Positions 1 to 64,000 of a DNA stretch of 64,000 nucleotides are shown here, in pieces. The position numbers and the translations under genes are program-made. Under the pieces are notes generated by a model. It was given only the letters and a program-made list of their open reading frames with translations, made no database searches and had not been told where the DNA came from. The DNA is from Lysobacterales bacterium (GTDB lineage: Bacteria > Pseudomonadota > Gammaproteobacteria > Xanthomonadales > SZUA-5). The number at the start of each line of letters is the position of its first letter. Positions within the stretch are counted from its first letter, which is position 1. The stretch covers positions 62,001-126,000 of the forward strand of contig JALHMG010000008.1 of assembly GCA_022844135.1 (NCBI GenBank), in the 5' to 3' direction.

Positions 1-912
1 CGGTGTACCGCCTGCAATTGCGCCGCCAGCGGCGGTAAGTCCTCCTCCCAGCATTCTCAAGACGCCCAACGCGCGTGTCCAGTTCGAAGCATCGCTTTGC
101 TGTGAACGATTTTCTTGTGATCCCACGCGTTCAGGTGCGCGGTCATTTTGTGTGTAGCCACTCGGCGGCTGAGCAAGGTGTGCGCCGTTTGTATTCGCTT
201 CGGGAGAGCCGGAAACGTAGGTTATTCGCAGGAAGTTGGGACCATAGCCGCCACACGAGGGAATTCTCGATCCCGTGTAGGTGACGCAGTACCCACTCGG
301 ATCCGTCCCGCTCATCGGGTTGTTCATCAAGTACGAGTATGGATTAAGGCTCTGGCTGTTGGCTGGGAACTGGATGAACGGATCGACCGCGAGGAAACGA
401 CCGAGTTGGTAGTCGTAGGTGCGGCCGTTCATGTGGATCAGACGGGTGTTGTCGAGGTGCTCGTGGTCGGTGAAACCGCGGTTTTGCGGGGGATCGAGAT
501 CGAGGCGGCCACCGATGCGGTCGGTGAAATCTCCGTTGCGTGCTTTCCCGAAAGCGTCGAAGCTGCGGCGTTCGGTGATGGTGCCGGTTGCGTTGCTGAG
601 CGCCACGGTGCTGCCCAGGCGATCGGTGTGGCGATAGGTCACCACTTTGATGCCCGTCGCGGCACTGGCGCCGGTGATGTTGACGATCATTCCGGGCAAG
701 TGGTGGCGATGCTCAACGGCGCCCGCGCGGTAGTTCTTCTCGTATCCGCCTCGGCCGTAGAAAGTCTCCACACCATCGCTCTCGCGATGCCGGAATCGCT
801 GTCCGTCAGGCGAATACGCGAACCGATCCATGCCGCCATTGATGCGCGTCACGCTCCACGGCAGGTTGTCGTGATCGTAAACCGCCGCAAGCGTGTTTCC
901 ACCGACCTGCTT
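1..912 (-). pseudogene. RHS-repeat core protein, C-terminal fragment
   Basis: The minus strand is open from about 912 to the window edge and reads as an RHS/YD-repeat core: a motif like TYRHTDRLGSTVALSN, then RGFTDHEHLDNTRLIHMNGR, YDYQLGRFLAVDPF and NPYSYLMNNPMSGTDPSGY. In RHS proteins this core precedes a variable C-terminal, often toxic, domain. Here about 95 residues of non-core sequence follow DPSGY and run off the window, ending in a Gly/Ala-rich stretch. No start codon or N-terminal region is present. The frame begins inside the 3' end of the neighbouring VOC gene, so this looks like a recombined 5'-truncated remnant. It could still be an RHS 'tip' cassette. The variable end cannot be classified because it is incomplete. 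Confidence 0.75.
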
Positions 913-1310
913 ACGCGAAACACATGTCCATCCGGATGGCGCACGTGCATTTCGCGGACGCCCCATTCCATGTCTGTGGGTGGCCAGGTGATATCGAGGC
1001 CGGCGGCCTGGCATGCGGCGTAAACGGCATCGACATCGTCGACCCAGATCGACATCCACACACCTTTATCGAGCGAATCGTCGCCATCGCGCCCGAAGGT
1101 GCGCGCGATGCCGCTGTTGCCGCGGCTGCCCTGGCCGTCGACGCAGAGGAAGATAGCAACCTCGCCCGAGCACACGCTGCCGAAGGCGGGCGGGTCGCCC
1201 CAGGAAAAGCCGCGCGTCCATCCCCACTGCTCAAACCAGACCATGCTGGCTTCCAGGTCTGATACGTTGAGCACCGGCGTCAGGCCATGCGCGTTGATGG
1301 CGAAGCTCAT
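849..1310 (-). CDS. VOC (glyoxalase/bleomycin-resistance fold) family protein
   Basis: A 153-residue product with the vicinal-oxygen-chelate pattern. The N-terminal half (LTPVLNVSDLEASMVWFEQW) and the C-terminal half (WVDDVDAVYAACQAAGLD, then VRHPDGHVFRVS) are the two beta-alpha-beta modules. Such proteins bind metal or small hydrophobic ligands; the substrate is unknown. The native protein probably ends near HVFRVS. The last 20 or so residues overlap the RHS-core frame at 849-912 and look like read-through into the junction. The start overlaps the stop of the upstream monooxygenase gene (ATGA), so the two are likely co-transcribed. Confidence 0.8.
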   Translation of the reverse strand: MSFAINAHGLTPVLNVSDLEASMVWFEQWGWTRGFSWGDPPAFGSVCSGEVAIFLCVDGQGSRGNSGIARTFGRDGDDSLDKGVWMSIWVDDVDAVYAACQAAGLDITWPPTDMEWGVREMHVRHPDGHVFRVSRSVETRLRRFTITTTCRGA

Positions 1311-1597
1311 GGCTCGGAGACCTCGAAAGACTCGATAACGGGTGCAGCGGTTACAGCGGCACCAACGACCGCGAGAAAGGCTTGCGTGTGTGGCGCCGCC
1401 ATGTGCGCTTCGAAGTCCTCGCGACTTCGGTAACGCTCGGTGGTGGCGATGCGCGTTGGTTGATCCAGCGTTTGCAGCACCTCATATTGCAAACAACCGG
1501 GTTCTATCCGACTGCTGTGCGCCTGGACCCGCGCGGCGGCGGCGACGTGCTCGAAGGCTTCGGGGCGAATGAAGGCGTGGGCAAGCACAATGATCAT
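1307..1597 (-). CDS. Antibiotic-biosynthesis-monooxygenase (ABM) fold protein, YgiN-like
   Basis: A 96-residue protein with the ABM pattern: IIVLAHAFIRPEAFEHVAAA, then EPGCLQYEVLQTLDQPTRI and ERYRSREDFEAHMAAPHTQAF. Members of this small dimeric ferredoxin-like family oxidise quinols or aromatic compounds without cofactors, or degrade haem; the substrate cannot be told here. Its stop overlaps the start of the VOC gene by 4 bases, an operon arrangement often seen for small detoxification enzymes. Confidence 0.82.
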   Translation of the reverse strand: MIIVLAHAFIRPEAFEHVAAAARVQAHSSRIEPGCLQYEVLQTLDQPTRIATTERYRSREDFEAHMAAPHTQAFLAVVGAAVTAAPVIESFEVSEP

Positions 1598-1750
1598 ATG
1601 AGCCTCCGGGATGTTGATGAGTGTGATGGCGATGCTACGACGCGCGCCACAAGATCAGGTGAGCAAGTCTCGATGAGTTGCGCGACAATGCGCCATGGGC
1701 CGGCCATGTCGGATGGCGCCGAAGCGTTCTTGGATGACGGAGTTTTTGCC

Positions 1751-1987
1751 ATGATCAAACTGTTGGATCGCGAAACTGGGGCGCACATCGCCGATATCGA
1801 TGAAACCGATCTTGCCGCATTGGTGGCGGCGCTGGAGGAGGAATCCGGCGACGATCAGGACTACTACATCGACTTGGCGACTTTGCACTTCTTGGCCGAA
1901 TCTGGCGTACGAAACGATCTGGTCAAGACGATGGGCGCGGCACTCGGCGAACGCGAGGGGATGGAGGTGATATGGCAGCGCGGTTGA
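1751..1987 (+). CDS. Small conserved acidic protein (78 aa)
   Basis: An acidic cytoplasmic protein starting MIKLLDRETGAHIADIDETD with a central EEESGDDQDYYID stretch and a GEREGMEV end. It resembles a family of about 75-80-residue proteins sometimes labelled galactosyldiacylglycerol synthase, a name I regard as unreliable. I chose the ATG at 1751 because GGAG lies 8 bases upstream; the frame is open further upstream without better support. Its 3' end overlaps the next gene by 16 bases, suggesting translational coupling. Function unknown. Confidence 0.6.
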   Translation: MIKLLDRETGAHIADIDETDLAALVAALEEESGDDQDYYIDLATLHFLAESGVRNDLVKTMGAALGEREGMEVIWQRG

Positions 1988-2445
1988 TTTTCATGCTCGC
2001 CAGCATGGCGGTCACAACGTCTTCTTGGGCGGGTCTTAATCCCACGGGTTGCACCGATGTCACCGCGATCTCGCCCTTTACACAATTCCGCTACGACCAG
2101 ATCCAGAGCTTTTTTGATGTGCTCATCGATCCCAAAGACCCGATGTCTTCTCAGTGTACGCGCTGCCACGAGGGAGAAATTGGTGCCGCCGGTCTTGGGT
2201 TGTCGGCCGGAACGAGCTATGGCAATCTGGTTGGCGTGCCAAGCGTCGAAACCCCTCTGCTTCGCGTCGCGCCGAACTTGCCAGACCAAAGCTGGCTGTA
2301 CATCAAGATCAATTGCGAATCGCCGGGAGTAGGCACACGAATGCCACAAGACTCTGCGGCGCTGTCGAACACCCAGCAACGCTTCATCTTCGACTGGATA
2401 CGCCTCGGCGCCCCGTTGATGAGGAACGGCTTCGAAGACCGCTGA
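1972..2445 (+). CDS. Secreted protein with one CxxCH motif and a GFE tail
   Basis: A 157-residue product with a signal peptide (ARLIFMLASMAVTTSSWA) and one c-type haem motif, CTRCHEG, near residue 62. It ends ...PLMRNGFEDR, a variant of the NGFE/DGFE tail on several secreted proteins in this window. A strong GGAGGTGAT ribosome site abuts the ATG. The CxxCH and the later W-IK-N pattern resemble the cytochrome-like segments of planctomycete-type cytochrome c domains, so it may be a small periplasmic or surface cytochrome. No distal Met ligand was assigned. Its stop overlaps the start of the downstream oxidoreductase (TGATG). Confidence 0.72.
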   Translation: MAARLIFMLASMAVTTSSWAGLNPTGCTDVTAISPFTQFRYDQIQSFFDVLIDPKDPMSSQCTRCHEGEIGAAGLGLSAGTSYGNLVGVPSVETPLLRVAPNLPDQSWLYIKINCESPGVGTRMPQDSAALSNTQQRFIFDWIRLGAPLMRNGFEDR

Positions 2446-3473
2446 TGCAGCGCATCGTCATCGATCGACCGGGTGGCTACGAGCGACTGCGCCTGATCGA
2501 ATCCGACGATCCTCGGCCGGGTCCCGGTCAGGCGCGCATCCGTGTCGCCGCCGCGGGCGTGAATTACGCGGACGGCATCATTCGCATGGGGCTTTACGAG
2601 TCGGCTAAACGCTTGCACGGCTACCCGATTACGCCGGGATTCGAAGTTGCTGGTGAGATCGATGCGTTAGGGCAGGGCGTCGATACGTTTCGGATTGGCG
2701 ATCGGGTACTTGCGTTGACGCTGTTCGGCGGCTACACGAGCCACATTGTGCTCGATGTCGATCGCGTGTTTGCCTGCCCGGCGCGTTTGTCGCTCGCCCA
2801 GGCGGCGGCATTGCCGACGGTGTTTTTGACAGCGTGGTGGATGGTCCATGAGCAACAACGTGCGCGCAGCGGCGATCGCTGGCTGGTGCACTCGGCGGCG
2901 GGTGGTGTGGGCGGCGCGTTGGTGCAACTCGGGAAGCTTGCTGGCGCAAGCGTGATCGGCATTGTTGGCCAGGCACATAAGCTGGCGACGGCGCAGGCGC
3001 AGGGTTGCGATGTCGCAATCGACAAATCCGCAAGCGACTGGGTGGTAGCTGCGCGTGCAGCTGCGCCTGAAGGTTTCCAGTCGATCTACGATGCCAACGG
3101 CGTGTCTACGCTGAGCGACAGCTATCGGTTGTTGGCGCCGACCGGCCGGCTGTGCATCTACGGCTTTGCCTCGATGTTGCCGCGCAACGGCCGATTGAAT
3201 TGGCTGGCTTTGGCGCGCGATTGGCTGGCGACGCCGCGCTTCAATCCGCTGAATCTGACGCGCGATAACAAGAGCGTGCTGGCCTGCAACCTGAGTTTCT
3301 TGTCGAACGAAAAAGCGCGTTTGCTCGAAGGAATGCGCTGGTTGCTGGAGCGTTTCGAGGATGGACGATTGGTGCCGCCGACCGTCAACGAATTCCCGCT
3401 GGCGCGCGCCGCCGACGCGCAGCGTGCGATTGAGAGCGGCTCGACGGTGGGCAAGCTCGTGCTCGTGCCATAA
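2445..3473 (+). CDS. Quinone-oxidoreductase-like MDR family enzyme
   Basis: A 342-residue zinc-independent medium-chain dehydrogenase/reductase. The catalytic N-terminal domain contains AAGVNYADGIIRMGLY, TPGFEVAGEIDALG and DRVLALTLFGGYT. The nucleotide-binding motif HSAAGGVGGALVQLGK sits near residue 145, and the Rossmann domain and C-terminal ...VGKLVLVP follow. No structural-zinc cysteines are seen. The spacing resembles VAT-1/quinone oxidoreductases that use NADPH on quinones or enals. The ATG at 2445 is chosen because it overlaps the preceding stop as TGATG; an upstream in-frame extension would overlap the CxxCH gene. Confidence 0.85.
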   Translation: MQRIVIDRPGGYERLRLIESDDPRPGPGQARIRVAAAGVNYADGIIRMGLYESAKRLHGYPITPGFEVAGEIDALGQGVDTFRIGDRVLALTLFGGYTSHIVLDVDRVFACPARLSLAQAAALPTVFLTAWWMVHEQQRARSGDRWLVHSAAGGVGGALVQLGKLAGASVIGIVGQAHKLATAQAQGCDVAIDKSASDWVVAARAAAPEGFQSIYDANGVSTLSDSYRLLAPTGRLCIYGFASMLPRNGRLNWLALARDWLATPRFNPLNLTRDNKSVLACNLSFLSNEKARLLEGMRWLLERFEDGRLVPPTVNEFPLARAADAQRAIESGSTVGKLVLVP

Positions 3474-3484
3474 GCTCGAACTTT

Positions 3485-3609
3485 GATCGCGCCAGGCGCG
3501 ACGCTTTTGATTTCTTACGAACCTGACTGCCAATTGCGCCTCGCCATGGCGCGACGCGCTTGACTCCTTCCGAACCGACCAGCGGACAGCGTCACGCCAT
3601 GGCACGACA
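3485..3609 (+). repeat. Cluster of three palindromic intergenic repeats
   Basis: Three related units lie between the convergent genes: TCGCGCCAGGCGCGACG at about 3486, TCGCCATGGCGCGACG at about 3541 and TCACGCCATGGCACGAC at about 3591. Each is self-complementary around CCATGG or an equivalent centre, and they are spaced about 50-55 bases apart with similar connecting sequence. The same core occurs at 18139 and 20591. The position between two convergent 3' ends fits a REP-like repeat or bidirectional terminator. Confidence 0.6.
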
Positions 3610-3716
3610 CACGAAAGCGCTGGCGGGCCGAGGAGGACCACTTTGCTGCCCGGTGCGGCGCCTCTGACGCCGCCCGGTCCAGCCGCGCAGCTTTCGCTGC
3701 ACGATGTTGTTTTCGA

Positions 3717-5216
3717 TCACGGAGCCGGAATGACGCCGACGGCGCCCGGTCGCGGTGTTTGCAGGTAAGGGAACGTGGTGCGGAATTGCGAGGCGTTGAC
3801 TTCCACACCGTCGACCAGCGGCGCGGCTCCTGAAGGATTCGCCATCGGGTCGGGCGGCAGCAGCGCGCCCATGAACACGCGCAACAGAATGTCGACAACG
3901 TCGTCGCCTGGACGGCGGCCGTTGGGGAACCCGGCGGCATCCGACGGCGTACCTATAACGCCCAACCTATTCTGGGTCGCTGCTGGCGTTACCGCAGTAC
4001 TGGTATTCAATCGCAACATTTCCGATGGCGTCACGCCGCTAACCTGATTGAGTCCCATCACCCCGGTGAGTGCGGCGGCCACCAGGTCGGCGCGCGGAAA
4101 AGTGTTGGGTGCTCCTGCGCCAAACAGAATCTCGATCAGCTCCGGCAACGTCGGTCGCTGAACGTAGGTGATGAACTGACCATCGTTGCGTGGTTCCGAG
4201 GCATTGAAACGATCCTTGTCGCCGATGCCGATCACCAATTCGTTAACGAGCGGCGTACCGAGGCGCGAAACCTGTACGAAAGCGCCGCCTTCCACAGCGG
4301 CAGCAGGACCTGCAGCACTGCCGGTGGTGGACGTGCCAGCTGGTGTGCCGTTTAACGTTCGCGCGCGACGCAGGCTTGCTGTAGTCCAGCCGCCGATGAT
4401 CGGTTGTGTGCCAGTCAGACAACTGATCGGCAATTCCAGGGCGATTGTCGTGACGTTTTTGTTGACCACATCGTCCAGCCCTGCAATGCCATTTGCGGGC
4501 CCAAGTGGATTCAAGTTGACCAGATCGAAAACCTCACCGAGCGGCAGGCGGAAACCATCGTTGCGCTGCCCGACGAAGACGCGACCATTGGTGGCGCAGC
4601 CCGGCACTGAGATCGGGAAGATATGGCTATCGGCGTAAGCCTCGTAGGTCGCGAAGGTTTTTTCGCCGATGTTATCGAGCGGTTTGCGGAAAATGGTGGA
4701 GCCACCATCGCTGGGGTTGGTTGCAAGCTGCGGCGCGGCCGCGCGGCGTGGACCGCGGATCACACCCACCGTGTAGGTTTCCCGAAGATTCTTGAGCGCA
4801 TCGCCGGCATCCGGTGTTGCGCCGACGATTCGGCCCAGTGACAGCAGCGGCACCGGTACCTGAACGCCGTCGACCGCGATCGAAGCATTCTGATAGGCAT
4901 TGTTGACCCTGATCTGGAACGTGAGGTCCTCGATGGCGTTGGCGTCGTTGTCGATGTGGATTTCGTAAACCGCCTCGGGGTCCAGCGTGAAGTAATTCGG
5001 GCCGCCAAAGGAATCTTGCAGCGGCTGATAGTTGGCGATCAGCGTTACAAAATCGCTGCGTCCCGTTTCGTAGCTGCGGAACATATAGAAGTCGGTTCCG
5101 TCGACTTTGGGGTGCTCGGTAATGAACGGCGCTTCGCGATGGCTGGAAGCCTGGACGCTGTTGCCAATGGCCGCCAGCGAGAGCAACAGACTGGCGGTAA
5201 GCAGCTTGGTTTTCAT
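3717..5216 (-). CDS. DUF4331 secreted protein
   Basis: A 499-residue protein with a clear signal peptide (KTKLLTASLLLSLAAIGNSVQA) followed by SSHREAPFITEHPKVDGTDF and YMFRSYETGR, the hallmark start of DUF4331 proteins. Later motifs NYFTLDPEAVYEIHIDNDAN and PTLPELIEILFGAGAPNTFPR also match the family. It is exported; biochemical function is unknown. GGAG lies 7 bases before the ATG. It has no GFE tail. The DUF4394 gene lies immediately upstream on the same strand with a 74-base gap, and the two are probably co-expressed. Confidence 0.88.
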   Translation of the reverse strand: MKTKLLTASLLLSLAAIGNSVQASSHREAPFITEHPKVDGTDFYMFRSYETGRSDFVTLIANYQPLQDSFGGPNYFTLDPEAVYEIHIDNDANAIEDLTFQIRVNNAYQNASIAVDGVQVPVPLLSLGRIVGATPDAGDALKNLRETYTVGVIRGPRRAAAPQLATNPSDGGSTIFRKPLDNIGEKTFATYEAYADSHIFPISVPGCATNGRVFVGQRNDGFRLPLGEVFDLVNLNPLGPANGIAGLDDVVNKNVTTIALELPISCLTGTQPIIGGWTTASLRRARTLNGTPAGTSTTGSAAGPAAAVEGGAFVQVSRLGTPLVNELVIGIGDKDRFNASEPRNDGQFITYVQRPTLPELIEILFGAGAPNTFPRADLVAAALTGVMGLNQVSGVTPSEMLRLNTSTAVTPAATQNRLGVIGTPSDAAGFPNGRRPGDDVVDILLRVFMGALLPPDPMANPSGAAPLVDGVEVNASQFRTTFPYLQTPRPGAVGVIPAP

Positions 5217-5290
5217 GACTCATCTCCAATTGGTGATATGACGGAGGTTTGCAGGCAAAAAATGCTTCTATCGAAACAGGGTTCAGTGGC

Positions 5291-7393
5291 TCACTCGAAG
5301 CCATCGCTGAAGATCGGGTCGCCACGATCGAGGATGGTCACGGTCAACGTCACGGGAGCTGCGAATGCGCCATTCAGAGTCACGGTGAACGTCTCATTCG
5401 GCTCATTGAGTGAGTCTTCGAGAATCGGGATTTGGATCGCCGCTTGCGGGTTGCCGGCGCGCACGAAAACTGTGCCTTGAGTTGCCGTGTAGTCCTGCCC
5501 GGCAACTGCGGTGCCGTTCGATGTGCTGAAATGCACCGGTGCGCTGCCGCCTTGAAGCAGCAGAATGCTCAACGTCGCTGGCGAGCCTTCGTTCACCGAT
5601 GCATTCGCGACATCGAAGCCGACCGCAATCGGCGCGTTGTAGACCGAAAGGCTCGTAAGCGATGGCGCGTCGCCACCGATCGGGCCCAGCGACTGCACCA
5701 TTGCATTGGCGAGATTCAGTTCATACAGTGCCGGAGCGTTGCTCAGATTGTTGGCGGTGAAGTATCCGAAGCCGAACGCTGGGAGGTTCGCGCCGGTGCC
5801 GGCGGGGCCCGGTGGAATATCGAAGCCGGTGTCGCCATTCAGCACAAATGGGTCGGAGCCCACCATTAGCGGCATGAGCATGGTCTGCACGCCCGAGTTC
5901 GGCGGGTTCTGAACGTACAGACGCCCGAAGGTCTGATCCAATGTGTACTGCGTCGTGAACGGCGGACTCGCCCAGTTCGACGTGTACGCCGCGCCAACGA
6001 TCTGAGTGCCAAATTCCGCCTGCACCGAGGCGTCGGGATTGACACCATTGGCTGGGTTCGTGTCGCTGTCTATCGGCGCACCATCGATGGGATTAGCGCG
6101 TGCATTCAAGCCCGACGCATCGACAATGCGGATGCGATCGACAAATGGGTTGAAATCGAGAGATACGGGCAAATCGCTAAGATCGATTGGGACACCGTTT
6201 GTGTCGACATAGGCAATGCGCCCTGGAGCACCGACAGGCGTTGCCATTGCACTGGGCGTGGGAGTCCCCGGTGTTTGTGGTTCCAGAATGTAGATCGTGC
6301 CGCGATCTCTATCGGCATCGATGCCAAGCGCATACAGCTGGCCAGTGGACGGACGCATATCGAATCCGACGAGGCGTTCGCCAGCGACGACGCCGGTGAC
6401 ATTCGCCTGGGCTACCGTTCCCGGTGTCGCGAAGGCAAATCGATTGAATCGCGTACCGCTCAGCGACAGGGCGTTAACCGTCGCTGGAAGATTGAACACC
6501 GCAACATCGACGATGTTCAATCCGCCGACATTCGCCAGCAGTGTGGCCACGCCATCGGCGAGATTGAGCCGATACAGGCGCGACTGGCCGGCCACTGTGA
6601 GCGCCGCCACGGCGCGCCCCGCGCCAGGCATTCCTGATGCGGTGGCGTTGATGCCGGGCTCGATATCCAGGCCGCCGGCAGCGGCGAAGTTCAGTGGCAC
6701 GCCAGCGCTGGTGACCGCAAGCGGACTGACCAGCGTGCCAGCATTCGGTGGGTTCTGAATGTACAGCGTGTCGTTGTTGTGATCGAGCGCGTATTGCGTG
6801 GTGATCGTGGTGTTGATGACGTTATTGGTGTACGCGGTAGCCATTGTGCCGCCAGCGCCGCCGTTGAGATTGGCGTCGGGGTTGACCCCCGCCGGCGGCG
6901 TGACGGTGTTGTTGAAGTTGCCGTCGATCAACGCGCCGTTGTTGGGATTCATGCGGAAGTTGAGGCCATTGCTGGCAACAACCCGCAGGCGATCGACCGT
7001 GGGGTTGAAGTCGATATCGAAGGACTGCGCAAAAATAGGCAACGGCGCGCCGCTGGCATCGACAAAGCTCCCCGCAGCGCCGACCGAAGTTGCGCGCACC
7101 GTCGAGCCGAAAGTGTCCAGGTGGTAGAGATTCACGGTGCCGAGTTTGGGATTGTGCGCGAGCCCGTACAGGCGCCCGGTTTGCGGCCGTACGTCGATGG
7201 CTACCAGCACGTCGTCCTCGGCCAAGCCCAGGATCGGCAGCACTGGTGCCGGGTTTTGCGCAGCACTGTCGATTACGAACGACAACCCCTGATCAGCAGT
7301 GAGTAAGGCATACGCAGTGGTTTGCGCCACTGCCGGCATCGCAGCCAGCAATGCGCTGGCCAGTGCCAGAGGCACGAGCGGTTTTCGATTCAC
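5291..7393 (-). CDS. Secreted DUF4394 x2 + Calx-beta protein with DGFE tail
   Basis: About 700 residues. A signal peptide (NRKPLVPLALASALLAAMPAVAQ) precedes two tandem DUF4394 modules of about 250 residues, each with a VAIDVRP/GFDMRPSTGQLYALG start, a FDIDFNPTVDRLRVV/SLDFNPFVDRIRIV centre and a GVNPDA segment. A Calx-beta domain follows (ATLSILLLQGGSAPVHFSTS, then DYTATQGTV and EPNETFTVTLNGA), and the protein ends IFSDGFE. I chose GTG at 7393 because GGAG sits 6 bases upstream and the signal peptide is then compact; ATG at 7403-7405 is the alternative. Probably a surface or extracellular beta-structured protein. Confidence 0.82.
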   Translation of the reverse strand: MNRKPLVPLALASALLAAMPAVAQTTAYALLTADQGLSFVIDSAAQNPAPVLPILGLAEDDVLVAIDVRPQTGRLYGLAHNPKLGTVNLYHLDTFGSTVRATSVGAAGSFVDASGAPLPIFAQSFDIDFNPTVDRLRVVASNGLNFRMNPNNGALIDGNFNNTVTPPAGVNPDANLNGGAGGTMATAYTNNVINTTITTQYALDHNNDTLYIQNPPNAGTLVSPLAVTSAGVPLNFAAAGGLDIEPGINATASGMPGAGRAVAALTVAGQSRLYRLNLADGVATLLANVGGLNIVDVAVFNLPATVNALSLSGTRFNRFAFATPGTVAQANVTGVVAGERLVGFDMRPSTGQLYALGIDADRDRGTIYILEPQTPGTPTPSAMATPVGAPGRIAYVDTNGVPIDLSDLPVSLDFNPFVDRIRIVDASGLNARANPIDGAPIDSDTNPANGVNPDASVQAEFGTQIVGAAYTSNWASPPFTTQYTLDQTFGRLYVQNPPNSGVQTMLMPLMVGSDPFVLNGDTGFDIPPGPAGTGANLPAFGFGYFTANNLSNAPALYELNLANAMVQSLGPIGGDAPSLTSLSVYNAPIAVGFDVANASVNEGSPATLSILLLQGGSAPVHFSTSNGTAVAGQDYTATQGTVFVRAGNPQAAIQIPILEDSLNEPNETFTVTLNGAFAAPVTLTVTILDRGDPIFSDGFE

Positions 7394-7783
7394 GAGTGAC
7401 TCCATTGGGTGAGTGGAGAAGCGATGGCGCCAGAGACATGAAGCGCCCTGGAAAACAGCAACAACGAACAACGCGGATTTGAGCGAATGAGGGGCTTGGC
7501 GGGCGCTGGCGCGATGGCTCGGACGCCGATCGGCAGCGGTGGCAATGGCGACGCCAAGGGCGTCTTTCGTAGCTGCCGAAACGTCGTTTTGTATTGACCA
7601 GGAATTCGACGATCTGCTCGTCGCATGCGCGAAGCTAGTCCGCTGCACTCCTAAACATGGCACGTCGAGTGACATGTCCCATCCAGTTTTTCGGGAAGCT
7701 ACTGCACATACGTAAGCGCCCGACGATTGGATGCAGGTCGCGTTGGCGATGGCGCTCTTGAGAGCGCTCGGCCCGTGCGTTTC
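7394..7783. other. Intergenic region upstream of the DUF4394 gene
   Basis: I see no convincing gene here. Reading frames are short with atypical composition. It should hold the promoter of the DUF4394-DUF4331 pair, but I could not recognise a consensus promoter. The left end of the relic zone begins at 7784. Confidence 0.4.
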
Positions 7784-7975
7784 TCACCTCAGGGCGATGT
7801 CGGCAATCAAGTCGTTGTTGGTGATAGTGCCGGTGCCGCGTGCGGTGCTCGCGGTGACGGCCGGCAGCGAGTCCATGCCAAGATCTACGAAGAAGTTCTC
7901 ATCCAACGCCAGCGTGTCGTCGCCGCTGACAGCGATCGTGATCGGGCGCGTTTCACCGGTGGTCCGCCACGGAAA
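7784..7975 (-). pseudogene. Calx-beta domain relic
   Basis: The minus strand reads GETRPITIAVSGDDTLALDE, then NFFVDL and a GTGTITNND end, and terminates at 7784. This is the second half of a Calx-beta domain. No start or upstream half is present: at about 7971 the sequence switches abruptly to a relic of another gene on the opposite strand. It is a truncated gene end left by rearrangement. Confidence 0.65.
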
Positions 7976-8232
7976 TCATCGGCGTGTGGCGCGGTGCCGA
8001 TGGCAGCATGAACTTCAATGGCATCCAGAATACCGGCGCCAACAGCTACTACGACAAATCGGCCCCGCTAGCCATCGCTGTGCTACCCCGACTCTCCCCC
8101 GATGAGCCGCCGCTCTATCTGCTGCAGTCCTTTTCCTGGACCCAGACCCAAGAAATCCGCAGGTTCCTGGAGGCCAGCCGCGCGATTCGAGAGGCCGCCG
8201 AACAGAGGGGTCCTATCTGGGCGGCTCAATGA
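7972..8232 (+). pseudogene. Relic of the C-terminal end of the gene at 11085-12305
   Basis: The plus strand encodes 86 residues from IIGVWRGADGSMNFNGIQNT to EQRGPIWAAQ. They align without gaps to the last 86 residues of the 11085-12305 product (IIGVWRDANGEMSFNGIQHT ... EGRPIWAAQ), with about 20 substitutions. Nothing upstream of this point is shared. It is a 3' gene fragment, presumably from an old partial duplication or recombination between paralogous loci. Confidence 0.8.
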
Positions 8233-8347
8233 TCGCCGGGCTCTGATGACCGCGCTACTCGCGGTCCAACGCCAGCCATCGCGGAACGAAGGTGTCGCCA
8301 TTCAGTCGTTGTCTCCAAGAGACGGTTGTCGGACAGAGGCGCCGGGT

Positions 8348-8412
8348 TCACGGCCAACCACCGGCGCTGCCGTCTTTGAATCCACTGGCCATCACTCCGG
8401 CCGCGATTCCTG
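8348..8412 (-). pseudogene. Probable relic of the 3' end of the gene at 12345-14603
   Basis: The minus strand reads GVMASGFKDGSAGGWP then stop, resembling the end of the 12345-14603 product (GVVFASGFESSGGGGCP). The adjacent relic at 7972-8232 matches the end of the gene convergent with it, so the pair reproduces the convergent-gene layout of 12.0-12.4 kb. The intervening sequence is diverged. The assignment relies on synteny as much as on identity. Confidence 0.45.
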
Positions 8413-8445
8413 ATGGCGCAGGGCGCCCCAAGTGGCTCTGGCGGT

Positions 8446-9784
8446 CTACAATTCGAACCCATTCCGGAACACGAACGTGGCGCTCAAGTCGTGTGCACCT
8501 ATATCCACCTGCGGCCCGCGAGCGAAACCGTCGAGATCGAACGGCGCCAGGCCCCCGGCTGGCGACACCAACCCCACTCGCAGCGCCGGCGAGTTGCTGC
8601 TCAAGCGCAGATTGCCGTTGGCCAAGTCCACAAACAGCGGATTGGCGCCGACGACATTGCCTGCGCTGGCACCGTTCGCTGTGCCCGTCAGGGATTGGTA
8701 CAAGTTGTTGTTGAGCCGAACCACGTTCGAGGTGCTGGCCAAACGTAAATCCGGTTGGATGTGGCCAAAAAACAAACTGTTGCTGATGAACACCTGCCCG
8801 ATGCTATCGGTGCTAACGTAGATGCCGGCTGCAGCATCGCCCGAGCCGGTATTGGAGTTGTTCGCGAAGGTGTTATTGGAAAGGAAAACCGGACCCTGCG
8901 ACGGCGCCCGCACCCGCAGCGCAGCTGCCGTGCCTTGCGCCGGATCGGTGTCGCTGATGCGATTGTTGTAGAAGCGCGAACTACGCAGCACGATGCGCCC
9001 ATTGCTGCCGCCCAGATTGTCGATTTGCACCGCACCGGCGGTAGCGCTGAAGGACGTCGACTGGTTGTTGTCGAAGTCGACATTCTCGATCAGGATCAAT
9101 CCGCTGAAATTACCCGCTCCGGTGACCCGCAAAGCCGACGCTCCGGTCTGGTTGGATCCGCCAACCAGACGAAATCCGGAGAATTCGTAGTTCACGTCGG
9201 CGCCATCCGGGCCAACGAACCCTGACAGATCGACGAGCCGTAGCGACGTGTTGGGCGCCGCGATCAGGCTAGCCCGCATATTTCATGAGGTCGCGATGAA
9301 ATGGCTTAGTTTCGTTGTTACAGCCGGGAAATCATCGAGTTGGTCGTACTGACAAAGTGTTCGCTGCCATTTCCTCGCTAACACGGCCCTCGCTCGTTCT
9401 TTGCGCCGGACTCTTCGTTGCTCGTCGTCCCAATGGAACAACCATTCCTCCTCCTCGCGCCTCGATTCCGGCGCAAAGCCCTTCGCGATCTTCCGCGTTC
9501 CCTCATGAAATATGCGGGCTAGTGCGCGCACCGCGCTGTCGAATTGTGCAGTTCGCATTCCAGCCTCCCGTCAGGCTGACGCCGCGGCCCTCGTCGTCGC
9601 TGATCGTGAAGCCATCCGCGGTCACGAATTCATCGGCGACGACGCGTACCTCGTCGGGCTGCTCGTTAAAGCGCGCTTGAAAGAGCGCCGTGTCGAGTTG
9701 CGCCAGGTTGCCGACGCAGAACACGGCCGAGTTTACTGAGGAGGCGCCGAAGGCTAATGCCAGGAACACAAATGATCGATACAT
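8446..9784 (-). pseudogene. Secreted beta-helix protein gene split by a 246-bp element
   Basis: The 5' part (9784 down to 9519) encodes a signal peptide (YRSFVFLALAFGASSVNSA) and an N-terminal region ending GGWNANCTIRQRGARTS. After the element at 9273-9518 the frame resumes at LIAAPNTSLRLVDLSGF and continues as a parallel-beta-helix protein (IENVDFDNNQSTSF, SSRFYNNRISD, NNTFANNSNTGSGD). It then shows a choice-of-anchor-Q-like stretch (PFDLDGFARGPQVDIGAHD) and the tail FVFRNGFEL. Removing the element plus one CTAG copy gives a continuous 362-residue protein. As it stands, the upstream part terminates just inside the element. Confidence 0.85.
9273..9518. mobile_element. MITE-like element, copy 1 (246 bp, inside the beta-helix gene)
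   Basis: The ends are perfect 18-bp inverted repeats CCCGCATATTTCATGAGG, flanked by CTAG on both sides (9269-9272 and 9519-9522), a 4-bp target duplication. Copy 2 at 24833-25078 has the same length and differs at only about six positions. No transposase is encoded, so it must be mobilised in trans. CTAG fits the YTAR target of IS5-type elements, but copy 2 used CTAT, so the family link is a guess. Confidence 0.88.
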
Positions 9785-10053
9785 GCTGAGTACTCGCAGT
9801 TGGGTCGGGTACTCGACAAACGGCAGCGCGAGGTGTTTCCCGCATAGGCAGTCTCGATGCCCGCAAAAAACGTTGCGTGTACGAGCACGCGGCTGCGTTG
9901 TCGGTATCGACCCTACTGAAATGCCGTCGCCATGCGCCTACCGTTTGCTCTAATTTTCGTGTCCCCAGCTGTCTTTGCGAGTCGGTTTGAGTGAGCCTGA
10001 GTCGTCGGCTTACGTCCAGGTTTATCGCAAAGGTCAGGTTGAGGATCTCTGCA

Positions 10054-11088
10054 GTGCGAACTTATTGGTGGGTCTTGCTGGCGGCCTGGCCGCTGTGGCT
10101 AAGCGCAGCGGCGTCGACGCCGCTCGTTCAGTTGTCCGGCAGCGCCGACGGCGAAGACGCCAACATTGGCTTGTACTTCGGTTATCGCGACCTCAACTTT
10201 CAGTTGGACTCCAGCATTTCGCAAGAAAGCTCGTTCGATCGGCTGGTGTTATTCGTCCCGCGCGCCACGGACGCCAACGACGCCACGCCCTTTCCGTCCA
10301 TTCAACTCAAGGCGGGCGAGCGATTCGACGAGCGGAATGTTTGGGGGAGCGAAGATGGCAGTGTGCTGATTCTGAAGATACAAAGCGCCGCCGGTGCACG
10401 CTGGATGTTTGTCGATACAGTTGACGCGCAGCGGCTCGGCGAACTGCCCGAGACCAGTATCGTCATCGAGGACAACCAGCTGAGCTGGTCCGACGTTCCG
10501 GCCGCGCTCGACCAGCGCCTGGCCGCGCTGTTTCCGCTCGACCCCTGGGAACGCTGGTTGTGGCCGCATCAGGAGGCGGCGATCCGCGACGCCCGCGCCA
10601 TTGTCGAAGAATGGCAAACCCAGGCGCAGAGCAACTTCAACTCCGAGGGCGTTGCCGCCGTGCGCGCTCTGATGAATGCCAAGGCACTGCCGATCGATCC
10701 CGAAGGCTTCGTCGGCGAATGGAAGGTGCGAAGCATTCAGGCCGATACCACCGATGTGTACGTTTATCGCTACTTCGACGCCAAAATCGAGCGCGCAGGC
10801 GCGCATCTGCGCCTCAGCAAAACCACCGGTTCGCAGCGCCGCCAGGGCATCCTTTACAGCAGTCGCGGCGGCAATGACGGCTTGATCTTCTTGGGCGGTG
10901 CGACGGTCAATGATGATCCACCGGTGGGGTACAGCCGCGCCGATGATCGGCCCGCTACGGAACCTGCCCAAAGCGACACCGTCGGTGTGCTCTACCAAAT
11001 TGCGCCCGATCACCTCTGGATCATTCTCGACGCGACCTGGGGCGTGGGTTTTGAGATTTACGAACTGAAGCGCGCGGGTGGCGCGTGA
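10054..11088 (+). CDS. Secreted DUF4893-like protein
   Basis: About 344 residues. GTG at 10054 is preferred: GAGG lies 9 bases upstream and it gives a neat signal peptide (RTYWWVLLAAWPLWLSAAA). The C-terminal half (GEWKVRSIQADTTDVYVYRY, SKTTGSQRRQGILYSS, FLGGATVNDDPPVGYSR, DTVGVLYQIAPDHLWIILDA) resembles DUF4893, a periplasmic family of unknown function. The N-terminal half looks like an extra beta-rich domain. It overlaps the next gene by 4 bases (GTGA), indicating an operon. Confidence 0.65.
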   Translation: MRTYWWVLLAAWPLWLSAAASTPLVQLSGSADGEDANIGLYFGYRDLNFQLDSSISQESSFDRLVLFVPRATDANDATPFPSIQLKAGERFDERNVWGSEDGSVLILKIQSAAGARWMFVDTVDAQRLGELPETSIVIEDNQLSWSDVPAALDQRLAALFPLDPWERWLWPHQEAAIRDARAIVEEWQTQAQSNFNSEGVAAVRALMNAKALPIDPEGFVGEWKVRSIQADTTDVYVYRYFDAKIERAGAHLRLSKTTGSQRRQGILYSSRGGNDGLIFLGGATVNDDPPVGYSRADDRPATEPAQSDTVGVLYQIAPDHLWIILDATWGVGFEIYELKRAGGA

Positions 11089-12305
11089 GGACCCTGCTGA
11101 TCGTGCTGGCGATCGTGGCTGCGCTGTTCGCTTTGCTGCTTGCGGCTATCGTGTTCTTCATGGGCGGTGGCTTCGATCGCTGGTCCGCCGAACGCGACGT
11201 CAAGCAGCGCGGCTACCGCGTCAGCGAGCCGATCGACATCGATGGTCTATGGCGAATGCAGCTCGCGCCGGGCTGGCGACGCGATACGTACCTGGAAACT
11301 CTTCCCGGCGGCGCCCTCATCGCCGGACCGCTGGGAACCTTGAACCGGCGCGAGCTGATCGAGCGCAACTTCGCTCGTGCCTACCTGGCGCTGGGTCGCT
11401 ATAGCCACATCGGTGGTACGGTGACATCGGCGACGGCCGACGTGCGCGTGCTCACGCCGGGCGCGCCGGCCTTTGACATCAACCCAAGCGGCGACGGCGC
11501 GCGAATGACCTGGCGCGAACATCAGCGCGACGAAGCCGGCGTGGCCTATGTGCCGACGAATGCATCCGCCGCCGATCTCGATCTCGGGCCTTGGGTGGTG
11601 TACTTGCGCACGCAACCCGGCGTCCGCGTCGAGGCCCGCGCCGACGGGCAAACCTACAACCTGGCGCAGCTTGCCGTGCTGGCGCGCGAGATGGCGCTTA
11701 GCGTGGAGCCGAACGCGTCCGCAATGGCGGCAGCGCTGGCGGACTATGATCGGCGCCACGGCGCTACACAGCTTGCCATCGACGCCTCGCGCGCGCTGGT
11801 GCAGCAGCACTTCGGGCTCAGTCGGCTCGGCAGCAGTTGGGACGAGGCGGTGAGCGAGCCGGGCGGAAGCTTTGTGTGGTCCAATCCCGATTCGGTGCAA
11901 ATCCTCTACCGCGTCGGCGCGGTAGCCAATCCGAAGGCGGAGGAGGCGCCAGCGCTACTCGCCAGGCTCTCGATCGACCCCAGCCGAGTCACCGACGCCA
12001 TGCGCGATAGCGCCCGCACCGCAATCGGCGGCGGCCCCGATTTGGAAATCATTGGCGTGTGGCGCGATGCCAATGGCGAAATGAGCTTCAACGGCATCCA
12101 GCATACCGGCGCCGACAACTTCTACGACAAATCAGTCCCGCTCGCCATCGCCGTGCTCCCACGACTTTCCTCCAACGAGCTGCCGCTCTTCCGGCTGCAG
12201 TCGTTCTCCTGGACCCAGACCAACGAAATCCGCGCGTTCCTCGAGGCCAGCGGCGCGATTCGTGCGGCCGCTGATGAGGGCCGTCCCATTTGGGCGGCTC
12301 AGTGA
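11085..12305 (+). CDS. Membrane-anchored protein of unknown function
   Basis: A 406-residue protein starting at GTG (overlap GTGA with the previous stop). One N-terminal membrane segment (TLLIVLAIVAALFALLLAAI) precedes a long periplasmic part. I do not recognise the family. The C-terminal 86 residues (IIGVWRDANGEMSFNGIQHT to EGRPIWAAQ) exist a second time as a relic at 7972-8232. GVWRDANG...SFNGIQ resembles lipocalin-like 'GTW' starts, but this is only suggestive. Probably works with the DUF4893-like protein, given the coupled translation. Confidence 0.7.
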   Translation: MRTLLIVLAIVAALFALLLAAIVFFMGGGFDRWSAERDVKQRGYRVSEPIDIDGLWRMQLAPGWRRDTYLETLPGGALIAGPLGTLNRRELIERNFARAYLALGRYSHIGGTVTSATADVRVLTPGAPAFDINPSGDGARMTWREHQRDEAGVAYVPTNASAADLDLGPWVVYLRTQPGVRVEARADGQTYNLAQLAVLAREMALSVEPNASAMAAALADYDRRHGATQLAIDASRALVQQHFGLSRLGSSWDEAVSEPGGSFVWSNPDSVQILYRVGAVANPKAEEAPALLARLSIDPSRVTDAMRDSARTAIGGGPDLEIIGVWRDANGEMSFNGIQHTGADNFYDKSVPLAIAVLPRLSSNELPLFRLQSFSWTQTNEIRAFLEASGAIRAAADEGRPIWAAQ

Positions 12306-12344
12306 ACACTGGGCTGATCTGACCGCAGCGGGCGTTCTGACGCT

Positions 12345-14603
12345 TTAGGGGCAACCCCCACCGCCGCTGCTTTCGAATCCACTGGCGAACACCACGCCGC
12401 CGCCGGGGTTCCAGACGGCCAGATTTGGGCTCGGCAAGCCGCCAGCGAAAGTGAATTTTCCGCCGACGATCAGGCGGCCATTGCTGCCGTGGAGCACGTT
12501 GACCTGGGACGTCTCGGGGTTACCGACGAAGCTATCGGACACGCCGTTGCTCGCACCGGCACCCAGGGATGCCAGGCTTGGTATCGCACGGACCAGGCGA
12601 TTGAAGTTCAAGGCGCCGACGTTGGCCTGGGTGCCGGCGCCGCCGGCATACATCGATACACCCAGTGCGCCGATGGCCAGTAGCGTGGCGTCGGTGCGGA
12701 AGAGCTGTGTTGCCGCCCATTGTTGCGTAGTCAGATCGAGCGTGCGCAGCGCGCGGCTGTTGCCGGGAATGATGGTGTCGGCGACGGTGCTGGCATAAAG
12801 CTGATTGCCGAGCAGCGCAAGGCCACTCATGGGTTCGACCGATGTACCGGGAACGGCGCTGAACGCGGTGCCGTCCCAGCGCGCGAAATTCAGCACCGGC
12901 ACGCCGCCGGCGCTGTCGAAATCGCCCGAGATGTAGAGCGAGCCGTTGTGGAAAACCATATCCCAGGGCGTCCCGTCGAGACCGCCCTTGCGAAAGCCGG
13001 CGGTCGCGCCACTGCCGAGCGGCTGCCAGGCGCTGCCGTCGAAGCGCGCAATGCCGTTGTACGTCGCACCGCCGTAAGTCCTGAAAATCGGTCCGCCAAG
13101 GGCAAATATGCCGAGCGGTGTGGCCAAGAGTTTCCGCACTTGGGGCCGAAAACTGTTCGGCCCGACGCCGACAAAAGTGCTGCCGGTCCAGCGCGCAACG
13201 CTGGCCATGCTTGATCCGTTGAAGCTGTCGAACTCGCCGCCGGCCCACAGCTCATCGCCAACAAAGGTCAATGCGCGCACGTTGCCGTCGAAACCTTCGC
13301 CAGCGCCGAACGCTTGCCACGCGGTTCCATTCCAACAGGCGATGCTGCGCGCAGGCGTGGTCGCGGTCTGACGGAAATCGCCGCCGGCAATGATTGCGTT
13401 GCCGCGCGTGGTGATGGCGTAGACATGTCCATCGATGCCGTTGCCAGTATTGCTTCCGAGCGAACTCCAACCGCTCGACAATGCGGCGATACCGCTGATG
13501 CGCTGCGCGCCGATGCGACGAAAACCGCCGCCGACGAAAAGCTGTCCGCCGCCGCTCGCGAACGCAAACGGCCGCGACTCTGGACGCGTGCTCGCCGGGT
13601 TTTGCCACACGCCCGCATTGAAGCGCGCAAATAATGGTGTGGCGATGCTCCCGGCAGTATCGAAATTGCCGCCCACATACAGGCCATCTCCAGAAGCGTG
13701 CAGCGCATCGACGCCGACGCGTACGCCCAGACTGTGGGAGATACCACCTGCCAACGTCGACCAGGTGCCGCCGACCACGTTGTAGCGCACGAGATGGTTC
13801 GCGGTTTGGCCGTTGAACGTGACGAAGTCGCCAGCGGCGAACACCTCGCCGCCGTGCGCCGTCAGTTTGTTGACCCAATTGATAAGACCGCCAGCCGGAA
13901 CAGCGTTCAAGTCCTGCCAGGCCGAGCCGCTGAAGCGCGCCACCGAGCTGAGCGTCGTGCCGCTGACGCTCATGGACTGACCAGCGACGTAAAGTTGCCC
14001 GCCCGATTGGGTCAAGTCCAAAACGGAGCCGGAGAATCCGCCGACCGACGCAATGCTCGCGCTAATCCGCGCCAGACCATTGGCGCTAACGCCGCCAACG
14101 GCGCTGAAGTGGCCGCCCACGTACACATCGCTCCCGATGACTTCGACGGCGTTGATGTAGCTGCCCGACACGAAGCCGGGAATCGACCACTGATTGCTCG
14201 TCAAGTCGTACCGCGCCAAGTGCGAGGCGGGCAAGCCGCCAGCGCTCAAAAACTCACCGCCCACCCACAGCGAGTCGCCCGACACCGCCAGCGCGCGCAC
14301 GGTGTTGCTGATGCCGGGGCCGAACGCGAACCACTGCTGCGCGCTGGGGCTGAAAAGCGCCAGACTGTTCGCTGGCGTATTGCCGCACTGGCTGAAACTG
14401 CCGCCGACCACAATCTCGCCGCCTGGCAGGCGCTCGATCGCAAAAACAGTGCCGTTACAGCCGTTGTCGAAACCGGAGAATCGTGTCCAGTCGCCCGATT
14501 CGCTCTGCGCGAACGCGCCAGTCGACAGGCTCGCGAACAGCCAAGGCGCAAGTGCGCCTCGCGTCGCCCGGGCCAGATGCGAAAGCATTGAAATGATTCC
14601 CAT
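12345..14603 (-). CDS. Secreted beta-propeller-like protein with GFE tail
   Basis: A 752-residue exported protein whose signal peptide ends near FASLSTGAFAQ. It carries roughly a dozen repeats of about 45-55 residues of the type VGG(E/D/N)F..AGG..A..LARYD...W, for example LWVGGEFLSAGGLPASHLAR, VYVGGHFSAVGGVSANGLAR and LWAGGEFDSFNGSSMASVAR. This is a delta-60/kelch-like propeller pattern. It ends NPGGGVVFASGFESSGGGGCP, a GFE-type tail with a Gly-rich extension and a penultimate Cys. An alternative start is ATG at 14587. It converges with the gene at 11085-12305, 39 bases away. Confidence 0.8.
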   Translation of the reverse strand: MGIISMLSHLARATRGALAPWLFASLSTGAFAQSESGDWTRFSGFDNGCNGTVFAIERLPGGEIVVGGSFSQCGNTPANSLALFSPSAQQWFAFGPGISNTVRALAVSGDSLWVGGEFLSAGGLPASHLARYDLTSNQWSIPGFVSGSYINAVEVIGSDVYVGGHFSAVGGVSANGLARISASIASVGGFSGSVLDLTQSGGQLYVAGQSMSVSGTTLSSVARFSGSAWQDLNAVPAGGLINWVNKLTAHGGEVFAAGDFVTFNGQTANHLVRYNVVGGTWSTLAGGISHSLGVRVGVDALHASGDGLYVGGNFDTAGSIATPLFARFNAGVWQNPASTRPESRPFAFASGGGQLFVGGGFRRIGAQRISGIAALSSGWSSLGSNTGNGIDGHVYAITTRGNAIIAGGDFRQTATTPARSIACWNGTAWQAFGAGEGFDGNVRALTFVGDELWAGGEFDSFNGSSMASVARWTGSTFVGVGPNSFRPQVRKLLATPLGIFALGGPIFRTYGGATYNGIARFDGSAWQPLGSGATAGFRKGGLDGTPWDMVFHNGSLYISGDFDSAGGVPVLNFARWDGTAFSAVPGTSVEPMSGLALLGNQLYASTVADTIIPGNSRALRTLDLTTQQWAATQLFRTDATLLAIGALGVSMYAGGAGTQANVGALNFNRLVRAIPSLASLGAGASNGVSDSFVGNPETSQVNVLHGSNGRLIVGGKFTFAGGLPSPNLAVWNPGGGVVFASGFESSGGGGCP

Positions 14604-14756
14604 GTTATGCGTTTGGTTGGACGTTGCAACAGCAGATGCGATTCCGTGGCGAATCCCGCCAGCTCGCCGCTATGAACGCATCGACTGGCGGGTTCGATTG
14701 CGCTTTTGCATTACTCGATTGCACCAGCACCCGTTGGCCATCACTTGGAGCAGCAA

Positions 14757-15263
14757 ATGAACCGCAGCACGCTATTCGCAGCAGCGTTGTTATCGAGCAC
14801 CCTTTGCATTGCGCAAACGGCTTCGCCAGACGCGGCACTCATGGTTCTGGGCCTGACGCAGCATCGCGGACAGACCATGATCGACAAGGAAATCGTGCCG
14901 GCGTTCGAACGCAAATTTGCCGAGACCTGTCCACCGGGCGGCACGCGGCTGACCGTGGATCTCGACAGCTTTCGCGGCGACGATGAGGCGATGTCGGCGT
15001 TTATTGCCAGCGAGGTGAGCGACCCCAGCAATCGTGCGTTGGGTTCGCTGCTCCACGTGCTCAGAAACGAATGCGACGACGACGCTGGCCGCGCGGCCGT
15101 GAATACGCAATTGAAAGAAGTACGCGTGCGACACGAGCGCGGTCTGCCCGCCCCGCAAGCGGCGTTAGCTGATGGCACGCTGGCCATCACGGTGGACATC
15201 CTGCAACGCAAACCGCCGACCGTGCAGCAAATTGAAGTTGAGCTGACGAAGGCTCTGAACTGA
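14757..15263 (+). CDS. Small secreted protein, unknown function
   Basis: A 168-residue product with a signal peptide (NRSTLFAAALLSSTLCIAQ), two cysteines in the mature part (ETCPPGGTRLTVDLDSFRGD and HVLRNECDDD) and a charged helical C-terminus (IEVELTKALN). TTGGAG lies 6 bases before the ATG. It lies 68 bases upstream of the sigma-factor gene on the same strand, so it may belong to that module. I do not recognise the family. Confidence 0.65.
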   Translation: MNRSTLFAAALLSSTLCIAQTASPDAALMVLGLTQHRGQTMIDKEIVPAFERKFAETCPPGGTRLTVDLDSFRGDDEAMSAFIASEVSDPSNRALGSLLHVLRNECDDDAGRAAVNTQLKEVRVRHERGLPAPQAALADGTLAITVDILQRKPPTVQQIEVELTKALN

Positions 15264-15331
15264 CGCGCTGCGGTGACCGCGATACCCGGCCTCTGGCATG
15301 CTGCGCGCATCAAGGCGCACGGAGGGCGTGG

Positions 15332-15880
15332 GTGGACGCAGACATCACGGCGCTGCTGGCGCGCGCGCGCGGCGGCGATGAAAACGCCTACAGTGCGGTG
15401 GTGGTGGAGCTTTACGAGCAGCTCAAGCGCATGGCGCGCCTGCAACGGCGGCGCGCAGGCGGCGCCACGCTCGAGACCACGGGCCTGGTGCACGAAGGTT
15501 ATCTGCGAATTCGCGAGTGGAGCCGCCAGGTGCCGGGCGACCGCGGCCACTTTCTGCGGCTGGCGGCGACCGTGATGCGCCAGGTCTTGTGCGAGCACGC
15601 GCGCCGGCGTCTGGCGCAAAAACGCGGCGGCGGCGCGGCGCCCGTCGATCTTAACGAGGACATGGTGGCTGAACTGGCGGAGGCTGAGCAGTTCGTGGCG
15701 CTCGACGATGCGCTCAAGGATTTGAAGCACTCGCATCCGGCGCTGGCGCAGGTGATCGAGTGTCGCTTCTTCCTGGGATTGAGCGAGCAGGAAACCGCCG
15801 AGGCCATGGACACCTCGCTGCGCTCGGTGCAGCGCTACTGGAGCCAGGCGCGCGCGCACCTGACCGGCGAGCTGTCGTGA
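15332..15880 (+). CDS. ECF-type sigma factor (TIGR02999-like), module 1
   Basis: A 182-residue sigma-70-family factor: region 2 (DITALLARARGGDENAYSAV then RRAGGATLETTGLVHEGYLR), the conserved HFLRLAATVMRQVLCEHARR, RLAQKRGGGAAPVDL, and region 4 (CRFFLGLSEQETAEAMDTSL then RSVQRYWSQARAHL). This ECF subgroup is typically encoded beside a Ser/Thr kinase rather than a classical anti-sigma factor. GTG start, with GGAGGG 5 bases upstream. It overlaps the kinase gene by 4 bases (GTGA), implying coupled translation. Confidence 0.9.
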   Translation: MDADITALLARARGGDENAYSAVVVELYEQLKRMARLQRRRAGGATLETTGLVHEGYLRIREWSRQVPGDRGHFLRLAATVMRQVLCEHARRRLAQKRGGGAAPVDLNEDMVAELAEAEQFVALDDALKDLKHSHPALAQVIECRFFLGLSEQETAEAMDTSLRSVQRYWSQARAHLTGELS

Positions 15881-18078
15881 TCCGCGCCGATTTTCTGGTT
15901 CCCGGCGGCGCGCTAGCAGGCGCGCTGGCGCGGCACATCGATCGACGCCGCAGCGTCGGTGAGCGCGTCGGTTCCTATCGCCTTATGGCGCTGATCGGCC
16001 AGGGCGGCATGGGCGAGGTGTGGCGCGCCGAGCGCGATGACGGCGCCTACCAGCAAACGGTCGCGATCAAGTTCGCGACGCTGGCGAATGCGCGCTCGGG
16101 CCGGGTGCTGCTGGAGCACGAGCGGCAGTTGCTCGCGGGCCTGGAACATCCGCACATCGCGCGCGTGGTCGATGGCGGCACCAGCAGCGACGGCGATGTT
16201 TGGTTTGCGATGGCCTGGATTGATGGCGCGCCGCTCGATCGCGCATTGACATCGCTGACGCTGGACGCGCGTCTGCGCCTGTTCGACCAACTGTGCGCCG
16301 CGGTGGCCTATGCGCACCGGCGGCTGGTGATCCACCGCGACATCAAGCCAAGCAGCGTGCTGGTGGATGCGCGCGGCGCGCATCTGCTCGATTTCGGCAT
16401 CGCCAGTTGGCTGGATCGCGATCGCGATGAGTCGGCGGGCTTTTCTACGCCGCAGTGGGCGAGTCCGGAACAGAGGGCTGGAAGTGCCGTCAGCACCGCC
16501 TCCGATGTGTATCAGCTCGGACGATTGCTGGCGATGCTGCTCGACCCTGCAAAGCCGTCCGCGTCCGATGCTACGCAACGGGTCCATAGCGAAGCATCGA
16601 GCCCGCCGAAGCTGCCGCCCGGGCCGCTGACATCGGTGGTGCGCAAAGCTACCGCCAGCGCGCCGCAGGAGCGTTACGCCACCGTCGATGCTCTGGCCGA
16701 GGACGTGCAGCGTTATCGCGATGGCCGCGAGGTGCAGGCGCACGGCGGCGGCCTCGTCTATGGCGCTGGCTTGTTCGTACGCCGCTGGCGCTATTCGCTG
16801 GCCGCTCTGGCGTTGGCGCTGCTGATTGCCATCGGCGGCACGGTGGCGGCCTTCGTTCGCGTACAGGCGGCGCGCGGCGATGCCGAGCGCGAAGCCGCGC
16901 GCGCCCAGCGTGTAGCCGATTTCCTCGAACGCATTCTGATCGAAGGCTCGCCAACCCGAGCGGGCGGCGAGCGGCCGACCGTCGATGCGCTGTTGGTGCA
17001 GGCCGAAGCGCGCATCGATAACGACTTTGGCGATCAGCCGGCGCTGCGCGCGCGCCTTCTTGGCCTGCTGGCGCGCGTGCACATCGAGCACGAAGCGCAT
17101 GGCCGCGCCGCGCCGTTGCTGCGCGAAGCAGTTGCCATCGACGGCGACGCTGCGCGCGAGCCCGAAGCGCTGCGGCGGCTGATGATGTATGGCGCCGCGC
17201 TGCATCAGATGGGCGAGAGCGCCGCCGGTTTGCGCGCGCTGCAGGCCGCGCAGGCGCGCGCGAACGATCTGGATTTGACGCTGCGCAATCAGATCGAGCG
17301 CAACCTGACGCAGGTGCAATACCAGATGGGCGATGTGCAGCGCGCCATCGAGGGCATGCGAACGGCGAGCGAGCGCGTAGAGCGCGAGCGACCGGCTAGT
17401 TCGCTGCTGGTGGCCAATTTGATCAACCTCGGTCAATTCGAAGCCGCTGCGGGCCACGACTCAGCGACCGAGACCTTGACGCGTGCTTATGAACTCAGCC
17501 AGCGCGTCAACGGCGCCGAACATCCGCACACGCTGCTGGCGGGCATGACCAACGTAACCAGCCTGGGCGCACGCGGCGATCATGCACGCGCCGTGGCGCT
17601 CGGCAAAGAGTTGGCGCGGCGCGTACGCCTCGTATTCGGCGATCCGAGCGCGCATTACGCGAACGCGCTGATGGCGCTTGGCTACGCGCAAGAGCGAGCC
17701 GGCCTGCTGGATGCGGCAACGACGACCTACGAGCGATCGCTCGCCGGCTGGCACGCGCTGCCCGAGGGCAGCGATCTCAACAGCGTGACCGTGCTGCAGC
17801 AATTGGGCGACATCGCCATGGCGAAGGGCGATACGCGGCGCGCCATCGAACACTATCGCGAGATGCTGGCGCGCAACGCAGCCGATCGCCACGCCGCCGA
17901 TCCCGATCTCGGCCAACGTCCGCTCAGGCTCGCCAAAGCGTTGATCGCTGCAGGCGGGTGTGGCGAGATAGCGGGTCTGCTGGCGCAGGCTCGCGATCGA
18001 TCCGCGCGAGCACCGGACGGGCACGCCGTACACAGCCTGTTGGCCGAGGTCGAGGGCGAATGTCCCGTTGCCGATTGA
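15877..18078 (+). CDS. Ser/Thr protein kinase with TM and TPR-like sensor, module 1
   Basis: A 733-residue protein. The kinase domain (about 33-290) has the glycine loop GQGGMGEV, an active-site lysine in VAIKFA, the catalytic loop HRDIKPSSVL, DFG in LLDFGIA and SPEQ in the activation segment, so it should be active. One membrane segment (YSLAALALALLIAIGGTVAA, about 306-326) precedes about 400 residues of helical TPR-like repeats outside the membrane. GTG start overlaps the sigma gene. By analogy with similar pairs, it probably senses a signal through the TPR part and modifies the sigma factor or associated proteins; the target is unproven. Confidence 0.9.
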   Translation: MIRADFLVPGGALAGALARHIDRRRSVGERVGSYRLMALIGQGGMGEVWRAERDDGAYQQTVAIKFATLANARSGRVLLEHERQLLAGLEHPHIARVVDGGTSSDGDVWFAMAWIDGAPLDRALTSLTLDARLRLFDQLCAAVAYAHRRLVIHRDIKPSSVLVDARGAHLLDFGIASWLDRDRDESAGFSTPQWASPEQRAGSAVSTASDVYQLGRLLAMLLDPAKPSASDATQRVHSEASSPPKLPPGPLTSVVRKATASAPQERYATVDALAEDVQRYRDGREVQAHGGGLVYGAGLFVRRWRYSLAALALALLIAIGGTVAAFVRVQAARGDAEREAARAQRVADFLERILIEGSPTRAGGERPTVDALLVQAEARIDNDFGDQPALRARLLGLLARVHIEHEAHGRAAPLLREAVAIDGDAAREPEALRRLMMYGAALHQMGESAAGLRALQAAQARANDLDLTLRNQIERNLTQVQYQMGDVQRAIEGMRTASERVERERPASSLLVANLINLGQFEAAAGHDSATETLTRAYELSQRVNGAEHPHTLLAGMTNVTSLGARGDHARAVALGKELARRVRLVFGDPSAHYANALMALGYAQERAGLLDAATTTYERSLAGWHALPEGSDLNSVTVLQQLGDIAMAKGDTRRAIEHYREMLARNAADRHAADPDLGQRPLRLAKALIAAGGCGEIAGLLAQARDRSARAPDGHAVHSLLAEVEGECPVAD

Positions 18079-18085
18079 CTGGCCC

Positions 18086-18109
18086 GGACATGTCATGAGG
18101 GAACGCCGA
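18086..18109. mobile_element. Solo end of the MITE family
   Basis: The sequence CCCGGACATGTCATGAGGG followed by AACGC matches the right-hand end of the MITE family (copy 3 begins CCCGGACATTTCATGAGGG then AACGC). The rest of the element and the opposite end are absent nearby. It is a decayed remnant starting 8 bases after the kinase stop codon. Confidence 0.6.
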
Positions 18110-18138
18110 AGAACGAGCGATTCAGGCGCTTGACGTGG

Positions 18139-18156
18139 GTCGCGCCATGGCGCGAC
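18139..18156. repeat. Palindromic repeat GTCGCGCCATGGCGCGAC
   Basis: A perfect 18-base palindrome. Related sequences are at 3486-3608 (three units) and 20591. Downstream bases ACGCTTTTGCTATTCCCG are also shared, in inverted orientation, with the copy near 20575-20600. It fits a dispersed extragenic palindromic repeat. Confidence 0.65.
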
Positions 18157-18242
18157 GCTTTTGCTATTCCCGCTCGGCGACTGAAGGATTCTTGCCGCGA
18201 CTATTGATCCGGCACGACATCCGCAATCAGCGCCGTCTACTC

Positions 18243-18306
18243 GGGCGCGATGAATGGCGCCCCTATCGGTCGCTAAGGTCCCGTAGGGGCGCGATTCGTC
18301 TCGCCC
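18243..18306. repeat. Imperfect inverted repeat (23-bp arms)
   Basis: Arms at 18243-18265 and 18284-18306 pair at 20 of 23 positions around an 18-base loop and could form a strong hairpin. No T-run follows, so an intrinsic terminator is unlikely. It is more like an extragenic repeat. Confidence 0.6.
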
Positions 18307-18608
18307 GGCTTTGGGTTGGATCAAACACTCCGCCGCCGGATGTGCCGATTCAATAACCGCGAAACTTTGCCGATCGCATCCTCGAATTGCGACGCAAAGA
18401 TAGTCGTCGGCTACGGATTGGAAAGCCCAAGCTGCGTCTGCAGCAGCGCTCGGGCCGGTACCAGATCGCGTTTAACCGTGTGCAGGTTCACGCCAGTGAC
18501 GTTTGAGGCAAATCGGGTCGCGGTCATCGTTTGAATTCTTCGGCGATTTTGCGGGCGCAAGTTCCAGAGAACGTTGTTGATGACGTCATCCTCAACCAGG
18601 CGTCGCTC

Positions 18609-20531
18609 ATGCGCACGTTGTTGTTCCTTGCCGTTCTCTCTTCGCCGCTGTCCGCTGCAACCTTCACCGTCACCCGGACCGACGATCCGCCGCCCGACGG
18701 CTGCCTGATGGCGGATTGTTCGCTTCGCGAAGCCATCGCGGCCGCAAACGCCACGTCCGAGATTGACACCATCGAACTGCCCGCGGGCACCTACACGCTG
18801 GGTCGCACCGGTGCCGGCGAGGACGCGAACGCGAGCGGCGATTTCGATGTGTCGGCGCCGCTGATCGTGCGCGGCGCCGGACGCGCCAGCACCATCATCA
18901 ATGGCGCCGATCTCGATCGATTGTTCGATGCCACGGCGGCGCTGACGCTGGAGCGCATGACGCTGCGCGATGGTCGTGCCAAGGACGAATTCGATGTGCC
19001 CAAGGAGGGCGGGGCGATCCGGATCGCAGCGCACACCTTAACCCTGAGCGACGTACGCATCACCAGCAACGAAGCGGGCAATGCGGGCGGCCTGTGGATC
19101 GACCTCGGCGGCAGCGCGTTCACCAACGTCGAAGTCGACGACAACACCGCGCTGAGCGTGGGCGGCGTTCAATTCATTCAGAGCGCCGCTTTCCAGGGCA
19201 CCTGGAATCAGGTGCGAGTGGTGGGCAATCGTTCGACCGATCCCAACGGCGGCGGTGCGGGTGGGGCAGAGCTGGGGTTTGCTGTGGGTACGATCAACGG
19301 TCTGGTGGTCGATAACAACGAAACGACGGGCAGCGTCGGTGGCGTGTCGCTGGGAGCCGCCCAGCAACTGACCTGGATCGGCGGGTCGATCAGCAATAAT
19401 GCTGCACGCGATTCGGCAGGCGGGTTTCAGATCGGCGTCGGGCGCACTGCAAGCATCGACGTACGCAACGTCGACATCGTCGGAAACCTCGCCAATCGCT
19501 TCAATCGCCCGCCGGTGTCCTTCGATCAGTTTCGGGGCGGCGGCGGCATCGTTGAGATCGGTTGCAACGACAGTTGCGGCATCGTTTCGTTCATCAACAC
19601 GCGCTGGATCGGCAATCGGGTCTTGCAGGGCGTCGGCGGCGGCTTGAGCGTGTTCGGCCCGGCGCCGTTCGTCGAAGACTCGCAGTTCCTGCGCAACGAG
19701 GCCGACCAGGGCGGCGGCGCGTGGGGCGAGTTCAGCGGCATCGAAGGCCAGGCACTGACGTTTTCGCGCACGCTGTTTGCTGCCAATCGCGCCTTCATTC
19801 GCGGCGGCGCGGTGGCCATCGGCGAGCAAGTCGACGGCAATTTCACGCCGGCGAGTTTCTCGCAAAACCGGATCACACAGAATTCTGCGCCCATTGGCGG
19901 CGGTTTTGCGGTGCGAGGTCCGCTCAATCTGAATCGGACCAGTGTGTACGCCAACAGCGCCGAGCAGCGCGGCGGGGCGATCCATGCGGAGGGCGCTGCG
20001 GTGGCATTGACCAACAGCACGGTCAGCATCAACGCCGCGCCGGCGGCAGACAATCTCGATCTCGTCGATAGCGATTTCACCGCCGAGCACAGCACGCTCG
20101 TTGCTGCCCCATCGCGCCTCGGCGTCGCAGGCAGCGTGCTGCGGGCGGCCGATTCCGGGGCCGCAAACATGGCCACGTTCGCACTGTCCGTCGTACAAGG
20201 CGCCTGCGATATTTCCGTAACCACGAGTGTCGTCGCTACGCTTGGCAATCGCGAGGCGCCGGGCAACACCTGCCGCTTCGCCGGCAGCAGCGCTGCGATC
20301 TCACTCGCGCAACTCGCGCTCGGTCCCAGGCTGAACAACGGCGGCCCGACGCGAACTCATCTGCCGGCCACCCATTCACTCGTGTTCCAGGCCGCCGCTC
20401 AGCCCAATTGTCCACTGGCGGACGATCAGCGCGGCATCGAGCGCATGGTTGTTCCTGATATTGCGTGCGATGCCGGTGCCGTCGAAATCACCCCGAGCGA
20501 CGTCATCTTCGCCGACGATTTCGAGTGGTGA
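18609..20531 (+). CDS. Secreted CSLREA/beta-helix protein with DDFE tail
   Basis: A 640-residue protein. The signal peptide (RTLLFLAVLSSPLSA) is followed directly by a CSLREA motif (TFTVTRTDDPPPDGC, then DCSLREAIAAANA). A long right-handed beta-helix follows, with repeats such as GGLWIDLGGSAFTNVEVDDN and GGFQIGVGRTASIDVRNVDI, and then an anchor-Q-like end (DDQRGIERMVVPDIACDAGA). It terminates VIFADDFEW, a GFE-family tail with D for G and one extra Trp. The ATG at 18609 is chosen for its signal peptide. It follows sigma/kinase module 1 on the same strand. Confidence 0.85.
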   Translation: MRTLLFLAVLSSPLSAATFTVTRTDDPPPDGCLMADCSLREAIAAANATSEIDTIELPAGTYTLGRTGAGEDANASGDFDVSAPLIVRGAGRASTIINGADLDRLFDATAALTLERMTLRDGRAKDEFDVPKEGGAIRIAAHTLTLSDVRITSNEAGNAGGLWIDLGGSAFTNVEVDDNTALSVGGVQFIQSAAFQGTWNQVRVVGNRSTDPNGGGAGGAELGFAVGTINGLVVDNNETTGSVGGVSLGAAQQLTWIGGSISNNAARDSAGGFQIGVGRTASIDVRNVDIVGNLANRFNRPPVSFDQFRGGGGIVEIGCNDSCGIVSFINTRWIGNRVLQGVGGGLSVFGPAPFVEDSQFLRNEADQGGGAWGEFSGIEGQALTFSRTLFAANRAFIRGGAVAIGEQVDGNFTPASFSQNRITQNSAPIGGGFAVRGPLNLNRTSVYANSAEQRGGAIHAEGAAVALTNSTVSINAAPAADNLDLVDSDFTAEHSTLVAAPSRLGVAGSVLRAADSGAANMATFALSVVQGACDISVTTSVVATLGNREAPGNTCRFAGSSAAISLAQLALGPRLNNGGPTRTHLPATHSLVFQAAAQPNCPLADDQRGIERMVVPDIACDAGAVEITPSDVIFADDFEW

Positions 20532-20574
20532 GCGTGGAGTTTGTTGGTGCGGCACGACGTGATCAGGTGCCCAT

Positions 20575-20610
20575 CGGGAATAGCAACAGCGTCGCGCCAT
20601 GGCGAAGCGC
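20575..20610. repeat. Inverted copy of the CCATGG palindromic repeat
   Basis: GTCGCGCCATGGCG at 20591, with preceding CGGGAATAGCAACAGC, is the reverse complement of the palindrome and its downstream bases at 18143-18175. It lies between convergent 3' ends, as at 3.5 kb. Confidence 0.55.
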
Positions 20611-20762
20611 TTGATTGCCTTGGTTGCGCCACCGGACAAAATGCCAATGCGCCGGATTACCACCTGCGCAACCGACGATTGCGATGCACTTCGCAAGCTG
20701 AAAATGAACATCGCCGGCATTGGGCCGGCGATGCAAGGCAAACCGTTTGGCGGGCGCCGGAG

Positions 20763-21227
20763 TTACATCTTCGACTTCAGGAATTGGGTGATTTCTTCGT
20801 CGATGTTGGGGCGATCCAGTTCCACCGCGTAGTCGAGCTTGCCACCGGATAGCTCCAGCTTGAAGCCGCTTTGCTTTCCGCCGTAGGCGCAGTGGATGCT
20901 GCTGATGTTGGCGCCCACGGCCGCTTTGCCGTCCGCCGTTTCGCACAAGCCCTTGACAATTTGTACCACCGAGTCGCAGCGGCCGTAGGCGGACGCGGCA
21001 TTGGTTTCGACTTCTGTTTTGCCGTTCCACCAACTGGTGCGGTCGAAGCTGAAGGCAATGTTTTTCCCGCAGGCAGTGGACATCGCGGCCACACCCTCAT
21101 CGATGTAGCTGTGGTTCTTAGCGAAGTACTCCTTCTGCGCCAGGGTTTCCGGCGCGGCGGGCGCTGGCGCCTGCGCCTGCGCGAAATTTGCAGCGAGGAG
21201 GGTAGCAACGGCAATAGCGATGCGCAT
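20763..21227 (-). CDS. Small secreted protein, unknown function
   Basis: About 154 residues with a signal peptide (RIAIAVATLLAANFAQA), a Pro/Ala-rich linker and four cysteines in the mature part (STACGK, GRCDS, GLCETADG, IHCAYGG) that could form two disulfides. The start at 21227 is set by GGAG 8 bases upstream. It lies divergently upstream of sigma/kinase module 2; module 1 likewise has a small secreted protein gene upstream, though co-directional and unrelated in sequence. Family not recognised. Confidence 0.65.
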   Translation of the reverse strand: MRIAIAVATLLAANFAQAQAPAPAAPETLAQKEYFAKNHSYIDEGVAAMSTACGKNIAFSFDRTSWWNGKTEVETNAASAYGRCDSVVQIVKGLCETADGKAAVGANISSIHCAYGGKQSGFKLELSGGKLDYAVELDRPNIDEEITQFLKSKM

Positions 21228-21461
21228 GATCAATTCTCCAAAGAGTGGGCGGCGAAACGCCGCAAGGCGTTCTCACTCGGAAACGCAATCTGCATGGCGC
21301 GCCCGCAATCGGGCTGGAATTGCGGGTTGGGGCTTTCCGTGCCGTTATCTCCTGGCATGCCGCCCGATGTCCGACCCATGTTGTCGCAACAAACGTTTCG
21401 CACACACGCTCGACATCGCCGACTCGTTAAACTGTCCGCGAGGTCGGATCGGAGTGCCGCA

Positions 21462-22019
21462 GTGAGTGTCGAGCCCACGCAACTGCTCAATGAGATACGC
21501 GCCGGCGACAAGCGCGCCTTCGATCAGTTGGCAGCACAGCTCTATCAGGAGTTGCGGCGGCTGTCTGGCAAGATGCGGATCGGACAGCGACAGGACGCGA
21601 CGCTCGACACCACTGCGCTGGTTCATGAAGCCTACTTGCGCATGAGCGGCGCGGGCAGTATCGCGATCAACGACCGCAAGCACCTGTTCGCGCTCGCGGG
21701 GCGCGTCATGCGCCAGGTGTTGATCGACCATGCGCGCGAGAGGCTCGCCGACAAGCGCGGCGGCGGTGCGGTGCCGACGACGTTGTCGGATAAAGACCTG
21801 GCGGTACTTGATGAGGCCGAACAAATGGTCGCCCTGGATCAAGCATTGCAATCGCTGGCAGCACACGATCCCCGCCAGGCGCAGGTTGTGGAGTGTCGCT
21901 TTTTTGCCGGATTGAGCGAAGAAGAAACTGCCGAAGCATTGGGCGTGTCGGTACGCACTGTGCAACTGGATTGGGCGAAGGCACGTCGGCATCTGTTGGG
22001 CGGCGACGATGCTGCGTAA
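21462..22019 (+). CDS. ECF-type sigma factor (TIGR02999-like), module 2
   Basis: A 185-residue paralogue of the sigma factor at 15332: TQLLNEIRAGDKRAFDQLAA, GQRQDATLDTTALVHEAYLR, HLFALAGRVMRQVLIDHARE, RLADKRGGGAVP, and region 4 CRFFAGLSEEETAEALGVSV then RTVQLDWAKARRHL. Start GTG at 21462 has GGAG 7 bases upstream. The frame is open far upstream, but that part overlaps the opposite-strand secreted gene and is not sigma-like. The kinase gene starts 11 bases before this stop. Confidence 0.9.
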   Translation: MSVEPTQLLNEIRAGDKRAFDQLAAQLYQELRRLSGKMRIGQRQDATLDTTALVHEAYLRMSGAGSIAINDRKHLFALAGRVMRQVLIDHARERLADKRGGGAVPTTLSDKDLAVLDEAEQMVALDQALQSLAAHDPRQAQVVECRFFAGLSEEETAEALGVSVRTVQLDWAKARRHLLGGDDAA

Positions 22020-24189
22020 AGACTGGTTCAAGCCGGGTGGCGCGCTCGGTGGGGCGTTATTCGAAGATTGGCAGCGCAGCCAGCCGGAGGGATTCTCCGA
22101 AGTGCCGGCATGCGGCCAGCGCATCGGCGCGTTCGTCGTGAAGCGGCCGATCGGCGAGGGCGGGATGGGCGCCGTGTATCTGGCCGAACGCGTCGGCGAG
22201 TTCGAGCAGCGGGTAGCGCTCAAGCTGATCAAGCGTCGATCGCGCGGCGATGACGTTGAGCGCTTGTTCAAGCGCGAGCGTCAGCTGCTGGCGCGGCTCA
22301 ACCACGCCGGCATCGCGCGCTTGATCGATGGCGGGCAAACGGACGACGGGCAACACTGGTTCGCCATGGAATGGATCGATGGCGCGACGCTCGACGCGTG
22401 GCTGAAGCATTCGGCACCCGATCTGGCAGCGCGTATCGATGTGTTCGCGCGCATCGCGCTCAACGTTGCAGCTGCACACGAGCAACTGGTGATCCATGGC
22501 GATATCAAACCGTCCAACATCCTGATCGATGCCAAGGGCCAGCCCTTTTTGCTGGACTTCGGCATCGCACGCGCGCTGGACGCGCTCGATGCCGATGAGC
22601 CGACGGCGATGACGCCGACCATCGCAAGTCCGGAACAGGCCGCCGGTTCGGCACTGACGGTGCGCTCCGACGTATTTCAATTGGGGCGGCTGCTGGCGCG
22701 CATGATCGATGCCTTGCCGGCGCCGCTGGCGGCGATTGCCGCCAAGGCTCAGTCCGAGGATCCGGCACAGCGTTATCCGGATGTGCGCGCCCTGATCGAC
22801 GATGTGCGGGCGTGGCAAGCGCATCGCCCGATTGCTGCGTTGCCGCAGTCCTGGTGGACGAGGTCCCGATTGTTCGTGCGCCGCCATGGCTTTGCAACAG
22901 GCGCCATTACGGTGGCGGCGATGTTGCTTTTGGGTGCGACGGCGCTGTACGTTTTTCACATCGACGCCGCACGCAAGGAAGCGCAGGGCAGTCTTGCCAC
23001 TGCGCGAGCGACGATGGATTTTCTGACCGGACTCCTGGGACGCGCCGATCCGCGGCGTGGCGCAGGCCGCGAGGCGACCGTCGAATCGGTGCTGATCGCA
23101 GCGAGCGAGGAGGTGAAGGCGTCGGCCATGCCGAGCGATCAGCGCGCGCGTTTGTCCGCAGTGCTGGGCGAAATCTTCACGCAACGCGAGGACAATCATC
23201 GCGCCATTCCACTCTTGCGCCAAGCGCTCGAAAATCCATCGCTACAGCCGTTGGAGCGCGTGCGCCTGCTGCGCATGCTGGCGCGTTCGCTGGTCACGCC
23301 TAAAGCGCTCGACGAGGCCAATGCGCTGCTGGCGCAGGCGTACGTGCTGCTCGACAACAGCCGCGCGGCGCGCGAGGAACGCACGCATCTCGACCGCATC
23401 CGCGCGCTGATGATGTATTTCGGCAGCGATCTGCCGGCCGCGATCGCCCTGCAGCAGCAGGCATTGGGCGATGCCGAAACGCTGTTCGGCGCCGACGCCG
23501 AAGAGCTGGTCACGCACCTGACGAACTTGGGTCAATTCCTGGGCGTCGGTGGCGATGTGCCGGCCGGTATTGCGGTGCTCGAACGCGGCTACGCGCTGTC
23601 GCTCAAGCACTATGGCGCAGACAACACGCGGACCATCAACTTAGGCGGCGCGTTGGCGCAGTCGCTTGGGTTTCAAAAAGAATTCGCGCGCGCCGCAAAG
23701 CTGCTCGACGACACCCTTGCCGCCACCTTGCGCGTGTTCGGCGAGGGCAGCCCTAATCACGCGCTGATGCTAATGGCCAAAGCCGATTTGTCGGAGCGCC
23801 GCGGCGATTGTGCGGCGGCGGTGCCGCAGTATCGCGCGGCGCTGGATGTGTGGAATGCGATGCCGCGCGCCAACGACTTGAATTCGGTCAGCACCCTGCA
23901 GGGCATGGGCGATTGCCTGATGAAGCTGCAGGATTATCCGAACGCACTCGCGGCCTACGAGGAAATGCTGCGCCGCGATCGCAGCGGCCAGCACGCCAGC
24001 GATATCAACATCGGCAATCGCGAGCTGAAAGTGGCCCAGGCGCTGGCGGCATTGGGACAATGCGCGTTGGCGCGCAAGTACGCCGATGAGGCCGACACCC
24101 TGGCGCAGAAGATGGCGCCGAATCGCAAATGGCTGCACGAGCAAATTGCCGCCGTGCGCTCGTGCGGTTCGACCGCACCGCCTGCGTAG
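22009..24189 (+). CDS. Ser/Thr protein kinase with TM and TPR-like sensor, module 2
   Basis: A 726-residue paralogue of the kinase at 15877. The glycine loop is GEGGMGAV (about residue 51), the lysine is in VALKLI, and DFG is in LLDFGIA (about 183). The catalytic loop reads VIHGDIKPSN: the usual HRD is HGD, keeping the catalytic Asp. Loss of this Arg marks RD-to-non-RD kinases, which usually do not need activation-loop phosphorylation. One membrane helix (about 293-316) precedes about 400 TPR-like residues. It overlaps the sigma gene by 11 bases. Confidence 0.9.
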   Translation: MLRKDWFKPGGALGGALFEDWQRSQPEGFSEVPACGQRIGAFVVKRPIGEGGMGAVYLAERVGEFEQRVALKLIKRRSRGDDVERLFKRERQLLARLNHAGIARLIDGGQTDDGQHWFAMEWIDGATLDAWLKHSAPDLAARIDVFARIALNVAAAHEQLVIHGDIKPSNILIDAKGQPFLLDFGIARALDALDADEPTAMTPTIASPEQAAGSALTVRSDVFQLGRLLARMIDALPAPLAAIAAKAQSEDPAQRYPDVRALIDDVRAWQAHRPIAALPQSWWTRSRLFVRRHGFATGAITVAAMLLLGATALYVFHIDAARKEAQGSLATARATMDFLTGLLGRADPRRGAGREATVESVLIAASEEVKASAMPSDQRARLSAVLGEIFTQREDNHRAIPLLRQALENPSLQPLERVRLLRMLARSLVTPKALDEANALLAQAYVLLDNSRAAREERTHLDRIRALMMYFGSDLPAAIALQQQALGDAETLFGADAEELVTHLTNLGQFLGVGGDVPAGIAVLERGYALSLKHYGADNTRTINLGGALAQSLGFQKEFARAAKLLDDTLAATLRVFGEGSPNHALMLMAKADLSERRGDCAAAVPQYRAALDVWNAMPRANDLNSVSTLQGMGDCLMKLQDYPNALAAYEEMLRRDRSGQHASDINIGNRELKVAQALAALGQCALARKYADEADTLAQKMAPNRKWLHEQIAAVRSCGSTAPPA

Positions 24190-24284
24190 AGCGGTTCACA
24201 CGAAGCCACGAGGACACGAAGTATCTGGCTGAGTAACACCGTGCCTGCGTACGAACGGCTCCGATGGCAACTCCTCAGTTCATT

Positions 24285-24370
24285 TCCGCGCCTCCGCGTG
24301 AACCAGCGCTCTTGCCTTTGCAGCTGAGGTCCGCGTTCGGTCGCCCGCGGGTTTCACGCGGAGGCGCGGA
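24285..24370. repeat. Long inverted repeat between kinase and secreted gene
   Basis: Arms at 24285-24304 and 24350-24370 are complementary over about 20 bases with one bulge (TCCGCGCCTCCGCGTGAA... paired with ...TTTCACGCGGAGGCGCGGA). The loop is about 45 bases. The stable stem downstream of the module 2 kinase could act in termination or mRNA stability, or be an extragenic repeat. Confidence 0.65.
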
Positions 24371-24484
24371 GAGTCGGTTTGCGATTGGATTGCGGTAAAA
24401 CAACCAACGCTGCCTCGCCAAGGTGGCGGGTTTGCGAGCCTTTTTGCATCAGATGGCGTATGTCCTGTCCCTTGGAGATGCGCC

Positions 24485-25625
24485 ATGCGCTTGCTGCTGT
24501 TTGTGTTGTGCCTGTGGTCGTGCGCTGCCGATGCGCAAGCGCCGCGCGTGGTGATCGGCGGTGCGGGTGTGGTGCTCGGTGGTTCCAGCGCCGAGAGCTT
24601 GTCGCATGTGATGTTCTACGCCAACAACGGCGGCCAGGGCGGCGGACCGTCGGCGCAAGTGGTCAGTCGCGTGCGCTTGAGCATCGGTTATGCGCCGGCG
24701 CAAGTCATCGAAGTCGTCGCCGGTTCCTCGTGCACGTTCGATAACGAAACGCGGCGTTTGACAATCGATTCCAGCGCCGCGCCGGGAAGCGAGCTGGCCA
24801 CGCAAACGCTGTGCGTCGTTCGCTATGGCTATCCCGCATATTTCATGAGGTCGCGATGAAATGGCTTAGTTTCGTTGTTACAGTCCGGAAATCATCGAGT
24901 TGGTCGTACTGACAAAGTATTCGCTGCCATTTCCTCGCTAACACGGCCCTCGCTCGTTCTTTGCGCCGGACTCTTCGTTGCTCGTCGTCGCAATGGAACA
25001 ACCATTCCTTCTCCTCCCGCCTCGATTCCGGCGCAAAGCCCTTCGCGATCTTCCGCGTTCCCTCATGAAATATGCGGGCTATAGCGGCGTGGTCACGTTT
25101 ACCGAGGACACCACCCAGCGCCAGTTCGTCAATCTGCTTGGCACCACCACCCCCGGCACGGTCACGCTCGGATCGCTGGCCGTCCAACAAAGCCCGACGA
25201 GTACACCACCGAACTTAACCTACACACCGAACCACAACGCGCAGCCCACGCCGGATTTGAATGCCGAGATCGTTTTTCCTGTTGCGCCGCTGAGCACGAT
25301 GACGACGATCCCGATTTCGATCACCGCATTCGGTGGGACCGGCGGCCTGGGCATGGCGAGCGTGTCGACCTGTCTGGCGTATCGCTTGACCAGCGGCAAC
25401 GCCATCATCGCGTTCATCCCCTCCGTGCCGCAGTACAACTTCGGCGCCGGCTCGAACGCCACCGTGAGCTTCAACGTGCAGTGCTCTCGCGACAGCGTCG
25501 AGCATCGTGCGCTGGTGGTGTGCCTGGAGGGGCAGAATCCGGGAAGTTTGCAACAACGCGCCTGGGATGTGCGCTGCCCGGCGGCAGGCGTTGTCGATGC
25601 GATCTTTGCGTCCAGCTTCGAATGA
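24485..25625 (+). pseudogene. Secreted protein gene with FE tail, split by a 246-bp element
   Basis: The first 116 codons encode a signal peptide (RLLLFVLCLWSCAADAQA) and a beta-rich N-terminal half ending CVVRYGY. The element at 24833-25078 interrupts, and the frame resumes at 25083 with SGVVTFTEDTTQRQFVNLLG and ends VVDAIFASSFE. Excising element plus one CTAT copy (250 bases) joins the halves in frame into a 296-residue protein. The current 5' part stops a few codons into the element. GGAG lies 7 bases before the ATG. The family is unknown; the tail matches the other secreted proteins here. Confidence 0.85.
24833..25078. mobile_element. MITE-like element, copy 2 (246 bp)
   Basis: It has the same length, orientation and 18-bp inverted ends (CCCGCATATTTCATGAGG) as copy 1, with about six substitutions. 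It is flanked by CTAT at 24829-24832 and 25079-25082. The near identity of copies 1 and 2 implies recent movement. No transposase is encoded. Confidence 0.9.
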
Positions 25626-25673
25626 AGCCCGAGGGTCGCGCCACGCAACCTCGGAGCTGCGTGCGAGCATCGC

Positions 25674-27302
25674 TCAGCGCGTACGGCGGTCGTCGGTTCG
25701 GATCGTTCGCGGCGCCTTCGGTTTGGCTGGCTGCGAATCGCGACGCGGAGCGCCCTCGCGCGGATTTCGCGAGCGGTCCGACCGCGTCTCATTCCCAGCA
25801 CTGCCGCGAGGCGCGCCGTCTCGCTTGGCGTAGGGCCGTTCGCCGCGCGTTGGGCCTTCGCGGTTCGCCGCTGATCTTTCGCCCTGCGGTGCGCTGACGC
25901 GATTCGCGTAAGGCCGATCGCCACGAGACGCGGTTAATGGCCTATTGCCACGCGGTGCGCTGTTGCGACCCGCGGACGGCCGATCGCCCCGCGCAGCGCC
26001 TCCGCGTTTGGCAAAAGGCCCATCGTCCGGCGCGCGTTCGCGCTGGGTGTAGGGCTGATCGCTACGCGCGGCGTCGTCGCGCTTTGCGTATGGCCGCTCG
26101 CCGCGCGTTGCATCGCCGCGACTTGCGTAAGGTCTGTCGCTACGCGAAGCGCCGTCGCGATTTGCGTACGGTCTGTCGCTGCGCGGTGCGCCGTCCCGGT
26201 TCGGATAGGGTCGATCACTGCGCGGTGCGCTGTCGCGATTTGCGTACGGTCTGTCGCTGCGCGGTGCGCTGTCGCGATTTGCGTACGGTCTGTCGCCACG
26301 CGGAGCGCCGTCGCGACGCTCGAAACTGCGTCCGCCGGGCGCGCTGCTCGGTCCGCGCGAGCGGCTGCCGCGTTCGGCGAAGCTTTCGGCGGCCTCGCGT
26401 TTCCAGCGCGGCTTGTTATCGTCGGGTCGGCGCTCACGGCGCTGCCCGCGGTCGAATTTGTGGGCGGCTTCCGCCGGTACGATGCGCAATTCCGTGCGTG
26501 AGGTCATCGGCAACTCGACCGATTTCATCAGCACTTCGATTTCTTCAGCGACAAGCTCGCGATACCAGCCGCGCTTGAGGTCTTTGCCAAGCTCGATGGG
26601 CCCGTAGCGCACGCGTTTCAGTCGACTGACTTCGGCCCCGACCGCTTCCCACAATCGCCGCACCTCGCGTTGGCGGCCTTCGCGCAACAGCACTCGATAC
26701 CAACGATTGCTGCCCTCGTTTTCGGATTCGCTCAGGGCTTCCATTTCCTCGAACTTTGCGGGCCCGTCTTCGAGCACCACGCCGTGCGTCAACTGGTGAA
26801 TCGCGCCGACGTCGATGTCGCCATGCACCCGGCACAAGTACTCCCGGTCGATCTCGCGCGAGGGATGCATCAGGCGATTCGCCAGCTCGCCATCGGTGGT
26901 GAACAGCAACAATCCGGCGGTATTGAGATCGAGTCGACCCACGGCGATCCAACGCAGCCCCTTGAGTTTGGGCAGGCGATCGAACACCGTCGGGCGACCC
27001 TCGGGATCGTGCGCCGTGGTGACTTCGCCTTCCGGTTTGTTGTAGGCGAGTACGCGCGGACCCATGTGCGAGACGGCGCGGACGATGAAGCTGCGCCCAT
27101 CGATCTTGATCGTTTGACCATCGCCCAGGCTGTCGCCGATTTTCGCCGGACGCGAGTCGACCTCGATTTCGTTGCGCAAGATGCGTTCTTCGATCGAACG
27201 GCGCGAACCCAAACCGGCCTTCGACAGCAGTTTCTGCAAACGCTCTGGACCGGCAGCCTCCGCGGATGAGCGGCGCAACGACAGGGTGCTCTTGGGTTTC
27301 AT
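25674..27302 (-). CDS. rluB: 23S rRNA pseudouridine synthase B with repetitive tail
   Basis: A 542-residue protein. An S4 RNA-binding domain (ERLQKLLSKAGLGSRRSIEE, about 20-65) precedes the RsuA/RluB catalytic domain, with the active-site Asp in VGRLDLNTAGLLLFTTDGE and LREGRQREVRRLWEAVG. RluB makes pseudouridine 2605 in 23S rRNA. The family-like part ends near residue 290. The rest is a disordered basic tail of more than a dozen imperfect repeats of about 13 residues (PYANRDSAPRSDR type), much longer than in E. coli. It follows scpB with a 4-base overlap. Confidence 0.92.
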   Translation of the reverse strand: MKPKSTLSLRRSSAEAAGPERLQKLLSKAGLGSRRSIEERILRNEIEVDSRPAKIGDSLGDGQTIKIDGRSFIVRAVSHMGPRVLAYNKPEGEVTTAHDPEGRPTVFDRLPKLKGLRWIAVGRLDLNTAGLLLFTTDGELANRLMHPSREIDREYLCRVHGDIDVGAIHQLTHGVVLEDGPAKFEEMEALSESENEGSNRWYRVLLREGRQREVRRLWEAVGAEVSRLKRVRYGPIELGKDLKRGWYRELVAEEIEVLMKSVELPMTSRTELRIVPAEAAHKFDRGQRRERRPDDNKPRWKREAAESFAERGSRSRGPSSAPGGRSFERRDGAPRGDRPYANRDSAPRSDRPYANRDSAPRSDRPYPNRDGAPRSDRPYANRDGASRSDRPYASRGDATRGERPYAKRDDAARSDQPYTQRERAPDDGPFAKRGGAARGDRPSAGRNSAPRGNRPLTASRGDRPYANRVSAPQGERSAANREGPTRGERPYAKRDGAPRGSAGNETRSDRSRNPREGAPRRDSQPAKPKAPRTIRTDDRRTR

Positions 27303-27925
27303 TGTCGCGTCTCCGTCGATGGCGCCAGCGTCGAATCATCGCTCAATTGAGCGGGGATCGGCGCTTCGCGTGGGAACTGCAGTTCGGGCATCAAGCTTTC
27401 AAGATCGCGGATCTCCGCCAGCGTGGGCAGCGAGTCGAGATTCTTGAGGCCAAAGTAATCCAGGAAAGTGCGTGTGGTGCCGTAAAGCGCCGGGCGCCCC
27501 GGCACATCGCGATGGCCGACGACGCGCACCCACTCGCGCTCTTCGAGTGTCTTGATGATCTGCGTCGAGACCACCACGCCGCGAACGGCTTCGATTTCGC
27601 CGCGCGTGATCGGCTGACGATAGGCGATCAACGCCAGCGTCTCGAGCAGCGCGCGCGAGTATTTCTGGCTGCGTTCGGCCCAAAGGCGCGTCACGTACAC
27701 GTGCACCTCGGTGCGCACCTGATAGCGAAAGCCGCTGGCGACCTCCACCAACTCCACGCCGCGCCCGGCGCAGTCGGCCGCCAGCGCTTCCAGCGCTTGC
27801 GCCAGGTCGGTGTGCGAAGGGCGTTCGTGATCCAGGAACAACTGCTCCAGCTGCGCCAGCGATAGCGGTTGTTGGCTCGCGAGCAGCGCGGCCTCAAGAA
27901 TCGGTTTCAATCGGTCCAAGGTCAT
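27299..27925 (-). CDS. scpB: Segregation and condensation protein B
   Basis: A 208-residue ScpB: two winged-helix domains with KPILEAALLASQQPLSLAQL near the start, then VSTQIIKTLEEREWVRVVGH, DVPGRPALYGTTRTFLDYFG and NLDSLPTLAEI. ScpB pairs with ScpA and SMC in chromosome condensation. ATG at 27925, with GGAAG just upstream and a 32-base overlap with scpA, is preferred over an upstream in-frame start deeper inside scpA. The C-terminus has a short Pro/Ala/Ser extension. Confidence 0.93.
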   Translation of the reverse strand: MTLDRLKPILEAALLASQQPLSLAQLEQLFLDHERPSHTDLAQALEALAADCAGRGVELVEVASGFRYQVRTEVHVYVTRLWAERSQKYSRALLETLALIAYRQPITRGEIEAVRGVVVSTQIIKTLEEREWVRVVGHRDVPGRPALYGTTRTFLDYFGLKNLDSLPTLAEIRDLESLMPELQFPREAPIPAQLSDDSTLAPSTETRQ

Positions 27926-28754
27926 CAGCTTCTTCCATAGCCACGCGAGAACGCACGTAAACCGGCGCCAGCGGGCGTTCTTGCACAATCTCGATCATGC
28001 CGGCTTTGCCGAGTTCCAGGATCGCCAGGAAACTCACAACAACGCCAAGCCGGCCCTCGCCGGTGGCGATCAGTGAGGTGAATTCGCGAAACTCCCCGGC
28101 CGGCAACATCGCCAGCAGTTCAGTCATTTTTTGCCGGACAGACAGCACTTCGCGGCGGACTTGATGCGTGGTGAACAGGTCCGCGCGGTTCAGAACGTCG
28201 CGAAATGCCAGCAGCAACTCGCGCAAATCCACCGCCGGTGGCACCAGAGTGGTTTTGCGCTCGGGCACATAGGCGCCGGCGACGCTGGTGTCGCGTTCGA
28301 TGCGCGGCAACGCATCGATGTCCTCGGCGGCCTTCTTGAAGCGCTCGTACTCCTGCAATCGGCGAATCAATTCGGCGCGCGGATCAGCTTCCTCGTCGGT
28401 CGCCTCCGGCGGACGCGGCAGCAGCAGGCGCGATTTGATCTCCGCCAGGATGGCTGCCATCACCAGGTATTCGGCTGCCAACTCCAGTTTCAGTGTCTGC
28501 ATCAGCTCGATGTAGCCGATGTACTGCCTGGTGATCGCCGCAATCGGAATATCCAGGATGTCGAGGTTTTGCCGACGGATCAGATATAGAAGCAGATCCA
28601 GCGGGCCTTCGAAGGCGTCGAGAATGACCTCAAGCGCATCGGGTGGAATGTAAAGATCTTTGGGTAGCTCATAGAACGGCTGGCCGCGGACCACGGCGAA
28701 CGGAATCTCCGATTGCCGCGCCTGAGCTGCGTCCGCGTGCAGTTCGTTTGCCAT
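27894..28754 (-). CDS. scpA: Segregation and condensation protein A
   Basis: A 286-residue ScpA kleisin: EVILDAFEGPLDLLLYLIRR, QNLDILDIPIAAITRQYIGY, LAAEYLVMAAILAEIKSRLL LPRP and the C-terminal winged helix (FLAILELGKAGMIEIVQERP). It bridges SMC heads with ScpB. Encoded directly downstream of the YciO-type gene (3-base gap) and overlapping scpB, giving a yciO-scpA-scpB-rluB operon. Confidence 0.94.
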   Translation of the reverse strand: MANELHADAAQARQSEIPFAVVRGQPFYELPKDLYIPPDALEVILDAFEGPLDLLLYLIRRQNLDILDIPIAAITRQYIGYIELMQTLKLELAAEYLVMAAILAEIKSRLLLPRPPEATDEEADPRAELIRRLQEYERFKKAAEDIDALPRIERDTSVAGAYVPERKTTLVPPAVDLRELLLAFRDVLNRADLFTTHQVRREVLSVRQKMTELLAMLPAGEFREFTSLIATGEGRLGVVVSFLAILELGKAGMIEIVQERPLAPVYVRSRVAMEEADDLGPIETDS

Positions 28755-28757
28755 GAT

Positions 28758-29375
28758 CTATTCCCAGTCGACCACGCCGGCACCGAGCCGCAGCACTTCA
28801 AACGGCGAATCGAGCAGGGACACGACGGTCGTGGGCGCCAGTCCGCATGGGCCGCCATCGACGATCAGATCGACGTGCTCGTCGATCGTTTCGACGATGT
28901 CGTCGATTTCCATGCCGTAAAGGTCGATCTCTGGCAGCAACAAGCTCGACGACAACAGCGGTTCGCCCAGTGCTTCGATCAGCGCCAGCGCGATGCGATG
29001 ATCGGGAATGCGCACGCCTATCGAGCGTCGCTTCTCGGTGGCTACGCGTTTGGGAACAAGGCCGCTCGCGGGCAGAATGAACGTATATGGACCCGGCAAG
29101 TGCGAGCGCATGAGCCGAAATGCGGCGTCGTCCAGCCGCGCGTACTGACCGACTTGCTTCAAATCGCGGCATGCCAGGGTGTAATTGTGGCGAGCCTTCA
29201 ATTGCCGCACGCGCGCCACCCGATCCAGCGCCGTTTTGCTATCCAGCGTGAAGCCGAAGGCGTAACCAGAGTCGGTCGGATACGCGATCAGTTCTCCCGC
29301 ACGCAACGCCGTCACCGCCTGATCGATCAGGCGCTGTTGCGGCGATTGCGGATGAATGATGAGGCGTTTGGCCAC
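28758..29375 (-). CDS. yciO: Sua5/YciO/YrdC family protein, YciO type
   Basis: A 205-residue YrdC-fold protein: IAYPTDSGYAFGFTLDSKTA, RVRQLKARHNYTLACRDLKQ, HLPGPYTFILPAS, KRRSIGVRIPDH and DGGPCGLAPTTVV. The KxR/SxN-type nucleotide-binding surface resembles threonylcarbamoyl-AMP synthases (TsaC), but the length and gene context fit the paralogue YciO, whose role is less defined. First gene of the scpAB-rluB operon and divergent from yciI. Confidence 0.85.
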   Translation of the reverse strand: MAKRLIIHPQSPQQRLIDQAVTALRAGELIAYPTDSGYAFGFTLDSKTALDRVARVRQLKARHNYTLACRDLKQVGQYARLDDAAFRLMRSHLPGPYTFILPASGLVPKRVATEKRRSIGVRIPDHRIALALIEALGEPLLSSSLLLPEIDLYGMEIDDIVETIDEHVDLIVDGGPCGLAPTTVVSLLDSPFEVLRLGAGVVDWE

Positions 29376-29515
29376 GGCGAAGGGGTGGAGAGCGGGGCGC
29401 GGAGGATACGGGAGTTGTAGGATCGGGAGTTATCGGTGTTGTTAACCTGCTCATATTGCGCTCAACTTGCCTCCACCGAGCTATCGTTGAGCTCGCCAAG
29501 ACAGTGAATAGCCGA

Positions 29516-29809
29516 ATGCTCTTTATGCTTCTGGGCCGAGACCGGCCCAACTCGATGGAACGCCGCGCTGCGGTGCGGCCTGCGCACCTGGCGCGCATTC
29601 AAGCGCTGGCGGATTGCGGACGTCTGGTCGTCGCCGGGCCATTGCCGGCGTCGGATCGTGTCGACGAGACCATGGTCACGGGCAGTCTCATCGTTGCCGA
29701 GTTCGTTACGCTCGCTGCGGCGCGGGAATGGTTCGAGGCCGATCCTTACGCCACCGAAGGCGTGTTCGAAGCGCTCACGGTGGAGCCGTTTCGGCGGGTG
29801 TCGCCATGA
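29516..29809 (+). CDS. yciI: YciI family protein
   Basis: A 97-residue protein with the YciI ferredoxin-like pattern: LLGRDRPNSMERRAAVRPAH, CGRLVVAGPLPASD, TGSLIVAEFVTLAAAREWFE and ADPYATEGVFEALTVEPF. Function in this family is not established. ATG at 29516 matches family length. Its stop overlaps the bolA start (ATGA). Confidence 0.88.
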   Translation: MLFMLLGRDRPNSMERRAAVRPAHLARIQALADCGRLVVAGPLPASDRVDETMVTGSLIVAEFVTLAAAREWFEADPYATEGVFEALTVEPFRRVSP

Positions 29810-30081
29810 ACGAGCGGCGCATAATGGAAATGCGCGAGCGCCTGCAGGCCCTGGCACCTTTGGCATTGGACGTGATCGACGAAAGCGATAAGCATCGCGG
29901 CCACGCCGGCGCTCGGGATGGCCGCGGGCACTTTCGCGTGCGCATCCAAAGCGCGCGCTTCGATGAGTTGAAACCCCTGGCGCGGCACCGATTGGTCTAT
30001 GACGCGATGGGCACAATGATGCAGACTGATATCCATGCGCTCGCCATCGAGGCGCGGGGAACGAAAGAGGACGTGGCATGA
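29806..30081 (+). CDS. bolA: BolA family protein
   Basis: A 91-residue BolA-like protein: RLQALAPLALDVIDESDKHR GHAG, HFRVRIQSARFDEL, LARHRLVYDAMGTMM and DIHALAIEARGT. BolA proteins partner monothiol glutaredoxins in Fe-S cluster handling; the conserved HxGxxG and the His in the DIHAL segment are present. It overlaps yciI and the parvulin gene by 4 bases each, making a three-gene operon. Confidence 0.9.
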   Translation: MNERRIMEMRERLQALAPLALDVIDESDKHRGHAGARDGRGHFRVRIQSARFDELKPLARHRLVYDAMGTMMQTDIHALAIEARGTKEDVA

Positions 30082-30875
30082 GACGATTGGGAATCGCGGT
30101 GTTGCTGGCGTTGGCAGCTTGCGGCCAGAAAGACGCAGCGGCGCCGAGTGGCGTGATTGGCATCGCCGGGAATCCGAGCGAGCTCAAGGTCAATGGTGAA
30201 ACCGTTCCCGAGGCCATGATCGAGGCCTTCGCCAAACAACGCGGCTGGAATGTCACAGATCCAGGTCAGCGTCAGCAAGTCATCGACAGCGTCGCCGATC
30301 TGGTTGCCATGGCGCAAGAGGCCAAAGCGCGCGGCCTGCTGGATGACCCGATTCTTCTGGCGGAATTGGAAGTGGAACGTTTGAATCGGCTGAGCGGCGA
30401 GTTCGTCAAGCGCTCGGCGCCCGAGCCCACCGAGGCGGAGCTGCGGGCTGCGTACGATCAGGAAGTGGCCAACAACGGCGCCACCGAATTTCAGGCGGCG
30501 CATGTGCTGTTCGACAACCAGGCCGCCGCCGATGCTGCGGTCATTGCGCTCAACACCGGTACCAGCTTCGACGATCTGATCGCGTCCTCGCAGGGACAGG
30601 CGGGTGTCAAGGACGCCAAGGATTTGGGTTGGGTGCGCCGGCCGCAAGTGCCGCCGCCTTTGGCAGACGCACTTGAAGCGATGGCCGAAGGCGCCATCAC
30701 ACCGGCGCCAGTGCAAACCGAGTACGGTTTTCACGTGGCGCTGCTGCGCGCGCGACGGCCCTTCCAGCCGCCAGTATTCGAAAGCGTTCGCGACGGCGTC
30801 AAAGCATCGATCCAGCGCAAGCGCGCGTTGGATTTGGCCGCCGAGGTCAAGGCCAAAGCGAAAATCGAGAGATGA
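30078..30875 (+). CDS. Parvulin-type peptidyl-prolyl isomerase lipoprotein
   Basis: A 265-residue protein starting RRLGIAVLLALAACGQK, a lipobox with Cys near residue 15. A SurA/PrsA-like N-terminal helical part is followed by a PpiC/parvulin domain (QAAHVLFDNQAAADAAVIAL, DLGWVRRPQVPPPLADALEA, TPAPVQTEYGFHVALLRARR). It probably folds outer-membrane or periplasmic proteins from a membrane anchor. It overlaps bolA by 4 bases; MITE copy 3 begins 15 bases after its stop. Confidence 0.88.
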   Translation: MRRLGIAVLLALAACGQKDAAAPSGVIGIAGNPSELKVNGETVPEAMIEAFAKQRGWNVTDPGQRQQVIDSVADLVAMAQEAKARGLLDDPILLAELEVERLNRLSGEFVKRSAPEPTEAELRAAYDQEVANNGATEFQAAHVLFDNQAAADAAVIALNTGTSFDDLIASSQGQAGVKDAKDLGWVRRPQVPPPLADALEAMAEGAITPAPVQTEYGFHVALLRARRPFQPPVFESVRDGVKASIQRKRALDLAAEVKAKAKIER

Positions 30876-30890
30876 CCGATCCGGGGCGAG

Positions 30891-31205
30891 CCCGGACATT
30901 TCATGAGGGAACGCGGATGATCGCCAAGCGCTCCGCGCCGGAATCGAGGCGCGAGAACAAGGAACGGTTGACCCGGCCCGTCGGCGAAGCTGGCGGGCGC
31001 TCGGTGCATCGAGTGCTGCGCGCGCAAGCGTCGCTCTTGTCCCATTGCGATGACGAGCAGCGACAAGTCCGGCGCAAAGAACGAGCGAGAGCCGCGTTAG
31101 CGAGGAAATGGCAGAGACTCGGTTGTCGATTCGACCATGCGGCAAGTTTTCTCGCCGTTACGACGAAATAGGGCCATTTCCTTGCGACCTCATGAAATGT
31201 CTGGG
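30891..31205. mobile_element. MITE-like element, copy 3 (315 bp, diverged, inverted)
   Basis: The ends CCCGGACATTTCATGAGG and CCTCATGAAATGTCTGGG are inverted repeats with one mismatch. The interior aligns to copies 1 and 2 in opposite orientation, with a net extra 69 bases between the SRRE- and HCDDEQ-encoding parts. The flanks (CGAG left, CTAC right) are not an obvious duplication, consistent with age. Its right end supplies an ATG read by the methyltransferase gene. Confidence 0.8.
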
Positions 31206-31808
31206 CTACAGCAATCGTTCGCCCAATGGCGCCGGGAAACTGGACGCGGCTGGATGTTTTTTCGCCAATGGCTGCGTGCGCCGCTGAAAACCGCGTCGGT
31301 GGTGCCGAGCAGTCCGCGGCTGGGCCGGGCGATGGCAATGGCGATTCCGCCGGGCGCCGAGAAAGTGGTCGAACTTGGCGCCGGGACGGGTTCGATAACG
31401 CGCGCGCTGCTGCGTTACCGGGTGCGCCCGGAAAACCTGTTTATCGTTGAGTTGAATCCTGAATTGCATGGCGAATTGACGGCCGCTTTTCCCAACAGCC
31501 CCGTGGTTTGCGGCGATGCCCGCCAGTTGCCGGCATTGCTGGCCGAACATGCGACATTCGATGGGCGGGCGGACGCAGTGGTCAGTTCTTTGGGATTTTT
31601 GTCGATGCCGCCGGCCTTGGTCGACGACATAGTCGATGCCATTTTTGCGTCGATGGGTCCGGCGGGCACGCTGATCCAGTTCACTTATGGGCCGCGTTGC
31701 CCGATTTCCCGCACCACTCGCCAGCGACTAGGTCTGCGCTCGCGTCGTGTCGGTTTTACCTGGCTCAATCTGCCTCCTGCCTCGGTGTACGTTCTGGAGA
31801 GGCGCTGA
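31198..31808 (+). CDS. Class I SAM-dependent methyltransferase (PmtA-like)
   Basis: About 203 residues. Motif I VVELGAGTGSITRALL with NLFIVELNPELHG, then VVCGDARQLPALL and VSSLGFLSMPPALVDDIVDA match phospholipid N-methyltransferase-like proteins of the rRNA-dimethyladenosine-transferase fold; MFFRQWLRAPLKTASVVPSS before motif I is typical of that group. The substrate is probably phosphatidylethanolamine but unproven. The ATG at 31198 lies inside the inverted end of MITE copy 3 (first codons ATG TCT GGG); ATG at 31255 is an element-independent alternative. The insertion has replaced the original 5' end or promoter. Confidence 0.78.
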
Positions 31809-31932
31809 CTCGGGTTCTGAGTGGCTGGAGGAGGGCGGCCAGCGGCGGATTGGCATCTGGTCAGTGGAATCGCTTAACCATGAACCAACAACCAGCAACC
31901 AGTAACCCTAAACGCGTGCCATCATCGGCCGT

Positions 31933-34428
31933 ATGACTGACGCTGCGCCGCAAGTCCCAGGCTATTTGATCTCCCGCCAGCTCGGGCGAGGCGGCATGGC
32001 TACGGTTTATCTGGCCACACAGCGCTCGGTGGATCGCGAAGTGGCGCTCAAGGTGATGGCGCCGCAACTGTCGGCCGATCCGACATTCGGCGATCGTTTT
32101 CTGCGCGAGGCGCGGATAGCGGCTAAGTTGCATCATCGGCACGTCGTCAGCATTTACGATGTTGGCGTGCATAACGGCGTGCATTACTGCGCCATGGAGT
32201 ACTTGCCCGGCGGACCCGTGATGCGTCGCGGCGCCCCGCCGCTGGCGCTGAAGCCGGCCGTTCGTTGCGTGCGCGAGATCGCCATGGCGCTGTCGTACGC
32301 GCATGAAAAGGGTTTCATTCACCGCGATGTGAAGCCCGATAACATCCTGCTGCGCGAGGACGGATCGTGCGTGCTTAGCGACTTTGGCATCGCGCGCGCG
32401 GCCGATTCGGGCACCGTGATGACCAAGACCGGCGCGGTCGTCGGCACGCCGCATTACATGAGTCCGGAACAGTTGCGCGGTCGCGCGATCGACGGTCGGG
32501 CGGACTTGTACAGCTTGGGCGTGGTTTTTTTCCAGTTGCTCACCGGGCGGGTGCCGTACGAAGCCAGCGACTCGTTGGCGATCGGCATCATGCATATGAC
32601 CGCACCGTTGCCGCAGCTGCCGCGCGAGTACCAGGCATTCCAGACGGTTCTCGACCTGATGATGGCCAAAGAGCCCGGCGATCGCTTCCAGAGCGGCGCC
32701 GAGATCGATCAGGCGCTCGACAAGGTGCAGCGGCAACTCGAAGCGGGCGAGATGGATACGCCACCGCCGCGAAAACGCGAGGCTTTGCGTTCGCGCAGCG
32801 AGCCCTCCATACGTGCCGAGCGCTCGCGAGCGCTGGACAACACCGGCAATGTACGTACCGAACCGCAAATCGGGCGAATGGACGACGTCGAACGCGGGCC
32901 GCTTCGAGCAACGCCGCGTCCGGCTCCAAAAGAAAAACGCGGCGGGTTGGGCAAATGGCTTGCGCTGCTGACTCTGCTTGTGGGTGCCGCAGGTGCTTAC
33001 CATTTTCGCGATGTCTGGCTGCCTCTGGCGCAGTCGTACTTCGAAAAAACGCCCAACGAAACCGCGCTCGGCGAGATCGCCCTGCGCGAAGGCCGATTGC
33101 TCACTTCACCCGGTCAGGATGCGCTGAGCTTTTTCGTTGCCGCGTTGATGCTGGACGAGGGCGACGAGCGCGCTCGCGCCGGGCTCGCCGCGACGCTCGA
33201 TGCGCTGCACGCGCAGCTCAGCGAAAGCCGCGATCGGGCCCGTATCGAGGATGTCCTGCGGCGCCTTCGTGGCGTGCCGGGCGGCGCGGATCTGCGGATG
33301 CGTTTTGAAACGCTGCTGACGACGGCCGGGCCCGTAGAGCCGCCGCCGCCGCCCCCGCCACCGCGCGTCGAACCCGGCGCGGGCGAGTATGCGGCCGCGC
33401 AGCGCGCCGAAATTGCCGGCCGTTTCGACGGCGCGGATGGAGCGCTGGCCTTGTATCTGGCGGCGGCCGGTGCCGGCCATGCCGCCGCTGCCGAGGCTGC
33501 GACCCGGATCGCCGGGCGTATCGCCAGCGACGCGGAAACGGCGATTGCCGGGGGCGACCTGACACGCGCACAACGCTTGCTGGAGTCGCTGACGACGCAC
33601 ACGGCATCGTCGGCGCGGGTGACCACCCTAACCGCTTCGCTGGAAGCGGCGCGCAGAGCCGCGCAGCGTTTGAGCGAAATACCGGCTCTGTTGAATGAAG
33701 CCCGGGCGTTGGCCGAACGTGGACGCCTGGTCGAACCCAACGGCGCCAGCGCTGCCGACAAATATCTGGCGGCGTTGAATCTGGATCGCAGCAACGAGCA
33801 GGCGCGTTCCGGCCTGGATGCGGCCGTCGCTGGCGCATTGCTGCAGGTGCAGGATGCGCTCAGTAGCAGGCAGATCGAGCGAGCGCAGCGACTGGTCAAG
33901 CGGATTCAGGCCCTGGCGCCGCAAACTCAGGGCTTGAGCGAAGCCAAAGTGCGCATCGACGCTGCAATCGAAGCCGCCAAGGGGCCCACGCCTGAGCAGC
34001 GTGCGCGGCACGATCAGTTGATTCGCGAAGGCGAAATCGCACTGTCCACCGGGCAACTGGTGGAACCGCCTGGCGATGCTGCCTTCGATAAATTCCGTGG
34101 CGCTATGTCGCTGGTTCGCAATAGCGAAGAAGCGCGCGCTGGCATGGACGCAGTGGCGCAGGCGCTCAAAGATCGCATCGAGGATGGGCTACGGGAGGGT
34201 CGGCCCACGCGCGCTCATGGGGATCTGGATGCGCTGCAAACGGTGGCGCCGCGCGACCGCGAAATCGAATCGCTCAAGCGGCTGGTCGCCAAAGGTTATG
34301 CCGAGCTTGGCCAAAAACAGCTCGACAGCGGCAACATCAATAGTGCACGCAGTTCGCTGATTGCCGCCCAACAGCTCGATAGCGCGGGCGTTGAAGTGGG
34401 TGCGCTTCGGGCGCGCCTGGGAATGTAG
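31933..34428 (+). CDS. Ser/Thr protein kinase with large C-terminal repeat region
   Basis: An 831-residue protein. The kinase domain (about 10-270) has GRGGMATV, VALKVM, HRDVKPDNILL (about 130), SDFGIAR and GTPHYMSPEQ; all catalytic residues are present. A basic linker with R/S-rich segments (REALRSRSEPSIRAERSRA) precedes a membrane segment (LALLTLLVGAAGAYHF, about 341-357), a proline run (about 470) and helical repeats of about 100 residues (the motif EARALAERGRLVEPNGASAA recurs as EGEIALSTGQLVEPPGDAAF). It is Hanks-type and differs from the two sigma-linked kinases in architecture. Confidence 0.9.
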   Translation: MTDAAPQVPGYLISRQLGRGGMATVYLATQRSVDREVALKVMAPQLSADPTFGDRFLREARIAAKLHHRHVVSIYDVGVHNGVHYCAMEYLPGGPVMRRGAPPLALKPAVRCVREIAMALSYAHEKGFIHRDVKPDNILLREDGSCVLSDFGIARAADSGTVMTKTGAVVGTPHYMSPEQLRGRAIDGRADLYSLGVVFFQLLTGRVPYEASDSLAIGIMHMTAPLPQLPREYQAFQTVLDLMMAKEPGDRFQSGAEIDQALDKVQRQLEAGEMDTPPPRKREALRSRSEPSIRAERSRALDNTGNVRTEPQIGRMDDVERGPLRATPRPAPKEKRGGLGKWLALLTLLVGAAGAYHFRDVWLPLAQSYFEKTPNETALGEIALREGRLLTSPGQDALSFFVAALMLDEGDERARAGLAATLDALHAQLSESRDRARIEDVLRRLRGVPGGADLRMRFETLLTTAGPVEPPPPPPPPRVEPGAGEYAAAQRAEIAGRFDGADGALALYLAAAGAGHAAAAEAATRIAGRIASDAETAIAGGDLTRAQRLLESLTTHTASSARVTTLTASLEAARRAAQRLSEIPALLNEARALAERGRLVEPNGASAADKYLAALNLDRSNEQARSGLDAAVAGALLQVQDALSSRQIERAQRLVKRIQALAPQTQGLSEAKVRIDAAIEAAKGPTPEQRARHDQLIREGEIALSTGQLVEPPGDAAFDKFRGAMSLVRNSEEARAGMDAVAQALKDRIEDGLREGRPTRAHGDLDALQTVAPRDREIESLKRLVAKGYAELGQKQLDSGNINSARSSLIAAQQLDSAGVEVGALRARLGM

Positions 34429-34431
34429 GCG

Positions 34432-35079
34432 ATGCAATTGAGCGCCCGCGATGGCGGCAGCGTCGGTGCGTATGCGCGCGGCGACGGCGACATCGGCATC
34501 GTCGTTGTGCAGGAGATCTTCGGTGTCACGGCGCATATTCGCAGTGTCGTCGACGACTATGCTGCGCGCGGCTTTATGGCCATCGCTCCGCAGTTTTTCG
34601 ATCGCATCCAGCCAGGCATCGAGCTGGCCACGGAGGCTGCTGGCATCGCCCGCGGACGGGAGCTGATTGCGCAGCTCGGTTTGGACGCTCCGCTGCGAGA
34701 TGTCGAGGCTGCTGCGCAGTGGTTGCGTGCGCGCGGCGCGCGGCGCATCGCCGCGATCGGCTATTGCTGGGGCGGCAGCGTGGCGTTTCTGGCCGCCACG
34801 CGCCTGGGATTGGTGGCGGTAAGCTATTACGGACGCATGGTCAGCCAATTCCTGCATGAAGTGCCGCAAGCGCCGCTGCTGTTTCACTTCGGCGAGCGCG
34901 ACGAAACCATCCCGCCGGAGGCCGTCGACGCTATCGCGGCTCGATATCCCGATTTGCCCTTGCACCGCTATCCTGCCGGCCACGCTTTCAATCGCCTCGG
35001 CGACCCGCACGGCGAACCGGAATCCGCTGCGCTGGCGTTGCAACGCACGCTCGAATTCGTCCGAGAACATGCCCGATGA
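34432..35079 (+). CDS. Dienelactone hydrolase family protein
   Basis: A 215-residue alpha/beta hydrolase: IVVVQEIFGVTAHIRSVVDD, YAARGFMAIAPQFFDR, the nucleophile elbow AIGYCWGGSVAFLAATR (Cys nucleophile), Asp in GERDETIPPEAV and His in YPAGHAFNR. The Cys-Asp-His triad is that of dienelactone hydrolases; the physiological substrate is unknown. It starts 4 bases after the kinase stop and overlaps the HIT gene (ATGA). Confidence 0.9.
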   Translation: MQLSARDGGSVGAYARGDGDIGIVVVQEIFGVTAHIRSVVDDYAARGFMAIAPQFFDRIQPGIELATEAAGIARGRELIAQLGLDAPLRDVEAAAQWLRARGARRIAAIGYCWGGSVAFLAATRLGLVAVSYYGRMVSQFLHEVPQAPLLFHFGERDETIPPEAVDAIAARYPDLPLHRYPAGHAFNRLGDPHGEPESAALALQRTLEFVREHAR

Positions 35080-35492
35080 GCAAGCCGTTGATCGACTCGC
35101 GGTTGCAAAGCGCCAGCGCCGCGCTTGGCGAAATCGACGACATCCAGGTCCGCGGCAAGTTCACTGCGCCCTGGCCATGGTTGGTGTTGATCCCGCTGCG
35201 GTCCGGGTGCGTGGAGGTGTTCGATCTTCCACAGGCCGACCAAATCAAGCTCGCAAAGCTGACCCTGGCGCTCGCCAGAACGCTCAAATCCGAAACGCGC
35301 TGCGACAAGATCAACATTGCCAGTTTGGGCAATGTCGTCCCGCAGTTGCATGTCCACATCGTGGCACGCAATGTCGGCGACATCGGCTGGCCCGGCCCGA
35401 TGTTCAATATCGATGCACCTCGTATGGGCGAAATCGATGCAGAGCGACGACTGATCGAGTTGCAACGGGTAGTGGATTGTTGCCGTAGCTGA
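35076..35492 (+). CDS. HIT family protein
   Basis: A 138-residue HIT-fold protein with the histidine triad QLHVHIVARN near residue 88, preceded by DKINIASLGNVVPQ. These proteins hydrolyse nucleoside phosphoramidates or dinucleotides. It differs from the HINT-type gene at 58430. Translationally coupled to the dienelactone hydrolase gene. Confidence 0.87.
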   Translation: MSKPLIDSRLQSASAALGEIDDIQVRGKFTAPWPWLVLIPLRSGCVEVFDLPQADQIKLAKLTLALARTLKSETRCDKINIASLGNVVPQLHVHIVARNVGDIGWPGPMFNIDAPRMGEIDAERRLIELQRVVDCCRS

Positions 35493-35885
35493 TGCTGCCG
35501 GCGGGTGTCGCAGAGATCGTTGTGCGAGGTCTGGACCGAGAACAACGCCACGTTCGCCGCGAAAGATTCTGAGCTCGATTCACACGATGTTGAGAAACGC
35601 ACTTCCTGTGCGTTTCTCAAGTCGCCAATCCGGCGCATGTCCGGACTCGCTCTCCATGGATCAAGCGCTGAGTTTGACCAATGGGCGAACCATCCATGGT
35701 TCGCGCCAGCGAGCTGTTCCTCAACAGCCTGCCAGCCCTTCCTGGGTTCGCACTCTAAGTTTCTCAGCCATCTGGCCGAGCGCAAGCCATTTTGTTTCGA
35801 TGCGCAACCATTGATTGGCGTATAGCGTTGGCGGGAGTCCGGGCGAATTGCTAACCTCAGCGCAAGGAACGGGGGCAGTGCCGCG
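35493..35885. other. Intergenic region before the sensor kinases
   Basis: No convincing gene is seen. It holds copy 1 of a double-hairpin repeat (35585-35651). The rest should contain the promoter for the tandem histidine-kinase genes, not identifiable by eye. Confidence 0.45.
35585..35651. repeat. Double-hairpin repeat, copy 1
   Basis: A perfect 13-bp stem (TTGAGAAACGCAC, loop TTCCT, GTGCGTTTCTCAA; 35590-35620) is followed by a second inverted repeat centred on CGCATGT between TCCGG and CCGGA. About 65 bases recur at 52045-52110. It fits an extragenic palindromic element. Confidence 0.75.
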
Positions 35886-38800
35886 ATGAATGGTCGGGCG
35901 CTTTGGACGATGGTCGGCGCGCTACTGGTTGCCTCGCTGGCATCTGCGGAGGTCGGTCAGCGTGTGCGCTTTCAGACGTACGGCACGGCGCAGGGATTGT
36001 CGCAAGCCTCCGCAGCGTCGCTGTTGTTCGATCGCCACGGTTTTTTGTGGATCGGCACCCAGGATGGCCTGAATCGATTCGATGGCCTGCGCTTCGTCGT
36101 TTTCCATCATGACCCGAACAATCCCAATTCGATCGCCGAAAACAACGTCACTGCGTTAGCCGAAGATCGCACCGGTAACCTTTGGGTGGGCGGTCCGGCG
36201 TCTCTGAGCCGAATGGGCGTCGACGGGCGCGTGTCGCGCTTCGATGAAAGCAGCGGTTTTGCCGGTGGCGCGGTGCATGAATTGCTGGTGGCCGCCGACG
36301 GGGCGGTGATCGTCAGCACGCGCTCTGCGGGCGCTCAACGATTCGATGAGATCGCCGGTCGCTTTGCAGCCTTGCCCGGTTTGCCGACGTTTCAGCGACG
36401 CCAGCGAGCGCTTGCGCTGGATACCGACGGCAGCGTCTTGCTGGCGCACGATCATCGCCTGTTGCGCTGGCGCCCCGATGGATTCGACGAAATTGGCGCT
36501 GGCGTGTTGCCTGCGGACAGTTCGATCGCCGCCATTGTGCGTCGCGTGTCGGGTGAATTGGCAGTGGCGACGCAAGAACACGGGTTGTACTTGTTCGCCG
36601 CAGACGGTTCCTTGCGTAAAGCCTTCGCCCCTCGCGAGTTACCCGCCGAGGTTTTGCGCACCTTGATCGAGGACGACGCCGGTCGACTTTGGATCGGATC
36701 GGTCGATGGCGTGATGAGGATCGATAACGATCGGATTTCGATTTTCCGGCATGTGCCCGGGCTCACCTATGGTCTGCCGAGCGGCGACGTTGTCGAATTT
36801 GCCCGCGACGCCTATGGCGCGTTGTATGTCGGAACATGGACAGGCGGTTTCGCGCGCACCGTTCCGCAGACCGAAGCTTTCGTCTATGTGCATCGAGCGA
36901 CAGGGCAGGCACCTGGGCTGCCGGTTCCGCCTGTCGCTGCCATCGCTGCTGCGCCGAGCGGAGAGGTTTATGTCGGGCAATTGGACGGCGGCGGCTTGAC
37001 GCGGATCGCGCCGGACCTGGCCGCGAGCGAACGCATCGATCTTGGCCCGCTACCGCGGCGTCGCGACGTCATGGCGCTGAAGATGGACGGCCCCACCTTG
37101 ATCCTGGGCTATGGCCGCGGCGGCATCGATATCTGGTCGCCCGGAACGGGCTTGGGAGAATTTCAACAAAGCGGGTTGCCCAATATTGGCGTGCTCGATC
37201 TTCGTCGCGATAACGACGGCACGCTCTGGGTCGGTACTTTGGAGGGAGGGTTGTTTGCGCGCTGCGCTGAGTGCGAGGCGTTCGTGCCGATGCAGGTCCC
37301 GCTTGGCGACAGCCCGCGGGCGCAAACCGCAAGCATCAATCACAGTCTCGATACCCGCAACGGTTGGTCGTTCATCGCGATGGCGCGAGGTCTGGCATAT
37401 CGGGCCAGCGCAGCTCAACCCTGGCGCGTCATCGACGCGCGGTCTGTGCCACTGAGGTTGCCGCATGAATCGGTCACCTGGCTACTGGAAACCGATGGCG
37501 GCGAGTTGTATGCCGGAACCCAGGGCGGCGGCATGGTCCATATCGCACGCAGCGCCAACGGCGAACCCATCGCCGTGAGCAGCTTCGACGAACGCCATGG
37601 TTTGGTCTCATCCATGATCGGCGCCATCCTGGAGGACCGTCGAGAGCGGCTCTGGGTGAGTACGACGCGCGGTCTGTGTTTGTTCCAGCCAGACGCTGGG
37701 CGCGCGCAATGCCTGGGTTACCTCGATCCGATTCTGACCAAGGACAACTACATCGCTTCGGCGGCGCAAGGGCCGGGCGGGGCTTTGTACTTCGGCGGCC
37801 CCGAGGGCATGGTCGTGGTTCCTGCACCGGAGGATTTCGACCCGCCAACACCCAAAGCGACGTTGGCATTGACCGATCTGCGCATCGCCAATGAGCCGGT
37901 TCCTGCCGGCAGTGGAGTACTGGATTCGCCACTCGCAGACGCCGCCGAAATCGCCTTGGCGCACAATCAAGACGTCGTCAGCATCGAGTTCGCAGCGCTG
38001 AACTTGAGCGCCAGCACGGCACTTCGCTACACCTATCAGCTGCTCGGTCGGGATACGCAACCGATCCCTGCCGACGCATCGCGACGTATCGCGACATTCA
38101 CCGACTTGCCGGCTGGCCGTTATGTGCTGGAAGTTAACGCAATCGGCATCGATGGCGCGCCGCTGGCGCAGCGCCGCCTCGGGATCGACGTTGAGGCGTC
38201 GCCCTATTGGAGTGCGCCTGCACGCTGGGCGTATCTGCTGCTGGCCCTCGCGCTCGTTGCACTGATCGCATGGCGAGTGCGTTTGCGCCAGCGCGAACGC
38301 GCGCGCGCCGACCAGGCTTTGGCGCAGAGCGAAGCGTTGCTCAACCATACCCTTTGGGGCAGCAGCAGCGAGTTGTGGGACGCCGACCTGTCGACTCCGC
38401 AATGGCGACTGCGTCGGCGTAATCGACTTGAACATCTTAAGGTCACGCGCGATGCCAAAGACGATTCGCTCATGGCTTACGCGCCCTTCCTTCACGTCGA
38501 GGATCGCGACGCATTCGGCAAGTCGCTCAAGGCGGCAGTGCGCGGCGATGTAGATCTTTTCGAGGCGCAATACCGAGTTCAGGATGTGGAGGGTAACTGG
38601 CGTTGGCTGTACACGCGTGGGCGCGTGTTCGCGCGCAATGCGGATGGTCGCGCCTTGCGCCTGGTAGGCACGACCTTGGATGTGACCGACATTCGCGCGC
38701 GCGATTCCGCCCTGCGCTTGTCCGAAGAGCGATTGAAACTGGCCATCTGGGGCAGTGGCGATGAACTTTGGGATATCGATTTCCAGTCCGGTACCGTGCG

Positions 38801-39986
38801 TCGCGAGAACCCGTTGCCGAGAACATTGCTCGCCAACGAGGCGGTGTTCCCCAAGCTTTCCGATTACCTCGCCTTTGTCCATCCCGACGACCGCGAGAAG
38901 CTTTCGCAATCGCTGATGAGCCATGTGAAGGGCGAGACCGAACACTTCGAATGCGGCTATCGAACGAAGGATCTGGCTGGCGGCTGGGTGTGGATTTTAG
39001 GCAAGGGCAGGGTGGTGGCGCGCGATGGCAGGGGCTTCGCGTTGCGCATGGTCGGTACCAATCGCGATGTCACCGAACTCAAACGCGCCGAGGACGCATT
39101 GCGAGAGTTGAACGAAGAGCTGGAATCGCGCGTCGAGAGGCGCACCGAAGCTTTGGCCAAGTCCAATCGCGATCTGCAACGCACACTGGGCGAACTGACG
39201 CGCACTCAGAAGCAATTGGTGGAGTCCGAGAAGTTGGCGGCCCTGGGTGGGCTGGTCGCTGGTGTTGCGCACGAGATCAATACCCCGCTCGGCGTAGGCG
39301 TGACCGCAGCTTCGCATTTGCAGGCGGAGGCGCACGTGATGGGCAAACGCCTCGCCGAGGGACAGCTGGGCAAAAGCGACCTGCTGCGCTTCATCGAGCA
39401 AGCGACGCAGAGTGCCGACCTGGTGCTGCGCAATCTCGACCGCGCCAGCCAGCTCGTGCGCAGCTTCAAGCAGGTGGCGGTCGATCAATCCAGCGAGCAA
39501 CGCCGCGAATTCCGATTGCGCGCTTACCTTGGCGAGATCTTGCTGTCGTTGCAACCGCGTATACGCAAAATCGACGTGACGGTCGAAGTCGACTGTCCGG
39601 AGATGCTGGTGATGGATACCTACCCGGGAGCGATTTACCAGATCTTCGTCAATCTGGTCATCAACTCCCTGGTGCACGGTTTCGAAGGCCGCAGCGGAAA
39701 CATCATTCGCACCGAGGCCTGGTGCGAGGGCGATCAGGTCGTCCTCGATTATCGCGATAACGGCAGAGGCATGAGCGAAGCGGTGCAGCGCCGCGTATTT
39801 GAGCCGTTCTTCACCACGAAGCGCGGCAGCGGCGGCAGCGGCCTTGGGATGCACATCGTGTACAACCTGACCACGCAGTTGCTCGGGGGTGAAGTGAGTT
39901 GCGATTCCACCGAAGGGCAAGGCACGCACTTTCGCCTGCGCATCCCGCGGGTCGCGCCGCAAGAGGCCGGCAATGCGGTGGATTAG
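35886..39986 (+). CDS. Propeller-sensor hybrid histidine kinase, paralogue 1
   Basis: A 1366-residue membrane sensor. Signal peptide (1-21); two-component-regulator propeller repeats to about 690 (DRHGFLWIGTQDGLNRFDGL, DRTGNLWVGG, RRERLWVSTTRGLCLF); a Y_Y_Y domain (SIEFAALNLSASTALRYTYQ ... FTDLPAGRYVLEV); one TM helix (about 780-797); two PAS domains with PAC-type ends (RLVGTTLDVTDI, RMVGTNRDVTEL); a coiled coil; the H-box GVAHEINTPLG (about 1125); and HATPase motifs NLVINSLVHGF, DNGRGM and GGSGLGMHIVYNL. No receiver or DNA-binding domain follows. A periplasmic ligand probably signals inward; the partner regulator is not adjacent. It overlaps paralogue 2 by 14 bases. Confidence 0.92.
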   Translation: MNGRALWTMVGALLVASLASAEVGQRVRFQTYGTAQGLSQASAASLLFDRHGFLWIGTQDGLNRFDGLRFVVFHHDPNNPNSIAENNVTALAEDRTGNLWVGGPASLSRMGVDGRVSRFDESSGFAGGAVHELLVAADGAVIVSTRSAGAQRFDEIAGRFAALPGLPTFQRRQRALALDTDGSVLLAHDHRLLRWRPDGFDEIGAGVLPADSSIAAIVRRVSGELAVATQEHGLYLFAADGSLRKAFAPRELPAEVLRTLIEDDAGRLWIGSVDGVMRIDNDRISIFRHVPGLTYGLPSGDVVEFARDAYGALYVGTWTGGFARTVPQTEAFVYVHRATGQAPGLPVPPVAAIAAAPSGEVYVGQLDGGGLTRIAPDLAASERIDLGPLPRRRDVMALKMDGPTLILGYGRGGIDIWSPGTGLGEFQQSGLPNIGVLDLRRDNDGTLWVGTLEGGLFARCAECEAFVPMQVPLGDSPRAQTASINHSLDTRNGWSFIAMARGLAYRASAAQPWRVIDARSVPLRLPHESVTWLLETDGGELYAGTQGGGMVHIARSANGEPIAVSSFDERHGLVSSMIGAILEDRRERLWVSTTRGLCLFQPDAGRAQCLGYLDPILTKDNYIASAAQGPGGALYFGGPEGMVVVPAPEDFDPPTPKATLALTDLRIANEPVPAGSGVLDSPLADAAEIALAHNQDVVSIEFAALNLSASTALRYTYQLLGRDTQPIPADASRRIATFTDLPAGRYVLEVNAIGIDGAPLAQRRLGIDVEASPYWSAPARWAYLLLALALVALIAWRVRLRQRERARADQALAQSEALLNHTLWGSSSELWDADLSTPQWRLRRRNRLEHLKVTRDAKDDSLMAYAPFLHVEDRDAFGKSLKAAVRGDVDLFEAQYRVQDVEGNWRWLYTRGRVFARNADGRALRLVGTTLDVTDIRARDSALRLSEERLKLAIWGSGDELWDIDFQSGTVRRENPLPRTLLANEAVFPKLSDYLAFVHPDDREKLSQSLMSHVKGETEHFECGYRTKDLAGGWVWILGKGRVVARDGRGFALRMVGTNRDVTELKRAEDALRELNEELESRVERRTEALAKSNRDLQRTLGELTRTQKQLVESEKLAALGGLVAGVAHEINTPLGVGVTAASHLQAEAHVMGKRLAEGQLGKSDLLRFIEQATQSADLVLRNLDRASQLVRSFKQVAVDQSSEQRREFRLRAYLGEILLSLQPRIRKIDVTVEVDCPEMLVMDTYPGAIYQIFVNLVINSLVHGFEGRSGNIIRTEAWCEGDQVVLDYRDNGRGMSEAVQRRVFEPFFTTKRGSGGSGLGMHIVYNLTTQLLGGEVSCDSTEGQGTHFRLRIPRVAPQEAGNAVD

Positions 39987-42900
39987 CTGGCTGCTTTTGC
40001 TTCTGGCGCCAGCGATCGGCGCTGTAACGGTCGATGCTGTTCGCTTTCGCAACTACGGGCTGTCGACCGGACTTTCGCAGGTGACAGCACGCGCCATCGC
40101 CGAGGATTCGCGTGGGTTCTTATGGCTCGGCACACAGGATGGCTTGAACCGCTTCGATGGCGATGAGTTCGTCGCGTTCCATCGCGATCGCGGCGATCCA
40201 TCGAGCATAAGCGACAGCCACGTCACGGCGCTGTCGTTGGGGCCAGATGGGGCGATCTGGATCGGGACCATGGCTGGAGGATTGAATCGCCTCGATCCAT
40301 CGACTCGCCAGTTTTCGGGTTTTCGCCACCGACCTGGCGACTCGTCCAGTCTCGCCAGCGACAATGTCATCGCACTGCGCCATCTGGACGATGGAACGTT
40401 GTTGGTTGCGACAGGTGCCGGCGCTGTGCAGCGGCTCATGCCTGGTGGCGCTGCATTCGAGCGTATCGCGCCACCCGAGGATCAGCGTTTCGGCGCCATC
40501 CGCGCGATCACTATCAGCGGCGAGGCGGTCTGGTTTGCCGGCAGCGGCGGCTTGTGGCGCTGGCAGCCCCTGTCTCGCCAATGGCGGCGGATTGGCGCTG
40601 GCGTCGGTGCCCTGGGCGATGTGCAGGCGATGAGCGCCGATGGCAACGGCGGCGTCTTTGTCGGCAGCACCCGTGAAGGCTTGCTGCAGGTCTCCAAGGC
40701 CGGCAAGGTACTGCGCCAATTTCGCGCTGGCGGCGAGAATGGGTTGCCCGATAACCAGGTACGTGCGCTTCTGTTGACGCGCAGTGGCCAGCTCTGGGTC
40801 GGTACCATGAACGGAGTGGCGATGTTTCGCCCCGAAACCGGGACTTTTCTGACCTGGCGGCACGACGCCAGCGATGTCGGCAGCCCGGCTGGCAATCGAA
40901 TCGCTACCCTTTATGAGTCGCGCGATGGATTGATTCTGGTCGGCACATGGACCGGTGGTTTATCGATCCATAACCCAGCCACCCAGGTCGTGCGATTGAT
41001 TCGCGCGCATGGACGAGACCACACCAGCTTGCCGGCCAACCCGGTGCGTACACTGCTGAAGAACGACGATGGCACGCTTTGGATGGGTGTGCTCGAAGGT
41101 GGTGGACTGGTGCATTACGATCTGCAGCGCGGCCTGTTGGCCCGTTACGTGCACGATCCCGCCAAGTCCGATGGATTGCCAGGCAATGTAGTGCAGGCGA
41201 TTGCGCGGACGCCAGATGGCAGGCTTTGGATCGGCACCCAAGGCGCCGGCCTCGCGCGCATGGACGGCGATCGATTCGAAACGTTCCGCCACGATCCTGC
41301 CGATCCAGCCAGCCTGCCGGACAATGTGATTCAGTGCCTGTACGTCGATCGCCAGGGCACGCTGTGGATCGGCACCGAAACTGGCGGCCTGGCACGCTGG
41401 CGCGGCGAAGGCCAGGGCTTCGCGCGCTTTCAGCACGATCCGAAGCGCCCCGACTCGTTGCCGACCAACAGCATCTACTACATCACCGAAACGCGCGAAG
41501 GCGAGTTTTACCTGGGCACCTTTGGCGCCGGTTTGGCGCGCATGAATCGCGACCAAGGCACGTTCGAACACTGGCGAGAGCGGCCCGGCGATCTGAGTTC
41601 GATCAGTCACAACTCCGTCACCATGATCAGCCAGGCGCGCGACGGCACGCTTTGGCTGGGAACACAAGGCGGCGGGCTGAATCGCGCAGTCCGCGTTGGC
41701 CAGGACATTCGCTTTGAGAGCATAGGCAAGCGCCAGGGGCTGGGCGCCGAAGCGATCGGCACGGTGATCGAGGACGAACAGGGCTTGATCTGGGTCGGCA
41801 CCACGGTTGGCGTCAATGCTTATGATCCGCGCCGCGGCAACGTGCGCACGTTCAGCGCCAGCGATGGGATGGATCGCTCCGGCTACTTCATCGGCAGTGC
41901 CGCCGTGGGTGCTGGAGGCGAGATCTACTTCGGCGGATTGCGCGGCGCGCTGGTGTTCGATCCTAAGCAGCTGCCTAAACGCGGTGCCGCGCCGACCGTG
42001 GTGTTGACGCAATTGCTGCTCAACAATGCGCCGGCACGATTGGCGCCGAACGATCGCGATGCGCCGCTGCAGCGCGACATTGCCGACACCGAAGCCTTAG
42101 TGCTGCCGCATACCATCAGCAGCTTGAGCTTGAGTTTCTCGGCGCTGGACTTCGCCAATACCGACGGCATCCGCTATCGCTATCGCCTGGAGGGCTTCGA
42201 TCCCTCGTGGATCAGTTCGACCAACGCGCAGCGAGCAGCAACCTATACCAATTTGCCGGCCGGCAGTTACACCTTCAGTGTCGTCGCCAGCGATAGTGAG
42301 GGCGATCTGGTCGGACCCGAGCGCCATCTTCGGATCACTGTGCTGCCGCCATGGTGGCGCTCGCCCGCAGCGCTGATCGGTTATGCGCTCACGGCGCTGG
42401 CGCTGGGCCTGCTGGTGTGGCAACGCACGCGCGCCCGATGGGCACGAGAACATGCCAGCGCAGCCGCCATCGCGCGCAGCGAGCAGCGCCTGAAGCTGGC
42501 CCTGTGGGCATCGCGCGATGAACTGTGGGATATCAATCTGCGCCAAGGCACGATGGAGCGCGAGAACACCCTGCCCGTGCTGGGCTCGCGCGCGCGTTTG
42601 AGCTTCCCGTCGCGCGAAGCGTTCATGACCAATATCCACGAGAACGACCGCGACAGCGTGAGCCGGCACTTCGAAGCGCACGCGCGCGGCGAAACCGAAT
42701 TTTATGAAAGCACTTACCGCATCCGCGGCACCAACGGCGATTGGCGGTGGATACTCTCGCGCGGCTTTGCGGTCGAGCGCGATCAGTCTGGACAAGCGCT
42801 GCGCATGGTCGGCACCAGCCGCGATGTCACGGCCTCAGCCGAGTCCGCCGAGGCGCTGAAACGCTTGAACGATCAGTTGGAGGCGCGGGTTCAAGAGCGC

Positions 42901-43734
42901 ACTGCAGCGCTTTCGACCTCGAACCGGGAGCTGCAAGAGTCGCTGGAAGAAATTCGCTTCATGCAGCGCCAGTTGGTCGAGTCGGAAAAAATGGCGGCGC
43001 TCGGAAATCTCGTGGCTGGAATCGCCCATGAGATCAACACACCAATCGGGATCGGCGTCACGGCCGCCTCGCATCTGGAGGACGAGACCCGCCGCGTCAT
43101 GCAACAGATGAGTGAGGGGAAACTTTCGAAGTCGGGCTTGGAGGCATTCCAGATCGACGCGATCAGCAGCGCGCAACTGATCCTGAGCAACTTGCGCCGC
43201 GCTGGACAGTTGGTGCGCAGTTTCAAGCAAGTGGCTGTCGATCAGAGCAGCGAAGAGGCCCGCGAGTTCATGCTCAAGCCCTATCTCGATGAAGTGCTGC
43301 TTTCGCTCGGCCCGGCGCTGAAGAAAACCCAGCATCGAGTGACGGTGCGATGCCCCGATGACCTGAAACTCTTCACCTATCCAGGCGCGCTGTCGCAAAT
43401 CGTCGTGAATCTGGTGATGAACTCGCTGATTCACGCCTTCGAGGGTATCGAGCAAGGCGAGATTCGCATCGAATGCGATCGTTACGGCGAGGAATGGTTG
43501 CTTCTCTATCGCGACAATGGGGTTGGGATGAGTAACGAGATTCGTCAACGCATCTTCGATCCGTTTTTTACCACCAAACGCGGCCATGGCGGCAGCGGAC
43601 TGGGTTTGCACGTGGTCTACAACCTGGTGACGCAGTTGTTGCGCGGCAGCGTCGACTGCGTGAGCGCACCGGGGCAAGGTGTCGAGTTTCAGATCGCCAT
43701 GCCGCTGCGAGTGCGAATGGCGTTGAATGCTTGA
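39973..43734 (+). CDS. Propeller-sensor histidine kinase, paralogue 2
   Basis: A 1253-residue relative of the preceding gene: signal peptide, propeller repeats (DSRGFLWLGTQDGLNRFDGD, DGTLWMGVLEGGGL, DGRLWIGTQGAGLARM), Y_Y_Y domain (SLSFSALDFANTDGIRYRYR ... TNLPAGSYTFSV), TM helix (about 799-817), a single PAS (RMVGTSRDVTASAES), coiled coil, H-box GIAHEINTPIG (about 1015), and HATPase motifs NLVMNSLIHAFE, DNGVGM and GGSGLGLHVVYNL. It differs mainly by one fewer PAS. The 14-base overlap indicates coupled expression and perhaps heterodimers (inference). Confidence 0.92.
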   Translation: MRWISWLLLLLAPAIGAVTVDAVRFRNYGLSTGLSQVTARAIAEDSRGFLWLGTQDGLNRFDGDEFVAFHRDRGDPSSISDSHVTALSLGPDGAIWIGTMAGGLNRLDPSTRQFSGFRHRPGDSSSLASDNVIALRHLDDGTLLVATGAGAVQRLMPGGAAFERIAPPEDQRFGAIRAITISGEAVWFAGSGGLWRWQPLSRQWRRIGAGVGALGDVQAMSADGNGGVFVGSTREGLLQVSKAGKVLRQFRAGGENGLPDNQVRALLLTRSGQLWVGTMNGVAMFRPETGTFLTWRHDASDVGSPAGNRIATLYESRDGLILVGTWTGGLSIHNPATQVVRLIRAHGRDHTSLPANPVRTLLKNDDGTLWMGVLEGGGLVHYDLQRGLLARYVHDPAKSDGLPGNVVQAIARTPDGRLWIGTQGAGLARMDGDRFETFRHDPADPASLPDNVIQCLYVDRQGTLWIGTETGGLARWRGEGQGFARFQHDPKRPDSLPTNSIYYITETREGEFYLGTFGAGLARMNRDQGTFEHWRERPGDLSSISHNSVTMISQARDGTLWLGTQGGGLNRAVRVGQDIRFESIGKRQGLGAEAIGTVIEDEQGLIWVGTTVGVNAYDPRRGNVRTFSASDGMDRSGYFIGSAAVGAGGEIYFGGLRGALVFDPKQLPKRGAAPTVVLTQLLLNNAPARLAPNDRDAPLQRDIADTEALVLPHTISSLSLSFSALDFANTDGIRYRYRLEGFDPSWISSTNAQRAATYTNLPAGSYTFSVVASDSEGDLVGPERHLRITVLPPWWRSPAALIGYALTALALGLLVWQRTRARWAREHASAAAIARSEQRLKLALWASRDELWDINLRQGTMERENTLPVLGSRARLSFPSREAFMTNIHENDRDSVSRHFEAHARGETEFYESTYRIRGTNGDWRWILSRGFAVERDQSGQALRMVGTSRDVTASAESAEALKRLNDQLEARVQERTAALSTSNRELQESLEEIRFMQRQLVESEKMAALGNLVAGIAHEINTPIGIGVTAASHLEDETRRVMQQMSEGKLSKSGLEAFQIDAISSAQLILSNLRRAGQLVRSFKQVAVDQSSEEAREFMLKPYLDEVLLSLGPALKKTQHRVTVRCPDDLKLFTYPGALSQIVVNLVMNSLIHAFEGIEQGEIRIECDRYGEEWLLLYRDNGVGMSNEIRQRIFDPFFTTKRGHGGSGLGLHVVYNLVTQLLRGSVDCVSAPGQGVEFQIAMPLRVRMALNA

Positions 43735-43773
43735 AGGTCTTGTGAAGGCACAGTTCTTGCCAATTTCCTGGGT

Positions 43774-44208
43774 ATGAACTGGTTCACAACGCGCGAGACA
43801 CTCACCATGCAGAGTTTAGACGCGATGGATGGCGCAGCGGAAAATGGCGATTTCATGGGACATGTGATCTTAGATCGACGTCAGGAGCCGAGATTCGCTC
43901 TGCCAGGGCGCTTTCGCGTGGTGTCCGAGCAACCGATCAGCGGGCGGGTGATCGATATTTCCCTCAATGGCGCGCTGCTGGAGCAACAGCAGGGCAGTCT
44001 CGGGGTCATCGGCAATCGTGTCGAACTGTTGCTGGAATTGGACGAAAGTAGACCATTTACGGCACAAGCGCGCGTCGCCCACATCGAAGGGTTGCGAATC
44101 GGGGTTGAGTTCCACGAGATCGAGCCCGCCGCGTTCCAACAACTGGCAGAGTTGGTGCTCGCCCTGAAGCGCGCACCCACCTTGGCGAAACTGGCCGGCG
44201 TCAGGTAG
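43774..44208 (+). CDS. PilZ domain protein
   Basis: About 144 residues with the PilZ c-di-GMP-binding signature: DRRQEPRFALPGRFRVV (RxxxR-type arm) and VIDISLNGALLEQ (D/NxSxxG), then the beta-barrel core ending GLRIGVEFHEIEPA. An effector for c-di-GMP. The start is uncertain (ATG at 43774 or 43807). It lies 39 bases after the sensor kinases, so the cluster may link their signal to c-di-GMP output, but no cyclase is nearby. Confidence 0.85.
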   Translation: MNWFTTRETLTMQSLDAMDGAAENGDFMGHVILDRRQEPRFALPGRFRVVSEQPISGRVIDISLNGALLEQQQGSLGVIGNRVELLLELDESRPFTAQARVAHIEGLRIGVEFHEIEPAAFQQLAELVLALKRAPTLAKLAGVR

Positions 44209-44239
44209 GGTTTCCGGGCCTTCCCGTTGCGAGCCGAAA

Positions 44240-44629
44240 ATGCCGCTGATCGACCTGCTGTTGCCACTGCGTTGGCGCGATTTGGATGCCTACGGCCACG
44301 TCAATAACGCTCAGTTCTTTACCTTCATCGAGGAAGCGCGTATCCGTTGGTTTTCGTCGCTCGGCGGCCCTTGGCGTCATGCAGACGCCGAACCTGTGCT
44401 CGCAGCGGCCAATGTGAATTTTCGCCGTCAGATGCTGTATCCCGCTGAGCTGCGCGTGGTGCTTACCGCCGGTCGCGTCGGCAACTCGTCGTTGACATTG
44501 GAGCACACCATCGTCGACACCGTCAGCGCGGAACTGTATTCCGACGGCAACAGTGTCGTCGTCTGGGTGTCGCCGAAGACGGGGAGGCCGGTTCCGCTGC
44601 CAGAGGTTGTTCGCAAAGCCGCCGGGTGA
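44240..44629 (+). CDS. Acyl-CoA thioesterase, hot-dog fold
   Basis: A 129-residue 4HBT-type thioesterase: LPLRWRDLDAYGHVNNAQFF, with the conserved catalytic Asp in WRDLD and the GHVNNA motif, then FIEEARIRWF, ANVNFRRQMLYPAELRVV and LTLEHTIVD. It hydrolyses acyl-CoAs of unknown chain. Gap of 31 bases after the PilZ gene. Confidence 0.88.
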   Translation: MPLIDLLLPLRWRDLDAYGHVNNAQFFTFIEEARIRWFSSLGGPWRHADAEPVLAAANVNFRRQMLYPAELRVVLTAGRVGNSSLTLEHTIVDTVSAELYSDGNSVVVWVSPKTGRPVPLPEVVRKAAG

Positions 44630-44675
44630 GCGCGATCGAACAACAGCGCTAGCCGCTTTCGGCTACCATCTGGTT

Positions 44676-45818
44676 ATGAACGACGATTCGCAACAAATCG
44701 ACGCTGGCGCAGTGCCGGCGGCGTCGCCGCGCCGGCGCGGTGGTCCATGGTTATTCCTGTTCGTGCTGCTGCTTGGTGCGGTCGGCGCTGGTTACTGGTG
44801 GTGGACGCGAGAGGTCGTTGCGACCACCGTGTCAGCGCCAGCGCCGGTGGTTGTCGCGCCAGATGTCGATTCCTTGCGTGCACGACTGGAAGATGCCGCG
44901 CAGGTCAACCGCGCGCTGCGCCAGCAGGTGCTGGGGCTGACGCAACGGCTCGGCGTGATCGAAGAGAACATCGGCAATCTGGGCGAAAGCCGTGCACCGG
45001 GCATCGACGCGCAGCGCCTTGTCGAAGCCGATTTCCTCTTGCACATGGCCGAACAGCGCCTGGCGTTGTTCGGCGACGTGGCCGGTGCACTGGCGGCGCT
45101 GCGGTTGGCCGATGGCCAGCTCAAGGTCAGCGGCGATGTGCGTGCCGCTACCGTGCGGCAAACGTTGCAACTGGAAATCGACATTCTTGCCGGCGTCGCC
45201 AGCGCGGACCTTCCGCCGCTGCTGGCCAGACTGCAGGCGCTCTCCGACGCAGCGAATGGCTGGCCACTTGCCAGCACCGTGCGTCTGGCGCCCGCGGGAG
45301 GCGAAGCGTGGCACCAGCGCGCGCTCGCGGCGCTGGATCGCTATTTCCGAGTGCGGCGACTCGACGATGCGCAGGCCAGCGACCTATGGGTGCGCGATCG
45401 CATCGCGCTCGACTTGAGCGCCGCACGCTGGCTGCTGTTGCGCGGCGAAGGTGCATCGGCCAAGGCGTTATTGACGAACGTCCGAGAAACGATGGGCGCG
45501 AGACTCGAAACGCGCGACGCTGGCGTTACCCAAGCCTTGGCCCAGCTCGACGAAATCCTCGCAGCGCCCCTTGCGCCGGAATTGCCAGCGCTAGGCGAAG
45601 CGCGGCGCGAGTTGGCGCGTTTGCAGCGGGCCGACAGCCCGGTGGCGAATGTCCCGACGACCATCGACTCGCCGGCACCATCCGTTCAGCCAAATGCGTT
45701 GGCGCCCGAAGCGCCCTCAGCCGACGGGCCGCCTGTCGAAGACACAGCGCCGCCCAGCGAAGTGCCCGAGGCGGGCGCGCCTGTCGACGCGGCGACACCA
45801 TCGGACGAGCGCGTCTGA
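44676..45818 (+). CDS. hemX: HemX-like inner-membrane protein
   Basis: A 380-residue protein with one N-terminal membrane helix (GPWLFLFVLLLGAVGAGYWW), then the HemX periplasmic part (LRARLEDAAQVNRALRQQVL, EADFLLHMAEQRLALFGDVA, LEIDILAGVASADLPPLLAR) and an acidic Pro/Ala tail. HemX is usually encoded after hemC-hemD and is of unclear function, often mislabelled uroporphyrinogen-III methyltransferase. hemC and hemD are not here. Its stop overlaps the hemY start (TGATG). Confidence 0.88.
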   Translation: MNDDSQQIDAGAVPAASPRRRGGPWLFLFVLLLGAVGAGYWWWTREVVATTVSAPAPVVVAPDVDSLRARLEDAAQVNRALRQQVLGLTQRLGVIEENIGNLGESRAPGIDAQRLVEADFLLHMAEQRLALFGDVAGALAALRLADGQLKVSGDVRAATVRQTLQLEIDILAGVASADLPPLLARLQALSDAANGWPLASTVRLAPAGGEAWHQRALAALDRYFRVRRLDDAQASDLWVRDRIALDLSAARWLLLRGEGASAKALLTNVRETMGARLETRDAGVTQALAQLDEILAAPLAPELPALGEARRELARLQRADSPVANVPTTIDSPAPSVQPNALAPEAPSADGPPVEDTAPPSEVPEAGAPVDAATPSDERV

Positions 45819-47011
45819 TGCGTTGGATATTACGACTCGCCTGGTTCCTGGCGCTGGCAACCCTGGCGGCGCTCATCGGCTTTTTCTTGCGCCGCGATCC
45901 CGGCTTGGTGCTGGTGCGTTTCCACGGCTTTGAAGTCGACACCAGCGTGGTATTCCTGATGATCGCCGCCATCGTCGTGGCCGCACTGCTGTATGGCTTG
46001 TACGTGCTCGTGGTGCGCTTGCCGCGCTTCTGGCGCCACGGACGCAGAACTAAAGCCACCACGCGCCTCGATGAGGGATTGGTGCTCAGCTACGCCGGTC
46101 AGCTTTACGCCGCACAACGCGCACTACTTGCAGCCAGCCCCGAACCGGTTCAGCGCTTGAGCGCCTTGCTGTCCGCTGCGGATGTCGCTCAGCGACGCGG
46201 CGAGATCGCGCTCGTCGATGAGATCCTGCGCAATGCCGCAAAACTCGATCGCGGTGTCGACATCGCGGCCGTGCTGGGCGATGTATGGCGCGCCGAACGC
46301 GGCGAAGAGGAGGCATTCCTCGCCGTCGGCGTCCGTGCCGAAAAAGCCGATGCCCCGCCGGTGGTTTTGCGTGCTTATATCGAAGGTCTGCTCAAGCGCC
46401 GCCGCGCGGCCGATGCCGTGCACGTCCTCGAACGTCTCGGCAGCCTGCGACAGATCGGCGATCGCGAGTTCGCCGCGCTCGAGCTGCGTGTGCTCGCCGC
46501 CGCGCTCGAACAAGCGCCCGACCGCGAAACGCTCGACGCGCTCTGGAAACGTTTCGGCAAAGTCGAACGCCGCGATCTGATCGTCCTACGCGCCCTGGTG
46601 TGCGCCGAATCGCGCGTGGGCAGCCGCAATCTGGCCGCTGAAGCCATCGAGGCCGCGCTTGCGAAAGAATGGTCCGAACCACTGGCCGAGGTTTACGCCA
46701 GCGCTCCAGTGGAATCGGCCAGCGCTCGCATCAAACGCGCCGAAGCCATGTTGCCCAAACACCCCAGCAGTCCAGGTTTGTTGCTGGCACTGGCGCGCTG
46801 GTGCCGACTGTCCGACATCACCGGCAAAGCCCAAGACTACTTGCGCCTGTCGCTGTCGGCCAACCCGCGCATCGAGGCCCTCACTGAAGCCGCCCAACTC
46901 TTCGAAAGCCGCGGCGAGAGCGAGCGCGCCAAACTCGCCTGGCGCCTCGCCGCCGAAAGCGCCCTCGGCAAGAAGCCCGCCGATGCTGAGCTGACGTCGT
47001 TGCTTCGATGA
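45818..47011 (+). CDS. hemY: HemY-like TPR membrane protein
   Basis: A 397-residue protein: two N-terminal TM helices (ILRLAWFLALATLAALIGFF and VVFLMIAAIVVAALLYGLYV), then RLPRFWRHGRRTKATTRLDE and TPR-like helical repeats (LLALARWCRLSDITGKAQDY). This is the gammaproteobacterial HemY of the hemX-hemY pair, not the oxygen-dependent protoporphyrinogen oxidase of the same name. Exact function unresolved; linked to haem-biosynthesis operons. Confidence 0.9.
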   Translation: MRWILRLAWFLALATLAALIGFFLRRDPGLVLVRFHGFEVDTSVVFLMIAAIVVAALLYGLYVLVVRLPRFWRHGRRTKATTRLDEGLVLSYAGQLYAAQRALLAASPEPVQRLSALLSAADVAQRRGEIALVDEILRNAAKLDRGVDIAAVLGDVWRAERGEEEAFLAVGVRAEKADAPPVVLRAYIEGLLKRRRAADAVHVLERLGSLRQIGDREFAALELRVLAAALEQAPDRETLDALWKRFGKVERRDLIVLRALVCAESRVGSRNLAAEAIEAALAKEWSEPLAEVYASAPVESASARIKRAEAMLPKHPSSPGLLLALARWCRLSDITGKAQDYLRLSLSANPRIEALTEAAQLFESRGESERAKLAWRLAAESALGKKPADAELTSLLR

Positions 47012-47180
47012 ATGCCGTCATGTGAATAGCGCCTGCGCGCCGCCGGGTCGCTCATGTGCTTGGCCCGCTTTGTGAGAATTTGCGAGATTTGCCGACGTCC
47101 AAAACCACCGAGGCGCCGACACTCCGGTGCTAGTTTGCCCGCAAACGCGCACATCCCGCGCGTGCGCACGGAGCGAACAC

Positions 47181-47990
47181 ATGGCTGCTTTCCAAATCGC
47201 CACCTGGTACGACACCTGGAACCAAACCGGACTCGATAACCTGGTCAACGGCATCGTGCCGCTGAATCTTGCAGGGCGCTACAACCTCGCGTTTTTCAGT
47301 CTGGTCGCACAGTCCTCGGGCGGATACGCGCCCGGCGGGGCAGGGCAATTCGCCAGCCAGGTCCAGGCACAAATCTTCAAACAAGCGCCCGCCGCCGTGG
47401 TCTACATCGGACTTGGCAGCACCGGCATCGCCGCAGCCGTGGCCGACAACACCGCCAACAACAATCGCTCCACCGCCAACATCGTCGCGTGGCTTAAAGC
47501 CAATGGCTACAGCGGCATCTCCATCGACGCGGAGGAATACGCGGTGATGCAAGTGGTACCCGATTTCGTGACCCAACTCGGCCCCAGCTTTCAGGCGGCT
47601 GGCTTGGGCATCGCCATTTCCGTTCCCTGGCCCGGCGGCGGCCCGACCAATCTTTACGGCGCCGGCGCCGTTCAAGCCTTCAACGCCTACGTCGATGTTC
47701 TGGAGCTACAAGACTATTCCTCCGCCGGCACGCCCATCGACGCCCCCATCTGGATCAGTGCAGGTATCCCCGCCAGCAAACTCATGGGCGGCGTCAGCAC
47801 CGAAAATGGTCAGTACCTGACCTCACTCTCCGACACCCAGGCCTGGACGCAATACGCCCTACAAAACGGCCTCCAGGGCATGTTCAGCTGGCGCCTGGAC
47901 AACGACCACACTCCACCCGGCTCGCCCGAAGATGTGGGGCCGACGTTTACAGGGGCTCAGATGATTTACGATACGGCGACGAGCAGCTAA
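47181..47990 (+). CDS. GH18-like (chitinase-fold) protein without signal peptide
   Basis: About 269 residues: AFQIATWYDTWNQTGLDNLV, YNLAFFSLVAQSSGGYAPGG, AAVVYIGLGSTGIAAAVADN, then a catalytic-site-like strand YSGISIDAEEY, where a GH18 enzyme would have DGxDxDxE. Later YVDVLELQDYSSAG and GLQGMFSWRLDNDHT fit the last barrel strands. ATG at 47181 has GGAG 8 bases upstream; no export signal follows. It may be an extracellular enzyme lost or exported by another route, or a degenerate member. Confidence 0.6.
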   Translation: MAAFQIATWYDTWNQTGLDNLVNGIVPLNLAGRYNLAFFSLVAQSSGGYAPGGAGQFASQVQAQIFKQAPAAVVYIGLGSTGIAAAVADNTANNNRSTANIVAWLKANGYSGISIDAEEYAVMQVVPDFVTQLGPSFQAAGLGIAISVPWPGGGPTNLYGAGAVQAFNAYVDVLELQDYSSAGTPIDAPIWISAGIPASKLMGGVSTENGQYLTSLSDTQAWTQYALQNGLQGMFSWRLDNDHTPPGSPEDVGPTFTGAQMIYDTATSS

Positions 47991-48060
47991 AGCCGTTTGA
48001 AGGTTGGCATGAATGGCACGAGCTGGCCCGATTCTGCGGCCCGCTGACCGAGTTCCTTGA

Positions 48061-48128
48061 GAGGCTTTGTCGACGCTCCACAGAGCTTGCGGCGCCGCGT
48101 TGCGAAGAAACGGCGCTCGCAAAGCCTC
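48061..48128. repeat. Inverted repeat upstream of acyl-CoA dehydrogenase
   Basis: GAGGCTTTG at 48061 pairs with CAAAGCCTC at 48120-48128 across a 50-base loop. The region 47991-48284 otherwise shows no gene. Weak evidence for a regulatory or repeat element. Confidence 0.35.
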
Positions 48129-48284
48129 TGGTGTTGCCTGATGGTCGACGCCAATCAGTTTTGGGGGCTGAAAAGTAGCGCTGCTTCGTGGAAAATCCAG
48201 GGCGACCGACAAGATCCGCCTTTCTCGAAGGTGTTTGTTGTCGTGAACGAACCGGCGCTACTCGCCCCAATCACTGCAGACCGA

Positions 48285-49439
48285 ATGATGACCACCTGGA
48301 CTCAAGACGACGAACGTGCGCTGCTCGACAACATCGATCGCTGGATCGAGCGTGAGGTCAAACCGATTGCGCGGGAGCACGATCAGGAGGACAAATACCC
48401 GCACGCGCTGGTCGAGCAGATGAAGGAGCTGGGCTTGTTCGGCGCCACGATCTCGCCCGAATACGGCGGCCTGGGATTGCCGGCCAGCATCTACGCCAAG
48501 ATCGTGATCCGCGTGGCCGGTGCCTGGATGGCCCCGGTGGGCATTTTCAACTCGCACTTGATCATGGCCAGTGCCATCGAGCGGTGCGGCACGGAAGAGC
48601 AGAAACAGCGCTTTCTGCCGTTGATGGCGACCGGCGAGAAGCGCGGTGGCATTGCGTTGACGGAGCCGAACGCCGGTTCGGACTTGCAAGCCATTCGCTC
48701 GGTCGCGAGGCGCGAAGGTGAGCACTACATCATCAACGGCAGCAAGACCTGGATCACCAATTCGCTCCACGGACACATGGTGCTGTTGCTGGTCAAGACC
48801 GATCCCGAAGCCAAGCCGCGGCACAAAGGCATGAGCCTGTTTATCGCCGAGAAGGGCGACGGCTTCGTTGTCGCCGGCAAGCTCAAGAAGATGGGCTATC
48901 GCGCCATCGATTCGTGCGAGCTGGCGTTTCAGGACTATCGTATCCCCGCCGCCAATCTGGTGGGCGGCGTCGAGGGGCAGGGCTTTTATCAAACCGCCGG
49001 TGGTCTGGAGTTAGGTCGCATCAATGTTGCGGCGCGCGGCGCTGGCATCGCTGAGGGCGCGCTCAAGCTGGCGCTGGCGTATTCGCAAACGCGGCAAACG
49101 TTTGGTAAGCCCATTTGCGAGCATCAGGCGATCCAGTTGAAGCTCGCGGAGATGGCAAGCAAGGTAGAAGCGAGCAAGCTCTTGATCGACAGCGCGGCAC
49201 GCAAGTACGACACCGGCGAGCGCTGCGATCTGGAGGCCAGCATGGCCAAGTACTTCGCTACCGAAACCGGCGTGTTTTGCGCTGCCGAAGCGATGCGCAT
49301 CTTCGGTGGCTACAGCTATTCGGTGGAGTACGAAATCGAGCGCTACTATCGCGATGCGATGCTGATGTGCATCGGCGAGGGCACCAATGAAATCCAGCGG
49401 ATCATCATTGCCAAGCAGTTGATCGAACGCCAAGGTTGA
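48285..49439 (+). CDS. Acyl-CoA dehydrogenase
   Basis: A 384-residue [113 protein letters not shown] and the C-terminal catalytic base region MLMCIGEGTNEIQRIIIAKQ. It uses FAD and passes electrons to ETF. ATG at 48285 gives family length. A broken copy of residues about 17-123 lies at 52111-52380. Confidence 0.92.
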   Translation: MMTTWTQDDERALLDNIDRWIEREVKPIAREHDQEDKYPHALVEQMKELGLFGATISPEYGGLGLPASIYAKIVIRVAGAWMAPVGIFNSHLIMASAIERCGTEEQKQRFLPLMATGEKRGGIALTEPNAGSDLQAIRSVARREGEHYIINGSKTWITNSLHGHMVLLLVKTDPEAKPRHKGMSLFIAEKGDGFVVAGKLKKMGYRAIDSCELAFQDYRIPAANLVGGVEGQGFYQTAGGLELGRINVAARGAGIAEGALKLALAYSQTRQTFGKPICEHQAIQLKLAEMASKVEASKLLIDSAARKYDTGERCDLEASMAKYFATETGVFCAAEAMRIFGGYSYSVEYEIERYYRDAMLMCIGEGTNEIQRIIIAKQLIERQG

Positions 49440-49444
49440 CGCCG

Positions 49445-49527
49445 GTTTTTGGTTGCCGGTTGCTGGTTCTTGGAAAGCAGCTGCAATCGTGGCGAGACCT
49501 GATCAAGGACCAACAACCGACAACCGA
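49445..49527. terminator. Imperfect inverted repeat after acyl-CoA dehydrogenase
   Basis: GGTTGCCGGTTGCTGGTTCT near 49451 is imperfectly complementary to GACCAACAACCGACAACCG near 49508. It lies between the dehydrogenase stop and the CoA-transferase start. No clear T-run follows, so the terminator role is tentative. Confidence 0.3.
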
Positions 49528-49532
49528 GAATC

Positions 49533-50654
49533 ATGAAAGCTCTCCCCCTCAAAGGCCTGCGCATCCTCGCCGTCGAGCAATACGGCGCGGGCCCGTATGG
49601 GTCGATGTTCCTGGCCGATCTTGGTGCCGAGGTGATCAAGATCGAATCGCCGCCAGCTGGCGATGTGTCGCGCGCGACGGGGCCGTACTTTTTAGGCGAG
49701 GGCGACAGCCAGTTCTTTCAAACCTTCAACCTCAACAAGCGCTCGGTGTTGCTCGATTTGAAATCTCCGGAGGGGCGCGCGCAGTTCGAGAAATTGGTGG
49801 CATCGAGCGACGCGGTGACCAACAATTTGCGCGGCGATCAGCCGGCGAAACTGAAGATCACCTATGAACATCTGGCGGCGATCAAGCCTTCGATCGTGTG
49901 CGCGCACCTGTCTGCCTATGGCCGCGACAATGAGCGCGCCGCCTGGCCGGGATACGACTATCTGATGCAGGCTGAAGCCGGCTTCATGATGCTTACCGGC
50001 GAACCCGACGGCCCGCCCGCGCGTTTTGGCTTGAGCATGGTCGATTTCATGACCGGCAGCGTGATGGCCACCGGCGTGCTGGCCGCGATCATCGGCGCAC
50101 AGCGCACCGGTATCGGCTGCGACGTGGATGTGTCGTTATTCGACGTGGCGCTGCATCAGCTCAGCTACCCGGCCACCTGGTATTTGAACGCCGGGCACGA
50201 AACCACGCGCCTGCCGCGCTCGGCGCATCCGGGCACGGTGCCATGCCAGTTATATCGAAGCGCCGATGGCTGGCTGATGGTGATGTGCATGCTCGATAAG
50301 TTCTGGCAGCAATTCCTCGACGGTATCGGACTGGCGGATCTAAAGTCCGATCCCCGTTTCATCGATTACCCCGCGCGCCGCAAGCACCGCGAAGCGCTGA
50401 CGCCGATCGTCGATGGGGCACTGATGACGCAGCCCAGCGCGCACTGGCTGACTCAGTTTGCTGGCGTTCTACCCATCGCGCCGGTGAATGACATCAAGGC
50501 AGCGCTCGACAATCCCTATGTCGAGCGTGTGGGCATGCTGCAAACACTGTCGCATCCCAGCGGCCCGTTGCGCGTGCTGAAGAGTCCGATCAAGCTCGAT
50601 GGCGAGCGGTTGCCGAGTCGCGTGTGTCCGCCGTTGGGGGCGGATGGGGAATGA
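49533..50654 (+). CDS. Family III CoA-transferase (CaiB/BaiF)
   Basis: A 373-residue protein: LRILAVEQYGAGPYGSMFLA, DLGAEVIKIESPPAGDVSRA, NLNKRSVLLDLKSPEGRAQF, CAHLSAYGRDNERAAWPGYD and DVSLFDVALHQLSY, all typical of CaiB/BaiF CoA-transferases. It moves CoA between carboxylic acids. With the adjacent acyl-CoA dehydrogenase it could form a short acyl-acid catabolic unit. Its stop overlaps the next gene's start. Confidence 0.9.
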   Translation: MKALPLKGLRILAVEQYGAGPYGSMFLADLGAEVIKIESPPAGDVSRATGPYFLGEGDSQFFQTFNLNKRSVLLDLKSPEGRAQFEKLVASSDAVTNNLRGDQPAKLKITYEHLAAIKPSIVCAHLSAYGRDNERAAWPGYDYLMQAEAGFMMLTGEPDGPPARFGLSMVDFMTGSVMATGVLAAIIGAQRTGIGCDVDVSLFDVALHQLSYPATWYLNAGHETTRLPRSAHPGTVPCQLYRSADGWLMVMCMLDKFWQQFLDGIGLADLKSDPRFIDYPARRKHREALTPIVDGALMTQPSAHWLTQFAGVLPIAPVNDIKAALDNPYVERVGMLQTLSHPSGPLRVLKSPIKLDGERLPSRVCPPLGADGE

Positions 50655-51271
50655 TGGCAGAGCTACCGATGCCAATCATCCGTGCAGGTCGAAGTGACGA
50701 GGTACATCGTGAGGCGGGCACGTGGGTGTTCGTTGATCCAGGTTTCGCCAACGACAAGTCGCGGAGCTGCGGACTGCTTACTTCTGGCCAGCCTCGGCTG
50801 TTCACATTCAGCGATCTCAAGGAGCAGCTTGTTGCACTGGTGACCGAAAATGCGGGTCCGATGAATCTGGTCATCGAAGCACCGCTATCGGTTGCGTTTA
50901 GCGCATCGGGCAATCCAGTGGGCAGGTCCATTGAGCGGCGTAACGGGAAAACTCGCTATTGGTATGTCGGCCTCGGCTGCAGTGTGCTCACGTCGGCCTG
51001 CTATCTGATTCGCGCCATCACAGATGCGCAACGTCTTCGGGAAGTTCGCTTATTTGAAGGTTTTGTCTCCTTCAAGCCCAAGGGCGAAGTGTCAAATCAC
51101 TGCGAAGACGTACTGCAACTTCAGCGGGTGGTTTGGCGTAAGCGAGGGGCAGGCTGCGTCGTTCCTCCAGAGCGTCTTGCAACAGATTCACAGCAGCACT
51201 CAGTGGTATCGGCGTTCGCTGTCGCAGGTATGGACTATGGGGTTCCACCGGTAATTGTTGTTGGTGGCTAG
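50651..51271 (+). CDS. Hypothetical protein, possibly RNase H-like fold
   Basis: A 206-residue product: TWVFVDPGFANDKSRSCGLL, then NLVIEAPLSVAFSASGNPVG and FVSFKPKGE, with HSVVSAFAVAG near the end. The DPGxxN start, an IEAPLS strand and a late His/Asp region are reminiscent of RNase H/RuvC-like or DUF429-type proteins, but I cannot assign a family. The start overlaps the CoA-transferase stop. The AT content is slightly higher than its neighbours, suggesting acquisition next to the vapBC island. Confidence 0.5.
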   Translation: MMAELPMPIIRAGRSDEVHREAGTWVFVDPGFANDKSRSCGLLTSGQPRLFTFSDLKEQLVALVTENAGPMNLVIEAPLSVAFSASGNPVGRSIERRNGKTRYWYVGLGCSVLTSACYLIRAITDAQRLREVRLFEGFVSFKPKGEVSNHCEDVLQLQRVVWRKRGAGCVVPPERLATDSQQHSVVSAFAVAGMDYGVPPVIVVGG

Positions 51272-51340
51272 CCCTTCCACCAGCAAGATGGCCAACGAGC
51301 TGTGTCTTTCGTGCGCCGTTATCTCAGACGATAGATGCGA

Positions 51341-51736
51341 TCAAGCCCAGTTTTCGACGTGCAATCCTGGGACGCGTGCAAACTCGCGCGTGTTGTTGCT
51401 GACGAGAGTGACTCCCAACGCCTGTGCGTGGGCGGCGATTTGCGTGTCGAACGGGCCTATAGGTTTACCTTGCGCAGCGAGCCAAGCTCGAAGCGACCCG
51501 AAAACGCGAGCCGCAGTTTCATCGAACGGCGCAATCTCCAGGCTTGAGAGAAATTGTTGCAAGGCGCGAAGGTTTTTCTCTGAGCCGGTACGTGCCACCC
51601 CGAAATACAACTCGCCTGCCGTGACTGCAGAAATGCCAAGTCCGGCGGAGGCATGATCTCTGAATGCTTGAAGTACCTGCGGTGGCCGTTGATTGATTGC
51701 GTAAATGCAGATGTCGGTGTCAAGCAGGTAGCGCAT
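51341..51736 (-). CDS. vapC: VapC-type PIN-domain toxin
   Basis: A 131-residue PIN protein: RYLLDTDICIYAINQRPPQV (first acidic residue in DTDI), ISAVTAGELYFGV (second acidic), FDTQIAAHAQALGVTLVSNN (third acidic D) and TREFARVPGLHVENW. VapC toxins cleave tRNA or rRNA. It lies directly downstream of vapB with a 2-base gap. Transferred module type. Confidence 0.93.
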   Translation of the reverse strand: MRYLLDTDICIYAINQRPPQVLQAFRDHASAGLGISAVTAGELYFGVARTGSEKNLRALQQFLSSLEIAPFDETAARVFGSLRAWLAAQGKPIGPFDTQIAAHAQALGVTLVSNNTREFARVPGLHVENWA

Positions 51737-51738
51737 CG

Positions 51739-51981
51739 TCAGCTCGCCGCGCGGATGTCATCGCGTGCATCGAACTTCGGTTGTTCGCGTTCGAGCCTCA
51801 CACCCGGTTCGAACAGTTCCAATGCAGCAATCAGAGTGTCGACAGACGGCGCTGGCTTCGGGCTCAGGATCACGTCTTGTCCGACGCGCCGGATATGAAC
51901 CTCCGTTCCCGGAAAACGAAATTCGCGTGGCAGACGCAACGCTTGACTGCCGCCATGGCTGAATAGCTTTGCTGTGCTCAT
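51739..51981 (-). CDS. vapB: VapB-type antitoxin (AbrB/SpoVT)
   Basis: An 80-residue protein: [20 protein letters not shown], then [20 protein letters not shown], the AbrB/MazE swapped-hairpin DNA-binding domain, and a C-terminal toxin-binding part. The pair is expected to autoregulate. ATG at 51981 is preferred; 51996 is an in-frame alternative. Confidence 0.9.
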
Positions 51982-52044
51982 CGTCGATTCCAGCATCCAA
52001 AAAGTATCTACATGGTAGATATGTTTTCGAGCAGCGGCAAGCAC

Positions 52045-52110
52045 TATGTTGAGAAACGCACTTCCTGTACGTATCTCAAGTCGCGAGTCCGGCGCATGTC
52101 CGGACTCGCT
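52045..52110. repeat. Double-hairpin repeat, copy 2
   Basis: About 65 bases matching 35585-35651. The first stem (52049-52079) carries two mismatches; the second (GAGTCCGG CGCATGT CCGGACTC, 52085-52107) is perfect. It abuts the acyl-CoA dehydrogenase relic. Confidence 0.75.
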
Positions 52111-52380
52111 TCGATCGCTGGATCGAGCGTGAGGTCAAACCGATTGCGCGTGAGCACGATCAGGAGGACAAATACCCGCACGATCTCGCCCGAATACTGA
52201 GGGCTGGATTCTGCCGGCCAACATCTACGCCAAGATCGTGATTCGCGTGGCCGGTGCCTGGATGGCGCTGGTGGGCATTTTCAACTCGCACTTGATCATG
52301 GCCAGTGCCATCGAGCGGTGCGGCACTGAAGAGCAGAAACAGCGCTCTCTGCCGTTGATGGCGACCGGCGAGAAGCGCGG
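52111..52380 (+). pseudogene. Fragment of a second acyl-CoA dehydrogenase gene copy
   Basis: Bases 52111-52380 match 48333-48653 in the intact gene almost base for base (from TCGATCGCTGGATCGAGCG to GCGACCGGCGAGAAGCGCGG), but about 45 bases are missing after CCCGCACG and small deletions break the frame. The match ends sharply at both edges: the left edge is the repeat at 52045-52110, the right edge the AT-rich segment. High identity implies a recent duplication. Confidence 0.9.
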
Positions 52381-52471
52381 AAATAAGATTTCGATTGAGT
52401 GCTGTTGGACTTTGAGTGCAACAACACGTTATTGCGCATTTTTCGCAAACGTCGCCAACCGTCCTTTGTTA

Positions 52472-52993
52472 TCAGCAGCCGATGGCGCCATTTTCAACGA
52501 GATTAATGTTAGTCATGGTAAAGCTTGTAAGTTCCCAGCCTGGATTCGAATCATTTGTACCGTCACCATTGCTGTCGCTGCGGTATTGATAGGTCCAAAC
52601 CCAGACAACGTTTGCTGTGGCCTGCACTGTGCCCAATGTAAATTGATAACACGAGTCGGTTCCGGTTGTTGTTGATGGGATACCGTCCGGCGTATAGCCA
52701 GGTACGGGAATTCCATTGACGACGGTCTTCCCATTTGGTTTCGTCTGATTTATGAGGTCAAGTGTAGAAACAAGTTGGGACCCTGATGCCAAGTGAAATT
52801 GATAGCGAAATCCTGGCCCTACATTCGAATGCCCCATTTGTCGGGTAACCCAGCTATAAACGGAATTGCCGGGCACCGCAAAGCCAGACTCGATAACATC
52901 AGCATGTGACGGAACAGGGTTGTTCGCTTTAGGGTCAATGTTAGCCGACTCAACAGAACCCGCGAACAGTAATGCAAGTGCAATATATTTCAT
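52472..52993 (-). CDS. AT-richer secreted orphan protein
   Basis: A 173-residue protein with a signal peptide (KYIALALLFAGSVESA), then IDPKANNPVPSHADVIESGF, YSWVTRQMGHSNVGPGFRYQ and a Thr/Ser/Asn-rich C-terminus ending NGAIGC. Its base composition is visibly lower in GC than all neighbours, pointing to recent transfer. No recognised family; no GFE tail. Confidence 0.65.
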   Translation of the reverse strand: MKYIALALLFAGSVESANIDPKANNPVPSHADVIESGFAVPGNSVYSWVTRQMGHSNVGPGFRYQFHLASGSQLVSTLDLINQTKPNGKTVVNGIPVPGYTPDGIPSTTTGTDSCYQFTLGTVQATANVVWVWTYQYRSDSNGDGTNDSNPGWELTSFTMTNINLVENGAIGC

Positions 52994-53087
52994 TTTTTAC
53001 TCTGTATGGCATCGCAAATTTTCGATGGCGTTAAGCTAGCCGAAAAAAAACAACTTGTAAACACTACCTCTGCAACCTGTTGCAAGT

Positions 53088-54554
53088 TCATCCCCAACCT
53101 TGCAAAAACCACGTCCGCTGCTTGAGATCCTGGAACACATAGGCGCGGGCGTGTACGGCCTGGCCTGGGCGGGCGCGGATGACGTCGGCCCAGTAGTAGT
53201 CGCGGCGTTGGTCTTGATCGTCCCACCAGCCGCCTTCGATGCGCTCGGCGTTCGATAACAAACGGAAGTCGTCGATGCGAATCGGCACGGGTTTGGGCAA
53301 CAGCCACGCGGGCCGCGGTGCTTTTGCAGGCGCCATGGTTGGGGCGACCGGCATACGATCCCAGCGCTGCGCAAACTCGATACGATGCTCGGCAACGAGC
53401 TGCGGGTAACGCAGGCTGGCGCTCCCCAATCGCGCGCTCAAGCGTTCCAGCAGCGGTTTCAGCGCGGTCTTGTCGATGCTCGGATCGTCGAACAAATCGC
53501 TGGCGGCGGGCGTAAATGCTGGCAGTCGCGCCACTTCCAGATGGATGCCGAGCGCCGCGCGCGGTAGCGTGAATCGATCCAGCCGCGCGCGCGTCAATGC
53601 AAACAGCCGCTCAGCATCGCGGCTGGCTTCCAGAAGGCCAATGTCGAGGCGGACGACGTCGCTGTCGGCAGGGGTGCCTCGTTCCCCGCGCCCAGTGAAT
53701 CCTTTCTCCAACGCAAAGCGCAGCGTAAAGCGCTCGACGCCGCCATCGCGTGCGGTGAGCTGCGCAGCAAGATCGGCGAGCATGCGCTGGATCGGAAACG
53801 CCAGCGCTTCGGTGTTGGCGCAGGGCGCGGGTAGTTCCAACCACGCGTAGTAACGATCGGGTGGGCGAAACAAGGTCAGCGCCTCGGGCAATTCGCCCTG
53901 CAGACGGCTCAGATAATCGACCACACGCTGTCCAAAGCGCCGCGCAACGCCGCTCTTCGGCAGACGCGCCAATTCACCATGCGTTCGTACGCCGGTGGCA
54001 GCGAGTGTGGCGATGACCCTTTGATCGAGAGAGCTGGATGTCAGTGCAATCGGCCCGAGCGGCGCAAATCGATCGCGCATCGCCACCGCGCGCAGGCGTG
54101 CCGCGCTCGGCGAATCGCCGTAGCCGAACACAGCGCGAAATCCTTGGGCGATAAAGCCGCGCTCCAGCGCGTCATGCAGGGCATCGAAGCCACCGAACAA
54201 ACGCATGCTGGCGCCGATCTCGAGCGTCAATCCGGTGTCGACGGCGACGCGACTGGTAAACCCGTACGCATAGGCCGCGAGGTGTTCGAGCGTCTGAGTT
54301 TCGGCTTGCGGGTTGCGACGGTGGGCGATGAGTGTCGTCAACGCTTGCGCCGCCGCCAGACGCATTCCCGGTTGCACTCCCGCTGCCAGCGCGGCGGCAT
54401 TGGCGGCGTAGATCGTCGCGCGCTGCACAGGCCCATCGACCACAACATGCGCGCCTTGCACATGCAAACGCTCGACAAGATCGATGGCTAATTGCGGCAG
54501 CGCGATATGCAACCAGCGCGGCGGCGCGACGGCGTCTTGCAGTGGCGCGAGCAT
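53088..54554 (-). CDS. imuB: ImuB-like Y-family polymerase homologue
   Basis: A 488-residue protein. The N-terminus RWLHIALPQLAIDLVER replaces the DxD-bearing first strand of active Y-family polymerases. The palm/finger region contains GVQPGMRLAAAQAL and GFTSRVAVDTGLTLEIGASM, then GYGDSPSAARLRAVA and GELARLPKSGVARRFG, with a little-finger part and a C-terminal extension with RPAWLLPKPVPI. Missing catalytic acids are the ImuB hallmark: it is a non-catalytic bridge to the clamp and DnaE2. ATG at 54554 fits family size. Confidence 0.85.
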   Translation of the reverse strand: MLAPLQDAVAPPRWLHIALPQLAIDLVERLHVQGAHVVVDGPVQRATIYAANAAALAAGVQPGMRLAAAQALTTLIAHRRNPQAETQTLEHLAAYAYGFTSRVAVDTGLTLEIGASMRLFGGFDALHDALERGFIAQGFRAVFGYGDSPSAARLRAVAMRDRFAPLGPIALTSSSLDQRVIATLAATGVRTHGELARLPKSGVARRFGQRVVDYLSRLQGELPEALTLFRPPDRYYAWLELPAPCANTEALAFPIQRMLADLAAQLTARDGGVERFTLRFALEKGFTGRGERGTPADSDVVRLDIGLLEASRDAERLFALTRARLDRFTLPRAALGIHLEVARLPAFTPAASDLFDDPSIDKTALKPLLERLSARLGSASLRYPQLVAEHRIEFAQRWDRMPVAPTMAPAKAPRPAWLLPKPVPIRIDDFRLLSNAERIEGGWWDDQDQRRDYYWADVIRARPGQAVHARAYVFQDLKQRTWFLQGWG

Positions 54555-54628
54555 GAGCGGATCCGGTGTTGCAACCGGCGCAGCATTCCGAGCAGCTGTC
54601 TCATCTGCTGCGAAAGCGCGCGATCGGC

Positions 54629-55231
54629 TCACGGCACGAGCAGAGGCTGCGCGAGCGTGCAGTTCAGTCCGCGCGCCTTGATGATGCGCAGCGGCGCGTC
54701 CGGCGCATCCAGGCACACGCGCAGCGCAGCCGGTGAAATCGTGCTTGCCGCCGACAGCGGCCGAAAGGCGATCGCCAGCGACTGGCTGCCTTCGGCCGCC
54801 AGCGCCAATCGGCGCAGCGCGCGCTCGTTGGCGGCATCGACCCACACCAGCACCGCCGCTGGTGTGCGGCTGGCCAGAATCTGTTCGCTCGCCCACAGTG
54901 CGTCGCGCTCCTGAGCGACATCGATCAGCAGCACTTGATCGAGCGCGATACCGTGTTGCGCCATCGTCGGTGCGTAAGGCGGGCAGGGCGGATGCACGAA
55001 CACCACGCGATGCCCCTGGCGCGAACGCTCGGCGAGCATGGGCGCAAGCAGCGCAAACTCGCCGAACCCGAGTTGCGGGGCCAGAATTTCGCTCAGCATA
55101 CCCACCGGCCAGCCGCCGCCCGGCAACACGGCATCGAGCGCAGCATGGCGCGTGGGCTGCGCCGGCACGCGCCGCCGCAACGCATCGCGTGCGCGCCAGA
55201 TGGCGGGGTTGTTGTCGATCAGGGCGTGCAT
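54629..55231 (-). CDS. imuA: ImuA-like RecA-related protein
   Basis: A 200-residue protein: LDAVLPGGGWPVGMLSEILA, PQLGFGEFALLAPMLAERSR, RVVFVHPPCPPYAPTMAQHG, VLVWVDAANERALRRLALAA and RIIKARGLNCTLAQPLLVP. This matches the RecA-like ImuA of the mutasome. imuB starts 74 bases on; 4 bases separate imuA from the upstream GNAT gene, so the expected SOS promoter directly before imuA is absent and may lie upstream of the GNAT gene. Confidence 0.85.
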   Translation of the reverse strand: MHALIDNNPAIWRARDALRRRVPAQPTRHAALDAVLPGGGWPVGMLSEILAPQLGFGEFALLAPMLAERSRQGHRVVFVHPPCPPYAPTMAQHGIALDQVLLIDVAQERDALWASEQILASRTPAAVLVWVDAANERALRRLALAAEGSQSLAIAFRPLSAASTISPAALRVCLDAPDAPLRIIKARGLNCTLAQPLLVP

Positions 55232-55235
55232 AGGG

Positions 55236-55772
55236 CTAGAGTCCTTGACGGAGTTTCATCTTGTCAATTGGGCCGCTGTCGGGAGTATGTTGGCGTGCCA
55301 TTTGCAACTCATCCACAAAGTTCCCATCGATGTTGACTGCACCAGGTTCGCGGGCGAACGCCTCAAAGCCGAGCGAGGAATACAGACCAATGGCACGCTG
55401 GTTGGATGCAAGAACGGTCAAATAGGTGTACCGCAAACCGGCGATGCCTTGCGCCAGCCGCAGCAGCTCCTGGAGCAATATTTTTCCAACACCGCCGCCC
55501 GCTGCCGATGGGCGCACAAACATCCGGAAAATGAGCGCGCGGTGGCGCAGCTTGACTCGATGGTCGCGCTCCAGGCTGACAATTCCGATCAGTTCTCGCT
55601 CAAAGAAAGCACCAAGCGTGAAGCTGTCTGGTGCGAATCGCGTGGGTATGTTTGCCGCAGGATCATCCTCCGGGGCGCTGCGAAAAAAGCTTGATTGTTC
55701 GGTCAGTCCCTGAAGCCACAAACGCTGGTAAACCGCATTGTCTCCAGGCTCAAGCGCGCGGACGATGATCAC
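55236..55772 (-). CDS. GNAT family N-acetyltransferase
   Basis: A 178-residue GNAT: IIVRALEPGDNAVYQRLWLQ at the start, GIVSLERD, RMFVRPSAAGGGVGKILLQE (acetyl-CoA pyrophosphate loop) and LTVLASNQRAIGLYSSLGFE. Substrate unknown. The gene sits 16 bases after the peptidase and 4 bases before imuA. Confidence 0.88.
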   Translation of the reverse strand: MIIVRALEPGDNAVYQRLWLQGLTEQSSFFRSAPEDDPAANIPTRFAPDSFTLGAFFERELIGIVSLERDHRVKLRHRALIFRMFVRPSAAGGGVGKILLQELLRLAQGIAGLRYTYLTVLASNQRAIGLYSSLGFEAFAREPGAVNIDGNFVDELQMARQHTPDSGPIDKMKLRQGL

Positions 55773-55788
55773 GGCTAACCGCCGGAAG

Positions 55789-57855
55789 TCACAGATACCG
55801 CTCCAGCCAACCCCGCAGCTCGCCGTAGAAGTACCGGCTGTTCTCGCCCTTCAAGATCCAGTGATTCTCGTCGGGGAACACGATCAGCCGGCTCTCGACC
55901 TGCATACGCTGCAGCGCGGACCAGTATTCGAGCGTGTTGTTGAGCGGCACGCGGAAGTCTTGCTCGCCAATGGTTACCAGCACCGGTGTTTTGAAGCTCG
56001 CCGCGAGGCGAATCGGGTTTTGCTCGCGCCACACCGGGCCCTGCTCCCACGGCGGGCCGCCGGCAGCGATTTCGCGGCCATAGATGGTATCGCTGGTGCC
56101 CCATTGCGCTTCGGCGTTGACCAGGCCTGCGTGGCTGACCAGACACCGATAGCGCGTGGTGGTGCCTTGCAGCCAGTTGGCGAGATGCCCGCCGTAACTG
56201 GCGCCGCCCGCACATTGGCGCGCGCCATCGATGAACGCGTAACGCTTGATCGCTTCATCGGCGGCGGCGTTCACATCATCGGCCGGTCCGCGGAAAGGAT
56301 CCTGATGGATGGCTTGCGCAAAGGTCTCGCCAAAACCGGTGGAGCCGCGATAGTTGGTCAGCAGCACCACGTAGCCCGGTGCGCCGATCAGATGGTAGTT
56401 CCAGCGCAGGAAAAACTGGTCGCGCCACATGATGTGCGGGCCGCCGTGGATCAGCACGAACAGCGGATATTTTTTGTTCGGATCGAATCCCGGCGGCTTG
56501 ATGAGATAACTCTGAACTTCCATGCCATCGGCGTTGGTAAACGTGAAGCTCTCCGCCGGCGCGAGGTCCAGCGGTGCGCGTTTCGCGGCGGTGAAGGCGG
56601 TCAGCGGCGCGTGGGATTTCCTGGATAGATCCAGGCGCACCACTTCAGCCGGCAAATCGGCGCGTTCATAGCCAGCGATCAGCGTACCGTTTCCGGCGCT
56701 CAAGTTAGTGTAAACGCCGCCCGCAGGATCGATCCAAAGAGAAGGCGCCTGACCATCCCGGGCGCGATAGATGCGCTCTTCGCCCTGATCCTCGGCGCTG
56801 ATCCACAGGGTTTTCGAATCCTTGTCGATCGCAAAGGAGCTGACGGCCAATTGATTGGGTAACTCGATGCTGGCGCGCACGCGAGCATTCGGCCAGTCGA
56901 TCGCGGACAAGCGCGCGGCGAAGTAAGCGCGGCCGCCAATCGGCGTAACCTGCGCAAACAAGGTCTTGCCGTCGGGCGCAAAACGTGGTCGACCGTAACT
57001 CTTGGTCGGCGCATCGACGTTGCCATCGCCCGTCAGGCGCCTGGGCTCGCCGCCGTTCAAGTCGACCTGGTACAAATCGGTGTTGGTAAACGCCAATGCC
57101 GCGCGATGCCGATTGATGCTGGCAACAAAAATCACCGACGCGCTATCGGGCGCAAAAATCGCATCCAGCTCCTCGCCCGTTTCGGTTTGCCGCCCGCCCA
57201 AACCCTTTTCCTTGGCCAATGCGGTGGCGGCCAGCAAATCCTTGGGTTCCTCAGAACTGCCGAGGGTTAAAACGAATGGATGCGTTTGTCGCTCATCCAG
57301 CCACTTGTCCCAATTGCGGATTGGGAAGCCGTCGAAAACGCGAACGTTGTACTTGCGCGCCGCGCGCTCGTCGATCGCCTTCTGATTGTCGGCCGCATTC
57401 AGCGCGCCGGGGTAAACGCTGCTGACGAACAGCAGTTTGGTACCGTCCGGCGAGAACTGGGGCGTGCGCGCATCGGTGGGAAGCTTGGTGACGCGCTGCG
57501 CTTCGCCGCCGCGCAGGTCGATCACATAGATTTGCGCGGCGCTATCGCCGACGCCTTTTTTCGAATAAGCGATGCGTTGATTATCTGGCGCCCACGCCGC
57601 GCCACCCTCAGGTGCCGCATCGAACGTGAGTCGCCGCGGCGCCGCTTTGCCGCTGACGTCGATCAACCATAAATCGTTGCGCTGCTCGGTATCGTCGTAA
57701 GCCGGTTTGATCACCGATACCACTGCGCGTCGGCCATCGGGAGAGATCACGGCTGGACCCACGCGCGGCATCAGCCACAGGTCTTCGTGCGTGATCGGGC
57801 GCTGCTCGGCGTGAGCCGTGGCAACAGCAAACAGGAGAAGCAGCGAACTACGCAT
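55789..57855 (-). CDS. S9 family prolyl oligopeptidase-type peptidase
   Basis: A 688-residue secreted or periplasmic peptidase with a signal peptide (RSSLLLLFAVATAHA). WD40-like propeller repeats (SPDGRRAVVSVIKPAYDDTE, APDNQRIAYSKKGVGDS) precede the hydrolase domain, with the nucleophile in GGASYGGHLANW, Asp in EQDFRVPLNNT and His in PDENHWILKG. It cleaves short peptides, as dipeptidyl-peptidase-like enzymes do. ATG at 57855 follows GAGAGA. Confidence 0.9.
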   Translation of the reverse strand: MRSSLLLLFAVATAHAEQRPITHEDLWLMPRVGPAVISPDGRRAVVSVIKPAYDDTEQRNDLWLIDVSGKAAPRRLTFDAAPEGGAAWAPDNQRIAYSKKGVGDSAAQIYVIDLRGGEAQRVTKLPTDARTPQFSPDGTKLLFVSSVYPGALNAADNQKAIDERAARKYNVRVFDGFPIRNWDKWLDERQTHPFVLTLGSSEEPKDLLAATALAKEKGLGGRQTETGEELDAIFAPDSASVIFVASINRHRAALAFTNTDLYQVDLNGGEPRRLTGDGNVDAPTKSYGRPRFAPDGKTLFAQVTPIGGRAYFAARLSAIDWPNARVRASIELPNQLAVSSFAIDKDSKTLWISAEDQGEERIYRARDGQAPSLWIDPAGGVYTNLSAGNGTLIAGYERADLPAEVVRLDLSRKSHAPLTAFTAAKRAPLDLAPAESFTFTNADGMEVQSYLIKPPGFDPNKKYPLFVLIHGGPHIMWRDQFFLRWNYHLIGAPGYVVLLTNYRGSTGFGETFAQAIHQDPFRGPADDVNAAADEAIKRYAFIDGARQCAGGASYGGHLANWLQGTTTRYRCLVSHAGLVNAEAQWGTSDTIYGREIAAGGPPWEQGPVWREQNPIRLAASFKTPVLVTIGEQDFRVPLNNTLEYWSALQRMQVESRLIVFPDENHWILKGENSRYFYGELRGWLERYL

Positions 57856-57940
57856 TGTCGGTCTCTCTGGCGGAATCATCAGTATCGCCCTTACTCCCTC
57901 GCCAATGTTCGGGGAGGGTTAGGTAGGAATCGGAGTGGCA

Positions 57941-57968
57941 TAACAATCATGGACTGCCATGATTGTTA
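57941..57968. repeat. Perfect 12-bp stem-loop at a 3' end
   Basis: TAACAATCATGG, loop ACTG, CCATGATTGTTA forms a perfect hairpin that overlaps the last codons of the CxxCH gene on the minus strand. It may act as a transcription end or mRNA-stabilising structure. A T-run is not obvious. Confidence 0.6.
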
Positions 57969-58351
57969 TGGTGGCAAGCATCGCAGGCATCGGCCACCAT
58001 CTTGATGCCTGTGCCCAACGCGGTACAGTCATTTGCGTCTATGGCCTGGGTGACAACGCGCGCGAATGCGCGTTGCTCGATCGGGAAGTTGTCCGTGCCG
58101 AGCGCGGTGAAGATATCAATCGCATCAGTCGACAGCGCGTCGATGCGCTGCAGATGGTGGCGCGCTCTGTCCAGATCGCATGCCTCACCCGATGCCGCAC
58201 GGCGCGCCTTGGTCAAATGCGATTCCATCAATGCCATCGTGCCCTTCGGCAATACGCCGCGTTGCTGCCAGGCGCTCATCATGACGGATGTGCCCATCAC
58301 GCCAACGAGCAAGCCAGTAACCAGTAACGCGATGACCTTCGCGCCGCTCAT
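57947..58351 (-). CDS. Small membrane-anchored CxxCH protein, cytochrome-c class II-like
   Basis: A 134-residue protein with an N-terminal signal or anchor (VIALLVTGLLVGVMGTSVMM), a four-helix-like centre and a C-terminal CDACHHNNH haem motif, the placement seen in cytochrome c' and other class II cytochromes. It probably carries one haem in the periplasm. Divergent from hinT (79 bases). Confidence 0.7.
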   Translation of the reverse strand: MSGAKVIALLVTGLLVGVMGTSVMMSAWQQRGVLPKGTMALMESHLTKARRAASGEACDLDRARHHLQRIDALSTDAIDIFTALGTDNFPIEQRAFARVVTQAIDANDCTALGTGIKMVADACDACHHNNHGSP

Positions 58352-58429
58352 TTCAACGCGCCCTTGTAGATTCTGCTAAGCAACTTCGTATGCTCCAAGG
58401 CATCAACCCCAAGCTTGGAGAGCCTAGCG

Positions 58430-58771
58430 ATGAGCGAGACGATTTTCAGCAAGATCATTCGCCGCGAGATACCGGCGACGATTGTGTATGAAGACGACGA
58501 CGTGTTGGGATTCAAGGACATCCATCCGCAAGCGCCGGTGCATGTACTGTTCATTCCGAAAAAACCCATCGCCAACACCGACGCGCTGGAAGAGGGCGAC
58601 GCCGAGCTGATGGGCCGCATCATCCTCGCCGCCCGCAGTTACGCCAGGACCGCTGGCATCGCCGAGCGCGGCTATCGGCTGGTGATGAACACCAATCCCG
58701 AGGGTGGACAAACCGTGTACCACTTGCACGTGCATCTGCTGGGCGGCAGGGCGATGAGCTGGCCGCCGTGA
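58430..58771 (+). CDS. hinT: HINT-type HIT hydrolase
   Basis: A 113-residue protein: TIFSKIIRREIPATIVYEDD, DIHPQAPVHVLFIPKKPIAN, GYRLVMNTNPEGGQTVYHLH and the triad HLHVHLLGGRAMSWPP. This is the universal purine nucleoside phosphoramidase HinT. ATG chosen from GGAG 9 bases upstream and family length. Confidence 0.94.
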   Translation: MSETIFSKIIRREIPATIVYEDDDVLGFKDIHPQAPVHVLFIPKKPIANTDALEEGDAELMGRIILAARSYARTAGIAERGYRLVMNTNPEGGQTVYHLHVHLLGGRAMSWPP

Positions 58772-58829
58772 TGGCCAGGCCTCCGAAATCGCGCGCCGCA
58801 TCTTTGCCTGTGGCCGCAGGAGATGTTCG

Positions 58830-59282
58830 ATGAAATATGACGATGCGTCGTGGCACTACGGCGGGAAGTTTCCCAAGGATCTGCCAGACCATGCCGGCGC
58901 AACACACATTGGGATGTTCCTGGCATGGATGATCATTGGCCAGTTTGAAAGCGAACAACTTGCCGAGGAGTTTGGTGAATTGTTGGACACGCTGCGCGCG
59001 CGCGGATTGACCGGCGCAGAGCTCCTGATGTCGGCGCTTGATGGCAAATTTTCAGATCAAGACCTGAACAAGGTTGGCAACGCCTTTGCGCTTGCGTATT
59101 ACCAAGGCAAAGACGATGACAGTATTTACATCGACGATTACTTCGAAATCTTCGAGGTCAACGAAGACACCTGTTATCGCGTCGAAGACACATGGGCAAA
59201 TTTCGACCGACTCGCGGTGCGAATAGCTGAGCGAATGAACGGGTGGAAAGCCCTCGGTTGCCCCGAATTCCTCATGAAGTAG
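58830..59282 (+). CDS. Conserved cytoplasmic protein of unknown function
   Basis: A 150-residue acidic protein: KYDDASWHYGGKFPKDLPDH AGATHIGMFLAWMI, then FALAYYQGKDDDSIYIDDYF and DTCYRVEDTWANFDRLAVRI. I recall a widespread family with the YDDASWHYGG...THIGMFLAW signature, frequently found in polymorphic-toxin neighbourhoods as possible immunity proteins; I cannot confirm that here. No toxin gene is adjacent. Confidence 0.6.
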   Translation: MKYDDASWHYGGKFPKDLPDHAGATHIGMFLAWMIIGQFESEQLAEEFGELLDTLRARGLTGAELLMSALDGKFSDQDLNKVGNAFALAYYQGKDDDSIYIDDYFEIFEVNEDTCYRVEDTWANFDRLAVRIAERMNGWKALGCPEFLMK

Positions 59283-59304
59283 AACTTTCGGTGTTGACGG
59301 TCGA

Positions 59305-60435
59305 TCACGCGTCCACCAATCGCGGCCGGCGTTCGACGGGCAGCGCATATTTCAAGATCCGCCAAAGCACGGTGCCGTACTGGCGCCAGAACCCCGCCGA
59401 GTTGTAGTGGATGCCATAACGCGCGCAGATGTCGCGAACGCGTGGCGCCATCTCGGCGTAACGCGGCGCCGGGATGTCGGGGAACAGGTGGTGTTCGATC
59501 TGGTGGCTTAAGTGGCCGGTGAGCAGATGAAACCAGCGTCCGCCTTCGAGGTTGCTGGAGCCCTGGATTTGCCGCAAGTACCAGCCGCCGCGCGTTTCGC
59601 CGGCAACCTCAGCCTTGGTGAATACCTGCGCATCGGCGGTGAAATGGCCGCAGAAAATGATGGCGTTGGTCCACAGGTTGCGAATCAGATTCGCCAAAGC
59701 GTTGCCGAGCAGCACGCGCGGGAAGTTCCAGAACGCCAGTAGTGGGAACAGCACATAGTCTTTGTAGAGCTGGCTGCGCGCCTTCTTCAAAAACGGCGCC
59801 GCGCGCTCGGCAAGCTCGCCCTTGGGCATGCGGCCCTTGAACCAGCGACCGAGCTTGAGATCCTGGATCGCCACGCCCCATTGAAACCCAATCGCCAGCA
59901 GCGCGTACCAGATCGGTTGCAGCAGGGTGCGCCAGGTCCATTTCTGGTCGCCCGTCATGCGCAACAGGCCGTAGCCGTAATCGTCGTCCTGGCCGAGGAT
60001 GTTGGTGTAACTGTGGTGCTCGAAATTGTGCGTGCGCCGCCAGTGGCCGCTGTCGCAGACGATGTCCCATTCGTACTTCTGCGAATTCAGTGTCGGGTCG
60101 CCCATCCAATCGTACTGCCCGTGCAACACGTTGTGGCCGACTTCCATGTTCTCCAGGATTTTGGCACGCGCCAACGCGCACACCCCGACGATGAAACTGA
60201 TCGGATCGAAGCCGAACATCAGCAGCCCACGTCCAACGACGGCGTTCAAGCGCACCTCGCGCACCACGGATCGGATATGCGTTGCGTCGCGCTCGCCCAG
60301 GTCGGCGGCGACCTCGCTACGGAGCGCGTCAAGTTCGGCCTGGAACTGGTCCAGCTGTTGGGGTGTGAGCTTGGTTTTGAGCATGGTCGATCCCGGTGGA
60401 AGGGCAGGGTATTGCGAGAGTTTCTGATCATTCAT
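59305..60435 (-). CDS. Membrane fatty-acid desaturase (DesB-like)
   Basis: A 376-residue desaturase with three histidine boxes: GHNVLHG (about 101), HNFEHHS (about 136) and HQIEHHLFPD (about 308). They bind the di-iron centre, with TM segments between. It introduces double bonds into acyl chains of lipids or acyl-CoA. Its start overlaps the reductase stop (ATGA), so electrons likely come from that partner. The pair resembles P. aeruginosa desCB. Confidence 0.9.
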   Translation of the reverse strand: MNDQKLSQYPALPPGSTMLKTKLTPQQLDQFQAELDALRSEVAADLGERDATHIRSVVREVRLNAVVGRGLLMFGFDPISFIVGVCALARAKILENMEVGHNVLHGQYDWMGDPTLNSQKYEWDIVCDSGHWRRTHNFEHHSYTNILGQDDDYGYGLLRMTGDQKWTWRTLLQPIWYALLAIGFQWGVAIQDLKLGRWFKGRMPKGELAERAAPFLKKARSQLYKDYVLFPLLAFWNFPRVLLGNALANLIRNLWTNAIIFCGHFTADAQVFTKAEVAGETRGGWYLRQIQGSSNLEGGRWFHLLTGHLSHQIEHHLFPDIPAPRYAEMAPRVRDICARYGIHYNSAGFWRQYGTVLWRILKYALPVERRPRLVDA

Positions 60436-61517
60436 AGCGCAAGCTCCAGCGGCGATCGCGCCACAGAGATGCACAACTGGATCAGCTCGTTGGGCTCTGA
60501 TGAGATTTCGCCCGTGCGCAGGTTCAGCGCGGTTCCGCTGCGCTTGGTGCATTGGCAGGTCTTGCAAATGCCGATGCGACAGCCGTGCGCGGGTTTCAGT
60601 CCGGCCGCTTCCGCGGCCTCCAGCAGACTGGTATCGCCGCGTGCGGTGAACACCTGTTCTGTGTCAGAACAGTGCACGCCGAACGACTCCTGAGTGGCAT
60701 CGCCCTGCGGTAACACGCGACCGGAATAGCTCTCGCTGCGGACCTGATCCTTAACGCCGGCAGCGAGGAACAGTGTCTCGACGTTTTGTGTCAACGCGCG
60801 CGGACCGCACACCAAGGTTTGGCAATGCAACAGAACGCTCAGTTGTCGAACGTCGAAACGACCCGCCGACGCGCTGTAGTGCACGCGCAACTCGAAGTTT
60901 GGCCATTCAGCGGCGAGCACGCGCAAGCGATCGGCGAAAATGAAGTCGGTCGGCGTTCGGCAGCAATGGACGAACACGATGGCCCTGGGGTCGCCACGAC
61001 GATGCAGCTCTTCGACGACGGCCATCAGCGGCGTTATGCCGCTGCCGGCGCTGAGCAAGAGTAGCGGCGCCGCGCCTTCTGCAGGCGCAAAACGACCCGT
61101 TGGCGCGCTCAGCCGCAAGACATCGCCGATGCGAACATGCTCGTGCAGCCAGCCGCTGACGCGCGCACCAGGCTGGCGTTTGACCGTGATGCGAAGCCGC
61201 CGGTCCGGCGTTGGCGCCGACGACAGACTGAAGCTGCGGTGCACGCGACGGCCGTTGATCTCCACTTGCACCACCACATGCTGGCCGGCACGATGGCCCG
61301 GCCAGCGTGCGGTGGGTTTGAGCACAAAGGACCGCGTGTCGGGCGTCTCGTCGATGATGTCCAGCACGCGCGCCGGATAATCCCGCCTGGACCACATCGG
61401 GTTCATCCAAACCCGCAGTCTCTCCCAGGCGTCGGCGTCGTTGAGCGGGTGCAGCCAGTGGCTGCGCAGAACGCGCGAAAGGCCCAGCCATAGGTGTTGG
61501 TTCAGGCTCGTGGTCAA
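60432..61517 (-). CDS. Ferredoxin-type reductase for the desaturase
   Basis: A 361-residue FNR-like protein: an FAD domain (HRSFSLSSAPTPDRRLRITV), an NAD(P) domain (LLSAGSGITPLMAVVEELHR) and a C-terminal 2Fe-2S ferredoxin (GCRIGICKTCQC with a later ILCIS-type Cys). It would pass electrons from NAD(P)H to the desaturase. I used TTG at 61517, supported by AAGGAA upstream; the first ATG is 37 codons inside. The upstream region carries the operator below. Confidence 0.88.
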   Translation of the reverse strand: MTTSLNQHLWLGLSRVLRSHWLHPLNDADAWERLRVWMNPMWSRRDYPARVLDIIDETPDTRSFVLKPTARWPGHRAGQHVVVQVEINGRRVHRSFSLSSAPTPDRRLRITVKRQPGARVSGWLHEHVRIGDVLRLSAPTGRFAPAEGAAPLLLLSAGSGITPLMAVVEELHRRGDPRAIVFVHCCRTPTDFIFADRLRVLAAEWPNFELRVHYSASAGRFDVRQLSVLLHCQTLVCGPRALTQNVETLFLAAGVKDQVRSESYSGRVLPQGDATQESFGVHCSDTEQVFTARGDTSLLEAAEAAGLKPAHGCRIGICKTCQCTKRSGTALNLRTGEISSEPNELIQLCISVARSPLELAL

Positions 61518-61534
61518 GGGCGTCGTTCCTTACT

Positions 61535-61554
61535 GAGTGAACATACGTTCACTC
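61535..61554. promoter_or_regulatory. Palindromic operator between desaturase operon and TetR gene
   Basis: GAGTGAACATACGTTCACTC is palindromic at 9 of 10 pairs. It lies 18 bases before the reductase start and next to a minus-strand TTGACA (61568-61573) usable as a -35 box. FabR/DesT regulators bind AGTGAAC...GTTCACT-type sites, so this is the likely binding site for the adjacent TetR protein. Confidence 0.8.
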
Positions 61555-61702
61555 ATGTTCGGAGGGTTGTCAACCCAACCTGCGGGCCAGCCGCCGGGTC
61601 GCGGCAGATAGACTGGATTGAATTCACGCGACGGAACAAAGTCCAAAGCCAGGCGAATGGCCGGGAATCGGGGCCCGCCAGATCAGTGCCTATACTCAGC
61701 CG

Positions 61703-62362
61703 ATGACTACAGCCAACTCTTCGGTGATCGAGGTTGCGCAAACTTCGATTTCGCGCGGCGATCGCAAGCTGCGCACGCGCGCGCACCTGCTCGCAGCGGC
61801 GTTGCAATTGATGGGCGAGGGGCGGGGCTTCGGCGCACTCAGCCTGCGCGAAATCACGCGCACCGCGGGCGTGGTCCCTGCGTCTTTCTACCGGCACTTT
61901 CGCGATCTCGACGAGCTGGGTTTGGCGCTCGTGGAGGAGTCCGGCGTGACGCTGCGTCGGCTGTTACGCGAGGCCCGGCGCACTGGTCTGCCGCCGCGCG
62001 ACATCCTGCGCCGCTCGGTGCAAATCTTCCGCGACTATATCAATGCACACCGATTGCATTTCATGTTCGTAGCCGGTGAGCGCAGCGGTGGATCGGCCGT
62101 GATTCGCGCCGCGGTGCGCGCCGAGGAGCGCCATTTCACCGACGAGATGGCACACGACTTACGTCAGCTCGGCCTGTTGCCAGACTTGTCCACACCTACG
62201 TTGCAGATGACCTGCGGGCTTGTGGTCACCACCATGATGAACGCCGCGACCGACTTTCTCGACCTGCCGCCGCGGCAGCCAAAACGCGAAAGCGAGATCA
62301 CCGAGAATTTCATCCGACAATTGCGTCTGATCTTTCTCGGCGCCCGAGCCTGGCGCGAGTAG
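61703..62362 (+). CDS. TetR-family regulator, FabR/DesT-like
   Basis: A 219-residue TetR protein: the HTH RTRAHLLAAALQLMGEGRGF ... LSLREITRTAGVVPASFYRHF, RDLDELGLALVEESG, then a ligand-binding domain. The divergent desaturase operon and the palindrome at 61535 fit an unsaturated/saturated acyl-CoA-responsive repressor of desaturation. Confidence 0.88.
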   Translation: MTTANSSVIEVAQTSISRGDRKLRTRAHLLAAALQLMGEGRGFGALSLREITRTAGVVPASFYRHFRDLDELGLALVEESGVTLRRLLREARRTGLPPRDILRRSVQIFRDYINAHRLHFMFVAGERSGGSAVIRAAVRAEERHFTDEMAHDLRQLGLLPDLSTPTLQMTCGLVVTTMMNAATDFLDLPPRQPKRESEITENFIRQLRLIFLGARAWRE

Positions 62363-62579
62363 CTTGGCGCCTGATGTGATCCGCCCGCCGAATCCAACGT
62401 GATCGCAAGCCGCCAGCGCGGCGGATGTTTGCGCGGCAGTAGTGGCAACAGATGGGGAATCGTGGTTCTATTGCATCAACAACCAACGAAGAATTCGCCG
62501 TGCATTGCTACTGCAAACGTTTCCTTCCGAAAGCGCTGTCATTTCGACGAAGCGGTGGTGTTCTGCACGGAATCGCAAA

Positions 62580-63932
62580 ATGGCGGGGCTAGACGACCTG
62601 GATGCGCGCGCCGCGGCCGATGGGTTGGCGCGGGGCGACTTCAGCAGCGAGGAGTTGATTCGCGCAACGCTGGCGCGGATCGAATCGGCCAACCCGTCGA
62701 TCAATGCTTATTTGCACGTGGCGCGCGAATCGGCCATCGCCCAGGCGCGCGCCAGCGACGCGCGGCGCCTGTCGAATGCCGCCTATCACCCGCTGGATGG
62801 CTTGCCCGTGGCGGTCAAAGACAACATTGCCGTCGCCGGAATGCCTTGGACCGCGGGTATGGCAGCGTACCGCGACCGGGTCGCCACAGAGGATGCGTAT
62901 TGCGTGGCGCGGCTCCGCAAATCCGGCGCCGTGATTTTGGGAAAGCTGCATTTGCATGAGGCTGCTTTGGGCGCCAGCAGCGATAATCCGCATTTCGGGC
63001 CGTGCCACAATCCGCATCGCATCGGATACTCGCCCGGCGGGTCGAGCGGCGGTTCGGCCGCCGCGCTGGCAGCGCGCATGGCGGTGCTCACCTTGGGCAC
63101 CGACACCATGGGTTCGGTTCGAATTCCTGCGGCGTATTGCGGCGTGGTTGGCTTTAAACCAAGCACGGGCAGGGTATCGCAGCGTGGGCTCGACACCGTG
63201 TCGCGGCGTCTGGACCACGTCGGACCGATGGCGCGTCGGGTCGGTGATCTTGGTCTGATTTACCAACAGATTTCGAGCCTGGATGCGCACGATCCGCAAG
63301 CGCGCGCTGTTCCGCTTGGCCATCTCGCGCAGTCGGGCGCCGAGTTACGGGTGGGCGTGATGGTCGATCTCGATCGGCATGGTGTCGAAGTCGGCGTGGC
63401 CGATGCTTTCGATCGCGCCGTTGCTGAGCTTGCGGCATGTTTCCCCAATCGAATCGACGTGCGCTTCGACGGCATCGATTTCGGCCGTCTGCGTCGCGCT
63501 GGTCTGTTGCTCGCCGAAAGCGAAATGAATCTGGTGCATGCACAAGCGCTGACCGAACGCCCTGAGCTGTTCTCCCGAGCATTACGCGAGATGCTGGCGT
63601 TCGCGCGCAGCAAATCCGCTGTCGATTTTGTCGCTGCCGATCGGTTGCTCGACACCGCGATCTTGCGTGCCCGCGAAATCTTCCAGCAAGTGGATGTTCT
63701 GCTCACGCCCACCGCACCGCAAACCGCGTTCCCGTTTTCTACGCCAACGCCAGTGAATCAAGCTGATCTCACGTCGTTCGCCAACTTTGCCGGGCTGCCC
63801 GCCCTGAGTCTGCCGATGGGACTTGTCGATGGCTTGCCGGTGGGACTGCAAGTGATCGGACCCATCGGCAGCGATCTGGCGCTGATCGAATTGGGTGAGG
63901 TGATGGAAATTGCGCTCGGTATCGAAGGCTGA
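62580..63932 (+). CDS. Amidase signature family protein
   Basis: A 450-residue amidase with the Ser-cisSer-Lys triad: Lys in LPVAVKDNI (about 80), cis-Ser in SPGGSSGGSAAALAA (about 154) and Ser nucleophile in GTDTMGSVRIPAAYCGV (about 177; Met replaces the usual Gly in DTGGS). It hydrolyses a C-N amide bond; the substrate is unknown. Not in a gatCAB context. ATG at 62580 fits the domain start. Confidence 0.88.
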   Translation: MAGLDDLDARAAADGLARGDFSSEELIRATLARIESANPSINAYLHVARESAIAQARASDARRLSNAAYHPLDGLPVAVKDNIAVAGMPWTAGMAAYRDRVATEDAYCVARLRKSGAVILGKLHLHEAALGASSDNPHFGPCHNPHRIGYSPGGSSGGSAAALAARMAVLTLGTDTMGSVRIPAAYCGVVGFKPSTGRVSQRGLDTVSRRLDHVGPMARRVGDLGLIYQQISSLDAHDPQARAVPLGHLAQSGAELRVGVMVDLDRHGVEVGVADAFDRAVAELAACFPNRIDVRFDGIDFGRLRRAGLLLAESEMNLVHAQALTERPELFSRALREMLAFARSKSAVDFVAADRLLDTAILRAREIFQQVDVLLTPTAPQTAFPFSTPTPVNQADLTSFANFAGLPALSLPMGLVDGLPVGLQVIGPIGSDLALIELGEVMEIALGIEG

Positions 63933-64000
63933 CGCGGGCGCATTCTGCCGCCCGCCTGGTGTGATGTCTGCATCGCGTGCCCAGCGTAACTGCGCGCTTA

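Follow-up and report, generated by a model that had tools for sequence, protein, structure and literature searches.

Some ECF43-Type Sigma Factor–Kinase Pairs of a Lysobacterales Bacterium Are Apparently Wired to Neighboring Genes for GFE-Tailed Surface Proteins

Introduction

Gene order and sequence comparison indicate that some ECF43-type sigma switches, each encoded beside a Hanks-type kinase, are apparently wired to a neighboring gene for a surface protein with a C-terminal GFE tail. The window analyzed here, a stretch of 64,000 nucleotides from a 5.34-Mb Lysobacterales genome (G000:C8:62001-126000), contains two such sigma factor–kinase pairs, A (15332–18078) and B (21462–24189). With modest confidence, we favor a model in which these pairs are phospho-activated ECF43-type switches and a lineage-specific subset, including A and B, mainly targets the neighboring tail-bearing surface-protein gene. 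Some signal would be sensed by a membrane kinase whose TPR region lies in the periplasm, and the kinase would phosphorylate a conserved Thr in region 2.2 of its sigma factor; the phosphorylated sigma factor would then transcribe its targets. In the subset, the main target would be the adjoining gene for a secreted, adhesin-like, β-rich protein ending in the tail [DE]x[LVI]F[AR][ND]GFE.

Results

Two Sigma Factor–Kinase Modules

In module A, a 168-residue ORF with a signal-like N-terminus (14757–15263, + strand) lies upstream of the sigma A gene (15332–15880, +); this putative small secreted protein has 0 Pfam and 0 NCBIfam matches and thus belongs to no known family. The kinase A gene (15877–18078, +; 733 residues from the start used) overlaps the sigma gene by a few bases and encodes a cytoplasmic Hanks-type domain (Pkinase E 8e-28, HRDIKPSSV), a transmembrane (TM) segment at about residues 309–327, and then a C-terminal TPR region. 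Downstream, tail gene A (18609–20531, +) encodes a 640-residue protein with a signal peptide and the C-terminus ..SDVIFADDFEW, in which an NCBIfam scan places an N-terminal CSLREA domain and a choice-of-anchor Q domain at residues 570–627. The second gene upstream of sigma A (12345–14603, −) encodes a β-propeller tail protein (Rax2/DUF5122-like) ending ..VVFASGFESSGGGGCP.

In module B, the small secreted protein gene, also of no known family (20763–21233, −), is divergent from the sigma B gene (21462–22019, +), which in turn overlaps the gene for the 726-residue kinase B (22009–24189, +) by a few bases. Kinase B has a Hanks-type domain (Pkinase E 3e-29) whose catalytic loop, HGDIKPSNI, carries HGD instead of HRD, a TM segment at about residues 298–316, and TPR matches behind it. 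In each kinase, the one TM segment is strongly hydrophobic. Its structural model (pLDDT 88.5) comprises the kinase domain, a long helix at residues 294–345, and an all-helical C-terminal region at 358–717. A fold search with kinase B returned a match list filled by kinase domains, which limits its scope to that part of the protein. The TIGR02999, Pkinase, TM, and TPR matches bear out the first-pass annotation, which had described two ECF sigma genes overlapping genes for Ser/Thr kinases with TM and TPR regions. An Rfam scan of the window gave 0 matches at the gathering threshold.

The annotation had also placed a tail-bearing secreted gene downstream of each pair. This holds for module A, at 18609–20531; in module B, the gene consists of two ORFs split by a 246-bp element. 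The N-terminal part (24485–24859, +), with a signal peptide, reads into a MITE-like element (24833–25078) with terminal inverted repeats CCCGCATATTTCATGAG.. and CTAT on both flanks, and the C-terminal part (25065–25625, +) ends ..DAIFASSFE. When the flanks were joined by script without the element, the open frame continued to 296 residues. We dropped the idea of an intact secreted tail protein in module B because the gene is split, and its candidate target would now be interrupted. The genome contains at least 40 copies of the element, 91–99% identical, a count based on 42 match rows, four of which represent two split copies as separate halves, with 40 of 176 candidates scored. A second copy in the window (9273–9520, CTAG flanks) splits another tail gene (9503–9769 plus 8446–9279).

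The two sigma factors are 51% identical and are mutual best matches among the 87 compared. Kinase A finds its best match in 26 genomes in kinase B (39%, E 9e-99; next E 3e-76), and in a same-genus genome its best match is 37% identical, with no orthologue seen there. In trees, A and B group together with SH-aLRT values of 86 (sigma) and 90 (kinase), short of the starred level of 95 in both cases. When kinase B served as the query, 42 of the 91 candidates from this genome were scored and kinase A was not listed; a search with kinase B in wider genome contigs gave one Planctomycetota locus only. Because each is the closest relative found for the other and the trees group them, the sigma factor–kinase unit probably arose by an old tandem duplication in this lineage, which agrees with the earlier description of the pairs as paralogous. 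The proposal that both modules share one plan fails: the small secreted proteins show no similarity to each other, the tail proteins are not homologous, and the small gene of B is on the − strand. A recent duplication of whole modules was dropped because these flanks are not homologous.

Sigma Factor and Kinase Type

Sigma A and sigma B match TIGR02999 with 175.6 bits (E 9e-52) and 211.1 bits (E 1e-62), respectively, at a cutoff of 126.15; across 26 genomes of the order, the number of TIGR02999 matches per genome ranges from 3 to 44. The ECF43 label derives from TIGR02999, kinase adjacency, and the Thr motif, the libraries used having no ECF43 model. Both sigma genes overlap kinase genes, in keeping with the ECF43 trait of adjoining a Hanks-type kinase gene. 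In region 2.2, the motifs ETTG (A) and DTTA (B) contain TT dyads of the non-acidic QTTA/STTA type and one acidic residue each, at the first motif position. The candidate phospho-acceptors are T50 of sigma A, in LETTGLVHE, and T51 of sigma B (numbered from the start used), in LDTTALVHE.

A Thr stands at the position of EcfK T51 in 63 of 63 sigma factors of pairs, and K72, E90, D165, and D183-F184-G185 are invariant in the 52 kinases compared. Kinases A and B share the active-site residues, single TM helix, and extracytoplasmic TPRs of PknS and PknT, and the solved structure closest to kinase B by sequence is 9eed_A, PknS of X. citri (PknS 1-364, 9EED). In EcfK/PknS and EcfP/PknT, as presented in the portions of the reports drawn on here, the kinase phosphorylates a region 2.2 Thr that replaces the acidic DAED contact, rendering the sigma factor active (PMC13147305, PMC8999054, PMC8103513). 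Because the Thr is kept in 63 of 63 sigma factors, the kinase catalytic residues are retained, and EcfK and EcfP provide precedent, we read A and B as phospho-activated sigma switches.

A Lineage-Restricted C-Terminal Tail

The consensus [DE]x[LVI]F[AR][ND]GFE describes 46 sequences in this genome, 33 of which end exactly at FE. We counted as tail genes those encoding a secreted protein with a C-terminal [FLVIMYW]xx[GDSNA]FE no more than eight residues from the end. Tail protein A (FADDFEW) and the C-terminal part of B (FASSFE) qualify; both vary from FxNGFE, the commonest form. In this genome there are 130 occurrences of FxxGFE, compared with 22 of the reversed pattern, and 51 of Fx[ND]GFE-stop, compared with 0 for its control. 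In 142 other genomes of a class sample, Fx[ND]GFE-stop is at chance level (16 in 15 genomes; control, 14), with a count of zero in one genome of the same order, and tail counts in 61 relatives range from chance level up to 195. Because the class sample is at chance and the relatives vary, the tail is, on these pattern counts, confined to part of one order. NCBIfam scans of tail proteins gave no model for it, and a search of the sorting-signal literature for this order found nothing on a GFE tail, which is weak evidence of absence.

Ten tail-bearing neighbors of pairs were scanned and are large secreted β-rich proteins with β-helices carrying CSLREA or choice-of-anchor Q domains, β-propellers, Calx-beta, FN3, or DUF11. 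Their bodies are varied and mostly nonhomologous to one another. One of the 12 tail neighbors found in other genomes, with an extension of eight residues past FE, is a less certain member. Tail protein A has relatives at 10 places in eight other genomes (E up to 1e-20, partial coverage), and a distant homologue (27% over 659 residues) adjoins a sigma factor–kinase pair in another family (locus L146).

Tail Genes Beside Sigma Factor–Kinase Pairs

The comparison covered, in this genome, 26 regions around sigma genes, 17 around solo kinases, and 40 chosen arbitrarily, together with 60 regions from eight related genomes that were centered on the highest-scoring sigma factors only. Genes were called with a purpose-written caller, and 20 pairs were recognized here and 43 elsewhere; 24 sigma factors without a same-strand kinase within two genes and 900 bp were excluded from the pair counts, and two fetched loci (L152 and L157) contained no sigma gene.

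Outside the window, the 18 remaining pairs of this genome have tail genes in 7 of their 36 immediate slots (same-locus random mean 2.8, p 0.0097). The 43 pairs of the eight other genomes have them in 12 of 86 (random mean 5.0, p 0.0005). With the strict tail pattern, the counts are 4/36 here (p 0.034) and 7/86 elsewhere (p 0.0007). Among the 594 genes of the arbitrary regions, 12 qualify as tail genes (9 strict), and tail genes are about 7- to 10-fold more frequent in immediate slots than among random genes. The enrichment near such pairs across genomes that the first-pass annotation had predicted (7/36 and 12/86 vs 12/594) was thus found, rather than the lack of it that was to count against the idea. 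It does not extend to secreted genes in general: signal-bearing genes without a tail show no excess (11/36 vs 10.7 expected here, 31/86 vs 26.7 elsewhere). Convergent orientation relative to the pair is rare among tail neighbors (2 of 20), the other 18 being divergent or co-directional.

These counts bear on the alternative that A and B are two ordinary ECF43 pairs, of many, that happen to fall in a cluster of tail genes. The genome offers material for such a coincidence, with 33 Sigma70_ECF places and 65 kinase-domain matches, and the window has at least five tail genes within its first 26 kb. Given the enrichment outside the window in two sets of pairs and the conserved trio described below, we consider chance very improbable.

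A more serious alternative, which we nevertheless judge unlikely, is co-location without regulation, with tail genes and young pairs accumulating in the same fast-changing regions while the pairs act on targets elsewhere. Several observations point this way. For nine tail-adjacent pairs of this genome, the nearest sigma relative is 44–68% identical, compared with 48–98% for the 11 others (p 0.003, with module B labeled tail-adjacent by hand); by this measure, the tail-adjacent pairs are the young, lineage-specific ones in this genome. Higher sigma counts go with higher tail counts across 26 genomes (Spearman 0.72; 0.59 for densities). Tail neighbors occur beside solo kinases too, at a frequency not significantly different from that of pairs (3/42 vs 8/40 slots, p 0.11). 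A gene-independent distance test with the strict pattern is weak as well (p 0.16, with 8 of 20 pairs having a match inside 6 kb); it covers contigs C1–C41 only, with 100 of 130 pattern places, and for long genes takes the distance to the far end. Against mere co-location, the tail-gene excess sits at rank 1 and drops at once beyond it in the other genomes (12/86 vs 6/228 for ranks 2–4, p 0.0004), it survives the same-locus control, and generic secreted genes share none of it. Moreover, one trio remains intact through rearrangement and across families while its other neighbors change.

Control of surface-protein production by such pairs, as originally proposed, is a mixed case. Tail-neighbor enrichment and a conserved trio with a promoter-like element speak for it; on the other side, most pairs (12 of 20 here, 32 of 43 elsewhere) have no recognized tail gene as an immediate neighbor, the difference from solo kinases is not significant, and the distance test is weak. 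We infer direct regulation of tail genes by a subset of pairs.

A Conserved Sigma Factor–Kinase–Tail Trio

A pair on contig C58 of this genome (L020/L187) and one pair of genome G021 are each followed by a tail gene, and the two tail proteins are 50% identical. Of 250 genomes of the order, nine encode this trio tail protein (E up to 1e-40), and in eight of the nine its gene is adjoined by orthologous sigma (67–100%) and kinase (54–98%) genes. These eight genomes span four families (f1, f3, f4, and f12). The tail gene follows the kinase gene on the same strand in seven of them and lies on the divergent side of the sigma gene in G031; in the ninth genome, G004 (L185), there is no sigma or kinase gene in the 12 kb examined around it. 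The other neighbors of the trio, used as queries, are common only to two genomes of one genus. The GFE tail is kept in seven of eight aligned proteins, and the eighth ends GAD. The model of the trio tail protein is a β-solenoid whose best fold matches are autotransporter passengers. Pairs A and B are not orthologues of the trio, as their sigma factors are not sister to the trio sigma factor and their tail proteins are not homologous to the trio tail protein.

At nine of nine trio-type loci, the element GATGNGRCR-N14-YRCGCCYT stands 37–45 nt before the start codon of the tail gene. Its two hexamer-like blocks, 17 nt apart, would presumably suit an ECF-type promoter. In five of nine loci, the element lies inside the last codons of the kinase gene, and coding constraint may explain it there because of this overlap. 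In the other four (L184, L185, L187, and L188), it is outside the kinase coding sequence: 158 bp after the kinase stop in L184, 16 bp after it in L187 (this genome), and on the strand opposite to the kinase in L188. In L185, where no kinase was found, the element contains the end of a short open frame that resembles the final codons of the kinase gene and is perhaps a remnant of it.

A matrix built from four coding loci scored each of the four noncoding loci above all 2000 shuffles, and an eight-sequence alignment has 15 invariant columns, 12 of them within the element. A matrix built from eight of the nine sites and searched in 18 genomes gave scores of 33–42 for the nine tail-gene sites and at most 17.8 for 21 other loci among the matches listed (no more than two per genome). 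These properties fit a private target of the trio sigma factor, which would recognize the element.

The element was not found before sigma genes, and its best matches before tail genes A and B score 6.6 and 0.1, respectively, compared with 33–42 at the trio sites. Genome-wide, its counts with up to two mismatches are close to those for the reversed pattern (164 vs 117 in G000, 98 vs 118 in G021). No shared bipartite motif was found for A and B, either before the tail genes or before the sigma genes, and pairwise bipartite tests of A/B and of L010/L119/L129 gave p values of 0.30 to 1.0, compared with 0.03 for the trio as positive control. Motif enumeration over 63 sigma-upstream rows, 28 tail-adjacent rows (some of them duplicates), and 51 other tail genes returned top matches at scattered positions, judged not significant after correction. 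The expected promoter motif shared by tail genes thus appears neither for A and B nor, convincingly, over the tail-adjacent genes as a whole; what was found is the trio's own element, at nine of nine loci.

The trio also bears on a reading in which the tail protein is an input rather than an output, serving the periplasmic TPR region of the kinase as a ligand or accessory while the sigma regulon lies elsewhere. Interacting proteins are often encoded by adjacent genes, and the C-terminal region of kinase B is confidently modeled as all-helical. In the sections of the PknS report used here, the extracytoplasmic TPR-bearing region is needed for function in vivo (PMC13147305). The trio, however, keeps a promoter-like element before the tail gene in addition to the protein itself, and the bodies of tail neighbors are varied and mostly nonhomologous. 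We therefore regard the input reading as rather improbable and retain output control of the tail gene as the preferred explanation.

Discussion

For A and B themselves, support comes by analogy, because there are no orthologues to footprint, no motif is shared, and the target of B is interrupted. By that analogy, the adjacent tail genes are likely the main targets of A and B and would be under their control. A bolder and decidedly doubtful extension would have a private repertoire of sigma switches, each with its own promoter and one tail protein, gained and lost as units, in which the TPR region reads the free GFE tail and so monitors export or anchoring of the product. As a parallel to the last idea, TPR domains elsewhere read C-terminal peptides.

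If the subset does consist of private switches, their targets are predictable from gene order, and what these kinases sense therefore becomes testable. ECF43 pairs are numerous in the order, and the cited literature, as far as it was drawn on, describes regulons for two. In the conserved trio, a single sigma factor and kinase come with a single target and a single candidate promoter, and the model, if true, would give a regulatory context to a lineage-restricted C-terminal tail that seems not to have been described before. The switch type is known; the wiring to neighboring tail proteins and the conserved trio are new as far as the literature was searched.

Comparison with Known Systems

Among sorted surface proteins, those of the choice-of-anchor/CTERM type (NF041518, TIGR04214) resemble tail protein A, which shares CSLREA and choice-of-anchor Q domains, the latter standing just before the tail; the GFE tail differs in having no recognizable TM segment. 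The passenger β-helices of Ag43 and EspP match the trio tail protein (E 3e-5) with TM-scores of only 0.2–0.3, and the trio protein is unlike autotransporters in having no β-barrel, a GFE tail at its end, and 0 Pfam matches. Among regulators, SigI/RsgI of Clostridium thermocellum similarly comprises several paralogous membrane sensor–sigma pairs that probably regulate secreted or surface proteins, but it works by anti-sigma release rather than sigma phosphorylation and uses carbohydrate-binding sensors.

EcfP/PknT of Vibrio parahaemolyticus is also among the closest systems: in the parts of the reports cited, EcfP lacks the acidic DAED motif and is activated when the adjoining kinase PknT phosphorylates a Thr in an STTA motif (PMC8999054, PMC8103513). 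It differs in that those parts describe a polymyxin response and a resistance regulon, with no link to a tail-bearing surface protein (PMC8999054, PMC8103513). EcfK/PknS of Xanthomonas citri, as covered by the cited sections, has a sigma gene beside a kinase gene, the conserved region 2.2 Thr, and a kinase that, like those described here, combines a kinase domain, a TM helix, and periplasmic TPRs (PMC13147305). The target of EcfK is a type VI secretion system according to the same sections (PMC13147305), whereas the candidate target here is the neighboring tail-bearing surface protein, and, unlike EcfK/PknS, many paralogous pairs coexist in this genome.

Results and Discussion

We examined the catalytic loops of 63 Ser/Thr kinases that adjoin ECF43-type sigma genes. 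HGD replaces HRD in the kinase encoded at window 22009-24189 (+); across the set, HGD occurs in 2 of the 63 and HCD in 6, and a further 5 of the 63 have no match to the catalytic-loop motif. A solo kinase (window 31996-34428; 810 aa as called) has no adjacent sigma gene.

Besides the duplicated pairs of the window, the genome contains another tandemly duplicated sigma–kinase pair, of much more recent origin, at locus L005, with the first pair at 8828-11443 and 11440-12015 and the second at 13421-15985 and 16024-16599. No tail gene adjoins this duplicate. For the sigma genes of three other loci of the genome (L018, L019, and L022, on contigs C4, C5, and C64), the nearest kinase is divergent or the order is reversed, in contrast to the usual sigma–kinase arrangement.

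The genome carries no fewer than 40 members of a MITE-like element family flanked by 4-bp repeats of CTAN type. Two copies in the window (24833-25078 and 9273-9518) interrupt tail genes, each splitting a different one. At four loci from this genome and the same-genus genome G001, a whole or partial copy (L007:17411-17658, L032:14698-14943, L038:6643-6888, and L116:12422-12536) starts 12-38 bp past the 3' end of a tail gene. A possible explanation would involve a preference of the element for tail-gene ends.

A natural tail variant is found at L189 (genome G354), a locus of the conserved sigma–kinase–tail set, where the tail protein terminates in MFCDGAD instead of GFE. In the tail protein encoded at window 18609-20531 (+), as in its distant homologue beside a sigma–kinase pair in another family (L146), choice-of-anchor Q lies immediately N-terminal to the GFE tail. 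The C-terminal [DE]x[LVI]F[AR][ND]GFE tail of this genome and its relatives appears to be a signal for sorting or anchoring, restricted by lineage and so far undescribed.
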